This document shows positions 1-64,000 of a stretch of DNA of 64,000 nt, piece after piece. The DNA comes from Malus domestica (lineage: Eukaryota; Streptophyta; Magnoliopsida; Rosales; Rosaceae). The stretch is taken from the NCBI RefSeq assembly GCF_042453785.1, contig NC_091667.1:33100001-33164000 (forward strand), read 5' to 3'. Both the position numbers and the translations under genes were made by a program. The notes below the pieces were generated by a model. It saw only the letters and a program-made list of their open reading frames with translations. It was not told where the DNA came from and made no database searches. The first letter of the stretch is position 1; every line of letters starts with the position of its first letter.

Positions 1-387
1 CCGAGAAGATGAAACACAAACTGTGTAAGGAATCAGAGAATCAGAGAGAGTAGAGTTGATCCAGATCAAGATATTCTGATCATTTTCGTACCAGGTTACG
101 AACTTAGGATTCACCGTAGATGTGCGATTTCCAGTCGAATCGCCAAGAAATTTGGGCGGAGCAACCATCGAGCCACCAACAATGCCAGTGAGATTGTACC
201 GGCGAAAAATTGGAGCGAAGAGAGCACTCCAGGTAAGATAATTCGTGGTGGTGAGCTTGATGGGAACCAAAGATCCAATATTTTGAATCGTGATTGAAGA
301 AATCAGTGATTGAGAAGGGTTAGGGAACTGATTTGTGACCGGAGAGGGATGAATTTCAGAGTCAGAGGCAGAGGAATTAGTTGCCAT
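1..387 (-). CDS. Copia Gag N-terminus (partial, open to the window edge)
   Basis: An uninterrupted minus-strand frame of 129 codons starts at ATG 387..385 and runs off the window. The protein begins MATNSSASDSEIHPSP and contains VPIKLTTTNYLTWSALF, then WYENDQNILIWINSTL. This is the typical Gag start of plant Copia polyproteins, where the first segment is the conserved N/YxxW region. Gag would package the element RNA. No stop or frameshift is seen in the visible part, so the element could be fairly young. The start codon is the first ATG downstream of the primer-binding site and follows a leader of about 110 bp. Whether the rest of the polyprotein is intact cannot be judged here. Confidence 0.85.
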   Translation of the reverse strand, partial: MATNSSASDSEIHPSPVTNQFPNPSQSLISSITIQNIGSLVPIKLTTTNYLTWSALFAPIFRRYNLTGIVGGSMVAPPKFLGDSTGNRTSTVNPKFVTWYENDQNILIWINSTLSDSLIPYTVCVSSSR

Positions 388-497
388 GGGTGAAATCTAG
401 GGTTTGAGAGAGGAAAAAGACGAAGAACTGTTCGTCGGTGCAGAAGCGGTGAAGAGCAAAGAGGATCGGAGAGGAGAAAGTCTTTAGACAAATGTGA

Positions 498-506
498 GTG
501 ATACCA
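498..506 (-). other. primer-binding site (initiator Met tRNA)
   Basis: On the minus strand the bases directly after the LTR read TGGTATCAC. The first eight match the complement of the initiator tRNA-Met 3' end used by most plant Copia elements. Confidence 0.8.
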
Positions 507-758
507 TGTTAGAATCTAGAGAGAGAAAAGATTGTAGAGAGAGAGTAAAATATAATTGTGATTTCATTTCTTGCTGAATAAGATTACATTGTTGGTATAT
601 ATACAAACCATATAAAGCCTTATACATGACACCTCATCTATCTAACAGAAAGGACAGTTCTCCTAAATATCCAAAACAGATAAAACAAATATAACATCTC
701 TAAGTTTTATCAGTTACAATATTATCTCTAATAGCCATTCTCCCATTCAAGACTAACA
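507..758 (-). repeat. 5' LTR, 252 bp
   Basis: The minus-strand LTR begins TGTTAG and ends CTAACA. It contains a TATATATA motif and CT-rich stretches near the 3' end, as in many short Copia LTRs. The second LTR is outside the window, so divergence and age cannot be estimated. Confidence 0.85.
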
Positions 759-1560
759 ATGCATCCAACTTGCTTGTAATAGCGCCAATCTGCGCCTTTG
801 AAGCAAAAGCATTGGAATTACCAAGTTTAAATAATCCGCCATTAATCTTCAAGAAATAGTGGGAAAAAAAAGAGTGAACCCACCAAACTCTTTTTTATTT
901 TTATTTTTATTTTTTGTCAAAAAATGGATTTTAAGGGCCTAACTTAAAAAAAACCATTAACCTTTGGCTAATACGAATCTTCTTAAGGGCCTAACTTTCT
1001 GACCCACTAATTATATTTACCTCCATACTATTATTAAGAGAACCCTCTTTGTCAACTTCTTGCCCTATTTTTTCTTATTTTACCCTCACTTTTGATACAC
1101 AATACTTACATAATGAGGGCAAAATAGTAATTTTGTATCTTTTGAGAAAATGACAATCATATCCCTATTTTTCCTATTTTACACTCATTTTTTATACACA
1201 ATATTTATATAAGGCGGACAAAACAGTGATTATGTAATATTAAGATAAAATATGCACTTATTAAGAGAAATTGTCCCACCATTATATTTTCATACTCTTT
1301 TTAAAATTTTAAAAACTAATCACACTCCTTAATAAATAAAACTATAAATAAAATGAAATTGTTCACACACACAGTGTGTATGCTCATCGGCTAGTATTTA
1401 CCAAAGGAGAATGCAGCCAAAGCCCATCATCCAACAATACGAATTTCCTTTTCCTTTTCTTTTTCTTTTTTACCAATTTATCCTCCTATGAAATTATAAA
1501 CAAAATAAAACCAGCAGGCAATAAAATTCCCTTGTACTGCCGAATTTAGAAAAAAAAAAT
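759..1560. other. AT-rich intergenic DNA, no gene seen
   Basis: This stretch is low-complexity AT-rich DNA with T-runs near 890-920. No open frame of coding character, RNA gene or clear repeat was recognised. Confidence 0.6.
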
Positions 1561-2325
1561 TCGACCCCGATATGCTTCCTTGAAATTCCTAAGAATTGTA
1601 TTAGAACACCACTTAATAGTTAGTACAATGATATAATAGATCGTGGTCTCAAGTTCGAAACTTGCAAATGGCTTAATGATTTATTGAAGATCTTGAATAA
1701 CTGTTTCTCAAATCACTTTTATTTATTGTGTGGTTGTTGCCATGCTACCACTCATATGCTTCCACATTTCAACTTAAAATAATGCATTATTGATAGTTAA
1801 ATAGTAATTGTTGTAATCTATTGGATAATATTTGTCCTTTCGTGTTCGTTTCTTTCCCCTTTTCCTCTCCCTCTTTCACTGCACCTTTCCGGCCGGTGGT
1901 ATGTCATTTTCAAGTTCATATTATAAATTTTTGTATTTGTGGACTGAAGGAGCTTCATTGACTTGGGTTTTCAACATCATCCCTTCACTACCACTGCCAT
2001 TTTTCTATACATATATCTTTATATATAAAGCCAGGATGCCTTTTTGGGTCACCGGCTTCATAAAAAAGTTTAGGACAAAAATGGCCCACAAAAAAAAAGT
2101 TCAAAAACAATTCAAAATAATGGACCAAATATTGCAGGGGTAGTTTCATCATATATACAGTGTGTTTTAGTAATTAATTCTTTTTGTATGGTGTTTTTTT
2201 AAATTTTTATTTTTAAATTAGTATTTCACAATAGGCTAACAATAATGTGATTCAATCAGTTGTTTATTAAATATTATTTTCTCTATTTTTAAACACGTTC
2301 AAAATATCTTAAGAGGCATGTAGTG

Positions 2326-2532
2326 CCGATTATAAAAAAAGGTCTTTCGTATAAGCATAATAATACATTTAAAACGTGTAAGTCACACGTAGTACGTCGT
2401 GATTCAAAAAATGCCTTCTGCACATGCTCACCGGTTATAAAAAAAAAAAGATCTTTCGCATGCACATAATAATACATTTAAAACGTGTAAGTTGCGTGTA
2501 GCATGCCGTAATTCAAAAAATGCCTTCTGCAC
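2326..2532. repeat. two-copy tandem repeat, period about 107 bp
   Basis: Copies at about 2326-2423 and 2431-2532 share the phrases ataataatacatttaaaac and attcaaaaaatgccttctg, with scattered substitutions. No coding potential is evident. Confidence 0.75.
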
Positions 2533-2613
2533 TCGCGTGAGTGCATGCATGAAGGCTATTCTTCTCTAAACACAACCACCGCCATTATTTTATTTTTGGT
2601 GCGTGTTTATATC

Positions 2614-2819
2614 GAATCTGAATCCTCTTTGTGAGGATCCCAGGGATTCGTGAATTGTGTTCGTTCATTGTACATCGTGCAGTCAGAAATCATTTTAAAA
2701 TTTTTATTTAAAATTAAATACAAACAGTACCTGACGAAAATTGATCACACAATATACGATGAACGGACACGATTCATGGATCTCTGGGATCCTCACACAG
2801 AGGATCCGGATGTTGTTGG
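2614..2819. mobile_element. foldback MITE with 9-bp TSD (Mutator-like)
   Basis: The ends are inverted copies: the left arm includes TTTGTGAGGATCCCAGGG and the right arm is its imperfect reverse complement. The element is flanked by the identical 9-mer GTTTATATC at 2605-2613 and 2820-2828. A 206-bp palindromic element with a 9-bp target duplication fits a Mutator-like MITE. It appears to be related to the element at 40006. Confidence 0.82.
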
Positions 2820-4239
2820 GTTTATATCATATTGTATCATAAACAAATGTTTTGATGCACGCTAACACATGACTTCAGTACATGGACCCAAATTTTATTT
2901 ATTTATTATTTTTTATCCTTCCATCTAATTGATATTTGACGGAAAATTTAATTTTTGGATTAAATTTGCTAATAGTCTTCATCACAAGAGATAATTTGAA
3001 TTCTATTTCTTTTACTATGAGAGCTATTTTCGAATACCATATTACCAGGAAATCATTAATCCGATTTGATCTTTATAAAATACAACTCATTAGCCTCCCC
3101 TGCTTCTTGCTGCGATGTTCTAGTTTAGTTCCAACCTTAGAACACTAGCGAACAAATACATGTAGTGGAAACGTAGATTATGCAAGTTCAAATCTAGTCA
3201 ATATTTTTTTATTTCACAAGCTATTTGTGAAGTTATAGTAGTTTTGTAGCTAAAATCATATACATCAAAGATTTCATAGTAGTACCGTTACTACCGCACA
3301 TCAAATTAGAAGCCAAACAAATATTAATCTCGTGTTTTCCACCGACGATGCTATTGGATATGGTACATACGTGAGATACACTTAACCGGAAATATTTATG
3401 TTCATCCTAACTCACTCTTCATGTAAATAGGGAGATCGGGATATATTTGCAGTTTACAAAGAAGTTGTTGGGTAGGCAAGTGTAGATTCAACATAGTACT
3501 TTGACCCATTCTTCGCATTTTCATAGGTCAAAACCAAAGTACGCAAATTTCTTTTACATTGAAATTTCTTGAAAGAAGATGTGAAAATACATAAATAAAA
3601 TTTTGTTTTTGGCGTGAATTGATTCAATATGTGTTTTATTATTGCTTTTGAATAAACAAATTTTCAATTTAAAGCAATGCACTTGATATTCCAGAGGCTT
3701 AGATGATATTATATAGTTATTTGGATTTACTATGATAGGATATGATAATATTAAAAATTAGGCATAAGAAATGTATTTGAAAAAGGCATCGAAATTATCA
3801 AGCGAAACAGAGAGAATTATGGTCGAATAGTGAATGCTCGTGGGCTTTCCAAATAATGGAGCCTAAAAATGGTCAATAAAATTCTCTTGTACCATCGAAT
3901 TAAAAAAAAATATCCATCTCCATATGCCTTTTTGAAATTTATAAGACTTATGTTAGAGCACCGCTTAATAGTTAATACAAGATCTAATAGATCGTGGTCT
4001 TAAGTTTGGATTTTGTAAATGACTAAATCATTTACCACTGATCTTGAATAATTGTTTTTAATTATCCTTTCACATTTGGATTTTTTTCTCTAACCACTTT
4101 TGTTTTTTTGTTTTTTTTTCCAAAAGTAGGGTAGTTGGAGGTGAACCATGGTTATCTAGCCATTCTGAGCCTAGATGAGACTAGTTGAGAATTGCATCCT
4201 ACCCGTGACTACGATCAAGCAAATTCACAACTTACAAAG

Positions 4240-4445
4240 TATTGTCATGCTACTTCTCAAATGCTTCCACATTTCAACCTAAAATAATGCATTATTGATA
4301 GTTGAATAGTTGTAATCACTTCCAAAAAGTCATTGTTATAATCTATTGCATAGTCTTTATCCTTTCATGTTTGTTGCCATGCTACTTCTCATATGCTTCC
4401 ACATTTCAACCTAAAATAATGCATTATTGATAGTTGAACAGTCAT
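4240..4445. repeat. local direct duplication, about 70 bp, offset about 132 bp
   Basis: The segment from atgctacttctc through ataatgcattattgatagttg appears at about 4245-4312 and again at about 4377-4440 with only a few differences. Confidence 0.8.
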
Positions 4446-5403
4446 TGTTATAATCTATTGGATAATCTTTGTCATTTGTGTTCGTTTCTTTCCTCTTTTC
4501 CTCTCTTTCACTGCACCTTCTTGGCCAGTGGTATGTCGTTTCTCAAGTCCATATCCAATATTATTATATTATCAACTTTTGTTTTTGTGAACTGAAGGAG
4601 CTTGACTTGAGATTAGGTATTTTAGTATCATCCGTTCGGCAACACAACCACTGCCATTTTTTAATACATATACCATCTCTATACACACTTTTTTTTTATA
4701 ATAAGTGTATCTTGTATTGAAGTCACCATTTACAGTGGGGATAACGATGTCATAGACAAGAATCACTAGGGCTTGAGTTGACTAAAACAGTGCCAAAGTT
4801 AGGAATTGTCTGGGAAATGGCGAAATTTAAAAGGGTAAAAAGTTTCAAGAAAATGTAGACAACAAAATCCTTTAGATAGTAGAGAATATTAATGTCATTC
4901 ATAATTTATAAATACAAACAAGTTACAATTGTTGCCGGCGAGATTTTATGCCATGAAAACGTTGTATAATAAGTTCATTAACAATAAAAGCAAAAACATC
5001 ACTCTCAATGTAACCTAGCCATGACTTGATCATTGAGCTCCCATTTTGTTATGCAATGATTTTTTGACAATATTCATATCAGAAAATGTTTTTTAACCGA
5101 AACGGTTGCAACTGATAACCCAAAAGTCAATGTTAAGATGTACAGGGTGAGAAGCCCTATTGTTGTGTGTGGCTACCACCACTGTAAATCCTTCACTGTA
5201 TTTATTTATTTATTTATTTTTGGCGTGAAGTAATTTCTATGTTTGTTTTTATTAATGCTTTGGAATAAACACATTTTCTGTAATAGTTAGCCTCCTCTGC
5301 TTGTTGGTGCGATGTTCAAATCCAGTTTCAACCTTAGAAGACGAGCGAAACAATGATAAGTAGTGGAAACGTAGATTATACAAGTTCAAAACTAGTCAAT
5401 ATT

Positions 5404-5590
5404 AACCACGAGCTGGTGATTCAGTGGTAAATGACGGATTACGAGGCTTCCTTAAAATTAAAAACTGGAGGTTTTAGGTTCGAAATCCACTGCTGGTGTG
5501 GAAGCTAGACTTGTGATTAGGGGATGCTGAAATGTCTTTGTGAGTCTTCCACAGTATTATGTGAATCAATCAAGCCGTCCTATACCAAAT
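5404..5590 (+). mobile_element. tRNA-derived SINE
   Basis: A Pol III A-box-like sequence (GCTGGTGATTCAGTGG, about 5412) is followed by a B-box-like sequence (AGGTTCGAAATCC, about 5477). A tRNA-unrelated body follows, ending near ataccaaattttc. This layout is that of a plant tRNA-derived SINE. No clear target duplication was found. Confidence 0.65.
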
Positions 5591-5660
5591 TTTCTTTCGT
5601 GTAAAAATTATAATGCAAAATTTGGAATTATGTTTGTTAGAACAAATTAGTTGTTTTATT

Positions 5661-5714
5661 AGGACGACAACAACAACATCCCAAGCCTTATCTCACTTAG
5701 TTGTCTGATCCTAT
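5661..5714 (-). mobile_element. 3' tail remnant of an RTE-type LINE
   Basis: The sequence gacaacaacaacatcccaag followed by cttatctcacttag resembles the 3' terminus of plant RTE LINEs read on the minus strand. It is analogous to the longer remnant at 62945-63420. Only about 50 bp remain beside the next MITE. Confidence 0.4.
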
Positions 5715-5717
5715 TAA

Positions 5718-6071
5718 GGGCTGGTTTGGTATTGCTGTGCTTTGAAAAAAAACTGCTGTGAGAATAAGCGGCTGTGAAATAAAGCCAGTAGAGTGTTTGG
5801 TAAACTTTTTTGTGAAAGTGTTTTTGGAAAAAAAAGCAGGATGATAGTGTGTCTTTTCATTAAAGGAGCACTATAGCTCCGTGTGCTTTGAAAAAACTGG
5901 TTTTTTTCAAAGCAGCAAATAGCAGCTTCAGCTTTTCCTTTGATTTTCAGCTTATTCTCACAGCAGCTTCCAAAATAAGCCATTTTTTTTCAGTTTACCA
6001 AACACAAAAATGACCCTCAACTTTTTTTCACAGTGGCTTTTTTTAAAATCACCTCAATCCCAAACGGGGCC
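5718..6071. mobile_element. Tourist/Harbinger-like MITE, 354 bp
   Basis: The left end GGGCTGGTTTGGTATTG and the reverse complement of the right end GGCCCCGTTTGGGATTG are terminal inverted repeats. The element is flanked by TAA at 5715-5717 and 6072-6074. A 3-bp TAA/TTA target duplication and G-rich GTTTGG termini are typical of PIF/Harbinger-derived MITEs. Confidence 0.82.
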
Positions 6072-6731
6072 TAAAACATTTAAGCTTGTGGAATCTCTTT
6101 GAAATGTTTTAAGAGCCTTGGGAAATATTTAAGAGTTTATCTTTAATATGAAAAAGCTTCCATGATGTTCCCCCCAATCAAGGAAGAAAATATCGGTAAT
6201 ATCGGAAATATCGGTAGTCCGAAAACACGGAAATATCGATGGAAATATCGGTAAAATATCGATATCGATAAAAATTACATGGAAACCACGGAAATTGTAA
6301 GAAAAACTTGGAAATTTTTAATGAAACTTTGTAGGATGTTTATTTAGTCAATTATCTATTAGTTTATCATAAAAAATTGGAAGGAAATGCATTGCATGAT
6401 GGATTTAACTTATTTAAGTTGATTATATAGCGAGCTGGCAAACATTGTGAGTGTAGAAAATATGTAGTAATTAATGAAAGAAGTTTAAACACACCATAAT
6501 CATTTATATATAATTAATTAGTACAATATTTGGAGGTTTTATTTAGGATATTAAAAAAAAAAAGGGAAGTGAATAAAATGATGAAGAATAATGTGCCGAA
6601 TTTGACACTTTAAATTTCTTACACATAAGAATAAGACTAAACTTTAATTTGGATGCCGATTATGTTTTTTCAAGTTTATATAAAGTAAAAGAATTGAATT
6701 TTGGAAACCAGGAGTGTGTCAATTGAATTTT

Positions 6732-7380
6732 GGCCGGCGTGCAAGGTATCAATCTCTTCGTCTCGTCGAGTAGTACAACTTTCCTTTTTGTTTCACTCAA
6801 TTTCGTTGAGTATTGAAAAAGTTATACTCATTTGAATCTTACCCAGTTTCCGGCGACCTCAGTGGCTTTCGAGGCAATTTCCGGCCAAACGACAATGATT
6901 CAGACGTCGTGTAAGGTACCATTCTCTTCGTCTCTTCGAGGGCTACAAATTTCCTTTTCGTTTCACTCAATTTCGTTGCGTATTGAAAAAGTTATACTCA
7001 TTTGAATCTTACCCAATTTCCGGCGACCTCAGTGGCTTTCGAGGTAATTTCCGGCCAAACCACGGCGAGTTGGCCGGCGTGCAAGGTATCAATCTCTTCG
7101 TCTCGTCGAGTAGTACAACTTTTCTTTTTGTTTCACTCAATTTCGTTGAGTATTAAAAAAGTTATACTCATTTGAATCTTACCCAGTTTCCGGCGATCTC
7201 AGTGACTTTCGAGGCATTTTCCGGCCAAACCACGACGATTCAGACGTCGTGTGAGGTACCATTCTCTTCGTCTCTTCGAGGACTGCAACTTTCGTTTTTG
7301 TCTTGCTTGATTTCGTTGAGTTTTGACAAAGTTATGGCCGTTTAAAGTGGGTGTAAATTTTCGGCCGAAATTCTGATTTT
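6732..7380. repeat. higher-order tandem repeat, 340-bp unit of two ~170-bp monomers
   Basis: Type A monomers begin at 6732 and 7072 (GGCCGGCGTGCAAGGTATC). Type B monomers begin at 6901 and 7241 (CAGACGTCGTGT). Both spacings are exactly 340 bp. Monomers share caatttcgttg and gttatactcatttgaatct. The last B copy decays after about 7320. The ABAB order shows that a two-monomer unit was duplicated as a block. Confidence 0.88.
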
Positions 7381-7397
7381 CTTCCTTGAGTGACTGA

Positions 7398-7449
7398 GTC
7401 CCACATCGCCCAGCGAGGGCAGTGAGCAAGCCAAAATTGCCTATAAAAG
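7398..7449 (+). promoter_or_regulatory. plant U-snRNA-type promoter: USE plus TATA box
   Basis: The sequence GTCCCACATCG at 7398-7408 is a perfect match to the plant upstream sequence element (RTCCCACATCG). TATAAAAG lies at 7442-7449. The 33-bp gap fits the Pol II-type spacing of plant U1/U2/U5 genes rather than the shorter Pol III spacing of U6/U3. A U2-like start lies 31 bp after the TATA box. Activity is not known. Confidence 0.72.
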
Positions 7450-7480
7450 GAACATTCACCTCCTCAGAAAGCTTGACTTC

Positions 7481-7535
7481 ATGTCTTGGTTGGCCCTTTG
7501 GGCTTTGATCAAATGTAGTATGTTGAGATTTCTCG
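7481..7535 (+). pseudogene. U2 snRNA-like 5' end (truncated or diverged)
   Basis: Starting at 7481, about 45 bases align with the 5' end of plant U2 snRNA as recalled from the family. TTGGCCCTTTGGGCT corresponds to the first stem-loop, and GATCAAATGTAGTAT corresponds to the branch-point recognition region. The GTAGTA core that pairs with intron branch sites is intact. After about 7525 the similarity fades, and no Sm site or 3' stem-loops were seen, so a full U2 RNA is not encoded. It lies inside the hAT-type element downstream of a matching promoter. It is probably a captured 5' fragment. Confidence 0.62.
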
Positions 7536-7880
7536 ACATATTAAGTATTTTTGAATATTTTATTACGATATTTTTGATAATTTTAAAAATATCGCGATAT
7601 TATCGATAATATTGTGATATTTTGATGAAAATTATTTGGATACTTAAAAAAATATCGGATCTTAAAAAAAATGATAATATCGACGATAGATCTTAAAAAA
7701 AACGATAATATCGATGAAATATCGTCGATATTATCGATTTTTTATTCCTTGCCCCCAATTCATCGAAAAGATAAAAGCTTTTATGATTATAAAGTTCCCT
7801 GTTTAATTGTTCCAAACAATGGATTGATGATCATCTCGAAATTTTTCAATGTGAATGTTTACTATATAAATTTGTGACGA

Positions 7881-8069
7881 CGGTTACTTGGTAAATACTT
7901 TGTTCTCTTGCTCAAGTGAACCATTCATTAACTCTTGGGTTCCAGAAAGGGAATTGTATTTATATAAAGACCCTTGGCAGTCCCTATCACAAAAAAAAAT
8001 TAGTATTGTGGTGATCATATTTTAGAGGTTTTGTTCATGGACAAGGATTGTTTGCCGTTCCATTTATGA
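7881..8069. other. intergenic DNA
   Basis: This segment lies between the hAT-type element and the next foldback element. No gene or repeat was recognised. Confidence 0.4.
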
Positions 8070-8220
8070 TGCCCTCCCGTGTCATTCTGTTTGTGTGGTC
8101 ACGGTTAAGCCTCGTCAACATTTTATATTACTATTTATTTTTGTCTTATTCTCATTATAAAAAAATAATATAAAATGTTGACGTAGCTTAACCGTGACCA
8201 TACAAAACAGGAGGACAAAC
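8070..8220. mobile_element. foldback MITE, relative of the element at 57566
   Basis: GGTCACGGTTAAGC with CGTCAACATTTTATATTA on the left pairs with its reverse complement on the right (8158-8200). The core GTGGTCACG-TTAAGCC-CGTCAACA is shared with the MITE at 57566-57771. The outer ends are degraded and no exact target duplication was identified, so the limits are approximate. Confidence 0.68.
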
Positions 8221-8710
8221 ATTTGTTCATTGATGCTTCCTCGAAAAAGATGATAGTGACCTCCAATGTTATCTTACTGAAAGCTCCATTATATGATCTG
8301 TGATACCGTTGGATTTGTCTAGTTGATACTTACTGTTAGATTACTCGGTATGTCATTTGTAGTGATTCATCTTTGTTTTTCCACCCTTTCATGTTTCACC
8401 CGTAAAGTAGTAGTAGAAGTAGTCTTTGAGAATGTTGTAAAATAGTTGGATAGGTTGAGTGTTTCTGGACTAACAGAATAGTAATCAATTAGCTTTGGAC
8501 TAATTCTTTGGATTAAAGCCTGGATGTGTAGTTTTGCTTTGCTTTTTATATTTTATTTTAATCGCCCTCTTGCCGCCCATGTTCCCATGCATTTTCTTGG
8601 GGCAAAACCAAAGTATACAGATTCCTTTCACACTGAAGTTTCCTATGTCCATTCCTGGAAGACGTGTAAACGAGTGATCTAATTTGTATTGATTCCGTGG
8701 AAATTTTCAG

Positions 8711-8880
8711 GTCGACGGGCCGAGACCCACTCTAACAACACTGATACTGTTCCCACTTAACCATCTGCACAATCCTCAGGTGTGGGGTTTTATCACAAAA
8801 AATAGTTAGAGAGGGATATTTCTATTTAAAGCATTCTATTCTTCTCCCTCTGTCCGATGTGGGACTGAGGGTTCCAACAG
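8711..8880 (-). repeat. repeat-like block with a minus-strand USE and TATA-like motif
   Basis: On the minus strand GTCCCACATCG (8865..8855) is followed after 24 bp by TTTAAATAG (8830..8822). That is the short, Pol III-type spacing of plant U6/U3 promoters. The sequence beyond does not match any small RNA I recognise, and a run of T about 25 bp after the TATA-like motif would stop Pol III early. The block starts TGTTGGAACC on the minus strand and might instead be part of a short LTR or TRIM element. Confidence 0.4.
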
Positions 8881-9010
8881 ATTCATTGACTTGGTATCTA
8901 TAAGACCATTTTCTGGTGATTCAATTTTGTAGATCAATTAAGTATTTCTGTTCTTACATTGCTCTTAGTCTTTAGCTGCTCAATCATCGCTGACCAGTTG
9001 CGATCGTTTA

Positions 9011-12000
9011 ATGGCTGCTTCTTCTTATTCTGACATTCGTTGGAAATACGATGTGTTCATCAATTTCAGAGGGGAAGACACTTACGACAGCTTCATCAGC
9101 CATCTCTACGGAGCCCTGCTGCAGAAACAGATCAACACCTTCATTGATGCTGAAGAGCTCAGAAAAGGCGACCGCCTTCCCGAGCTCCTGACAGCGATTC
9201 AAGAGTCAAGGCTTTCGCTTGTAGTTTTCTCTCGAAACTATGCTCTTTCCACTTGCTGCTTGAAAGAACTCGTGGAAATCTTGGAATGCAGCTATACTAA
9301 GAACCAGATTGTGGTCCCCGTTTTCTACCAAGTTGATCCGGCTACCGTTCGTAAACTGAAGAACAGTTTCGCGGAAGCTTTTGCTCAGCACGATCTCGAT
9401 TGTAACGTTGAAATGGAGAAGGTTCAGAGCTGGAGATCCGCTCTTACAACAGCCACCAATATTTCCGGCTGGGATGAGCGAAACTATAAGTAAATTCTAA
9501 TTTGTTTAGTTTCCTATTAATTTTTGAGATTTTTGTAATGTTTAGGCATAAATTTTTTGTTTTAAATTTATGCAAAACGGTTGTAAAAATTCATTAGATC
9601 TCCATATGCAAGATCTATTGTTGCTTTTTGAGACTATTATATATCGTGAAAGAAAAAAATGGAAAACCTATGTAAAATCTACTTTCAATGAAACTAAAAA
9701 TTAAAAACTAAAGGCCAAAATTTGAAAACTAAAAATTTAGATTAAAAACAAAATAGTTATCAAAACGACCCAATAATTATTATTTGGTGTTGTTATTATA
9801 TTGTTTTTAATTTTGACAGGGATGATGCAGAGCTTATTGAGGAAATTGTGGAAGATGTTTTTACGAAATTGAAGCAATTCTCATCAACATCAAGCAAATA
9901 CGACGTGTTCATCAGTTTCAGAGGGGAAGACACTCGCAGGGGCTTCGTCAGCCATCTTTACAAAGCTCTGTGTCAGAAATCAATCAACACCTACATTGAT
10001 GCCAAAGAGCTTAGAAGAGGCGACCCCCTTACCAAGCTCCTGATAGCGGCTCGAGAGTCAAAGATTTCGCTTCTAATTTTATCTGAAAACTATGCTTCTT
10101 CCACTTGGAGCTTGAAAGAACTCGTGGAAATCTGGAAATCCAAGTATACCAAGAACCAGATTGTGCTCCCCATTTTCTACCAAGTTGAACCATCTGATGT
10201 TGGTGGACTCGAGACAAGTTTTGCGGAAGCTTTTGCTCAGCACGATCTCGATTCTAACGCCGAAGTGGAAGTGGTTCGGAGATGGAGACTGGCTCTTAGA
10301 ACGACCCCCCATTTAGGCGGCTGGGTTTCGGGAGACTTTAGGTAAATTCTAAACTGTTTTAATTTCCTATTATTTTTTGAGATTTTTTTAAAGACCATTA
10401 GATTCCTATATTGCAAGATCTAATTGTTGATTTTTAGAACTGTATTATACCATGAAAGAAAAATTGAATAACTTGTTTGATAACTATTCTGAGTGAAACT
10501 AAAACTTGAAAACCCAAAATGTTTAAACTCAAAATCTAGATTTAAAAAAAAAAATATTAAAACGAGATAATTACCAAAACAACCCATTAATTATTATTCG
10601 ATGTTGTTATTATATTGGTTTTTAAACTTGACAGGAATGATGCAAAGCTTATTGAGAAAATTGTGGAAGATGTTTCTGGGAAATTGATCCACATCTCACC
10701 AATGCGATCAATACATACAGGCTTGGTTGAAATGGATTCTCATGTGCATGAAATGCTATATTTATTAAATCCTGATGGAGTTAAAACGAATGATATTCGC
10801 GTTGTTGGAATATGGGGTATGGGTGGTATAGGCAAAACAGCCATTGCTAGAGCTGTTTATGATGAAATCGCTTGTCGATTTGACACTTGTTGCTTTCTTG
10901 GAAACGTCAAGGAGGGTTTCATGAAGCATGGCGAACTACATATGCAGAAAAAACTTCTATCAGGTATCTCAGGCAAGAAGGTGGGGACTTCCGACATATT
11001 GAATAAAGGTTTCCACGAGATGTTAAAAAGGCTTTGTCAGATGAAAAAAGTTCTTGTTGTTGTTGATGATGTGGACCAATTAGCTCAAATTGAAGCCTTA
11101 CTCGAAAAGCAACGTTTTTTGGGTGGTGGAAGTAGAATCATTATAACAACTAGAAATGTGCAATTACTACGTGTAGCTGATGTGGTGTATAGGCCCAAGG
11201 TTTTAAGTGATTATGAAGCTCTGGAACTCTTTGGGGTGTACGCCTTCGGAACAAACCAACCCAATATAGAATATGATCATCTTTCGAGGTGTTTCATACA
11301 ATATGCTCACGGTTTGCCATTAGCACTCAAAGTCTTGGGAGCTTATCTTCGTCAGAGAACTATAGACGAGTGGAAAAGTGTGTTACACAAATTAACAGTA
11401 ATCCCGCTAAGGGAAATTCATGATGTGCTTAAAACAAGCTTCGATGAACTAGATTACATAGAGAAGGAGATCTTTCTAGATATTGCATGTTTCTTCAAAG
11501 GGATGGATAAAGACTATGCTACCGCAATTTTGGACGGTTGTGGTTTCTATCCTCATATGGGAATAAGAGTTCTAATCGATCGAGCTCTCATAACTGTCTC
11601 ACAGTTGGGGAACCTGGAGATGCCTGATTTACTAGTGGAAATGGGTCGAGAAATAGTCCGACAAGAATCTATCAGAGAACCTGGAAGACGAAGTAGGTTG
11701 TGGAATTATAAAGATGTTCATCATGTGCTAACTCAAAATACGGTAAGAAATCTTTTTCTTATGCAATGTTTAGTAGAAAGCTTCAACTTTTGACCAAAAT
11801 GTATTTCTTAGGCCGGTTTGATAACCATTTTTGTTTCCACTTCTTTATTTTTAGTTATACTTTTTTTTAATAATTGAAAATTGAAAAATTACCGAACAAG
11901 TTATGTGTTTTCAGTTTTTAGGTTTCTAAAAAAAAAAAATCAAAACAAAAAGTTGAAAAATGAAACAAAATAATTATCAAAAGACTCCTTAAGAACACAT

Positions 12001-12840
12001 GCATTAACTTCATAATCTAAACTATGATTCTCTGTTTTTTCTTCACTTTGATTTGCACAGGCTACAGAAGCAGTTGAAAGCATAATCCTGGATTTGTCGA
12101 ACTCAGATAATGTATGCTTAAATGCTGAAGCTTTTGCTAATATGACTCGACTAAGACTTCTCAAGATCGGTCATAATCATTTCGGCGAACAACACCTGAT
12201 TGGGCACTTAAAGTTTCTTTTTCGTGAGTTAAGGTGTCTCTCCTGGCATGGATTTCCTCTTGAGTCTTTGCCATCCAACTGTCAATTCAAAAATCTTGTT
12301 GACATTGACATGCGATATAGTCTCATTGAACGACTTTGGGAAGGAATCAAGGTATGTACAATCATCATTTACATGTATATGTTTCTTTTAAATTTTTGGG
12401 TTTTGAGATGTCTTATTAAGTAATGCATGTTTTCTTGAATGTTTTAACAGAAGCTGGAAAAGTTGAAGTTCATCGATTTAAGTTATTGTCTATACCTTAA
12501 GGAAACCCCTGATTTCACAGAGATGCCCAATCTTGAGAAGCTAATTCTTCTAGGTTGTAGAAGTTTAGTTGAGGTTCACTCATCTTTTTCGACTCTTACA
12601 AACCTTGTGTTATTGAATCTGAGCGGGTGCGAAAAAATTAAGATTCTAGCTGGCAGCATATGTATGCCATCTCTCAAAACCCTTGATCTTTCTGGCTGCT
12701 CGAGTCTTGAGATGTTTCCAGATACTCTAGAAGTTATGGAGGAACTATCGGAGCTTAATTTATCGGGGTCAAAAATTAAAAACCTACCCTTGCCAATTAA
12801 AAATCTACATGGGCTTCGTATTTTGGGCCTAGATGATTAA
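9011..12840 (+). CDS. TIR-TIR-NB-ARC-LRR disease-resistance protein with truncated LRR
   Basis: Proposed exons are 9011-9489, 9820-10341, 10635-11742, 12061-12351 and 12451-12840, all with GT-AG borders and joined frames; the product is 929 aa. TIR1 covers about residues 12-150 (YDVFINFRGEDT, putative catalytic Glu86 in the STCCLKELVEI segment). A short linker (DDAELIEEIVEDV) leads straight into TIR2, about 186-330 (YDVFISFRGEDT, Glu260). NB-ARC follows: P-loop GMGGIGKT 395-402, kinase-2 VLVVVDDVD with Asp478-479, SRIIITTR, GLPLA 560-564, and MPD 663-665 where MHD is expected. Exons 4-5 encode the start of the LRR, ending at a TAA. TNLs normally have one TIR and several hundred more LRR residues. 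TIR domains in this family are NADases and the LRR senses effectors. This copy has a doubled signalling end and a shortened sensor end. The start is the first ATG before the TIR. Confidence 0.82.
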
Positions 12841-13210
12841 GGAGTCTTCCAAACAGCATTTGTCAACTTAAATCCCCGATTTATCTTTCTCTTTCTGGTT
12901 GTACAAACTTTGAGGTGATTCTAAGCATTGTAGAATTCAGAAGGTGTGTAGAGCTCCGGCTTGGGAGTTTACACCACCTCCTTACCTGTTGCTCGTGGGT
13001 TTTTTCCCACTGGTTTCTTTCGTTGGCTGTGTGCAATTTGTAATTGGGTTTCTTTTCTTATAATTATGTTGTGTTGGTATGAACTTACCTTTTTCTCAAA
13101 AAAAAAAAAGCATTGTAGAAAATATGGAAGGATTAAGAGAGCTTTACTTGGATTGAAAATCTATCAAAGAGCTTTCCCTCTCGATTTAACGGCTTCAAGG
13201 GCTTGTTATT
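12841..13210 (+). pseudogene. decayed continuation of the TNL leucine-rich repeats
   Basis: Just after the stop at 12838-12840, another frame reads LRSLPNSICQLKS and YLSLSGCTNFE, standard TNL LRR sequence. A small indel at about 12838 has therefore shifted the frame. The LRR resumes after the retroposon at 12936-13107 with SIVENMEGLRELYLD, followed by in-frame stops near 13154 and 13187. These lesions mean the ancestral gene had a longer LRR and that the tail is no longer under protein-level selection. Confidence 0.78.
12936..13107 (+). mobile_element. retroposed insertion with poly(A) and 13-bp TSD
   Basis: A 172-bp segment ends in a run of A and is bounded by the identical 13-mer AAGCATTGTAGAA (12923-12935 and 13108-13120). 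It interrupts the LRR reading frame in the middle of SIVEN. A poly(A) tail plus a target duplication of this length indicates L1-type retroposition, either a 5'-truncated LINE or a SINE. The TTTTTTCCCACTGG motif resembles plant LINE 3' regions as I recall them. No coding frame is present. Confidence 0.85.
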
Positions 13211-13327
13211 AAGAGGTGTTGTCAAGTGAGGATTTGAGAGGATTTTAATAGACTTATCTAAGATTTCATAAGATTATGTAGAATTCTTTAAAATCCATAT
13301 AGATTTTAGAATATTTGGGAAGATTCA

Positions 13328-13403
13328 GGGTAAGGCTAGCCGACATTCACCTCTCTCAGAGCCTGCGTAAAGCGGGAGCCTTATGCACTGGGTACGACCT
13401 TTT
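13328..13403 (+). mobile_element. 5'-truncated Au-like SINE
   Basis: The body ends AGCGGGAGCCTTATGCACTG then GGTACGACC and a T run, which is the characteristic 3' end of the plant Au-type SINE family as I recall it. It is flanked by TTTGGGAAGATTCA at 13314-13327 and 13404-13417, a perfect target duplication. Only about 75 bp of the 3' part is present. Confidence 0.78.
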
Positions 13404-13419
13404 TTTGGGAAGATTCATA

Positions 13420-14055
13420 TACTATTGATTTTGATAGATTTTGCAGCGCTGAATCTTGACCATCAAATAAATCAAATTGTGATAAATGTACATTGATCAT
13501 AAACTGATCAAATGAAACTGCATTTGGTTCATCCTTTGGAGCTTCATCCCTTGGAGCCGAAAAAAAAATCAACATTATCACATAAACCCAACTCCTTAAT
13601 GATCCTCAGCTGCATGCCTTTCCAGTTTCCAGTCCTGCTTCCTCCCCACTTTAATCTTATCCCTTTCCAATCCCTGCTAATCTCTCTCTTCTGACTCTCT
13701 CTTTCACTCCTCTTCCTTCACAACCCAATTCCCAATTCTCCACACATGAACCCATGTCGTAGAAGGGTGATTAGAAAATACTTCGAAAAAGCTCAAAAGG
13801 GTAAGTGGAAAAAGGGAGAAAGAACAAGAATTGATCGGTGCGTGAAAAAAAAAAAAAAAACTAAATATGTGACTAATTGGGACCCAACGACTCTACTACA
13901 TATGAGAAATGATGCAACCCAACATCATTTTTATCCATAAATGATGCGACCCTGCAATGAAAATTGAAGAAAAAAAAGAGGTCTTGGATTTTGATCAAAG
14001 TTGGACCTTTCTACTAGTGACTAGTGAGTACTACAAAAGAAAGGAGAGGTCTCAC
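13420..14055. other. spacer between convergent TNL genes
   Basis: No coding exon for either TNL was recognised here. There is a CT-rich stretch near 13675-13715 and an A-run at 13846-13860. The LRR exons expected for the minus-strand gene are absent. Confidence 0.5.
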
Positions 14056-16033
14056 TGTATTATGAGTTAACACATGACATGACGAACATTTTCATTGTTT
14101 CACAACCTACTGCGCCTCCCCGATTCTTTGGTAGATTCTTGGCGGACGATTTCACAACCCATTTCCTCTAGTAAATCTTGCATCTCCAGTATACCGTCAG
14201 ATGAGATAGCTACAAGAGCTCTACCAACTAGAACGTCTAATCCAGTATGGGGATGGAAGCCACAACCCTCCATAATCCTTGTTGCGTAGTCTTTTTTCAT
14301 TTGTTTAAAGAAACAAGCGATATCTAGAAATATTTCCTTCTGCAAACCATCTAGTCCATCAAAGCTTGTTCTAAGAACTTTCTGAATTCCCTTATGCGGG
14401 TTTCTCTTGATTTTCTTTAACTCATCTTTCCACACAAGTACACTTTTGTTATCGAGAAAAGCTCCCAAGACTTTTAGTGCTAAAGGCAGACCTTGAGCAT
14501 ACTTTATGAAATGGCTTGACAGATCATTGTATTCTCCCATGGGTTGTTTTGTACTGAAAGCATACTGCTTAAAAAGTTCAAGAGCCTGATCATCTTTTAA
14601 CAACTCGGGCTCATATATCTCATCAACTCTACTTGGTGATTGTTTATCTCTGGTTGTAATAATGATTCGACTTCTGCCACCAAATGACAGTTTCTTTCCA
14701 ATTAAGGCTTCAATTTGGGCTGAATTGTCGACATTATCAAGAACAAGTAAAAGTTTTTTCTTACCTAACCTTTCCGACATCACCTGGAAACCATAACTCA
14801 AAATGTCCGAACTCCCAACCTTCTTGTTTGTGATACTAGATAGAAGTTCTGCCTGCATATTTACTGGTGCTTCACTTGCATCAACCGCTGGGAAACGTCC
14901 CTTGACATTTTCAAGAAAGCAACTACCATCAAATTGATGTTTGATTTTGTCATAAACAGCTCTAGCAATGGTGGTTTTGCCTATACCACCCATACCCCAT
15001 ATTCCGACAAGGCGAACACCATCCACCTGAGGACATAACAGCAAATCCATTTTCTGTAAGTGGGGATCCATTCCAACCAAGCCATTCTTTTCACTTGATG
15101 ATCTGTTGATCAATTTCTTGAATATACCTTGTACAATGTCCTCAATAAGCTTGGCATCATCCCTATGAAATTTTAAAAGGAGTATAAAAAAGGAGTTAGA
15201 GTAAGCCATAATTTCGTACTATTGCTAGTAAGATATGTATTGACAGTTTGACATACTGAACTAAAACTTAATTTAGTTCTTTAAGTCCAGCTAGAATTTA
15301 CTTTAACCTGCATATAAAGTCTCCATTTTCTGCATATTTGTCAATTTTTATGTTTGTGACTATCTTGTTAATCAGTTTGCTCTTAACTTTTCATAGATGA
15401 CAAAGATCTAGGCGGGTTACATGTTGTACTAGCATCATAGATATGTATCAACAATAATTTTTCGCTAAACTAAAAGCCTAAAACTAATTAATTAGATTAT
15501 AAAGAAGTGAGAGTACTAAAACTAGTTACTTGTAATCTCGTGAGTCCCAGCCAGATAAATTGGCTGCTCTAGTTAGAGCGGATTTCCAGCTCCGCAGCTC
15601 TTCCATGCCGGTGTTAGAATCCTGTTCCTGTTTAGAAAAACTTTCTGCAAAACTTTCCTGGAGTTTACGAACATGAGTTGGACTAACTTGGTAAAAAAAT
15701 GGGCACCACAATCTGCTCCTGTGTATCCATGCATTCCAGGATTTGGACAAGTTCTTTCATGCACCATGTGGAAGAAGCGTAGTTTTGAATAAAAACCACA
15801 ATCGAAAGCCTTGAGCCATTAATAGCTGACAGTAGCTGTGAAAGGTCGTTGCCTTTTCTAAGCTTTTTGGCGTCAATGAAGGTTTTGATTGAGTTCTGAA
15901 CCAGAGCTTTGTATAGATGGCTGACAAATATCTTGCGAGTGTCCTCGCCTCTAAAATTAAGGAAGACATCATATATCCAATGGCGGGCGGGGCCAGATGA
16001 AGAAGAAGAAGGATAAGCCATTAGCAAGCTCAA
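14056..16033 (-). pseudogene. TIR-NB-ARC gene, frameshifted and truncated
   Basis: Two exons are recognised on the minus strand: 16033..15530 (TIR) and 15162..14056 (NB-ARC). The TIR has YDVFLNFRGEDTRK and STWCMKELVQIL, with the catalytic Glu kept. The NB-ARC has GMGGIGKTT, kinase-2 LLLVLDNVD (Asn in place of the second Asp), SRIIITTRD, GLPLA and MQD instead of MHD. Three lesions are visible. An extra base in an A7/T7 run (15693-15699) shifts the TIR frame just before the YQVSPTHV motif. TGA at 14102..14100 replaces the Trp codon expected after GRRSRL. A repeated CATGT at about 14075-14085 shifts the frame again before a good splice donor at 14055. No LRR follows. It converges on the TIR-TIR gene. 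The TIR frameshift could be a sequencing error; the other lesions are less easily explained so. Confidence 0.8.
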
Positions 16034-16359
16034 GATTGATTGCAGCTGGTGAAAGATGATCGGCTAGCCTACTAGTTGCAAAGCAAAGCACAAGTTTGAT
16101 TCATGTTTCATGTTTCATCCTTGGAAACATCGTGAGCATCTGTCTGTTTTTGGCTCTTTCTCTGTTTTTTCCCCTTTGCTTTGGGGTTTATGAACTACAA
16201 TAAACGCACACGCACACGCGCACGCACATATATAAAGTATAGAATCTAAGATGAAATGCCTACAATATCCAAATACTAAGAAAACTTCAAAAGTTGGAGA
16301 CATTTTTTGGGACAAATTACTTACATGTTTTGTTGTGATTTTTGCTCTTTGCATGTTTC

Positions 16360-16860
16360 CTCTTTGTACACCGTTGATACTGATGCTAATAGGTTAGCCC
16401 CGGAACTCAGCCATATCGCCCAAATTTCTGCAACATCGCTGTTTTGGGCAGGTACCGTTGGTCCTTGATTGTTGTCTTGATGTATACCAGTTCTGTCTAC
16501 GTCAAGGTATCTCAAATACAGCAAGTCCTTGGCAACGTAGGAAGTTTTGAGCACCCGCAGAGAGTGTGCCACTGAAGGGTTGCCAAATTGCAGGTAGTGT
16601 CTGGAAGATTGACAAGTCTTTTGTAGTTGTTGAAATCTAAACCGAGCCGTTCGGTTGAAACCGGAAGCTCTCCAGTAGATGTTCTACCCAAATAAACCCC
16701 TATTCCATATTTTCCACAATGTTTGGAAACACCTTTACCTTTTTACTACCAGAAAGTGTAATAACTCTAAGGGACTTGAGTTGACAAATGCTGCTAGTAA
16801 GGCTTTCAACTGCGTGCAAAACTATATTGTCAAAGTAACATGCCCCGTAAGATTATAAAC
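16360..16860 (-). pseudogene. orphan TNL LRR fragment
   Basis: On the minus strand the sequence reads LTSSICQLKSLRVITLSGS, then VFPNIVENME, then after frame changes LVNLPDTTCNLATLQ and LLYLRYLDVDRTGI. These are TNL LRR motifs with stops and frame shifts between them. It lies upstream of the minus-strand TIR exon, so it cannot be that gene's own LRR. It is probably the 3' end of a further TNL copy whose TIR-NB part has been lost. It ends in a splice-donor-like GTAAGT near 16320. Confidence 0.65.
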
Positions 16861-16869
16861 AGACGAGGG

Positions 16870-18110
16870 CAATAGGGGCGCCCAAAGGAACTTAAAATTC
16901 AAGATGGCGGCTTAAACAAATTGGGTTTCTAAAGATCCTTTTTGGGTGTCAATAAAACACTCATAAGAGTGAAATAAGTTGATAGTTTGTAATGGGGACT
17001 CAGCCAAAGCGTGTCAATTCACTTGTTTGGATATATACATGTCTCTGTGATAATGAGTCCGAGTCTAGTCCAAGAAGAACCCATGAGCATTAGGCAGTCC
17101 GCGCCGTTCATCGGCATTTGAGGAAAACAATTGCACAAGAGAAACTAGCATAGCCGAAGGTTCCCAAACTTGTAACCCTAAATTTAAATGGATTTCTAAT
17201 TTTCTGAATAACCTAATAAACCTTGCAACGCACGTCAGAATTATGTAAGAGTCCTTTGAGAAACGATTATTACTGTAAATGAATGGGGTGGACCGTGGAG
17301 TGGTTGGAAACTTGGAGGACCTTTCCTTTGTATAAAACTTGTTTACTTTTGGGGTGGGGTGAGACTTTGGGCAATATATATTAATGCAATTGTAATCTGC
17401 TCAACGTACGTAAGTCAATTATACAAGCAAAGCTGATGTGACATTAATAAACTTAAAACGAGCCGCGCCAGTGTATTAATTCGTCACAAGGATTATCGTA
17501 AGATTGATTTTTCTAGTGTAAATTGAAGTATGGTATATATCGAGATTTTTAGCTGTTAGATAAGTATATATTAAATTAAATTTTTTATGGCAGATGAGAA
17601 GATCAAATTTAGGCTAGCAATGAAGGAATTATTTAGTATAGTCGAAAATATTCTATACTTCAAAATTAACAATCATTAGATTTTTTTGTCAAAATTATAA
17701 AAACAAAAAGTTAACGATTGAAAACATACTCAAAAGTATCATAAAATTTTCGAGCAAAAACTCTTAACATGATATTGATTCTTTTCACGTGAGATTATCT
17801 CATAAATAGTTAACGTTGTACGATAGATGGTTTGAAGGGAGTAATTTTCTAGTGTACTCAAATACAAGTTGTACATTACGTATTATTATATGAATAGTGA
17901 AATGTTTTATTTATGTGAGTTACTAATTAACAAGCAAGTGATCCTTTACCGTAGTGATAAAAAAGTATTGAGTTATTACATGTCGGCGTGGGTTCTAACT
18001 TTTTCAATAACTAATCTAACATCTAATTTACCAAAATTTACTGTTTGACAAAAAAAGAAGTTATTAATTAACACAAGTGTTTCATTTTTTATACAACATG
18101 TTTCAGCTGT
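16870..18110. other. intergenic DNA, no gene seen
   Basis: AT-rich sequence without coding signal. No repeat was recognised with confidence. Confidence 0.5.
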
Positions 18111-18116
18111 ACAGAG

Positions 18117-18735
18117 AAATCTTTCATGCGAGAGGAGAATATGCCCAGCTAGGTTGCCACGTGGAAAGTGATGGTACATGATTTTCTTGGAATTGGATTA
18201 TCTCGTGAGCAAATGGTTGGGTCCTCATGATTTACTAATATGGACAGTTGGATTTTAATCTAACGGCTACAAATAGGAGATTTTTCTAAAAATTATAATA
18301 ATTGTAGCCGTTGACTTAAAATTCAACGGCCCTTGTTAGTGGGTCACTTTTTGTACAATAATATGTGATATATCACTCCATGTTTAGAAATCTTTCATGG
18401 GAAAGGCAAATATGCCCAGCTAGGTTGCCACGTGGAAAGTGATGGTACATAGTTTTCTTGGATTGGATTCTCTCGTTAGCAAATGGTGGGATCCTCATGA
18501 TTTACTAACATGATTAGTTGGATTTTTATCCAATGACTACAAACAAGAGATCTTTTTAAAAATTATAATAATTGTAGCAGTTGACTTAAAATTCAACGGC
18601 CCTTGTTAGTGGGTCACTTTTTGTACAATAATATGTGATGTATCACTCCATGTTTAGAAATCATTCATGGGAAAGGGGAATATGCCCAGCTAGGTTGCCA
18701 CGTGGAAAGTTGACGGTACATGGTTTTCTTGGGTT
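18117..18735. repeat. tandem repeat, 270-bp unit, 2.3 copies, with ACGTGG boxes
   Basis: The phrase atgcccagctaggttgccac occurs at 18141, 18412 and 18682 (spacing 271 and 270). Each copy has GCCACGTGG, a G-box/ABRE-like core. Within each full unit, TTGGATTTTAATCTAACGG and a reverse-complement-like partner (CCGTTGACTTAAAATTCAA) form an inverted repeat, so the unit probably includes a small foldback element. Copies 1 and 2 are complete and copy 3 ends near 18735. No gene was identified immediately downstream. Confidence 0.85.
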
Positions 18736-18939
18736 TCATGTAAACTTTTTGTTTTCTGCAGGCAAGCGACAGATCAGTTGTTGTCGATCACCACGTTGTA
18801 TTTATTTATATTATAATTCGTTTTATTTGGATTTATGCTTACCGGCTTTGTTTGTATTTTCTATATTTGACCAAATAATAGAAAGTGGAAACTCTGTCCA
18901 GCCACACGTGGAATCTTATAAATACGTCAATAACGTTTA

Positions 18940-19831
18940 GGCCTCGTTTGGCATGCCGTATAAGACCACCGGATAGTATTAATAGTACGAAACAGATGTT
19001 TGGTGAACTTCGTATTAAATAAGCACCGGATTATTTAATCCGGGCCCACTCATTTTATACTCCTCCCACCCGCTTATTTATCCCAACCAAAACCTCCGTA
19101 TAATTTAGTCGGGTCATCTCTCTCGCTCACTTCGTCCCCCTCTCTCTCGCAGCACTCTCCTGGCTCACTTCGTCCCCCTCCTTTGTCCCCCCATTGCTCC
19201 GCCACTCCTTCCTTCCCCAATAACACCGACCCCCGAACCTCCACATCTCCTCCGCCGCTCCCAGCAACCCAACTCTTTCTTTCTGCAGAATTCTCAGAAC
19301 TCGAGCTACAAAACGCTAACTTTTCGAATTGGGTTTCTCTAGGAATTGTAGAGAATTATAGGACTGGAGATGTTTTATGAGTTTTTAGCTTAATTGTTCC
19401 CTGATTTTGTTGATGGATTTGGGCGATTTGGGGGTGGGACGGAGAGATTTGGGACAACTTTGTGGCTGCTGGGTTCTTCCTGCATTTGACAACTTTGTTT
19501 TTTTCTATTCTTTTTCTTTTCCAGTAATCATCAAACTGGGTTTTCGGGGGGGGGGGGGGGGGGTGCAGAGAGATCTGCGACTGAGAGAGAGGGAGGGAGT
19601 TTGGGGGGTGCAGAGAGATTTGCGGAAAAAAAAAAGATGACTTCAATTTTTTTTAATTTTATTTTAAATTTGATTTCTCTTATCCGGTATAATACCAAAC
19701 ACAGTATAAATAATACGATCATTAATCCAATACTGCACCAAACGCCCGATTAATTTAGTCAGTACTATCCGATGACTATTTATCTTATCCGACAGAAATA
19801 ATCAGTACAGTCCGAGCTGCCAAACGAGACC
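18940..19831. mobile_element. Harbinger-like non-autonomous element, 892 bp
   Basis: The ends GGCCTCGTTTGGCATGCCG and, in reverse complement, GGTCTCGTTTGGCAGCTCGG are terminal inverted repeats. TTA flanks both sides (18937-18939 and 19832-19834). Subterminal CGGATAGTA-type motifs are also inverted. The interior is CT-rich and contains a G-run of about 18 (19546-19563). No transposase frame was found. The 3-bp TTA duplication supports PIF/Harbinger. Confidence 0.8.
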
Positions 19832-20367
19832 TTAACGTGTTGCGGCTTTTATTTAATTAGAAACATAATTGTGTAAAAACGTAACAAAGTACGAGAAATA
19901 TTAACATAAAATTCTTAAAACTCCTCTCTCTTTTTCTTTGTAGGTCTCCCTCTCTCTCCATCCTCTAAATTTATACTGCAACATAACTTTTTTATTTTTT
20001 TGTTGGATCAACACATAAAGTTTGACACTTGGAAGATGGAAGGAGGAAATTTTTAAGTTAGAATCTTCATTAAAGAAAAATTAAAGTTGGGTTTAAAGAT
20101 ATAACAACTGAGTTTAAATAAAATATTTCAAATAAGAATTGTCAAACCTAGCCAAAGGAATCAAGGACTTGGAAGATGGAATGAGTCCATTGTTTGGTAG
20201 TCTCCCACATTGTGTGGGTGTGGATTTTTGACAAAATGGTAGGTTTCGCGTCAATTAGGATAATTTTGACGACTATTCACTATTAATTAAAACTTAAAAG
20301 ACGGTTCGCAACCAGATTTAGATGTGGCTAATTAGTTAGGTCTTCTACTGTAATTTGAGTAAATGTG

Positions 20368-20370
<3 letters not shown>

Positions 20371-20398
<28 letters not shown>
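20371..20398. repeat. (AT)n microsatellite
   Basis: An uninterrupted AT dinucleotide run directly beside the left arm of the long inverted repeat. Confidence 0.9.
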
Positions 20399-20403
<5 letters not shown>

Positions 20404-20404
20404 A

Positions 20405-21317
20405 GGATTTTTATCACAAATATTCTCTGAAATTGACTCATCCAATCAAGATGATCTCTGAAATTGAAAATCGATCAATGTAGTCCCTGAAATTGGGTGT
20501 GACAACTCATTAAAAATATTTAAATAATAATTAAAAAAAAACTATTAATTATAATTAAAAACAAAAAAAAAAGTGAAAAAGAAGATGAAGATGACTGTTC
20601 ATCATCTTCTTCCCCTTCTACCCAACGACCCACCATTCTCCTCCCCTTGAAAGGGCATAGTCGCACCCCTTCCCTCAATCCTCATGTTGGCCGGTGATGG
20701 TAATTTGAAATGAAACTTTCCCGATATTGCTGGACCCGGAGGTGCAGGCCGATGTTGTTCGCCAGTGGCACCTGCTTTGCTCCCAAGCTAAGCACCAATA
20801 AGTCACGTACTAATTATAACTGCTTTTATCATTTTGCATATATACCAAAACAACCCAAATCAAATATTATATTGTATCTATGGCCATCATCTTTTCACGA
20901 ATTCTCAACCCCCACCCCCTATGCCCTGCACCTCCGGGTCGAGCAACATCGGGGAGGTTTTATTTCGAATTACTGTCACCGGCGAACACGAACGGGGTGT
21001 TACGGTGTCGTTTCAAGGGGAGGAGAATGGTGGATCGTTGGGTAGGAGGGGAAGAAGATGATGAACAATCATCTTCTTCTTTTTCTCTTTTTTTTTGTTT
21101 TTAATTATATAAAATAGTTTTTTAATTATTATTTAAATACTTTTAATCCACATGACAATATTTTATTATATTGTGGAACCTAATTATATGTCACATCAGC
21201 ACATAACATAATTTTTAACAGAGTTGTGACGGAATGACTACATTAATTTGCAACACCCAATTTCAGGGATTACATTAATCGATTTTCAATTTTAGGGACC
21301 ATTTGTGATAAAAACCC
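20405..21317. mobile_element. foldback/Mutator-like element with long inverted arms
   Basis: The left end GGATTTTTATCACAAAT is mirrored by GGGTTTTTATCACAAAT in reverse complement at the right end. Similarity of the arms continues inward through AATTGGGTGT, CATCATCTTCTTCCCC, CCACCATTCTCCTCCCCTTG and GACCCGGAGGTGCAGG. This gives arms of roughly 350-390 bp around a short loop (about 20755-20925). No perfect target duplication was found. Transcription through it would give a long imperfect hairpin. Confidence 0.75.
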
Positions 21318-22080
21318 ATATAAGATTTCGGTAATTTAAATTTGATATTTATAACATACTACTACATTGGTGTGAATTGAATAACTGTGAGAGTCATAGT
21401 TTAGAACCTACTAGTTTATTAATATTACACTCGTAAGTTTCAATATATTAGTTTAACACTCAAAATTTTCAGCTCATTGTAGGAAGAAATTATGGTATTT
21501 GACTCCTCACCATGTGTCTGTGCAGACCCTAGACACACAACCTTCAAATGGCCCATCACTACCTCATGTAAAGACCTCACCCCCTCACACCACCCTATGG
21601 TCCACCACCTACGAGTGCTGCACTCAAGACCTTATTGCTATATGAATTCAATATATTGGTATCACACTAATTTTTTCCTGATAAACAATATGCACTCTTT
21701 TTGTTTTTATCACTATGTATTTTGAACTAATAAAGGAACTGTAAATTCTTCCTTAATCTTGTTGATTGGAAATCTTTGAACCTTTTTTCTTTTCCCATGC
21801 AGTAGCAGTCGATACGCCCTTATTCTGCGTTATCGTTTGCTTACCAAAGATTCATGATGTATCTGGTAAAATTGCTTTACAAATTTCGATATAGCTGATT
21901 TAGTTTACAAATAGCCCCTAATACATGGACTAATATATGATAATTTGGGTCTCCAGCTTAATTAAATATCATATTTTTTCAGTCAACTTCACAATAATAT
22001 TCAAATTCATAACATATCTGTTTAAATATAAAATATCTGTTAATAAGAAACAAAGAAAACACAAACCCACCCATGGCAAA

Positions 22081-22120
<40 letters not shown>

Positions 22121-22560
22121 CTTTGTCAAATCAATTACATCAACTAATTTAGGTCTGAATTTTTTAAGTATGAAATTATGCATTTTCTTGTAACATTGAT
22201 GTAACTTTTAATATTTTTCATTATTTTCATAAGAAATTTACTATAATGTTTTTTCCTATATTGAAAAAAAGTTTAAAACCGGTACAAAATGGAAGGTCAT
22301 ATAACTCTAGAAATATATTAAATTACAGGAAGAAGGAAAAGTCAATTAGAAAAAAAAATATTAAATCCTTTTCATAAAAATAATAAATAAATAAATTACA
22401 TCATCCCGAACCATAAAGGAATACAGAAACGAACAGCTCGACAACTCGAAACACTTTTTTCTTCTTCTTCTCTTTCCTCCTTCAATTCCTCTGACTGTCT
22501 CAGTTCGCAGAGATTCACTCTTAAACGAACTCCAAAATCTCAATCTTTATGTCGTTTTAG
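21318..22560. other. intergenic DNA and probable promoter region of the kinase gene
   Basis: AT-rich, with an (AT)n run at about 22090-22118. A CT-rich stretch (22445-22485, cttcttcttctctttcctcc) directly before the kinase start resembles plant 5' leader sequence. No other gene was seen. Confidence 0.5.
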
Positions 22561-22568
22561 TCCCCACG

Positions 22569-24491
22569 ATGCGCCAATTCCTTCACTCCCCATCGCCATC
22601 GCCCGCAGCTAGTCCTCAGCCTCAACCCCACGTCAGCAGCCGCTTCCCCCACCCTCTCGCCGCCGCCTCCGCCACCACCGCCTTCTCTCTCCTCCTCTTC
22701 CTCCTAGTCTGCTTCCGAAAAATCACCCGGAAGCGGACTGCCCCGGAATCCGACTCCAAGCCCCCCCACCGGTACTCCTACTCCGTCCTCCGCCGAGCGA
22801 CCGACTCGTTCTCTTCGACGCGCCGACTCGGCCAAGGCGGCTCCGGGTCCGTGTTCTTCGGCACAATCCCACACACCCACCAAGACGTTGCCGTCAAGCT
22901 CATGGACTCCGGGTCGCTCCAGAGCGAGCGCGAGTTCCAGAACGAGCTCCTTTTAGCTTCCAAGCTCGATTCACCGCTCGTTGTCTCGGTGCTCGGATTC
23001 TCCTCCGACCCCAAACGGCGGCGTATGGTGCTGGTTTACGAGTTTATGAGGAACGGGAATTTGCAGGACGCGCTGCTGAAGAGGAAGTGCCCCGAATTGA
23101 TGGAGTGGAGGAAAAGATTCTCAATTGCCGTTGACGTAGCGAAAGGGCTGAGATATCTTCATGGGTTGGACCCGCCGTTAATCCACGGTGATGTGAAGCC
23201 GAGTAATGTGCTGCTGGACGGCGGCTTCGCTGCCAAGGTCGCCGATTTCGGGCTGGCGAGGCTGAAATCGGAGAATCAGGTAGTGATTGAGATTGATGAC
23301 GCGCCGAAGAAGGAGGAGCTGGAGAGCAATGGCGGGTGCGACTATGGGTCCGTGGTGGAGGAAACTGAGAGTGTGATGACATCTGGGTTTGATGATTTGA
23401 ACGTGGGTGTTGATCAGTCACCGGAGGATTTAGCGAAGGGTCCTGTTTCGGTTTCACCGGAGACTTCGGTGACACCGCCGTCCCCGGTGTCTCCAGAGGG
23501 GAATTTGGAGGAGGGTGGGAAGCAGAGGGTGAATAGGGATTGGTGGTGGAGGCAGGACAGTGGGGTGAAGGACTATGTGATGGAGTGGATTGGGAATGAG
23601 ATTGGGGCTGATAGGCCGGTTGGAACTACTGCTTCCGGTTCAAGTAGCGAAATGGTTGGGAAATTTGAGAAGAAGAAGAAGAAGAAGAATACGAAGAAGA
23701 GGTTGGAATGGTGGGTGTCAATGGACGAGGAAAAGAAGGCGAAGAATTCTAACAAGGAGAGGAAAAGGCCTGCCAGGGAATGGTGGAAGGAAGAGTACTG
23801 CGATGAGCTTGCCAAGAAGAAGAAAAAGAAGGATAAGAAGCAATCAAAAGGAATGAGCTTTGATGAGAATGATGACAATCGGTGGGCACACGACGAGGAA
23901 TTGTATGCGGAGAGTAAGAAGAAGATCAAGAAGAGGAGTAGGAGCAAGAGTTGGGGGAGTGTGAGTAGTATTGATTGGTGGTTGGACGGAATGCGGCATA
24001 ATGCTAGCCATGATTCCGGGGAAATTCCAATGAGTGGCGCCATGAGTAGTACTCCGAGCATGAGAGGCACAGTTTGTTATGTTGCCCCTGAATATGGCGA
24101 CGGTGGTGATCCGTCTGAGACGTGGGATGTTTATAGTTTTGGAATTTTTTTATTGGTTCTTATCGCCGGAAGGCGCCCACTTGAGGTCACAAATTCGCCT
24201 CTGTCCGAGTTCCAAAGGGCAAATCTGTTATCGTGGGCGCGCCATCTTGCCCGTGCGGGGAAGCTTGTTGATCTTGTTGATAAGTCCATTCAGTTCTTGG
24301 ATCAAGAACAAGCGATCCTTTGCATTACCGTGGCATTGGTTTGCTTGCAGAAAGTGCCTTCTCGCCGCCCTTCAATGAAGGAGGTTGTGGGGATGCTGAC
24401 TGGTGAGTTGGAACCACCCAAATTACCGCGTGAATTATCCATTTCGGCTAAGTCACGCTTCCCATTTAAGTCTCATACAAATGTTCGGTGA
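22569..24491 (+). CDS. receptor-like serine/threonine kinase with split kinase domain (At2g45590/At4g25390 type)
   Basis: A single 640-codon exon. A Ser/Pro-rich N-terminus is followed by a hydrophobic segment (about residues 31-49, AAASATTAFSLLLFLLVCF), a likely membrane anchor. The kinase begins at FSYS-like RYSYSVLRRATDSF, with P-loop GQGGSG 88-93, VAVK Lys110, HGDVKPSN 206-213 and DFG 226-228. The activation segment is then interrupted by an insert of about 260 residues, Lys-rich with repeated WW pairs (RDWWWRQD, EWWKEEYCDEL, IDWWLDG), before GTVCYVAPE at about 500-508 and the C-lobe. This layout matches the At2g45590/At4g25390/At5g51770 family. HGD instead of HRD makes it a non-RD kinase. 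It probably phosphorylates Ser/Thr at the plasma membrane; the substrate is unknown. It shows no link to its neighbours. Confidence 0.88.
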   Translation: MRQFLHSPSPSPAASPQPQPHVSSRFPHPLAAASATTAFSLLLFLLVCFRKITRKRTAPESDSKPPHRYSYSVLRRATDSFSSTRRLGQGGSGSVFFGTIPHTHQDVAVKLMDSGSLQSEREFQNELLLASKLDSPLVVSVLGFSSDPKRRRMVLVYEFMRNGNLQDALLKRKCPELMEWRKRFSIAVDVAKGLRYLHGLDPPLIHGDVKPSNVLLDGGFAAKVADFGLARLKSENQVVIEIDDAPKKEELESNGGCDYGSVVEETESVMTSGFDDLNVGVDQSPEDLAKGPVSVSPETSVTPPSPVSPEGNLEEGGKQRVNRDWWWRQDSGVKDYVMEWIGNEIGADRPVGTTASGSSSEMVGKFEKKKKKKNTKKRLEWWVSMDEEKKAKNSNKERKRPAREWWKEEYCDELAKKKKKKDKKQSKGMSFDENDDNRWAHDEELYAESKKKIKKRSRSKSWGSVSSIDWWLDGMRHNASHDSGEIPMSGAMSSTPSMRGTVCYVAPEYGDGGDPSETWDVYSFGIFLLVLIAGRRPLEVTNSPLSEFQRANLLSWARHLARAGKLVDLVDKSIQFLDQEQAILCITVALVCLQKVPSRRPSMKEVVGMLTGELEPPKLPRELSISAKSRFPFKSHTNVR

Positions 24492-24761
24492 GTTTCTAAT
24501 GTATGATTTTGTGTTTCTATCATTAACATTAGCTGGTATACTGCCATAGATCATTGCTTCATCATTTTTTGTGGATGATTTATGTACTGCAAGAAAGGAA
24601 AAGGAACAGTTTTTACTTGTATTAACTTATGATTTTATCAATGAATTTGAATTATTGGAATTTCTTTCATTTGCTCATCATTTACTGCTATGGCCTACAA
24701 ATCAAAATGTTTTTTATTTCATATGTAATCATAATTTGGTGTAAAGATAGAAACATCGTCA

Positions 24762-25022
24762 TTTTGTCACATTCCTCTTGCACTGACTTAGGAATTCTGA
24801 GTTTACTTTTTCCGGCCCGTGCTTTTAGCAATGAGGCCAGCCCTACTCATTTGAATCAGTTTCCTCGAAATTGAACTACTAGGAGTTTACTTTTTTGGAG
24901 GATGGAAACACTGTCACTTTGTCACATTCCTCTTGCACTGACTTAGGAATCCGAGCTTACTTTTTCGGAGGCGCACCGTGCTCTTAGCAATGAGGCCAGC
25001 CCTACTCATTTGAATCAGTTTC
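24762..25022. repeat. two-copy duplication, offset about 155 bp
   Basis: The segment gtcacattcctcttgcactg through catttgaatcagttt occurs at about 24766-24862 and 24921-25021 with small differences. It lies just 3' of the kinase gene. Confidence 0.8.
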
Positions 25023-26353
25023 TTAGAAAACTGTTGCTTGATGAAATTTCTTTAGTTGACCCCTCCCCCATTAAAAAAAAGGAAAGTAAAAAAAAAGAAA
25101 GCAACTTACTTTTTATCATCATTTGAAATTTTGGCAAGGGTACTTGTGATTCCTGTCTCCAGCTTTCTGTAGGTTGACCATGCCTTTTACGAACATTCCA
25201 TTTTTCACCTTGGTACTTGGCAATGATAGGGAGGGAAAATTTTTGGATAAACCAGGGTATTGGAAAAAGGGCGACACAAATTTTATGATGCCATAATGTA
25301 GTTTTGCTCTGTTCCTAAGATGATTGCGATAGGTATTTTTGCGCGCAGCTCCATCAGTTGTGCAGATAAAGATTTCTAACTTAAACCATAAATCTGAAGT
25401 TTGCTGTCTCTGTGTTTCGAGACCATGTTCTTTTCATTTAATTACCAATGTGTTCTTGTCGATGATATTCCTTTAGCTCGACTGTCTGGGTTAAAACCTT
25501 GAATGTGATATTTTAACGTGTAAAGACTTTTCGGTGAAATTCCTTCGTCTACAACCAATTTATTCCAGGTTGAGTTTTGTTACAAGCAGAAGAGATTATT
25601 ATAGCTTGTGACTCGCTTGTGCCATGCTGGTATATTTTTATGTTCTCTTGTACATGTTACCGGCTTTGTCGCACATGATACTTGCAGTTGTAGACAACTC
25701 CTTGCAGAAACAGTTCAGTAATCTTCCCATGGCCCTTGTACAGATCCTTGATAAGGCCATGGCCATCTCTTTGGAGAGGGTTAAAGGTTCAAAAGTCAAA
25801 AAATGACCTGATTTGTCTAAAAACTTATCTTCCAACTGATGGATGGGCTATAATTATGTGGAGTCCACCAGATTATTATTTGGTCAAAGGGCATCAGGCT
25901 GGCTAAATGTAGCCCTCCTCTTAGCCCTTTTTAGGTGCTTAACTCATCAGTTACAATAATTTATTCAATTTAACAATTATATTTGAAAACATCTAAATGT
26001 AGTTTAATTAAATTAACCAATAAATAAGTATAAACTTAAAACTAATAAGTTATTGAGTGAGATATGTTTAGCCCCCTTCGGTTGAAAATAGTATATGAGT
26101 ATGGTCTGACATTGTTTATTTAAAAATAATTTTTTACAAGGTTATAATTCTGGACGGGGTTATATCTAGCCCTTTCAGTTGGAGATGGCCTAATATTTCA
26201 CATGCTACAGCCTTGGAAGAAACATTGATGCTAACAGTTTTAGGAGACCGTTAATTAACTTAATTTTGTGCTGCTCGATAAGGAATTGTTCTCGCGTTTC
26301 ATCTCTATTTTATATGCAGATTAGTTTCTGTCACTACGGAACAGACTGGTGTT

Positions 26354-26762
26354 CTAATGCTCCGTTTTGTAATTTTTTTTTTTTTCCGAGTGATCCCGAT
26401 TTTTTGGTGACTTCTGATGTGTGGTGAAATATGTGGGAAGGGGTTCTGAGTCGAGCAGATTTGGAGAGTTCTCGTTGTCTTTCAACCATGACGAGATTTC
26501 GGAGTAGGCTTTCTCGAATGTATCATATATCGACTGATCTGAGGTGCTTTGAGAAGCTAAAATAACAGTGGAGCTGCGCGGTGGCATTCAATGTTAGCCA
26601 AGGAAGCTCTCTGAGAGGCTTTGGGGAGGACTTGCTGATGATTCGCCTCGAACGACCGATGTGTATGCTGGAAGCAATGAACTTTTCTAGCATTGCAACT
26701 CTTTCGGCTGATGACTGAATGGAAGCCCATTGAATGGATTGGGCCCGAAGTTGGCAATTCAA
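26354..26762 (-). other. unrecognised coding-like segment (possible gene fragment)
   Basis: Two overlapping minus-strand frames read QSSAERVAMLEKFIASSIHI (26762..26523) and IYDTFEKAYSEISSWLKDN (26587..26354). Base composition is less AT-rich than its surroundings, and a frame change near 26570 could join them. I do not recognise a family. It may be a gene relic or chance. Confidence 0.2.
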
Positions 26763-26880
26763 ATAGGGGCTAATGGGCCCATTGCATGTTTGATTTTGTA
26801 GATGGTGATGATGGGTCCTTCATACTTGTAAACAGCATGTCCCTTAACATACCTTAACTTATAGAGACTGAGTTAGGGAT

Positions 26881-27055
26881 TTTTTTTTTTTTTTGTTTGG
26901 TTGAACAAACGATATTATCTACACTAAATGGGAAGGAGGTGGGTTTAGCCTTACATTGAGCTAACAATAATGTGATTCAAATTCGCCTTTAGAGAGAATC
27001 GAGCCTAAAACTTCTCACTTACGAGTGAAGAGGAATACCACTAGACCATAATATT
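26881..27055 (-). mobile_element. tRNA-derived SINE (minus strand)
   Basis: On the minus strand it starts with TATGGTCTAGTGGTATTCCT (A-box-like), continues TCACTCGTAAGTGAGAAG and GGCTCGATTCTC (B-box-like), and ends in a poly(A) tail, seen as the T-run at 26880-26895. It is the same family as the elements at 32651 and 34098. No clear target duplication was found. Confidence 0.65.
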
Positions 27056-28062
27056 CGACTCGAACCTAAGACCTATCACTTACAATTCATTACTTAGTCG
27101 ACTCGATAATTCTTTGATTTGTTTAATCAAAATATTATTAAAAATTTAGACAATCAAGTGGCGTTCTAGGATTCATACAACCAAGCGCAGTGGCGTTCTA
27201 AGTTTCATACTGTGCACAATGGTATTCTAGCATTCATACCTAATGGAAGACTTGACGTAAAATTGAGTGCAGTGACGTTTTAGGTTTTATACAGTTGATC
27301 CCACATGGTGGATAAGGATTGGTGGTTGTTGTATTATTAAAAATTCATGAATAATGCTAGGTAAACCAAATTTTTAAACCAAATTTTCAAACCACATGAT
27401 GTGTCACCAATAGAAAATAAGTACATTAATCAATACTTAAGTAATAATTCAATCATCAGCAAACGCATCGTGTAGGTTACAAAATTTGGTCTCCCTAACA
27501 TTACCCAAAATTTATACAATCAAGTGTACTGGAGGAGAAAATTTGTGTGCACAAATTACTTTCAACATGTAAATATTACATAAAAATAGCTCTGTGATAT
27601 ATTATGAATTGAAAGTTAAGATCAGCATGTTTGGAATTTATATTCGGTTGAAACAAAAATGGCATACAATGATCATTACTTTGAGATAATCTTAGAGACA
27701 TGTCCAGCATCCATATGCAAAACTGGCTACGACCTTGCATATATACATACAGATGAGACTGTGCGAAAGACGTGCGATAATCTTAGATATGTCAAATGGA
27801 GAATATTTGAGCACGCAAAACATAGTTAAACTCAAAATTACATATACATACATATACACGCTCAAAGTGAAGTTCTTCTACAATGACCTTTGCATCCCCT
27901 CCATACCTTTATCTTGTAAAAAAAAGTTCAAAAAGCTTCATCAATCACATAGGTTTTGTTTGCCTTCCATATTCTTGTAGAGATAATTGAAACAATATCG
28001 GTAAGTACTTAAACCAAATAACACAAGGTTACCTGTAAGAATTTACGTTTGCATCATCACCG

Positions 28063-28417
28063 AATCTCAAAAGAGAAAATTAGAGCATTTTCCCTAAGCT
28101 TTGACCCAATTGAAATTTTGAGCTAAAACACCGTAAATTTTAGTCCCTAAATTTTGTCTCAATGTGGAGCAATGGTCATTTTTTGTAACACCAGTATAAC
28201 TTATGTTCAAAATAAAAGGGTTTTAGAGGGGGTGAGGGGTAAATATAAGGAATGGAAGTTCTAATAATGGTCCAAAATGATCATTGCTCCGCATTGTGAC
28301 AAGTTTAAAGAACCAATGCTTACGGAATTTTAGTTTGAGAACCGAATCTCCAATTGGGTCAAGTCTAGGGACTAATGCTCCAATTTTCATCTTTCTCGGG
28401 AACAAAAATAAGATTGG
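28063..28417. mobile_element. Mutator-like TIR element/MITE
   Basis: The left part (TTAGAGCATTTTCCCTAAGC, then TTTGACCCAATTG, then AATGTGGAGCAATGGTCATT) is matched in reverse complement by the right part (TTGGAGCATTAGTCCCTAGAC, CTTGACCCAATTGG, AATGCGGAGCAATGATCATT). Arms are about 120 bp. The element lies just beyond the 3' end of the first bHLH gene. Ends are approximate. Confidence 0.68.
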
Positions 28418-28480
28418 AGCACCATACTGAGGAGTCCAAGGCCAAAATGAAGGAACACAAGTTTTAAGTTACCTGGATAT

Positions 28481-29152
28481 TCATCTAGATGGTGGAAGCA
28501 CTTCGGCTAGTTTCTGTTCCAGCGCAGAAAGATCGATACTCTCCAGATCATTCACCTAAGATGTATACAGTAAGAAGGATTGTAGTAATTTTAACGAACA
28601 CGGCAATTTCAAACATTCTTATACACAAAACCCCAAACAATATATTGACCAATAAATTAGGAGAACTTGATAAAGTACCTCGGACTGGATCGTATGAAGG
28701 AGTCTGTCATCTACTTTGGAGGAAACACAGCTCACAACACAAAGCCCTTGTTCAAGAAGCACTTCCAAAACCCTAGAAATAGAGAAGGGTAACCCTTCCT
28801 CTCCAGATCTGAAGCCGATGGTAGTACCGATCACGATTTGCACCCCACCGGAACATGGGTCGACTTTGAAACAGCTCAGCAATCCCCTATAGGAACTTTC
28901 ACCACCATGGTCATCAGAACTAGTACTAGAGCTACTTAGATTGGAAACCTTCTTCAGTTCAGCTCTCTTGGAGTCTAACCTCCTGATTCTGTTCTGGATG
29001 TGCTTTATATAATTCACAGCCTCGTTCGTGTGGTCAGATATCGAACGCTTTCCCTGCTTTCGAAAAGAATATATGTAAGTAACCCTAGTCATCGTTCTTG
29101 CAGCTAGCCACATGTTTTTTGTGTCTCTGTGTGCGTGTGTGTGTGTGTGTGT

Positions 29153-29191
<39 letters not shown>

Positions 29192-29492
29192 CCTTGATAA
29201 ATTCAGGAGGAAGTAGGGATCTAAGTGAAGCATGTAGGGTACCCATTTCTTTCCGTCTTTGCCTTTCATTTTCCCTATGCATCAACGTTTTGTTCTTCTT
29301 GTTATGATCATTAGAATTGTGATCATCATCCATCATATAGTCCAAAGTAACCCCTAATTTCTCAAGCCGGCCTTTTCCCCTGTCGCCATACCCACGAACT
29401 CTATGATCTTCTGAAATTGTGTGATCTTGGTGATGATGAGGATTAGATGAAATCTGGAAGACCAGCTTCTTGCTTTGGTGTAAAGGAAACAT
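28481..29492 (-). CDS. bHLH transcription factor, subgroup Ib(1)-like (bHLH36/118/120/125 relatives), copy 1
   Basis: Proposed exons on the minus strand are 29492..29193, 29053..28679 and 28555..28481, all phase 0, giving 249 aa. The start MFPLHQSKKLVFQ is chosen because the paralogue at 43113 starts MFPNSYHHDQSKDLVFQ. The basic region HRENERQRRKEM (residues 72-83) has the His72-Glu76-Arg80 set that reads E-box/G-box DNA. Helix 1 ends ..LLPPEFIK at the first intron, and helix 2 ([20 protein letters not shown]) follows. The C-terminal half has the ACT-like sequence of this family, and exon 3 is the short VNDLESIDLSALEQKL tail. It probably dimerises and acts in the nucleus. Target genes cannot be told from the sequence. 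Confidence 0.85.
29128..29188. repeat. compound (GT)n(GA)n microsatellite beside a splice donor
   Basis: On the coding (minus) strand it is (CT)n followed by (AC)n, starting only a few bases after the GTGTAC donor of bHLH copy 1 intron 1. It makes up over a third of that 139-bp intron. Confidence 0.9.
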
Positions 29493-29693
29493 CACCAAAA
29501 ATTCAGATACATTGAACAGTCTTTTTTCTATGAATTTTGCAATGGAGGATTAAAGAACTAGATATGATCAATCTTTGATGGGCCTAACTAAGATGCCAAA
29601 GATTCCTTTCTTTCTAGTTTGACACTCACTCTTCAGATACAAGATGACTGAGTACAGGTGAGAAAGAAGAAGTGACCTCACCGGCCCCTTTAA

Positions 29694-29873
29694 AAATTTT
29701 AAATTATGCTCGTTGGCACTGTTCTTATGCACAAAAGTAAATTGCATTCACATTTGGTGGATGTCATACCAAAATCACACATAAAATTTTAAATTATGCT
29801 CGTTGGCACTGTTCTTATGCACAAAAGTAAATTGCATTCACATTTGGTGGATGTCATACCAAAATCACACATA
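29694..29873. repeat. perfect 90-bp tandem duplication
   Basis: The 90-bp unit containing attatgctcgttggcactg and atgtcataccaaaatcacac occurs twice in a row (second copy starts about 29784) with no difference seen. It lies about 200 bp upstream of bHLH copy 1, in the likely promoter region. Confidence 0.92.
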
Positions 29874-32296
29874 TTATAAAGGGATACTTTGGATGCGGTC
29901 CTTAACTATCAATGTTTTTTTACTGAAACTTTGATGGTTTTTAACTTTTGATCGAAGTCCTTGACATTAATGTAATAATGTATTTTTATGTAGGTTATTA
30001 TATTTTTAAATTAAAAATAAAATTTGTAGTTATTTATACTAATAAGATTTTAAATGAAACCCATATTTTATGGGATTAAAAATATTAAACATGAATTATA
30101 CTTTCCAATATATTGTTTGTGTGTGTGTGTGTGTACATATATACATGGGTACGTTCATCAAAACTAACTAAAAAATTATTGTACCAAAGCATGGGTACAT
30201 TTTTCAAAAGCACATAAAAAAAAAGGCCTTAATAATATTATTAAATTTCTTCTATTAAACTTGACATGGATACATTCTCAAATCAACGAAATAGAATGTA
30301 TCTATATAAGGTTTAAAAATGGATTAGAGAAAAGATTGAATGAAATTTATATAAAAAAATGAGTACATTTTAAATTAAAAAAGGGTACATTTTTAACAAA
30401 ATGGTATATTTAAGAATGGATACATATAAGATTAAAAAATTGAATTTTTTTATAAAAAATTAATGGGTACAATCTTATTCTAATTTATTTATTTTATTTG
30501 GGAAATGTTTGAATTGAAAATTAATTAGGAGTTTAATAAGGGTGTGAATATTAAAACTCTAAATCATTTTCTTTTTTTATAAAAATTATGTAACTTACTT
30601 GTAATTCATTAATATATTAATCCTAGGAACTTTGATCAAAATCTAAAAACTAATAAGGTCTTAATCAATGAACATTAGAAACTAGGGATCGGAAACTAAT
30701 TTTTCCTATTATAAAAATGTGTTACTTGATGAGTGATCATTATATCTTAGTTATTAATATTATTATTTTTAATTAGAAGAATTTTAATTGATCCATTCTT
30801 TTTGGAAGATAAGTAATTAAGTATGTAATACAATGTATACTTTATTAATTAAGTAATTAAGTACGTAATTTAATTATTAAATGAGGATAATATTGTACAT
30901 GCATGCACTTGAACAGTACTTGGGGAAAGGTAGCAAATAATACAGCATAACGTCCAACAGTATCAAGAAGAAGATCTCCTTGGGCTCTACTTTATGAGTT
31001 GGCCGAAGGAGTTGTTGATACCGTGCATTTTGAAACAAAATTATTTTTATTGATGGTCCAAGAAACAGCTAAGCCGCTTCCCTAATTCTTTTTCCTGACA
31101 AAATCAAGCATCAAATCTACTATAATATGTATTTTTAGTGGTTATAATTGCGAGCTATAGATACTTATGTTATGTGAGGGAATAATCGTTATGAACCACT
31201 TAGGTTGCGATTACTGCTAATCAATTATTATTAATTTGTCCTTAGCAAGTACATTGTACAAGAAATTGTACACGAAAATCTTTACTAACCTTATCAGGAG
31301 GCAGACAGGCAAAGGTTTAAATAATTTTGCTTCGAGCTCACTAGGACTAAATACTTTTTAGGTTTGAAAGCTGCGTATACAAGGATAGTTCATAGAGAGA
31401 ACTAATTAAAAGAACAAAACTTCGGAAGTTCATTGTCATTAATTTATTGGTTTCTAAACAATGACTACTATTTGGTTATGGGCAACACATACATAATTGG
31501 GTCAGCTAAGTGCCTAATAGGCTACAAATGATTACAGCTTAGTCATAGGCAACATGCCATGATTAATGGTCAATTAAGCAGGCTGGGTTTTCTCCATGTC
31601 TCCACCATGGGTAATCAAATGATCAAAATTTTAGAAAAAAATTTGCATAGTTCTCACTACGTCATATGATATTGTCTATTCACTTAATTAAAACAAGTGA
31701 ACTTGTTTATTAATTTACTATATGGAATATCAATAATCCCTATATATTATAATACCTGAGTTACTAATACTTAGTAATGGTGTGATTTTCGCTCTCAAAC
31801 GTTTCTATAAAAGGGAGAAATTTTTCATTGTGCTTGAGTATAGGTGGTACACCACGTGTCATTATACAAGTAAAAAAAAATTCATTTTTTAAGTTATTAA
31901 TTTTTTCCGACAAGTTGATGGGATGAGAATGAGGATCATCTTCGGATTCTCTTTGGGATGGGAATAAGACGGTACTGTTTGCTTTAAGTTTATCATCAAA
32001 TCATAGTTACCTTACCAAACTATGGATTATCCAATAAATAAAGAGTAGTGTTATCACACACTAATTTTTAATTTTCATATTTCTCTTCATTTTTAGTTGT
32101 TGTATCGACTAAATTGAAAATAATCAATAATAAAAAATTAATAAGTCGATGTAAAAGATACAAAGAATTGTGTGAATAACACTATACTAAACAAAACATG
32201 TCTTTTTTTTTATATACATCATGCGTTACCATCTAGGGCCAAGGTAATGCTTGGACATATCACATCTGCATTGCTTTTTGTAGAAAATAAAAATAT

Positions 32297-32300
<4 letters not shown>

Positions 32301-32341
<41 letters not shown>
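32301..32341. repeat. (GA)n microsatellite
   Basis: About 20 uninterrupted GA dinucleotides. Confidence 0.95.
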
Positions 32342-32343
<2 letters not shown>

Positions 32344-32650
32344 TAGACTTTATGAACTTACAAATATTGAGATGGAAAATGCTTAGTCACGTGACCTAGT
32401 ACGTACTATATATCCCTACCAAAGTAAGCTTTAGTGTCCCGTATTGCAAGACCTAATCCCTCAACTTGAAATGGGTCTAGATCATGATGTCCTCAATATA
32501 AATTCAATCCGATGTCCCACGTTCATATGGTTTCGATTACTTGGAAAATTCCCCGGTATGGTCACAATTGGGCACCATGTTGTGAGCAAATTAAAAGCAA
32601 ATCGTTAGCTACTATCAAGCAAATATTGTCATTTAAAATGTCCGTGAAAT

Positions 32651-32814
32651 ACTCAGTATTACGGTGTAGTATTATTCATCTTCACTTGTAAATGAGAGAT
32701 CTTAAATTCGAATATCATAGATGGCGAATTCGATACCAAATTAGATTGTCCATAGTGTGGCTTAGCCGAACTTCTCCTCCCCTTAGTGTAAAGTATATTG
32801 TTGTACTAAAAAAA
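32651..32814 (+). mobile_element. tRNA-derived SINE with TSD
   Basis: The body starts near TTACGGTGTAGTATTATTC, continues CTTCACTTGTAAATGAGAGA and the degraded B-box TTAAATTCGAATATC, and ends GTGTAAAGTATATTGTTGTA plus an A-run. AATGTCCGTGAAAT (32637-32650) and AATGTCCATGAAAT (32815-32828) flank it as a target duplication with one mismatch. Confidence 0.8.
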
Positions 32815-34097
32815 AATGTCCATGAAATGCTGTATATTATTTAATATGTATTATTTATTGTGGATATGAACAAATGTAGATATTAGAGCATTCCAAATGG
32901 TAGATGCAAAATGTCTTGAAAGTAACATTATATATATTTTTTTGTTGCCGGAAAACTCTCTAATGAAGGAGATGTAAATTATTCATCTTTATCGGCAGAT
33001 GTAAATAAAAATTATATTTACACTTTTTTCCACCATTAGGAGGTGGATTCGCTAATCAAAGAGAAAAATAAATGAGATTAAATATACATTTTTCTCATTG
33101 GAGTTGAACTTATATATTAAGCATCTCCAAAGTGAGATATAAATGTGATTATTTTTCATCTCAAATTTGTAAATCTTCATTGAAGACAATGTTACATATA
33201 AAAAAACAGTTGAGATTTCCGTTACAAATACATATCAATCATCATAATTGAGGCGCTACCCTTCTTACACTATTTTTAAGAAGGAAAAATTAGGTTCCAA
33301 TCGTTGGTTACCAATGCTGGATGAATTAATCTTATTGATTTTTAGTTTTTGATCAAAATCTCTAGACTTTGTTCACATCATTTTTTTTTACTACTAATGT
33401 ATTTCCATGTCTGGTATTTTGTTTTTTAACTTCAAAATTTTAATTTCATGTTCAAATAAAAAACTAATTTATTTTCAAATTTATTCGTTGAAAAAGAATT
33501 GGTATTCAAAGCTAGGTAGTAGGTATTCATGTCTCTCTCTCTCCCTCCCTCTCTCTCTTGTTTCTCTCCCTACACAAACAACATACATTCATGGTATTGT
33601 GTAATGCGTATAATAGTTTTTCGCTTGTAGCTTATGTACCCATAAGCCTTTTCAGAATCTGCCCATATTAAATTGTGGAATTAATTTTAAATTTCATAAA
33701 TTGTTAGATTTAATTGTTTTAAATGATATAAAAAAAAGTTTGAAATGTATGGTGTATTAAGAGTTGGGGACTTAAGTAAAAGAAATTAGAACATGGAAGA
33801 TTTTAGTCTAAAGTTTGAATTGATTAGGAACCGCTTTCAAAGTGTCCATTTTAAGAATCAGATAATCACTTCTAATTAATCTTTAACCTTAATCTATCTG
33901 CACTTTCTTTCACTGATCGGCAACTGCCTAGCTACTTAGCAGTTGTTGGTTAGGATAATAGTCTTGATTTATTTATACTCTCACATTTGTATGTGTTGCA
34001 GCTGCAATATATACTAGTATATTATGACTGATGATCATCAACGCTTGCTCTCTTCTCTGTGTTTGCACTTGTTAGCTAGGCTGACTATAATAAACAT

Positions 34098-34266
34098 TTT
34101 TTTTAGTACATCAATATTTTTACATTAAGAGGAAGGGATGTTCAGCTAAGCCACACAATAGGCAGCCTAATTTGGTATCGAATTCGCCATCTACGAGATT
34201 TGAACTTAAGACCTCTCACTTCCAAGTGAAGAGGAATACCACCATACCGTATTACTGAGTGACAAT
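34098..34266 (-). mobile_element. tRNA-derived SINE with TSD (minus strand)
   Basis: On the minus strand it reads TACGGTATGGTGGTATTCCT, CTTCACTTGGAAGTGAGAGG, AAGTTCAAATCTC, then the same body as the element at 32651, and it ends in poly(A). TATAATAAACAT (34086-34097) and TATAATAAGCAT (34267-34278) are the target duplication with one mismatch. Confidence 0.82.
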
Positions 34267-35442
34267 TATAATAAGCATATTATTATTATTAAACTTAAAC
34301 AGATTTTTATTGCAGACTTGTACCTTATTAGGTCAAATCGGGTAGAAAAGGCAAAAAAGAAAATGAAGGAAAACTATCAAAAGTCTAGTTGGTAGAAATA
34401 TAAATATAATATGTAAAACCCACGAGTCCCATGATCCAAATATTATAATTGATTTCGTGTAACTTGTAACCCTTACCAACTATCAACCAAATAATTAACA
34501 GTCAAGGTCAACTTGGGCATGTATAATACCTAACTAACAAAATAAAACTACTTCAATCCTGCCGTTTAATTAGACGTTTTCATACTAGCGAATCATCGTA
34601 CGTAGCTTGAGCCTTGAGGCAATGACAATATCATCATGCAAGTGATCCATTACATGGGCCTTATAAATTGGTTTTCAAGTTTCAATGCCTTAACAATGTA
34701 GATTTTAGGTCATGTGCTCTCACGCTTTGGAAACATCTATAAGGAAACAACTTTTTTTTTTCTACTTAAACAACAAATTCAACAGCATTGTCATCATAAG
34801 AAGGACAATTGAAGTGAATCTAAGGTAAGTTTAATCATCTTCGGTTGGGTATTAACTTTCGCTCATTTTGTCCGAATTTTCTATGATGCTCTAAAAGCAT
34901 CTTATATTCCAAAAATTTTACTACTAAACTATAAAATACTAAGATCTAATTGCCAAAAATCCTAAACTATAAAATACTTTTGTGCACAGTAGAATTTTCG
35001 CATTTTGTAAAGCAAAGAAGAATTTTGATTAGGTTAAATAAATAAATAAAGTAAAAGAAACAAACTGGAGGGGGCATAGTGGAGAAAAGTTGTGGGTGGC
35101 TGGGTTGCAACTTGCAATGTTAATTTCAACACAATTACAGTGCCCAACAAGCGACTTTTTAAAATAGAGAGGCCATTAGCGAGGGCTGGGAAGAGAATTT
35201 TTGGGTGAATTTTTTATTCGAAGATCTAAAACCCTAAGTAACAGATAAACTACTTTGCCTTCTTTACCACTCTCAGAAAAGAAAAAAAAAAGGAAAAAAA
35301 AAAAAAAAACTTGAAGAGCGTTTTGAGTATTCTAATATACAATGTTTTCTTCACAGCAAAGAAATATGAGAGTTGGTCTTCCGTGTTTCATCTATTTATT
35401 CCTTCGACCAAAATAGAATCTCAGAAGATCTGATCTTGTCAC

Positions 35443-36414
35443 ATGTACGCTGCTTCAATGGATGTCGGTATGTTCAATAACCTTAATACAGGAGGCCAGC
35501 GGAGAAAATCATCATTAGCGCCGACTTCGGATGGTGCGAAAAATCAAGATAAGCCAAATGATGATGATGAGAAAAAGAAGATGATGCATAGAGAAATTGA
35601 AAAGAAAAGAAGGCAAGAAATGGCCAACCTTTATGGATCACTTAGATCCGTACTTCCTCTTGAATTTATCAAGGTAAAGATCGAACCTTAAACGTTTCTT
35701 TTACTTGATTTCTCCCTACTTAGCATATTTTCCTTGTGATTAAACTACCCTAGGCACCAAAAATTATTTCTTGCTTATTATACGGCCGGTTTTTAGGGAA
35801 AAAGATCGGTAATTGTGCATTGCTTTGTAAATTTGTTTCTTGGGTTTTCATCAATTTTGTCAAAGTTTAGGGCTTTATCCTCGACCATAATCGTGTTGTT
35901 GGAATATGTTAGGGAAAGCGTTCGTTAGCGGATCATATGAACGAGGCAGTGAATTATATAAAACACCTGCAAAAGAGGATCAAAATATTTGGTGCCAAGA
36001 GAGATGAGCTAAAGATGGGGTCCTCGTCCAATTTGAGTGCTAGGAATCTTGACCATGGGAGCATTGGTAGCTTATCAACTTCAACAAGTACCCTAGTTGC
36101 AGTCCACCCTTGCTTGGCCGGCGTTGAGATTGTAGTCAGTACCGACGGATCTGCAAAGCAGTTTTTTCTCCTATCAAGAATGCTGAAAATACTGCTTGGA
36201 CAAGGACTCAGTGTAATCAGCTGTGCTACTGCCCAAGTTAACAAAAGGCTTGTCTACACCATCCAATCTGAGGTAGTACATCAGCTTAACTAGTTATCTG
36301 ATCAATTCAAGATTACTTCATTCTTCTTTATGTGTAATTTCACAGGTTAGCGATCCAACATGCATAGACTTTTCTGGGTTGCAGCAGATTCTGACTGAAG
36401 CCTGTTATCATTAA
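35443..36414 (+). CDS. bHLH transcription factor, subgroup Ib(1)-like, copy 2
   Basis: Proposed exons are 35443-35673, 35913-36272 and 36346-36414, all phase 0, giving 219 aa. Start [13 protein letters not shown]. An acidic/basic stretch (DDDEKKKMM) precedes the basic region [12 protein letters not shown] with His49-Glu53-Arg57, so E-box/G-box binding is expected. Helix 1 [15 protein letters not shown] ends at intron 1, and helix 2 [19 protein letters not shown] opens exon 2. The rest of exon 2 has the [13 protein letters not shown] and [17 protein letters not shown] segments shared with the other copies. Exon 3 encodes [16 protein letters not shown]. It is the shortest N-terminus of the three copies and lacks the LVFQ motif. 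The intron positions equal those of the other two copies, which supports a common origin. Confidence 0.85.
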
Positions 36415-37839
36415 CTACATTTTTCAAGTAACAACAAATATGTGTAGTTAATTAGCTGCGTTTTCTACCTGGACATTTCCATATGGTTCGAAGAGTGTCT
36501 ATTAGTTTGTAGGTTTCTTCATGGGAGAGACTCGTAATGAAACTGATTAACTGAATTTTGCTTTGTTTAATTTATGTCTCATACTTCACCTTACGTACTG
36601 TAATTATGGGTCATAAAATCTGTGAGCTTTTGGAAGTTAGGATCATGTGTTATATTGAAAGCCATATTTTGGATTAAAAATTTATATCAATTGGGTGCTG
36701 TTGATGCTGAATCTGTTTCAAGGATAGTTTCTTCTACGCAAATTGTTTTCTCAAGTTGTACTAACGATGTTGAAGGTAGCATTTGTAATAGTTGTATACA
36801 ACCATGTGCATATCTCTCCTCGCATCACGTAAGGGGCAAAAAAATTGCTCATGAGTGTTAATTATAGTACTCATGGTTTAGTCAGAGATTAATGTATAAT
36901 TCCTTACAAATAAAATGTTGCTTTGGAAAGTTACATTCAGACCAATTGAAGAGACTTCTGAAGTGATATGAAGTTGTGAATCTTACAAATTGATTATGCA
37001 TGGAGTATTACTATTTTTCGAGTGGGAAATAGTTATTTGGGTATATTGAATAGATCATTTTGCTAATAAGTGTGTGATGTTTTTACCATAGGTTTTTATA
37101 TAGTTGTGGAATGATTAAAAGTCTCAGATGTTATTAGTATTAAAAAAAAAAAGTCTCAAATGTTTTTCTAACAAATTGACACAATTAAACACTTAAAATT
37201 GATCGGTGGGATTAAATCATCAATTTATACACGTGTTTCAGTTTAACAGTATAACTTCATGATATAGACACATGGGCTACTTAGATTTAAAATTATTAAT
37301 AATTTTTGGTTCAATGGGATAACAACAAAAGATATTAGACAATCTATAATCTGCATGTCTCATAGTACTGTTTTGCCTTTAATTTGTCCTCACTAATAGA
37401 AGAAGGATAATTGAAGCATCAAATGAAGAGCTAAGCCAAGAACAATTCATATACACCACTAATCCTGATTTCCAGATGGAATGGATTTATTTTTGTCTTA
37501 TGTTTTACTAGCAGACAGGACCCAAAATCTTTGAGTTCTCAACATGTCACAAAGCTGAAAAATGGCTACTTAAACAACAAGTCAACAGACCAATCCCAGT
37601 AACAAATTATAAAGATCCACCCTAACTTCACTATTAATCTCAACATTAATTTGCTAACTTGATCAAATGAATCTCCCGAACAAACAAGAAAGCAATTTAA
37701 TTTTGACAAAAGAATATTTTTAGCTTATTCACTAGAAGGAATAAGCTCTTTATCGCAAACTAGCTACAATTATCTGTTTTGATTCGATATCTTGTATGCC
37801 TGGTGTAATAGCAGGCAATAAAAAATAAGCTTATTTGTA
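36415..37839. other. intergenic DNA 3' of bHLH copy 2
   Basis: AT-rich. No gene or clear repeat was recognised. Confidence 0.5.
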
Positions 37840-38345
37840 GCTACGCCTACTTTGCTCCTTGTAATCCAAAAGTCATCACTTTACTCATTGAAACCCAAAA
37901 TTTGCTTCATTTTGCCCCCTTGGAACTCTATTTTGATTCTTGTTTGCCCCCTAAAACTTGAAAGTCGTCTCTATAAAACTCAAAATGCGCTCCATATTGC
38001 CATAGTTCTGTTAGCTAGTGTTTTGTATGGTTTGATTTGGGTGAGCCAAGCTAATCAATTTCTTTTTTATTTTTGTCATCTCTTTAATTTCTTTTAAACT
38101 TAATATTCTTTTATTGTTGAATGTTGACACATACTGGAGATTTATACTCAAATTTATTGCACATGTGGCATAATCTTATTGGGTGTTGGGTCTCATATAT
38201 GTTTTAAGAGACGACTTATAAGTTTTAGAGAGAAGAGAGAGTCCACAAGTCAAAGTTGAACGAATTTTGAGTTTCAAGGAGTAAAATGATGACTTTTAAG
38301 TTACAAAAGGCAAAGTGAGATTAAAATGGAGTTCTAATAGGTGTA
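37840..38345. mobile_element. foldback (Mutator-like) element
   Basis: The left arm (CTTTGCTCCTTGTAATCCAA, AAAAGTCATCACTTTACTC, TTGAAACCCAAAATT, AAAACTTGAAAGTCGTCTCT) is matched in reverse complement by the right arm (CTTTGCCTTTTGTAACTTAA, AAAAGTCATCATTTTACTCC, TTGAAACTCAAAATT, AAAACTTATAAGTCGTCTCT). Arms are about 150-180 bp. No exact target duplication was found, so the limits are approximate. Confidence 0.7.
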
Positions 38346-40005
38346 ACTAGAAATAAATGTCATATTAGAATTTCATATAATCCATTTTTACGCAAGTTTT
38401 TTCTTTTCAAAATGTTGCATGACATTTTATGAAATAAAAATGTATTAGATATGCATGACAACCGACTGTGACATTCGTCATGTAGATACAATTATAAATG
38501 TATAGCAACGTTGTAAATTTTGTTAACATAAGAGATAGAAGTAAATTAGACTATTCCTGGGCGTCGAGCTCCACCGCTGCCCATAAATAATCTTTTTCAG
38601 AGAGGAAAGCTACAAACCATACAGCGAAGCTAATCTTGGGTCTTATCCACATTGCTTTCATTTAGGATTTGGCTAACAACTTTATGCATATATATTGCTT
38701 TAGAAGTAATTTTAAAGCAAAGTTTAGTTCAACTTATAAGGACTGGCCAAAAATAAAAGAGGAATATAGTATTTATCATATCTTTGCCTTGATACTGTAG
38801 CCATTGCGGCTCTACATATCCTCGATTTAATATTGCCTAATAATATCCGTATCTTGGTTATAATATGACAACCATCCTTATAGGAACACGTGCTAAAATT
38901 TTCAACAACAATTAATTAACAAATTAACGGTGGCTCAACAAGTTTAAATTAATGCAATTTTATAGTAATTTACTAGTGAGTACGTAGTGTGCACCTTCAT
39001 GTATGTATTGTGCATTGTTGCCAACTCTTGGACAGAGTGATAATTCAATTCAAAATGTACTCCTAGTATGATTCAGGAAATAGAGGATTAAGATATGTAT
39101 ATTATGTGTACACACACACACTAGGGCCCTGGCCCTTGAACGCATCTTTATTGTTTAGTTAACCCTAGCTTGATGACCTGATGAATAATTGCAGACTTAG
39201 TCGCCGGTGTGCTCGGCATGCATTAGGGGCTGTCGTAGGTCATGTTGCAGAGTTGTGCTGCCCTGGTAGATCAACCTTTGTTGCTTAGTAAAAGGTTACT
39301 GATCAGAAATACATCAACACAAGCCCTAATGGAACTAAACATGGCGACAGCAAATAAGAATTGACGAAGACTTTAGGCTTTATCTTATTGTTGCCAATTG
39401 CCATCGGTAAAAACTGAAGAGGACTTGACCTTTCTTTTTGGCTTTTTGCGTGCAAACAAATAACAGTTTTTTTGTTTGGAGTTGTTTTCGATAGGGTACT
39501 TCTCAATATACTTGGGTACTTTAAAGTCGCACAAAATCTCAACGTGAAATTTCTAAGCAAAAGGGTTTTTTTGAGTGGAATTTCATCTTACAGAAACATT
39601 TTCAGACGGTCCTTAAGATCCTTGGGTTAGTTTTTATTTCTTATGAGACCTTAAATTTCGGTTTAATAGGCTTTTGTTATAACTACTATTTGGTAATATT
39701 AAAAATTGATGTTATACGTTATTGAGGTTTTTTAAAGAGAAAGATTAATTTGAACTCAAGACGCTTTGAAACCACAAGTAATCCACCACTTAATTACAAT
39801 GTAATTTTTGTCTTTAAACACTTTAGAGTTTTTTCAAAATAAATTGACACTTAAAGCGCGTTTGGTATGTTGAAAGGAATTGATGAGAAATCATTTCCTA
39901 TGTCTTTCCCTGAGGGAAGGGAAACGCAAAGTTTCTTTCCTATGTTTGGTAAAGATGGGAAACTAAGTAGGAAATACCAAATTTTTATATATGATAGTCA
40001 TTTTC
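38346..40005. other. intergenic DNA
   Basis: No gene seen. About 39854-40000 begins GCGCGTTTGGTATG and looks like the end of another TIR element into which the MITE at 40006 inserted; its other end was not located with confidence. Confidence 0.45.
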
Positions 40006-40230
40006 GAATTGGATCATCTTCGGATCCTCTTCCTAGGGATCATAGGAATCAACGCACACAAACCATTGATCAAAAATCGTGCGGCCACAATTTTTTTATA
40101 CAAAACGAGACTGCTTTATTTTTTAAAATATAAAAAGCATTTAATTGGGACTGCACGATTTTTTATCAACGGTCTGTGTGCGTTGATCTTTAGGATCCCC
40201 AAGGAAGGGATCCGGTGAGGATCCAAATCC
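40006..40230. mobile_element. foldback MITE with 9-bp TSD (Mutator-like)
   Basis: The left end GAATTGGATCATCTTCGGAT is mirrored by GGATTTGGATCCTCACCGG at the right. The inner arms GTGTGCGTTGAT and ATCAACGCACAC are exact inverses. GTCATTTTC flanks it at 39997-40005 and 40231-40239. The size, 9-bp duplication and GGATCCTC motif resemble the element at 2614. Confidence 0.85.
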
Positions 40231-40239
40231 GTCATTTTC

Positions 40240-43112
40240 ATAATCTATGAGGACATATTTGTCATAAAATTTATTCATATTTTAATGGAAAGCACATGAC
40301 AGGAACGAAACAACGTATATGATACCTTTGAAGACTAAAAGGCAAGGCTCTTGTGTCTTTACAGTATTTAGAGCATCTTCAAGAGTCTTTAAAACAATAT
40401 TACCTTAACTATTTTAGTAAACAAAAAAAAAAAAAAAAACTAACGAAACCTTGCTCCAAAGAGACTCTTTAAGAGTATTTCCAGCACTTTAGTTATTTTT
40501 TGCCACACTATAGCGAGTGAACAATATCGAAAAATTCCTTTAGCTTGTCTTTTACTTTTCATCTCCAACACACTATTTAACGAACTTATGATATTTTATT
40601 ACCAATCATTTCAAAAAGAAAATATCCAACCTACTCATTTTCTGGAACCATCATCTCCCTTTTCCTTTCTCTTTGCTCACGGATCCATCCTTGAATTTTA
40701 ATAATTTTTTAATGAGATACTAAGTTCATCTCAGTATCTTATCTCCCCACCCACTTAAAAATAATAATTTTATTAACAAATTTATCCTTGTATAAAATGA
40801 CTTTCAAAGATCTAAAGACCAACCAATTATATATTGACACCTAATAATAGTTATATTGACAAATCATAAATGAAAAAAGGAAAAAAAGAAAAATGTTTGA
40901 GGCAATGAACAAGGCAGCTTTGGTAGATACATCTGCTTCGATCGAGTCATTGACGGAGAAGACGAGACCGAAAATTTAGCAGAGGAGATGAGCATGTCGA
41001 AGAACAAGATCGTGGGAAACGACGGCTCTAACATTGTCCAGAATCGATTGGAATTGTCGAACAAGAAGCTTACAAATCTTTTGTCGGGAGAAGTACATTG
41101 TTGTTACAGTTCATAAACAGATTCAACATTTCAGTTAGAGTTCTACCCAGTTGTTATAATTCCTAGTGAGATAAAAATGTTGAGAATTGCAACCAGGATA
41201 GTTTTGGAACATCTATAAATTAATATAGCTATGTTCTGAACCTTATGGGATTTAATATAAAATAATAATAATATCATAAACCTTTCATCCTCCACACTTT
41301 GAACTTCGATCGTATTTGTTTTGGAACAATTTGGAAACGATAGAGATGGGTACCCGAGCGGTCTTCGAAACATGGTAGTGCTGCGAAGGTTGGCAACCGA
41401 GGAGAGGCGTTGGGTGTTGGGGGCGGTGATATTTGGAGTTGTTGGGTAATTTTGTTAGGATAATTATTTTTTACAGCAAGGGTTATTTTGGAAATAACGG
41501 TGGGTGGGTAAAGATTTGTTTTGTTTTTTCATTTTTTATAGTGAGTGTAAATATAAGGTGGGTGAGAAGATAAGATATTGAGGTGGGCATAGCACCACTC
41601 TTTTTTAATAATTGACTTATGAACTATTGCTCTATAAATTTAAAGAGTATATTCATTTTAATAGAAACTCTTTTATAGAGTGTGTTGGAGATGGATTTTT
41701 TACATTTGACTATTTAAAATAGAGTTTTATTGATTTTATAACTACTCTTCGAGATGCTCTGAAGAGCGCTTTAAACTAACATGATGAATAATCACTCCAT
41801 AAACTTGTAAAGGAGGAGGGAGAATTTTATATTAAACACTCCAATTATTCAGCTCTTTCTCTCTCCTTTAAAGACATCTCTCGTGAAAAACAACTAAAAT
41901 ATTAAAGATTTGTAAAAATTAAGGTCCTGAATGGGGCCTATGTGCTAGTCGGTCGGCAAATAGGGCCTTGTGCTTAGGAGACTAAGCGAAGTCTAGGCAG
42001 AGACTTAGACATTTGTAATTATATTTATTATATAATATATAAAAAAGTATCACTTAATACTACAGTCTAGTGATATTCTTCTTCACTTGTAAGTGAGATG
42101 TTTTACAATGTATTAAAAGCAAATAATGCATTTCTTCAAAAATAAAAATAAAAATAAATAAATAAAACAAACAAACAAACAAAATGAAAGTTATCTATTT
42201 TTATGTCTAAGTGAAAATGGTTACCCTAAGCCATTTTCTTAAATAAAAGAAATAAGCAAGCAAATGTCACAAAACTACCCAGCGCACTTAGACCCACCTA
42301 AGCATGCCTAGTCTAGCCGGGTAGGCGGTTGCCTAGACGAGTTTAGGCATCTTTTTTTTTTTTTTTTTAACATTTTTTAAACGTAAAGAGATTAATCGTG
42401 GTGATGGTCAATCGACTAGCGCCTAAATAGAGCATTTAGATCATTGCACAATGTCGTTGGAGTTAAGTTAAATTGACTAGTTAAGATAAACCTTTTTTAT
42501 TTTTTTGGGTAAAAACTAGTTAAGATAATTTTGTGACACTTTTTACCAGCTAATTTAACAAAAGTTAGGTTCTTTTGTCTTAACTCATACATGTTATTTC
42601 TTAAGAAAATCGTAAACCTGAAATATTACATGTTATGTTTTAACTCATTATTTTTATATTTTGTGATGGAACAAGAAAATTCCTATTTAAGTTTTCTCCT
42701 TATGTTTTGCCCATAAAAGGAAGTTCTTTTCCCTAAATAAAACACGTTTTCTCCCAATATTTGGAGGTTTGGTAGCCCGTGGTCTGAACTCATCCGATGT
42801 TCGGTGCACCGCCTACCGACTTTCGACACGGTGGCCCACCAAATGTGAAAATGAATGGGCCATAATTGGCTCAAAACTAAAGTGAAAACAGTGTACTCCA
42901 CACAAAAAATATAATATGCAAGCTCTATTATGCGGTTCCGAACCTTGAATGCCACGTTTGCCCCTCCTCACTAGATTAAGGAATGATATATCGAATAAGC
43001 CCCTCCAGTCCAAGCGAAATCACTCTTTGCCCTACCAATCGTATCCCTAGCTAGTCACATAAACAACCTTAAAACTTTGGAGCTCTCAGGCGAATCATTC
43101 AGTCTTGGTTCA
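40240..43112. other. intergenic DNA upstream of bHLH copy 3
   Basis: No gene seen. About 41930-42440 is a possible TIR element: GGGCCTATGTGCTAGTCGG near 41935 is an imperfect inverse of CGACTAGCGCCTAAAT near 42415. The stretch also has a T-run at 42351-42368 and a degraded SINE-like piece near 42060-42105. Confidence 0.45.
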
Positions 43113-44268
43113 ATGTTTCCTAATTCATATCATCATGATCAAAGCAAAGATTTGGTATTCCAGAATTCCTTTATTGATGATTCCCACCATAATGATATGA
43201 TGCAAGTACAAGATCTAATGCGGGGTCATGAGGTTTTTCCAGAGGAGAAGAATCCATCCCGTAATAAGATAATGCGAAAAGGCAAGCAGCAGCAGCAACA
43301 ACAACATATGATATTATCACCTAATTCCAGTAATACTGGAGAAAATAATAGTGATGGTAAGACTGAAAGGAAGATCGTGCGTAGGGACAACGAACGCCAA
43401 AGAAGACAGCTTATGGCAGTTCTTAATTCATCACTTCGATCCCTCCTCCCCTGTGAATTGATCAAGGTTAAGAATCGAGATCAACCTCTGTATATTTACT
43501 CATATTCTTTTTCTGTAATTTTCTTTTGTGGGCTGAGTTTTAATTTCTTGATTTAGATGATTAATGATTTTTTTAAGGTTTTGTCCTGGGGTTAAAAGGA
43601 TATATTGCATTTTGTTTTAATTTCTTGATATAGATGATTAGTAATGTTTCTAGGGTTTTTGCGTTGGGGTTACAGGGAAAACGTTCAATCACCGAGCACA
43701 TGAATGAGGCCGTCAATTATATAAATCACACGAAGGCGAAGATTGAAGAACTGAATGCCAAGAAGGAAAAGATTAAAAAGTTGTATGAATGTGATTCTAA
43801 AGATTTTGGTCTCGAAAATGAAAGTTCGGGTCACGATTTTCTTAAGTACTCTATCATGGTTCGCCCAACCTGTTTGGGGGCAGTGGAGGTTGTGATAAGT
43901 AGCAGCTGCGGCGAGGAGGAAGGGTTGCCTCTTTCGGGAGTGCTCAAAGTATTGCTTGCTGAAGGCCTTAGTGTTGTTGGGTGTGCTTCCACCAGAGTAA
44001 ATGAAAGTTCGTTTCACAACATTCAGTGTGAGGTGTTTTCTCGTTCCTTTTGATTACAATTAGATTAGGACTTATCTTCAAAGATATGTCTGGTACATAT
44101 TTAGACATAGATTTAATCTTAATTACCATCTGATTAATCATGATATGAGAACAGATGAAAGAAATTTCACAGTGCGTTTTCTTCAATCCACAGGTTGGCA
44201 ACGATTTGGCATGTCTGGATTTGTCTGAGTTGCAACTGAAATTAAATAACTATTGCAATTCTGGGTGA
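43113..44268 (+). CDS. bHLH transcription factor, subgroup Ib(1)-like, copy 3
   Basis: Proposed exons are 43113-43466, 43676-44032 and 44194-44268, all phase 0, giving 261 aa. The ATG at 43113 gives MFPNSYHHDQSKDLVFQ, aligned with copy 1. A Gln run (residues 59-64) and an Asn/Ser-rich linker precede the basic region VRRDNERQRRQLM. Here Arg90 stands where His is usual; Glu94 and Arg98 are kept. Helix 1 ends SSLRSLLPCELIK, and helix 2 [19 protein letters not shown] opens exon 2. Exon 2 ends with the ACT-like VRPTCLGAVEVVIS and GVLKVLLAEGLSVVGC segments, and exon 3 is VGNDLACLDLSELQLKL. It is expected to be nuclear and to dimerise. DNA preference may differ because of the His-to-Arg change. Confidence 0.85.
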
Positions 44269-47200
44269 CCAAAGATCTTCAATTACCAGGGAAGTATATA
44301 TATAATTTTTCCTTCGCAATGTTGATTCCCCTTGATTACAGTAAAACCCTGGATGATTTGGTTGTATTTGTGATTTGTGTAACCTGTTGCTGAAATTTCT
44401 GATGTTTCACTCTTAATATGTATGCAATTCTTAATTTCTTTTAAGACAAACGATTTCAAGGTCTATTTAGAAAACGCAAAACTTTCTGGAACGTGATTTC
44501 CATGAAATTAGTTAAGCTTTTATCTAGAACCTTGCAAGTACATTTATATACTGTGAGCTCATTAGTTCATGCAATAACAGAAAGTAGTACTCATAGCAAT
44601 TAATAGTCTTCCTTTTGATTCTTGTTGATATACAAAATCTTGTTGACTTTGAAACAACGTAAAATGAGGTGTGACCTTCACAAGGTTGCTTTGGTCCTCA
44701 AGTGATGATAATATGTAAGGAGATAGAGATAGGGTAGCAAATACAAGATGTATGTAGTTCACCCTAAGTTTGGTTATGTCCATGAAGGTAGATGAGTTCT
44801 CATTAATAAGGTAGAGTTTACATGTTTCGAAGGTTTAAGCAAATTATCACTAGTAAATTATAATAATAGATTAAGTAGAATAATGTCATTGGATTACTTG
44901 TGGGACAATGATCTCCTTTTATAGTTGAAGAGTCTCATGTTGTCATCTGTGGTTGATGTGGGACTCTAGGAGTTTTATTCTGGCGTTGACATGTGTCGTG
45001 TTGTGATTGGTTTCTTGATTGGAAAGTAACTCACGGGCTTCGGCAGGGGTCCCTCAACATGAATCCTTAAATAAGTCTTCAGAAGTACAAAGTTGACAAA
45101 TTCTCAATAATTTTGAAGTTTATGAAGTATGATACAAACAATTCTCATATTTGTCAGCCTCATTATTTATTTTATCACCTCACTGTCGAAATCTTTACTA
45201 AGTTATAGCCGAATTGATACACTATAAAGATTATGGACAGATGGTATTAAGTTAATTGCTGCTGCACAAAGTTATATAATTCATGCACAATTTCATTGCT
45301 TGTATATAAAATTTTAGACCATTGATCTTAAGCTAACATAACAAAATAAATTTCGTGACTTATTTTAGTAGGTATTGTTTAATTAAATTGCTCGATCCAT
45401 CCCATACGTTAGAATCCATCATATAAAGTTGGATAGGGTTGTGATTTATTTGATGATTTTTCTTTTTCCTTGTGATTATATCTATTGTAAGCAAATCATA
45501 GTTGGATAAAGTTGTTGGCAAGACTGCTGCATAAATTCTAGAATTCATGCAAAAATTTCGTTACTTGTATATAAAATTTTAGACCATTCATGATCTTAAG
45601 CTAACACATGACAAACCAAACTATCGCGACTGGCCAGTAGATGTTCTCTAAGATCTTGTGCATGGATTATTGTTTAATTAAATTGCTGGATCCATCTCAT
45701 ACGTTAGAATCCATCATATAAAGTTGTATACGGGTTGTGATTTATTTGATGATTTTCTTTTTCCTTGTGAATCACAATGAAATTTCATTGTTTCTTATAG
45801 AACAAAATGTTCGTTTATTTCTTTGAACTCAATTAGATGTCTCAAATATTTAGATTTGGCTAATATTTTGCAAGGATGATTCAAAAGGTGTAACTTGAAA
45901 ATAGACCGTTCGGATTGTTAAAGGATGACGCGGTGTGAATATATATATATATGGTTTTATTTGTATTGACATGGACAAATATTCTAGGACATGACCTATG
46001 CACAATACAGTCTCAACTTCCAACATATGATCGTAACATATCCAAACTACCATGCATGTGTATTTGTTTTCACATTAAGATGGGATAGTTTCAGCTAGAT
46101 TGCATACGTTCAAAATGAAAATTACTTTCGTTAACCACATCTTCTCAACTATTTTGTTCAAATTGGACCGCATGGCTCATTTCATGATTTTCCAGCAGCT
46201 GGTGAGTTTACTGCCGTATTTCTATATACTTTCTTCTATTACGACCAAGATGTTAGAAATACCCTTGCAAAGGTCATGATTTACGATTATAATGCTGATC
46301 TTGTAAGCTGAAAATTATTTATTTCGCAAGACTGCTAATTCTTCACAATTGAGAAAAAAAAATTAATTTATTATTTGAATGATGAACGTAGTTGAAGTTG
46401 ATTTTGAAGTTCCAATAAATCTCGATTAAAAAAATTTGAGAATAAAATTGAGTAAAACGAAGTAGTTTTTTTTTTTTTTTTTTTTTTAAGCTACAATGAT
46501 TTGAATATGTTTGAAATACAGCATATCAAACAATTAAACAACTCAATTTTTACTTCACTCAAGCGATCATCTAATTTGTAAGCCTCCCACCAATGACATA
46601 AACAAAGAGCTCCACATGATGATGATGGTGGATACTTCAGTATATATGATGTTTGACACAAAAGTAAAATACTTGATCAACCAGAAGATCAAACTCATTA
46701 TTTCTCATGTGATGCAGTTTTGGTTACATGCTTGAACTAATGTCATTGCGTTCACAATCTTTTAATCTTTCTTTTACAATACTTGTGACTAATTAATTGT
46801 GACCTAATTGTGACCCACAATAAAGATATCATAAACATAGGTGAAATATAAATTCAAAATATTATATTTCTTCTAACTTATTTGCTTCACTCAAACGATC
46901 ACGGTCATTGTAGTATTCGTTATGATCGTCATAATGTATAGTTACATAATAGCCCCCCGAAAAACACTAACTAGTCAAGATTGGAAAGTAAACAATTGAA
47001 TGATCATTTTTTGAAACAAATAACTATATTCAATGATTGAGAGTGGAATAAGTACAACCTTGAAGATATGGTGCTTATATGAGTCTCAATAAGAACTTTG
47101 CCGAAAATTTCAACTCGATTGAAGAGAAAAAGAACGTCCACACATTAACTTGAAAGCTATCCTTAGTTATAGAGAGAAAGCAATACAAATCACTATAAGT

Positions 47201-49662
47201 TATCTTCAGTGAAAATGTCGGTGATTAAGTTTTGGTGGTTCCTCGAACCACGCCTCCTGTTGACGGCCGATTACTGCTCTTGCTAGCCTATGTGCCCATT
47301 GACCAAACTATATCCAGAAAGCTAACAATTCTTTTTCCTCTATTTATGATGTCTCTGTACAATTTTTGAATTCGTTATTTCTTTAGATCTTTGCCTTTGA
47401 ACAATCCCATAAACTCGTGCTGTATTGTACCAATGACCTTAGAGCCTGCGTAAACCCAATAAGTTTTCAGATTAAAGGCCCAATTCTAGACTAAAGGTCC
47501 AATATACCTAATTATGAATAAACTATATCCTTTCACAGCTGCTAGTTTTATGCATGTAACTTGTAACTTGGTCGAAAACCCAGGTGGCGTGACAGTTACC
47601 ATATTTAATAAGAAATGTTGAGGACTTAAGAGCTCACATTTAGTTATTAAATTGGGCTTGGGACGGCTGATAGCCTGATGTACACGACAAATTGATAGTT
47701 GGTGAGATCTCATTCCTCTATTTAAAGTTAACACTAAGATGAAATTTCTCAATTTAACCCTCATTAGAACGTCATTGATAATATGTACCATTAATTAAGC
47801 AACGAAATTCCCATTCTCTGCGAGAGAAGGTGAAACAGGATAGTCTCATAAATATTTTATCCCAACCATGGGTCAAACAATTAAAAGACAAATAATATGA
47901 GACCATGGACTGAATTCCTTCCCTAATATCACATTTATATAGTATCTAGTTTACTAATCAGTAAACAAAATAAGATAAATGAATTGAAAAGGAATTAATT
48001 TGAGAAGGAGTTGGAATTGGATGGAATCAAAATCAAAATCCTTTGGAAACGGTTTACTAAATTTTTTAAGAAATGGAATAGGAATAATATTGAACCATAT
48101 AAGTTGTTTACTAATTCATATGAATCAAAATAGAAATCAATGTGACTACTAAAATACCCCTAGTTAATAGTCTATTTTATATGCTAATTTTTTTACTTAT
48201 TTATATTTTTGGTAAAACTTTATTTTATTTTATTTTAACTTTGTGAGAATTTTTTTAATTATTTTATTTTATTTTTGCCAAGAGAACAAAATTGGGTGTT
48301 GGGGTAATATGAAGAGCAATCTTGAAATTTTAGAAATAAATGAGGGTATAACGGGGAGAAAAAATTCCTTCTGATTCCCCAATAACACAGAATTCAACCC
48401 TCACCAAATTGTAGGGAATCAGTTGGATTCCAAAATATGCATGATTCCTCAAATTTTGATTCCTAAATATTTGGTAAACACCAGAGTTTTCTGTAATCGA
48501 AATTCAATTCTATTTTTTTGTTTCGATGACCCTTACATAAACGCACTGTAAATGTATTTGTGATCATTTAGTTTGAAGAACCCCAACTGCTATTGCAAAA
48601 TGTGCGACTAATGTCTTTCTTAATTATTGTTTGCTCTTTTTTCTTTTCTTTTTTTATGTGAGGCATTTTTTTCTTAAACTTGAGTTGAAAAATCCAACAA
48701 GATTTTTATCTTTTTTGTTTTTTTGTTTTTTGTTTAATAAAATTGTCAGGCAACATAAGACACATCAATTGAGCAAGGGTAAAGCTAGGAATACATTAGT
48801 TTCTAAAATTTTATCTACAAATTTAACCTCTCTATTGTTATCCTTTTAAAAAAAATTAAATCATGACCTTCATCTCATGCTCTTGGATCTAAAAGAAAAG
48901 AAAGAGGTGCCATCAGGTTTAAGGTCATTGGCATTAGCTTAATCAAGTATAATCTAGAGTGTTGATGTGTTCACTATTCAATTAAATATGTTAATTACAG
49001 CCATCACACACAGGGCTGAGGTGACCCGTTCTTAGCTGGTTTAATTAGCCCGAATATTTTTTTTATTACAAAAAACAACCCTAATTCATTTGTGCTGCGT
49101 CATAACTTTGAAAGGTTAGGATTGATGGTTACAGAGCCTACTTCACCGCCGGTGATGGAGCTGCTTTCAACTGTACAAAAAAAAGGTACAAATCACCAAA
49201 AAATAGTATACTGGTGTTTAATTAAATTTTATACCACCACCTCCTTCAAAATATAAATATTTATATCACATACTAAAACTGTACGAAATAACTTTTTTAT
49301 AAGAAAGTCTATTAATCAGAAGATTAAAAATGTGACATATGTCCAACAAAAAACTACAGGTTGGGCAAAAGCTAACAATACTAGAGTACATGAGCACGGA
49401 GACTGCTGGTGAACAGCCAAAGATTTGTTCTCGCCATTGAACACCAAAGTTCCTTGACTTCCAAGGCTGCTATCTTTTGTCTTCACCATATAAGACTCCT
49501 TCCTTTTGCTTCAAAGTTTCCGAAATATTTTGCCTTCTTCTTGCTTGGACCATCAAGCTTTTGTTTTCTTCTCCATCCCTCAGTCACAGTCCATAATTAT
49601 TAATCAACTACCCTCCATATATACCAGTTATTAAGACTTGTTTTTTCTTTCCAAGAACCAAA
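44269..49662. other. intergenic DNA, no gene seen
   Basis: AT-rich stretch with a two-copy duplication (45258-45775), a T-run at about 46467-46488 and a possible TIR element at about 47960-48500, whose left part has GGAATCAAAATCAAAATCC and right part GAATCAGTTGGATTCC. About 44930-44980 holds TTGATGTGGGACTC, a near-match to the plant USE in reverse. No coding signal was found. Confidence 0.5.
45258..45775. repeat. two-copy tandem duplication, period about 267 bp
   Basis: Copies start at about 45258 and 45524. They share cttgtatataaaattttag, taattaaattgct and acgttagaatccatcatata, and both end near tttttccttgtga. The second copy has an extra internal stretch. Confidence 0.82.
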
Positions 49663-51696
49663 ATGCCCTTGAACTGCTTTTGTTGTGCCACCGAAGAAGA
49701 TCGAGAACCAGCTGAGACCAGGTAAACTTGATGTAATCTAATTATAGCCTGATCTATGTTTATTGGTGATTAATTATATATCTTTACTCGCTACTACTTT
49801 TCATGTATTTATTAGTTCTGGGGTTTGCTTGTTCAATTAATTAGTAGGGTTCACAAGAACAGGGATTACCCGTGGGAAGTATATTCTCTCAAGGAGCTTC
49901 TTCATGCAACGAACAGCTTCCACCATGATAACAAAATTGGAGAAGGAGGGTTTGGAAGTGTTTATTGGGGTCGAACAAGTAAAGGCGTCGAGGCAAGGCA
50001 ATCATGTCCATCTTTTTCCCTTGATTTTTCGATTCTTCCGATCATCACCAGCTAGCAAGCTGCATGATCAATTAATTTATAATTTTTACAACAAAGTATT
50101 TTCTTCTTCTTTTTTCAATTGGTTGGTTTTAGTAGTCACACTTAATTTTGTCACATATATTTATGGTTCAGATTGCTGTGAAACGATTAAAGACAATGAG
50201 TCCAAAGGCAGAGATGGAGTTTGCAGTGGAAGTTGAAATACTTGGAAGGGTGAGACACAGAAATCTGTTAGGCCTGCGGGGATTTTATGCCGGAGGTGAT
50301 GAAAGGCTCATAGTGTACGATTTTATGCCTAATCATAGCTTGATCACCCATTTACATGGCCAACTTGCAGCAGATTGTCTTCTTGATTGGTCAACAAGAC
50401 TGAGCATCGCCATTGGATCAGCTGAAGGTTTATCGTAAGTTATATAAAAGCTAATTAATAGTTAATTTGCTCCACAAAATCCGTTATTAAATATAAAAGT
50501 AAACCCTTGATTGTGTCACCTTATTCTGGGTGTTCCTTAAGTAAACCCTCGATTGTGTCACCTTATTATGTATGTTCCTATCTTTGCTAAATGAATCATT
50601 CAGATAAGTACTCCTCCAAAATTCAAAAGTGGGGAAATGAGCTCATCCCCAAGGGGGGTAATCAAGTATTATATATCCTTCTTAATTAATATACAAATAT
50701 AGGTGTGAAAGATGCTTTTGCCTACCTAAGCTTTAATTCATTGATAATAAGATATAGCTAGATAACATTTCTATGAGCTTCAAATTGTTTTGAATTATGA
50801 TTAGATTCATTGGAAGTCTGTTAACATCCTTAAAAAAGGACGTCAAGATCTAATTGTCATCAATTAAACTTGATGGTTGGATTCTAATTTTGGTCCATCC
50901 ACTTTAGTAGGTACGGGATCATTGAGTTATGAACACATAGATTGCTATTGTAGGGATACTAACGTATTCATGTGTATGTTCATAACTTAGGAATACAAAT
51001 TAAGTTTAATAATAATTAAATCTTATACATCGATGATAATCTAATTATTTCGTAATTCATATGAAATACTTTTCTGTATGATTTAGCATTGTTCAATTTT
51101 CTTCGTCGTTTGCATTGTTAAGGTACCTGCACCATGAGGCCAATCCTCATATAATTCACAGGGACATAAAGGCCAGTAATGTGCTTCTAGATTCTGAATT
51201 CGAAGCAAAAGTTGCTGATTTCGGATTTGCAAAGCTGATTCCGGACGGTGTAACTCATCTGACCACTAGGGTAAAGGGAACTCTTGGATATCTAGCTCCT
51301 GAATATGCCATGTGGGGGAAGGTTTCTGAGAGTTGTGATGTTTATAGCTTTGGGATTTTGCTCCTAGAAATAATTAGTGGAAAAAAGCCGATAGAAAAGC
51401 TACCAGGAGGAGTGAAACGTGATATTGTTCAATGGGTCACCCCTTATGTCCAAAAGGGTGCATTTAATCAAATTGCTGATCCAAGGTTGAAGGGCAAGTT
51501 TGATAAAGTACAAGTGAAATCGACGGTCCTGATTGCTATGAAATGCACCGATAATAGCCCCGACAATCGTCCCCCCATGATAGAGGTGGTGGATTGGCTT
51601 AAGGGAGGTATAGGAAGAAGGAAAAAGGAGATCACAAAAGTGGAGGACACTGAGGATGATGAAGGCAGCGAAGGTTACGATGAGAGCCAACCCTGA
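49663..51696 (+). CDS. receptor-like cytoplasmic kinase, PTI1-like (At3g15890-type annotation)
   Basis: Proposed exons are 49663-49721, 49848-49992, 50172-50434 and 51123-51696, giving 346 aa. The N-terminus [13 protein letters not shown] has three Cys (5, 7, 8) that could be acylated and no membrane span. The kinase has P-loop GEGGFG 51-56, IAVK Lys72, HRDIKASN 168-175, DFG 188-190 and APE 214-216. HRD, DFG and the lysine are all present, so it should be an active RD kinase. The C-terminus is acidic ([16 protein letters not shown]). Intron 2 starts with GC (GAG|GCAAGG) and ends CAG; no GT donor would keep the frame between GVE and IAVKRL. The final exon carries the activation loop and C-lobe. 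Such kinases usually relay signals from membrane receptors, but no partner is shown here. Confidence 0.87.
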
Positions 51697-52412
51697 GGGT
51701 GTGCAACATGTGCCACCGCATAGGGCTCCTGATTCGTAAGGACCCCTAAATTTTCATTATATGTATACAGATGCATATAAAACAATTAGATGCAAAAGAC
51801 TATCTTATCTATGGTACTAGTGCAAGCGGTTTAGCTCTTCTTTCTTATAGCCTATGTGCTGGGTTCAAATCCCAGTGACATTGTTTTGTTATATTTTAAG
51901 CTTTTGCAAATTTGTAAACAGGAGATAACAAAAAGGCATCCAACGTGTATCGAACTCAGGACCTTTGAAGGTAAGAAAAAACACATGGCTTATCAAACAA
52001 CTTATTTTTGTTGCAGTAACTTGTAATATTTTAGTTTTATAGATGAAAAAATTTTAAAAAAATAATAATAAAGAAATATAACATTAAAAAAAATGAAAGG
52101 TCTTCATCTAAGTTTTGCACAGGACCCCTCAATACTCAGGGCCGGCCGATAACATTGATGCTCAGCATGAAGTTTATGGTGTGGAGCTATCCGATGCAAG
52201 AGAGAATATTACAAGGGCAAGACCACAAAGAAGATAACTTCAAAAATCTTCATCTTTTTATTTTGTGAGGTTGGAATGTATATTTTTGGCCTTTGCTTTT
52301 TGTTTGCATGCGAAATCGAAATATTGTATTTTTCATAACCTTAATTAATTAGTTTACTGTTGTCAGGCATCAGTCTTGTATCAGAAAAATGAACCAGAAG
52401 TCTATAATTTAT
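51697..52412. other. 3' flank of the kinase with tRNA-like fragments
   Basis: About 51826-51888 contains a T-arm-like hairpin CTGGGTTCAAATCCCAG but no proper D arm or acceptor stem, so it is SINE-like rather than a tRNA gene. About 51934-51975 has a similar B-box-like GAGTTCGATAC on the minus strand. No gene was seen. Confidence 0.45.
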
Positions 52413-53294
52413 AGGGAGCTTTAATGAAAAGGGCTTGAGCTAACTTTTATTTAATGAAAAACCACCCTAAACTATTATTTAATAAAAATGGTTTAAATTT
52501 TAATCATAAGGACACAAAACTTTTATCTCAGACCCTATAAAAACTAAAACACACGGGCTCACCAAAAAACCCAAACGGTATAACAATTAATATTCCAAAA
52601 TTGCCCCTAACGGAGCCTAACCCAGGCCTGTTAGCCAAAAGGAGATCCGAAGGAAGACCATTGGAACCGGAAGGCTGAGGTATCAGCGCAGTGTGCCTCA
52701 AAGATTCAAGAGCTGTTTCAGAGAAGGTAATAATCAAATAATTTTTTGGGAGATTTTTATGGTCTTGCTCTGTTTGTTTGTTCTTCATTTGTTTTCTTCG
52801 GTTTGAGTTTTGTGCTTGAATTCGTTTTCATATTGGGAATTTTGTTTTGAATAGGTACCGAAGCTGCACCAAGGAATAAGGAAGCAGCCGCAAATGCTTA
52901 AGTCTTCTCAGCAGTCATTTTGATTGCAATTTGGGTACTCAACTACAGCTTTAGAAAGCGATTATGATTCTGCACAAGTTCTGTATGAAGCTGTTTTTTT
53001 TTTTTTTTTTTTAACCTTAAATATTAATTGCTTTTTTGTGTTGGTGAGACTAATGTCAGTTGCCTTTCATAATTCGTAATGCTTTGGTGATGTGCAATGT
53101 CTTTGAATTTATAATGAGTCAGCTAATATTTATTATTCCAATTTTTCTCTCTATTGTAAATTTTAATGCCTATTGTGCCCTTCAAATCTCCACACGGTTG
53201 TAATTCAATATTTTTTTTGTATGGAAGGCTGCTCATTGAACTTATATATGCATATTTACATTATATCATGTTTTTCTCCTCGATGTCTACCAAA

Positions 53295-53455
53295 TTAATG
53301 GCTTAAGTGGACTTCTTCAATGAAGGCAGCAATAGCCTCTTCATTCTTTTCCTCCATGTCTGCCAAATCAATCCTATAGGTTCCCAACATCCAGCAACAT
53401 TCATTAGGCTCCATGTCTTTGTTCTTCGTCCAATTATATACCCCTTGAAGGCTAC
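53295..53455 (-). pseudogene. captured gene fragment, unrecognised
   Basis: On the minus strand a frame of about 50 codons ending at TAA 53297..53295 reads SLQGVYNWTKNKDMEPNE, then CCWMLGTYRIDLADMEEKNE, then EAIAAFIEEVHLSH. Its composition and acidic/helical character look like the end of a real protein. I do not recognise the family. It lies inside the 3.9-kb TIR element, so capture is likely. Confidence 0.35.
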
Positions 53456-53499
53456 ATTATAAAATTAGATATCCAATTATTTTACGGGATATTGATAGA

Positions 53500-55130
53500 A
53501 TTGAACACTGATTATTTCTTGAACTGAATATAGGTATTATCACTATTTCGTAAACTTAACACGGGCACTATCGCTTTTTTTTTAAACTGAACATGGTTAC
53601 TAACACTATTTCTTAAACTTAACACTAGTAATATCATTATTTCTTAAATTTAAGACTAACTATTTCTTAAACTGACACATATACTAACACTATTTCTTAA
53701 CTTAACACGAGTATTATTACTATTTCTTAAACTAAACACTAACTATTTCTTAAATTGAACACATGTATTATTACTATTTCTTAAATACTTCTTACCTTTT
53801 TTTTGTTTTTGCTAAAAAAATTATAATGAGAATGTCAACAACAATTTAATTGAAGTTAAATCACATCGTTGAATATGATAAATGTAAACTTTCTCACATT
53901 ATAGAAAATGACAATTATAAATGACACTAATACTATCATTACTTCTTGAACTGAACACTGACTATTTCGTAAACTGAACATTGACTATTTCTTAAACTGA
54001 ACGCTAGTACTATTACTATTTCGTAAACTAAACACTAACTATTTCTTAAACCGAACACCTTGTAAACTAAACACTTATTATTTCTTAAACCTTACACTAA
54101 TACTATCACTATTTCGTAAACTAAATAGACTATTTATTAAACCAAGTAATTATACTATCACTATTTCGTAAACTAAGCACTGACTATTTTTCAAACCAAA
54201 CACTAGTATTATCACTGTTTCGTAAACTAGTACTGTCACTATTTCGTAAACTAAGCACTGACTATTTTTCAAACCAAACACTAGTATTATCACTGTTTCG
54301 TAAACTAGTACTGTCACTATTTCGTAAATTAAGCACTGACTATTTCTTAAACCAAAAACTAACTATTTCGTAAACTAAACACTGACTATTTCTTAAAATC
54401 GAATACTAGCACTATCGCTATTTTGTAAACTAAACGCTAACTAGTGCGTTGTTTTTGTTCTGTTTCAGAAAAGTGAGTTATTTTGATATAGTTTCAGAAA
54501 TAGTGTTTATTTTGTTCCCTTTCAGAAATAGTGTGCGTTGTTTTTGTTCAGTTTCAGATAAAACGTGGGTAATTTTGTTATAGTTTCAGGAATTGTATGG
54601 GTTATTTTGGTTCAGTTTCAGAAATAATGTTCGTTATTTTGTTATAGTTTCATAAACAATGTTTATTTTGTTCCATTTCAGAAATATTGTGAGTTATTTT
54701 GCTATAGTTCCAAAAATAGTGTAGGTTATTATGATTCTATTTCAGAAATAGTATGAGTTATTTTGTTCCCTTCAAGAAATAGTATTTATTTTGGTTCTAT
54801 ATAAACGAGCAACATGCGGCAGGATTGCGAGAATTATTTGTTTGATCTCTATCCTTTTACAAGCAACTTAATCTGGTGAACGTCTAATCACCCCTTAGTG
54901 AAGTATACAAATCATTGCCCTTAGTGTTGTTATTTTGGTTCTGTTTCAGAAATAGTGAGTTATTTTGGATCTGTTTTAGAAATAGTGTGTGTTATTTTGC
55001 TGTAGTTCTAGAAATAATGTGGGTTATTTTGGTTCAGTTTTTAGAAATAATATGGGTAATTTTGCTATAATTCCAAAAATAGTATGAGTTTTTTAGCTTA
55101 GTTTCAGAAATAGTGTTTGTATTGAAGCTG
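53500..55130. repeat. inverted minisatellite array (two halves in opposite orientation)
   Basis: From about 53500 to 54440 the basic word is ACTATTTCTTAAACTGAACA with variants (TTCGTAAACTAAACAC). From about 54450 to 55130 the word is GGTTCAGTTTCAGAAATAGT with ...GTTATTTTG, which is close to the reverse complement of the first. Within the first half a block of about 95 bp (54170-54260) is repeated at once (54263-54350). A non-repeat stretch lies at about 54800-54930. The whole would fold into a long imperfect hairpin. Confidence 0.82.
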
Positions 55131-56311
55131 AAACGTATTTGCCCTTTAATCATAGATAGGAGCTGGAAGAAGGCATCCCTGAAACCTCAGGAAAAACCAT
55201 CACTTACATGTCAAGCAATTGCATTTGTGATGTATAGTATACGATAATGGTTATAAAGAAAGACCTGACACTTCACGGCAACTAGCAGCGGCCAACAAAG
55301 GAGATGGGGTGGTCAAATATGCGCTCAGATACAACCTTTCTTAAGCAAAATTCAAAGTTCTTAGTAGTACTTTTCATATATTAGATCCCTCATAAGATTT
55401 TCTTATCCCCTTCTGGTTTCTTACTGATTAAATTAATAAAATCCTCCATGTCGTAATTTGATTAGTTAACCAGAAATGCAATTCTCTTCAAATTAGATGT
55501 AAATAAGAAAGACAGCAACTAATTCCTAAACTAACCCACCCAAAAGGAAAAAGCCATTCATAAATCTCAAAAAAATGGCACTCCTCCATCAAACCTCTTT
55601 GTTGTACTTTCAACAATCAGGGGAGCATCAAACCTGCACTCAGTAACTTTAAATGAAAAAAGAAAAATATTTCCTCACTCAAGAATTTCAATGCCGAAAA
55701 TTCAGTAACAAAAACAAACACAGCAGCTCCAGCTTCCCGGTCGCCGTCGTCTTCACCTTCATCATTATTCGATTGCAGAAATTCAATAACAAAAACAGAA
55801 CTGTAAATTGAAATCAGAAATGAAATTGCAACAAACAAATCTTTTAAACAAGAAACCGATCGAACGAGAAAGATAGCGTGTTATATTGATCACAAGAGAA
55901 ACTGAGCTCCAGAGGCTCGATGCTGAGACGCTCACCCGTGCTATCGGATTCGATCGATTCAGTTGATTCGAAAAATGGAATTCGAATTGAAAATGAAAAG
56001 CAGGTTGGGTGGAGAGATCGAAAGAGGGAGAGAGAGAGAGAGAGATTCAATCAATCCAATTGCAACAATGGAGGAAGTGGAATTGAATTGGAAGTAAAAA
56101 TAATAGCAGAGAATAGATGGAGAGATCAAGAAATGGAAAGAGTTAATGAACGGGCAGAGCTTAGCATCAGGGGTAAAATAGGGAACTCAATGTTTGGGCC
56201 ATTTTGATTAGACTAGTTTAGTGTTGGGCTTTGTCCTAACCATTAAATAAAGTTTTTACATGGCTTTTGATTAACTTTTAAAGTTTTCAAGCCATTTTCA
56301 TTAGTTTTCCT
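55131..56311. other. right part of the 3.9-kb element
   Basis: No firm gene. A (GA)n run sits at 56027-56044. Minus-strand frames over 55617-56050 are Ser/Leu-rich and resemble 5' leader and first-exon sequence more than a conserved domain. Confidence 0.4.
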
Positions 56312-56319
56312 TAATTTAT

Positions 56320-57090
56320 AAGTACTATTCCTTTTTGGTTCATCTGTTTGTCTTGCTAGTTTGTAACATTTTAATATAAGTTTGCTTTAATTTTTTTTTA
56401 AGAAAACTTTGACTGTTTGAGAAATTCCTTGAATTAGGTGTATGTTCTCCATGTGGATTTATGTTTTTTTGTTAGAAAATATTAGGTAGATTAAAAATAA
56501 ACCAATCTTTAAATATTAAAAATTCAAAAATACAAATAAAATGATGCATGAAATTAAAAGATTTTAATTATCACTAATATTTATAGAAAAAAAAATGTAA
56601 AATGAGTATAAAAAAATAAAAGGGAAAGAAAAGGTAATACTGAACTTAACTTGATAGCATGTTGATTTTTTGGACTGATTTTTTAAATCTAAATGTCTCT
56701 TTTATTTATTTAGGTTTGGAAGTTTGCTATACTTCCGATCGACGAATGTTTACCTGCCCTAATTTCAAATTTTTCTTGGTTGGAATATTAGGTGTGTTAT
56801 TTTTTCAAATTGGAAAATTGAAAAATGAAAGCAACGTCATCTTATTATTAATCATGATGACCTTAATTAATAACATAAAATATGTCATTGCATGTTGAAA
56901 GAAGCATGTAATTGATTATATTTGTTACTCCACCGGACGCGTTGGTGTTTTATATGAAACAACAAATGAGTCGCACCATTTGAATAAATCTTAAAATCGT
57001 TCCAAAATTGATGAAGACAAAAAGCTACTTCATTTTAATATATTTTAAATATTTTATTATAACAATTCAAAACCAACCTTATTTTTATTA
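56320..57090. other. AT-rich intergenic DNA
   Basis: No gene or repeat was recognised. Confidence 0.5.
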
Positions 57091-57239
57091 AGGAAAACTA
57101 ATGAAAATGGCTTAAAAACTTTGAGTTTTAACGATAAAGACAAAATAAATGGTAAAATGAATAGTACCAAGATTGACTTTTTAGTATAAAAATTTGATTT
57201 TTCGTTAAAAAGTACCTGAAGTTTTTCGTTTAAATTCCT
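57091..57239. mobile_element. MITE related to the 3.9-kb TIR element
   Basis: It starts AGGAAAACTAATGAAAATGG and ends with the inverse of AGGAATTTAAACGAAAAAC. The interior motifs TTTTAACGATAAAGACAAAA and TGACTTTTTAGTATAAA recur, inverted, in the MITE at 62255. T-rich flanks make the target duplication uncertain. Confidence 0.7.
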
Positions 57240-57565
57240 TATTTTTTAAGACAACCTTCTTTCTCTTCATGTCCTTGCTTAAAGTTCACTCTTGAGTTTT
57301 ATTATTTTTAATATTTAACTGGTCAAAAGTTAATTTGTAAATTTAAAGATTTACTGTTCCTTTTTCCTGTAAATTTAAAGATTTACCATTCATTTTGTAT
57401 AATAAAGATTCTTTTATAAAATCGGTTGGAGATATTTTCTTAAATTTAACTTTTTAAAATAGAATTTTAATTATTTTACAACATCTTTTAGAGATGCTCA
57501 GAGGATGATGACATGTGGCATTTCTCAAGATTACATAAGGCTGACACTTGTTAGGTATTACGATA

Positions 57566-57771
57566 GGACCTGGATTGTCTGCTCTTCCCCATCCCCTTCT
57601 ATTTATATGGTCACGTTTAAGCCACGTCAACACTTTATATAGATTTTTTTTATAGAAATAATAAGACAAAAAGCAATAGGAATATAAAATATTGACGTGG
57701 CTGAACCGTGACCACAGAAATAGGAGGTGATGGGAAGGGTTTGGCATAGGGAGGGCAGACAATCCGGGTCC
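57566..57771. mobile_element. foldback MITE, 206 bp, with 9-bp TSD
   Basis: The ends GGACCTGGATTGTCTGC and, in reverse complement, GGACCCGGATTGTCTGCC are terminal inverted repeats. The arms continue through GTGGTCACGGTT-like and GCCACGTCAA sequence. ATTACGATA flanks it on both sides (57557-57565 and 57772-57780). Size and duplication fit a Mutator-like MITE. It is the better-preserved relative of the element at 8070-8220. Confidence 0.88.
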
Positions 57772-57780
57772 ATTACGATA

Positions 57781-60662
57781 CACTTAGACAGGAAAAGTAA
57801 CCAAAAAGACAAATATTAGAGATGCATATTAGACACTCTTTTTCTGTGTGGATACCCCTGATTATATTTTTTACTTAATTCCGTTCTTGATTTATTCAAA
57901 GGTTGGAAACAAACATATTTATGCAGAAATATAAAAAAAAAAGTGCAAATAACACTTCTCTTAGACCAAACCCAATTATGGGCTAAAGGCCAAATTACCC
58001 CTTTATTTACCTCCAACCCAAGCCAAATCTTTGGGCTAAAAGCTAAACCCAAGCCAAATTCCCCCCAAGATTTAGCTCACATGCGCATGGACTAGCCCAA
58101 GCCTAGCCCAATCTCGGTTTAATCACGCGCCTAACTCACCCCATGCGGGCTGACGCCTTCAGCGCCTGACTGGGTGGGACCCACTGTCAGGGTCGTTGTC
58201 TGCCACCATCATGAGCCCAACGACTCTTTTGTTCATCCGAAGATTGACATTTTTGGACCGTTGGTTGATCCAACGGTCCATATTCAAATTTTGTTTAAAA
58301 AAAAATGTTATTTTAAAATACATTGAATCTAATGGTTGAGATCGAATATAATCAAATGTAACGGTAAAAAAAACGATCTAACGGCCCAAATTTAAATACA
58401 ACGGCTAAAATAATTAAAATAAAATATTTAACTCAAAATAATTAAAAAAAATGTTTCATGCGTTTCATGTGTTTTGTTTGTATTTCGTGTGTGTCATGTG
58501 TTTCACATGTGTTATGTGTGTGCTTCTTCTCTATCATGTGTTTTGTATGTGCTTCACATGTGTTATGTGTGTCTTGTGTGTGTTTTTATGTATTTTGTGT
58601 TTATACATCTTTATCATGATTTTCATATTCTTCCGTAGTGTTTGAGTTTCATGTATCGATTTAGTGATTTTTCAGTATTTATTGGAATTTAAATATTTTT
58701 AGATTAAAATGTTCATAAAATTAATTTACAATAGTCTACATAATTTTTTTTAAAGTTAATTTAAGAAAAAAAATTAGCCTAAGTTCATTCTTTAATAATC
58801 TGAGATTAAAATTTTAGATCATAAGGGTTGGAGCAGAAAAACTATTTCTGGGCTAAAAACTAAATTTTCCAGGCTAAAAATTTTGTATTTTAACCCAAAT
58901 ATTGGAGATGATCTTCACATAGACTTTGTCTATTCGTAAAAAACAAAAAAAATAAAAAATAAAAAATACAGAGACTCTCCGCAAAGATAATAAGCGTTGT
59001 GTAGTTGCTCAACTCTGGGCATCGTATATGTGGGCTTAATTGCAACATGACCGATAAGGCTCCACAATCTACTGTTGTAATTTCTAATTTGAGCATTTTA
59101 TTCTCTTAAAGCTCGTTTGACAATATTTTTGAAATGATTGAAAATATTTTGACAAAAAACGTTTTCAGTTTTTTTAAAGCATTTTTTCAAACGAGTTTTT
59201 AAGTTTTCTTTTCTAATCATCTACTGCAAGAGATATAAAAAAAAAGAAATTAACCATTGATCACATTTAAGAATGTGTATATATAATAAGCATGGTAAAG
59301 CTCGACATGATCTCAATACTTTCAAACTTGAAAAGGTATCCTCTATTTGAAATTTTAAATTACTGTTTAATCTTGACTTTTGTTTTAGTTAGTAAATCAA
59401 ACAATCAGTTTCAAGAGGAGACCATATAATTTCTATGTCGATCTTCATCACAACAATGAATAGTCAATACAAAAAACGCGTGTCGATAAGAATCAATATG
59501 TTTAATCATGTGATTAAGAAAAAGGGGAATAATAATATAAATATAAATGTTGGATCTATATGCTAACTTAACGACAAAAAGAGAGTGGACTTTCACGTTA
59601 AAATCGGCCTTGTCTCAACTCTATGTTTTATATGCACAGTCAATTGACAATAGAGAGATCATTTAGGAAGAAGCCAGTAAAAATGGAAGTGATAACAGCT
59701 TTTTTACCGTCCCAAATCCCAAAGAAAACATGTTTTGTAGTTAAAAGAGTTGAAACCTAGTAAACCTACAGGCCAAGTAGGATAGATGGGACCCTCTAAG
59801 AATTTGGTGAAGGAAGGAACGGGTTGAGATCCTTGTCAACGAATTCAAAAATTGAGAATGTTCAAGAAAAAGAGAAAGATTCTGGAGAGAAAGAGAGATT
59901 CAGATTGTTTAAGAGCTTGATTTTCTGTGAAGTAGACCAACAAGATGAGTCAATGAAAGTTGCAAAATTTAATATGATTGATCTAAATTTTTGAATCCAT
60001 CGGCTCCAGACACAGAGATTTTAAGACGATCTCAATTCGGAAGGAAGCTTTGCTTGTTGGACTGATATTATCGATCATACGACACATGAAATGTAGCTAT
60101 TTATTTATATAGCTATAGCTATATAGGAATAGCTAGGGCAGTGAATTTGATCAGGACTGATCCAAGTACATATTCACACAGAAAAGCACTGCTTCTGTTA
60201 AAACCAAGAACACACAATATAATGCTTGTGAAGGCATTTGCTTCGTGTACCCTTGGAAAGGAACATTTAAATGAGCTGGAGACTGATAAGCCTGGATGAA
60301 AAGGAAGTACATAGCCGGCCTAGCTATGGGTTAGGGTGCTTGAAGTAGGGGGCCTCGGAAGGTTTCTCCAATGCCAGTTACGTACTGGTCATTTGTGGTT
60401 TCTAGGGTTAACGGCTTGAGAAATTTAAAAGATACCAGCAAGGTAAAATAGTGATGATGTCTGCAGTGATTTATATGAAACTTTCATTATTATTTTTTGT
60501 TTGTTTAGAATTAGGTTTATATAGAAAATTTTCTTGTATCTTATTTTAGTCAATAGAATAAGATTAAAGTTTGTAGTCAGTTTAATTCGTCTTCTTTTCT
60601 TGTCTTTTAAATTGTTAACAACCACAAAGTAATTAATCATGTAAGGATATAGAAGGGATCAA
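57781..60662. other. intergenic DNA, no gene seen
   Basis: Contains a GT/TC-rich stretch at 58450-58600 (repeated catgtg and tgtgt words), and a possible tiny TIR element at about 59111-59199 (AGCTCGTTTGACAATATTTT with an inverse near TTCAAACGAGTT). No coding signal was found. Confidence 0.45.
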
Positions 60663-60895
60663 GAGCTCGTTTGGAAGTGCTTTTAAAATAACTAGAAGCG
60701 TTTTTGGTAAAACTAATTTTGGGTTCCAAAAGCACTTTAAGTGCTCTTTATAAGAAGTACCAGATATGTGATTCTTCCAGGAAGTACTTAAAGTGCTTTA
60801 TAAAATTCACTTGGATTTTTACTAAAAATTAGTTTAAAAAACATTTTCATCAAAAGCGTATTCAATCGTTTTAAAAACGTATTCAAACGAGCCCC
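60663..60895. mobile_element. MITE with GCTCGTTTG termini
   Basis: GAGCTCGTTTGGAAGTGCTT at the left and, in reverse complement, GGGGCTCGTTTGAATACG at the right are terminal inverted repeats, with AAAGCACTT/AAGTGCT words inverted inside. No exact target duplication was found. Confidence 0.65.
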
Positions 60896-62254
60896 AACTT
60901 ATTAGTTATGGTGATCCATGGCTTCACTATGGTTGCCGGGTTGCAGCCTTATTGTGCACGAGACACAGATCGAAGAGCAATGATCACGAGAGGCAAGAGG
61001 GTCAAAACCCCACGGTTCATGTTAATTCGGTGACTATCATATTCATGCGTGCATGTAATTTCACTGTGCTCCACGCTGCAGAAATTGATGTAATACTACT
61101 CTGATGATATATGGTACGTAACTCGAAGGCAGAAGTTTTTAGCAATGTATGGGCAGCTGAATTTGAGGAAGTTTTAGCATGGTGAAGTAGTCCTACATTT
61201 TCAAACTTGAAAATTGTTCCTCCGTCGGTTCTTTTTCAGTATATTGGTTGTTGCAACGGCAATTTCAAGATCCTCTTATGTATGAGCTAATTGTGTGAAT
61301 ATAATTTATTAAAACGACAATCATGCAGCAGAATCACATGCCTTGTGGTGCGTGGTGTGTGCTCAGCTAGCTAGCTGTGCAGCTATTGACATTGTTATCA
61401 TTTGTCCGGTTTCAGTGATAACTAGGGGCAGAGGTTTAAATTTTAAACTAAATATTGTAAATGAAATGATGAGGTTTTTGATTATTAGATTATTAATTAA
61501 GTATTAATAAATATGCTTATTTTTTTAATGATATATTATTTAGTTAAGAATTTTGGTCATCCTTGCATTATCCAACTATAACTACATATGAGTTAGGATT
61601 GGTAACACTCTTTTTTAAACCCATAATTTGATACCCATTTTCTAGACCTACTTAGTAATGTATTAATGACCCTGATCACTTGTATTTTAATTCATCATTC
61701 ATAAATTATCTTCGCAAAAAACCAAAAAATTCAAGACCAATAAAACATTCATTTGTAGTGAAGGAAATAAACGAATACAGTTCAACAAAGAAACACTAAA
61801 ATGACCATCATTTTTTAATCCAACAGTCATATGGTTTCTGATTTGGGTGATTTTTTATAAACATGATTTTCTAGAGAATACCTAAAAGACATACAATTTA
61901 GACCGTTGAATACATTACAAAGTGAGTTAGGAGTCCTACAAAATGTGGATAAAAAATGTGTGTCCCCAATCCGGTAAATACAAATCAAATGACAGGGAAA
62001 TAATATTAGTGTATTGCTTTTCTCCTTCTTCATACCAATATATACATATATATATATATATATATGTGTGTTTATTTATGAATAGTGATTTACTTTTAAT
62101 TTATTTAATTTAAAAGGGGTGTGCAATGAGAGAAAAATGTGTCATTTCTCTTGCTAAAACGATGAGTTTTGAGATTTCGTCAATATGTCACTCATCAATT
62201 CTAAATCGATAGTATCGTTAATATTCTGTCCATGTCTAATCATTCTTTAATTTT
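60896..62254. other. intergenic DNA, no gene seen
   Basis: AT-rich, with an (AT)n run at about 62041-62065. No coding signal was found. Confidence 0.5.
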
Positions 62255-62409
62255 AGGGAACTTTAATGAAAAGCTCCCAGTAATGTTCATTTTAACGAAA
62301 AATCATATTTTTACATTAAAAAGTCAATCATGGTACTATTCACTTTACATTTTATTTTGTCCTTATTGTTAAAATCAAAGTTTTTAAACCATTTTTATTA
62401 GTTTTCCTA
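62255..62409. mobile_element. MITE related to the 3.9-kb TIR element
   Basis: AGGGAACTTTAATGAAAAGC at the left matches the left end of the element at 52413, and the right end reads ATTAGTTTTCCT. TTAATTTT occurs at both borders (62247-62254 and 62410-62417). The interior shares AAAAAGTCAATCATGGTACT-type sequence, inverted, with 57091. Confidence 0.75.
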
Positions 62410-62944
62410 TTAATTTTAAGCATTTCATCCATTGAAATTGTAAAATCCTGTTTTCTAACTGATTTCTCAAAAATAAAAGGGAATTTTTTCATTTCCTTTC
62501 TTTGCTGAGGGATCTATATATCTTTGGTGAGGGATCTCACTGGCGGAGCCAGGTTTAGGGCTGCCTTGAGCTGTAGCCAAGGTAACTTTCGGTGAAAAAT
62601 AAAATTTTACATGTAATTTTGATTGATTTTCGGATGTAGCCCACCAAATATTTAGTCACTAATCTGAATTCTCTAAGTTTAACTATATAAAATTATACAA
62701 TACAGTTTTCAAACCATCTCTTTTTCTTACATCATTTTTCTCATCGCTTCTTGTACATGTACAAGTTTGGATTTGTTTAATTTTAACACGGATTTGTTTA
62801 ATTACAAAAAAATTTTGGCTCACCTTGTGAATTTTTTAAAGCTAGCTGATATTATGAAAAATACGGCATCAAGTTTTTTTATTTATAAAGATTAAAATTT
62901 TTAAGCTAGCCCACCCGATAAAAAATTCCTAACTCCGCCATTGA

Positions 62945-63420
62945 GGGATATATACATAATAATTCACAATCAACAACAACAGCAACAATAAAGCATTTTT
63001 CCCACTAAGTGGGGGTAAACTATATGAATTTTAGAACGTCATTGCGCTCAATTATGCGGCATGTCTTCCATTAGATCAAAGTACTCTAAGTCTTTTTTTT
63101 AGAGTCTCTTCCAAAATCTTCCTCTACCCCTTCAACCATGAACCTTTGTCTCGTAATCGCATCTTCTAACCGGAGCATTAGTAGACCTTCGTTTCACATG
63201 TCCAAACCACTGTAATCAATTTTCTCTCATATTTCCTTCAATTTCGGATACTCCTTCTTTACCTCGGATATCCTCATTCTGATCTTATCATTTCTCATAT
63301 GCCCACACATCCAACGAAGCATTCTCATATCCGCTACACCCATTTTATGTATATATTGATATTTCACAGCCTAACATTTCGTGTCATAAAACATTACCGA
63401 CCTGTCCTATAAAATTATTT
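62945..63420 (-). mobile_element. decayed RTE-type LINE, 3' end of the reverse-transcriptase ORF
   Basis: On the minus strand, across several frames, the sequence reads AVKYQYIHKMGVADMRMLRW, then MCGHMRNDKIR, then a GRGRF segment before the 3' tail. This order is familiar from plant RTE LINE proteins. Stops and frame changes show it is dead. It ends in a GTTGTTGTT-type simple 3' tail (62965-62985), as RTE elements do. Confidence 0.72.
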
Positions 63421-64000
63421 AGCCAGGGCATTTCCACAAAAGCCCAAGCATAGAGGAGAGAAAAATTGAGAGCATGCCCCTCCCCATTTGCAACAAATAA
63501 ATGAATAAATTATGATTTCTCTCTTTCTTGTGGGCTATAGTAATGTCCTGTATATTCAGTTGGATAATTGTACACAGGCTGTACTGTTTGTTTAATTAAC
63601 TCATGGTTGCATTTATTAGAAACTGATCAAAAGCATTCTCTTTAAATACAAAACGCTTAATAACTGATATAATAGAAATATAGTTAAAGAGACAGTATTG
63701 TAATTGGGTTATATGGTTATCTAAGAGATTGTATAGCTATCATTTCCTTAAGTTCAATTGTATACATTTTCTCTAATCAATCAATACAATTTCTCTTGTT
63801 TTCTCTCTACCAATTATTTCTCTTCCTCTGTACCAATTTCATCTTTTGCAATGTAGTTAACAACGCTAAGGTTGGTGATGGGACTTGGATCCGGTGATTA
63901 TTTCTCAATTTGTTGTTTTTAGTGACGAAATCTAGTTGTGGTGCTCTTCTAGTTGCGAGTTTGTAACTTTCGTGTTACGATGTCTTGGTTGAATTGGTCA
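63421..64000. other. right-edge sequence, possibly LTR-like
   Basis: CT-rich sequence after an AT-rich block (63740-63840, with caatcaatacaatttctctt) resembles the 3' part of a plant LTR. No terminal TG/CA pair or primer-binding site could be fixed, so this is a weak suggestion. No gene was seen. Confidence 0.25.

Follow-up and report, generated by a model that had tools for sequence, protein, structure and literature searches.

The capture of genes by DNA transposons has mainly been studied for coding pieces, and mobile elements with a U2 head are represented by SINEU, the U1/U2-headed SINEs of crocodilians, SINEs being retroposed and beginning at the RNA start. The apple elements described here are like SINEU in that they are transposable elements with a U2 head, but they include non-transcribed promoter and flank and have hAT-like ends. 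They are also like the Pack-TYPE transposons, including Pack-hAT, in being non-autonomous and in combining constant ends with switching host-derived interiors; the abstract of that work, however, speaks of coding DNA, whereas the cargo here consists of snRNA promoters (PMC8903248). The word snRNA does not occur in the main text of that paper or in the accessible text of a 2026 review (PMC13317346). Dada transposons are likewise DNA transposons tied to snRNA genes, into which they insert with target-site duplications (TSDs) of 6-7 bp, but the accessible part of their description does not mention the carrying of snRNA genes (PMC3706591). According to the available sections of PMC9845283, the plant Pol II snRNA promoter consists of a USE with the consensus RTCCCACATCG and a TATA box at a spacing of four helical turns. 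The family studied here shares the exact USE consensus and the Pol II-type USE-TATA spacing, but unlike in plant snRNA genes, the promoter is mobile and in some lineages tandem, and what remains of the transcribed region is 45-94 nt for U2 and, for U4, ends near the start. A USE-type snRNA promoter element outside snRNA genes has also been described for the interface-induced MIRNA loci of Cuscuta, for which N. benthamiana yielded miRNA when the loci were intact but not when they were scrambled; those loci, however, were described as Pol III-type and not reported as transposon-borne (PMC10226582). The literature searched showed no account of snRNA promoters being carried by a DNA transposon; subscription journals and Repbase lay outside its scope, so that absence from print is unproved. 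The Pack-TYPE-like hAT element is known as a kind, and the snRNA-promoter cargo is a new variation.

Comparison of the sequences makes it very probable that the element analysed here belongs to a Pack-TYPE-like, non-autonomous, hAT-like family that carries DNA-captured U2 and U4 snRNA promoters and has been amplified. Its members share a left end of about 350 bp and an ATATCG-rich right end, with host DNA acquired between them. What was taken up at the DNA level is U4 promoter sequence and, probably in two separate events, the 5' part of U2 genes. The promoter adjoins the right end, pointing outward, in each class examined; the U2 module was amplified to more than 100 copies, and tandem duplication of the promoter unit is seen in several lineages. 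Capture may have occurred by faulty gap repair during transposition, and a hAT transposase may have mobilised the elements in trans. If the Pol II snRNA initiation machinery can be recruited, short outward transcripts would start with a U2-like head and extend across the right end. A working U2 RNA cannot result, the elements containing no more of U2 than nt 1 to about 45-94. The cargo is in this case the core promoter of spliceosomal RNA genes, and since the dicot snRNA core promoter is compact (USE and TATA), it is fully portable.

The window, a 64-kb stretch (C7:33100001-33164000) of the 651-Mb assembly in 19 contigs that was searched, contains the element with the features listed in the table. 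The CAAGG inverted ends and the 8-bp TSD of the preliminary description were recovered, the former as CAAGGAA/TTCCTTG and the latter as a perfect duplication. ATATCG repeats are also present in the left end, and the 170-bp units of the interior are about 85% alike. The 31-bp duplication (7658-7688/7689-7719) and the reading GATCAAATG for GATCAAGTG are present in the window copy and were seen in none of the 20 aligned relatives. No stop-to-stop frame of at least 120 aa in the ORF list overlaps the element, and in place of the captured coding sequence of a Pack-TYPE element, the cargo that we could recognise is the snRNA promoter with the head.

Features of the hAT-like element and its snRNA-derived cargo in the window
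Feature	Position	Strand	Basis
Left target-site duplication CCCCCAAT	6171..6178	.	8/8 identical to 7752-7759
hAT-like non-autonomous element, 1573 bp	6179..7751	+	Termini and TSD, comparison with copies
Left terminal repeat CAAGGAA	6179..6185	+	Reverse complement at 7745-7751
Left-end module, ~350 bp, common to elements of differing cargo	6179..6531	+	91-98% identity, U2-type and cargo-unrelated elements
3.5 tandem copies of 170-bp unit	6738..7335	+	Repeat comparison
USE GTCCCACATCG	7398..7408	+	Exact; consensus RTCCCACATCG (PMC9845283, available sections)
TATA box TATAAA	7442..7447	+	33 bp 3' of USE
U2 snRNA 5' head, stem-loop I remnant and GTAGTA (7515-7520)	7481..7521	+	Alignment, Rfam U2
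Short hairpin ATGTTGAG/CTCGACAT 3' of U2 head	7520..7539	+	Similar hairpin there in aligned relatives
Right-end module, ATATCG-rich palindromes, including 31-bp duplication	7566..7743	+	Sequence, 20 relatives
Right terminal repeat TTCCTTG	7745..7751	+	Sequence
Right target-site duplication CCCCCAAT	7752..7759	.	Sequence

The exact USE with its TATA box 33 bp on is present as claimed, and the Pol II-type spacing holds by comparison with six U2 genes of the same genome, in which it measured 31-33 bp. As regards the U2-like start, the intact GTAGTA stood, and the position did not: the start comprises about 41 nt and lies 33 nt past TATAAA, not about 31. Plant Pol II snRNA promoters have the TATA box near -30 relative to the start. 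The distance to the head is 26 in five of the six U2 genes and 31 in the sixth, and 25-27 in 11 U2-bearing relatives; the larger value of the window copy arises because its subfamily (L009-L015) has about 7 bp of extra sequence inserted there. The head is identical to the 5' end of the U2 gene L029 at 29 of 37 aligned positions (score 19.5). It had been proposed that a likeness to U2 no better than chance would speak against the claim, but the score exceeds the maximum reached among the other 3556 tiles of 70 nt in the window (16.5) and that among 2000 mononucleotide shuffles (18.0), and the likeness is strong in the relatives. With Rfam U2, for which the cut-off is 46 bits, the window copy scored 17.6-17.7 (97 bases, E 0.05), the model beginning at the very first base of the head, and a scan of the window at the gathering threshold gave no Rfam match. 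This weak score would leave doubt if the window copy stood alone, and the relatives remove it. U2 in its complete form has 192 nt and includes an Sm site and a 3' domain, and the 5' part is all that aligns with confidence; with its approximately 41 nt, the window copy is no U2 gene. It is a worn member of the commonest U2 lineage and, with a head mutated and shifted by about 7 bp, a poor candidate for activity. The predicted RNA folding of 7481-7645 is far stronger than that of shuffles (z -6.17), and we did not use this as evidence because much of it stems from the right-end palindromes.

A genome scan with RF00004 gave 46 scored matches, 32 of them over the cut-off. The best were ordinary U2 genes, some clustered on C13 at 11.50-11.64 Mb, and 12 of the 31 over-cut-off matches examined (C13:4120110 was left out) are family elements as judged by their right ends, with 47-76 bits (L044-L047, L049, L051-L054, L056, L058 and C1:20370245, which is L098). 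Elements L044-L047 and L056 comprise USE, TATA and U2 to about nt 94, followed by the ATATCG right end. U2 extends to about nt 61 in L049, L051-L054 and L058, and two promoter units about 61 bp apart are present in L049, L052, L053, L054 and L058. Shorter heads are found in L098 (46.6 bits), L097 (43.2) and L100 (37.1), in the latter two behind two or three tandem promoter units, some with a mutated USE; the unit of L100 has 78 bp. Perfect TSDs flank L049 (CTCCTACT, 1628 bp), L052 (ACATACAC, 1364 bp), L053 (CCTTCAAT, 1356 bp) and L054 (GTCTCAAC, 1684 bp). L044 (2316 bp, TSD GTATTAAG), in whose ORFs no transposase was evident by eye, has the same left end as the window element and is colinear with the chromosomal U2 gene L030 over about 475 bp, from about -380 to +94, at 76% identity. 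The colinearity stops at CACACGATATT, overlapping the element's own CGATATT repeat; the border thus lies at CGATATT, which U2 and the right end share. As non-transcribed promoter and flank are included, capture must have occurred at the DNA level and not via RNA, and it is by such relatives, colinear with real genes, that the proposed hAT-type element with a captured snRNA promoter and U2 start is supported. In our inference, U2 was captured twice and U4 once, and each captured promoter lies at the right end and faces outward. Two U2 captures are assumed because L044 and L049 have unlike spacers (about half alike, compared with 85% between L044 and gene L030) and unlike borders, and because a loss of 3 nt from the head is private to L044, the other lineage (L049) having kept them; replacement by recombination could mimic such a double capture.

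The U4 cargo is found in L164, which has the family right end, the TSD GGGAAGAC on both sides, and a USE-33-TATA promoter that is identical to that of the U4 gene L168 at 60 of 66 positions, ungapped; of its left end, the first 82 bp were compared (L170). L168 itself scored 103 bits with Rfam U4, second best of 41 scored in the genome. Two U4-type units in tandem, 60 bp apart, precede the same right end in L169, the USE-TATA gap of the first unit being 30. L166 (1203 bp, TSD ATCACACC) has both family ends around an unrelated interior without USE. Constant ends with differing interiors, as in Pack-TYPE elements, are hence seen in L044, in L049, L098 and the window element, in L164 and in the unrelated L166, and L164 and L166 together with the U2 elements indicate that the family swaps its cargo and took up snRNA promoters from at least U2 and U4.

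When the whole element was used as query (40 scored of 4537 candidates), at least 30 places, the window included, matched more than 1.4 kb of its 1573 bases, and 20 copies were fetched and aligned on the basis of this similarity. As determined by script for 21 copies including that of the window, TSDs agree at 8/8 positions in 17 and at 7/8 in two, and none was detected in L016 and L023; by eye, L023 appears to have an 8/8 TSD and L016 does not. hAT elements prefer the target nTnnnnAn, and the commonest bases across the 17 TSDs, GTTATAAC, conform to this preference. Further 8-bp TSDs were found in L044, L049, L052, L053, L054, L164 and L166, and none was found inside the stretches fetched for L046, L047, L051, L056 and L058. 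The terminal inverted repeats are short with CA..TG ends, as in hAT elements, the subfamily right ends reading CCTTG, CCATG or CAATG. L016-L022 and L026 have a USE-TATA spacer that differs from that of the window-like copies, and in L023-L025, L027 and L028 the middle of this second spacer is inverted (GAGGGCAGTGAGCAAGC vs GCTTGCTCACTGCCCTC) with the gap of 33 kept, except in L023 (4 bp lost; 29 by eye). Conservation of USE and TATA across copies, which had been named as a check, was borne out: the USE core is exact in 16 of the 20 copies, and TATAAA is intact in all of them except L022. The four USE changes are single, all different, and concern L023, L024, L025 and L028; in 10 further inverted-spacer copies, fetched without regard to the promoter, both USE and TATA are exact (10/10). 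The 3' box has an AGTNNAA-like consensus. AGTTAAA follows the hairpin at 104-124 nt in each of the 19 copies, of 20 searched, that matched the hairpin pattern, and it also occurs at the end of the real U2 gene L031, and it is absent from the window copy and, by eye, from L044 and L052; as evidence for a 3'-box-like signal this motif is weak, being short enough for chance.

Genome-wide, a 32-nt pattern of U2 head and hairpin gave 133 matches at up to two mismatches and the reversed-pattern control none. Among the 100 heads listed, 67 were new, and 61 of these were fetched in 60 stretches, blind to the promoter. In 58 of the 61, a USE precedes a TATA box by 33 bp, with no more than one mismatch in either motif; of all 61, USE is exact in 53 and has one mismatch in six, and among the 58 heads with the 33-bp gap TATA is exact in 51 and has one mismatch in seven. 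The three exceptions are L117 with a deletion and one head each of L121 and L128 with an element inserted (by eye). By eye, L121 and L128 represent family members inserted into the U2-like head of others, at the same 8-mer GCTATGAT and in opposite orientations; the U2 head may be a preferred site of insertion, a possibility of relevance to the route of U2 capture. The family left end has 867 matches in the genome (control 0). Among 100 exact left ends listed, the 3 kb around them contain an exact USE-TATA on the same strand in 25 cases and on the opposite strand in none. When listed U2 heads are counted as well, at least 32 left ends have the module at this distance and in this orientation, and 68 are without a detected module. 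As for an autonomous partner, no PF05699 match lay beside a listed left end (150 scored of 1495, by eye). The promoter pattern TCCCACATCG-N20..45-TATAAA has 433 genome matches against 5 in the control. Among 100 of these listed, the gap is 32 or 33 in 85, and by spacer string 42 U2-type and three U4-type places, that is 45, are family members; a fourth U4-type place is the U4 gene itself, and 34 more belong to two other repeat types (25 and 9). With 45 and 34 of 100 listed places being repeats, a genome scan for snRNA-type promoters would mostly find repeats. The elements form a natural series of nearer-intact U2, worn U2, U4, tandem units and inverted spacer, which can inform on what an snRNA promoter needs and on whether mobile copies found new noncoding RNAs.

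Whether the promoter has been useful to the elements is a matter of two readings, both of which start from DNA-level capture. The more cautious explanation is that snRNA promoters were captured and copied by chance and that their intactness reflects recent descent from few sources, a reading whose probability we consider evenly balanced. It accords with private variants, which in 90 copies are not rarer in USE and TATA than elsewhere (12 vs 93, p=0.28), and with the carrying of unrelated cargo by L166, but it requires that snRNA genes, a small class, were captured about three times with one and the same orientation, and that the promoter was tandemly duplicated repeatedly. Alternatively, and tentatively, the promoter would be useful to the element, for example through open chromatin at the right end or through an RNA, so that captures recur and the architecture is selected; this extends the capture explanation and is not a different origin. 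U2 (probably twice) and U4 gave the same outcome, orientation and place, and tandem units arose in L049/L052 (61 bp), L100 (78 bp) and L169 (60 bp). A working promoter would further accord with the exact USE consensus, the Pol II-type spacing and the gene-like distance from TATA to head in 11 relatives. The gap of 33 was mostly kept despite turnover and inversion of the spacer, but gaps of 32 (in 5 of 34 window-type spacers listed), 30 and 29 do occur. All 11 U2-bearing elements measured have an exact USE core, vs two of the six U2 genes (L029 and L030; the core is changed in L032, L034, L036 and L037), but a USE change is present in 4/5 inverted-spacer copies of the 20-copy alignment. In the 90 copies, variants found in at least two copies are rarer in USE and TATA (2/64 group-columns vs 51/337, p=0.013), and depletion of shared but not of private variants is expected if source elements, and not dead copies, are constrained; however, a stricter 2x2 comparison of shared and private variants gave p=0.14, and part of this sample had been found with a query containing USE/TATA. 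A first divergence table gave mismatches of 1.2% for USE, 1.5% for TATA, 3.1% for the spacer and 4.9% from TATA to head, and the variant test is preferred because this table pools sub-subfamilies and indels distort its row for the 40 bp upstream. Left ends without a detected module (68 of the 100 listed) have also multiplied, which argues against a need for the promoter. The signs of selection on the promoter architecture are suggestive, and we consider it unlikely, though worth stating, that the family represents a selected, mobile, outward-facing cassette from at least two snRNA classes whose active copies would, at numerous sites in the genome, initiate short RNAs of the Pol II snRNA type or transcription into adjacent genes.

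An origin at the RNA level, in which a hAT element would have received a U2 pseudogene by retroposition or else an snRNA-derived SINE, is highly improbable. Some U2 copies in the genome do lack a USE where one would be expected (L035 with a poly-A tract, L039, L043, L048 and L050), but USE and TATA lie upstream of the head in 11 of 11 U2-bearing loci measured, and L044 holds about 380 bp of non-transcribed U2 flank, and with promoter and flank present we reject this origin. That the window stretch resembles USE, TATA and U2 by chance or by convergence, for which the 17.7 bits of the window copy alone might have spoken, has a negligible probability in view of the 37-76 bits of the relatives, genome counts against control counts of zero, and the colinearity with real genes.

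The DNA-captured snRNA promoters of the hAT-like family are accompanied by other repeats with USE motifs. The repeat of L089, L090 and L091 has a USE-32-TATA arrangement, accounts for 25 of the 100 listed places by spacer ending, and resembles by eye the end of an LTR retrotransposon followed by a primer-binding-like site, which suggests that USE promoters are present in further transposon classes. The repeat of L092, L093, L094 and L099 has a USE-33-TATA arrangement and accounts for nine listed places by spacer string; neither U2 nor any other Rfam match at E up to 1 was found in these four. The exact core TCCCACATCG is present twice in the 64-kb window, and its second occurrence, in a repeat of about 183 bp at 8697-8879 on the minus strand, stands 24 bp (a Pol III-type gap) before TTTAAATA. 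Scoring of 40 among 905 candidates gave at least 43 matches to this repeat, some of them paired at a distance of about 410 bp, and it is perhaps a TRIM-like small terminal-repeat element with a Pol III snRNA-type promoter. By eye, MITE-like inverted-repeat insertions lie at 5714-6072 and 8100-8210 of the window, and a stretch resembling the latter is also found beside the element of L096. ORFs inspected by eye at 8969-16063, 22395-24491, 28619-44053 and 51082-51696 of the window resemble TIR-NBS-LRR resistance-type, receptor-like kinase and bHLH-like genes.
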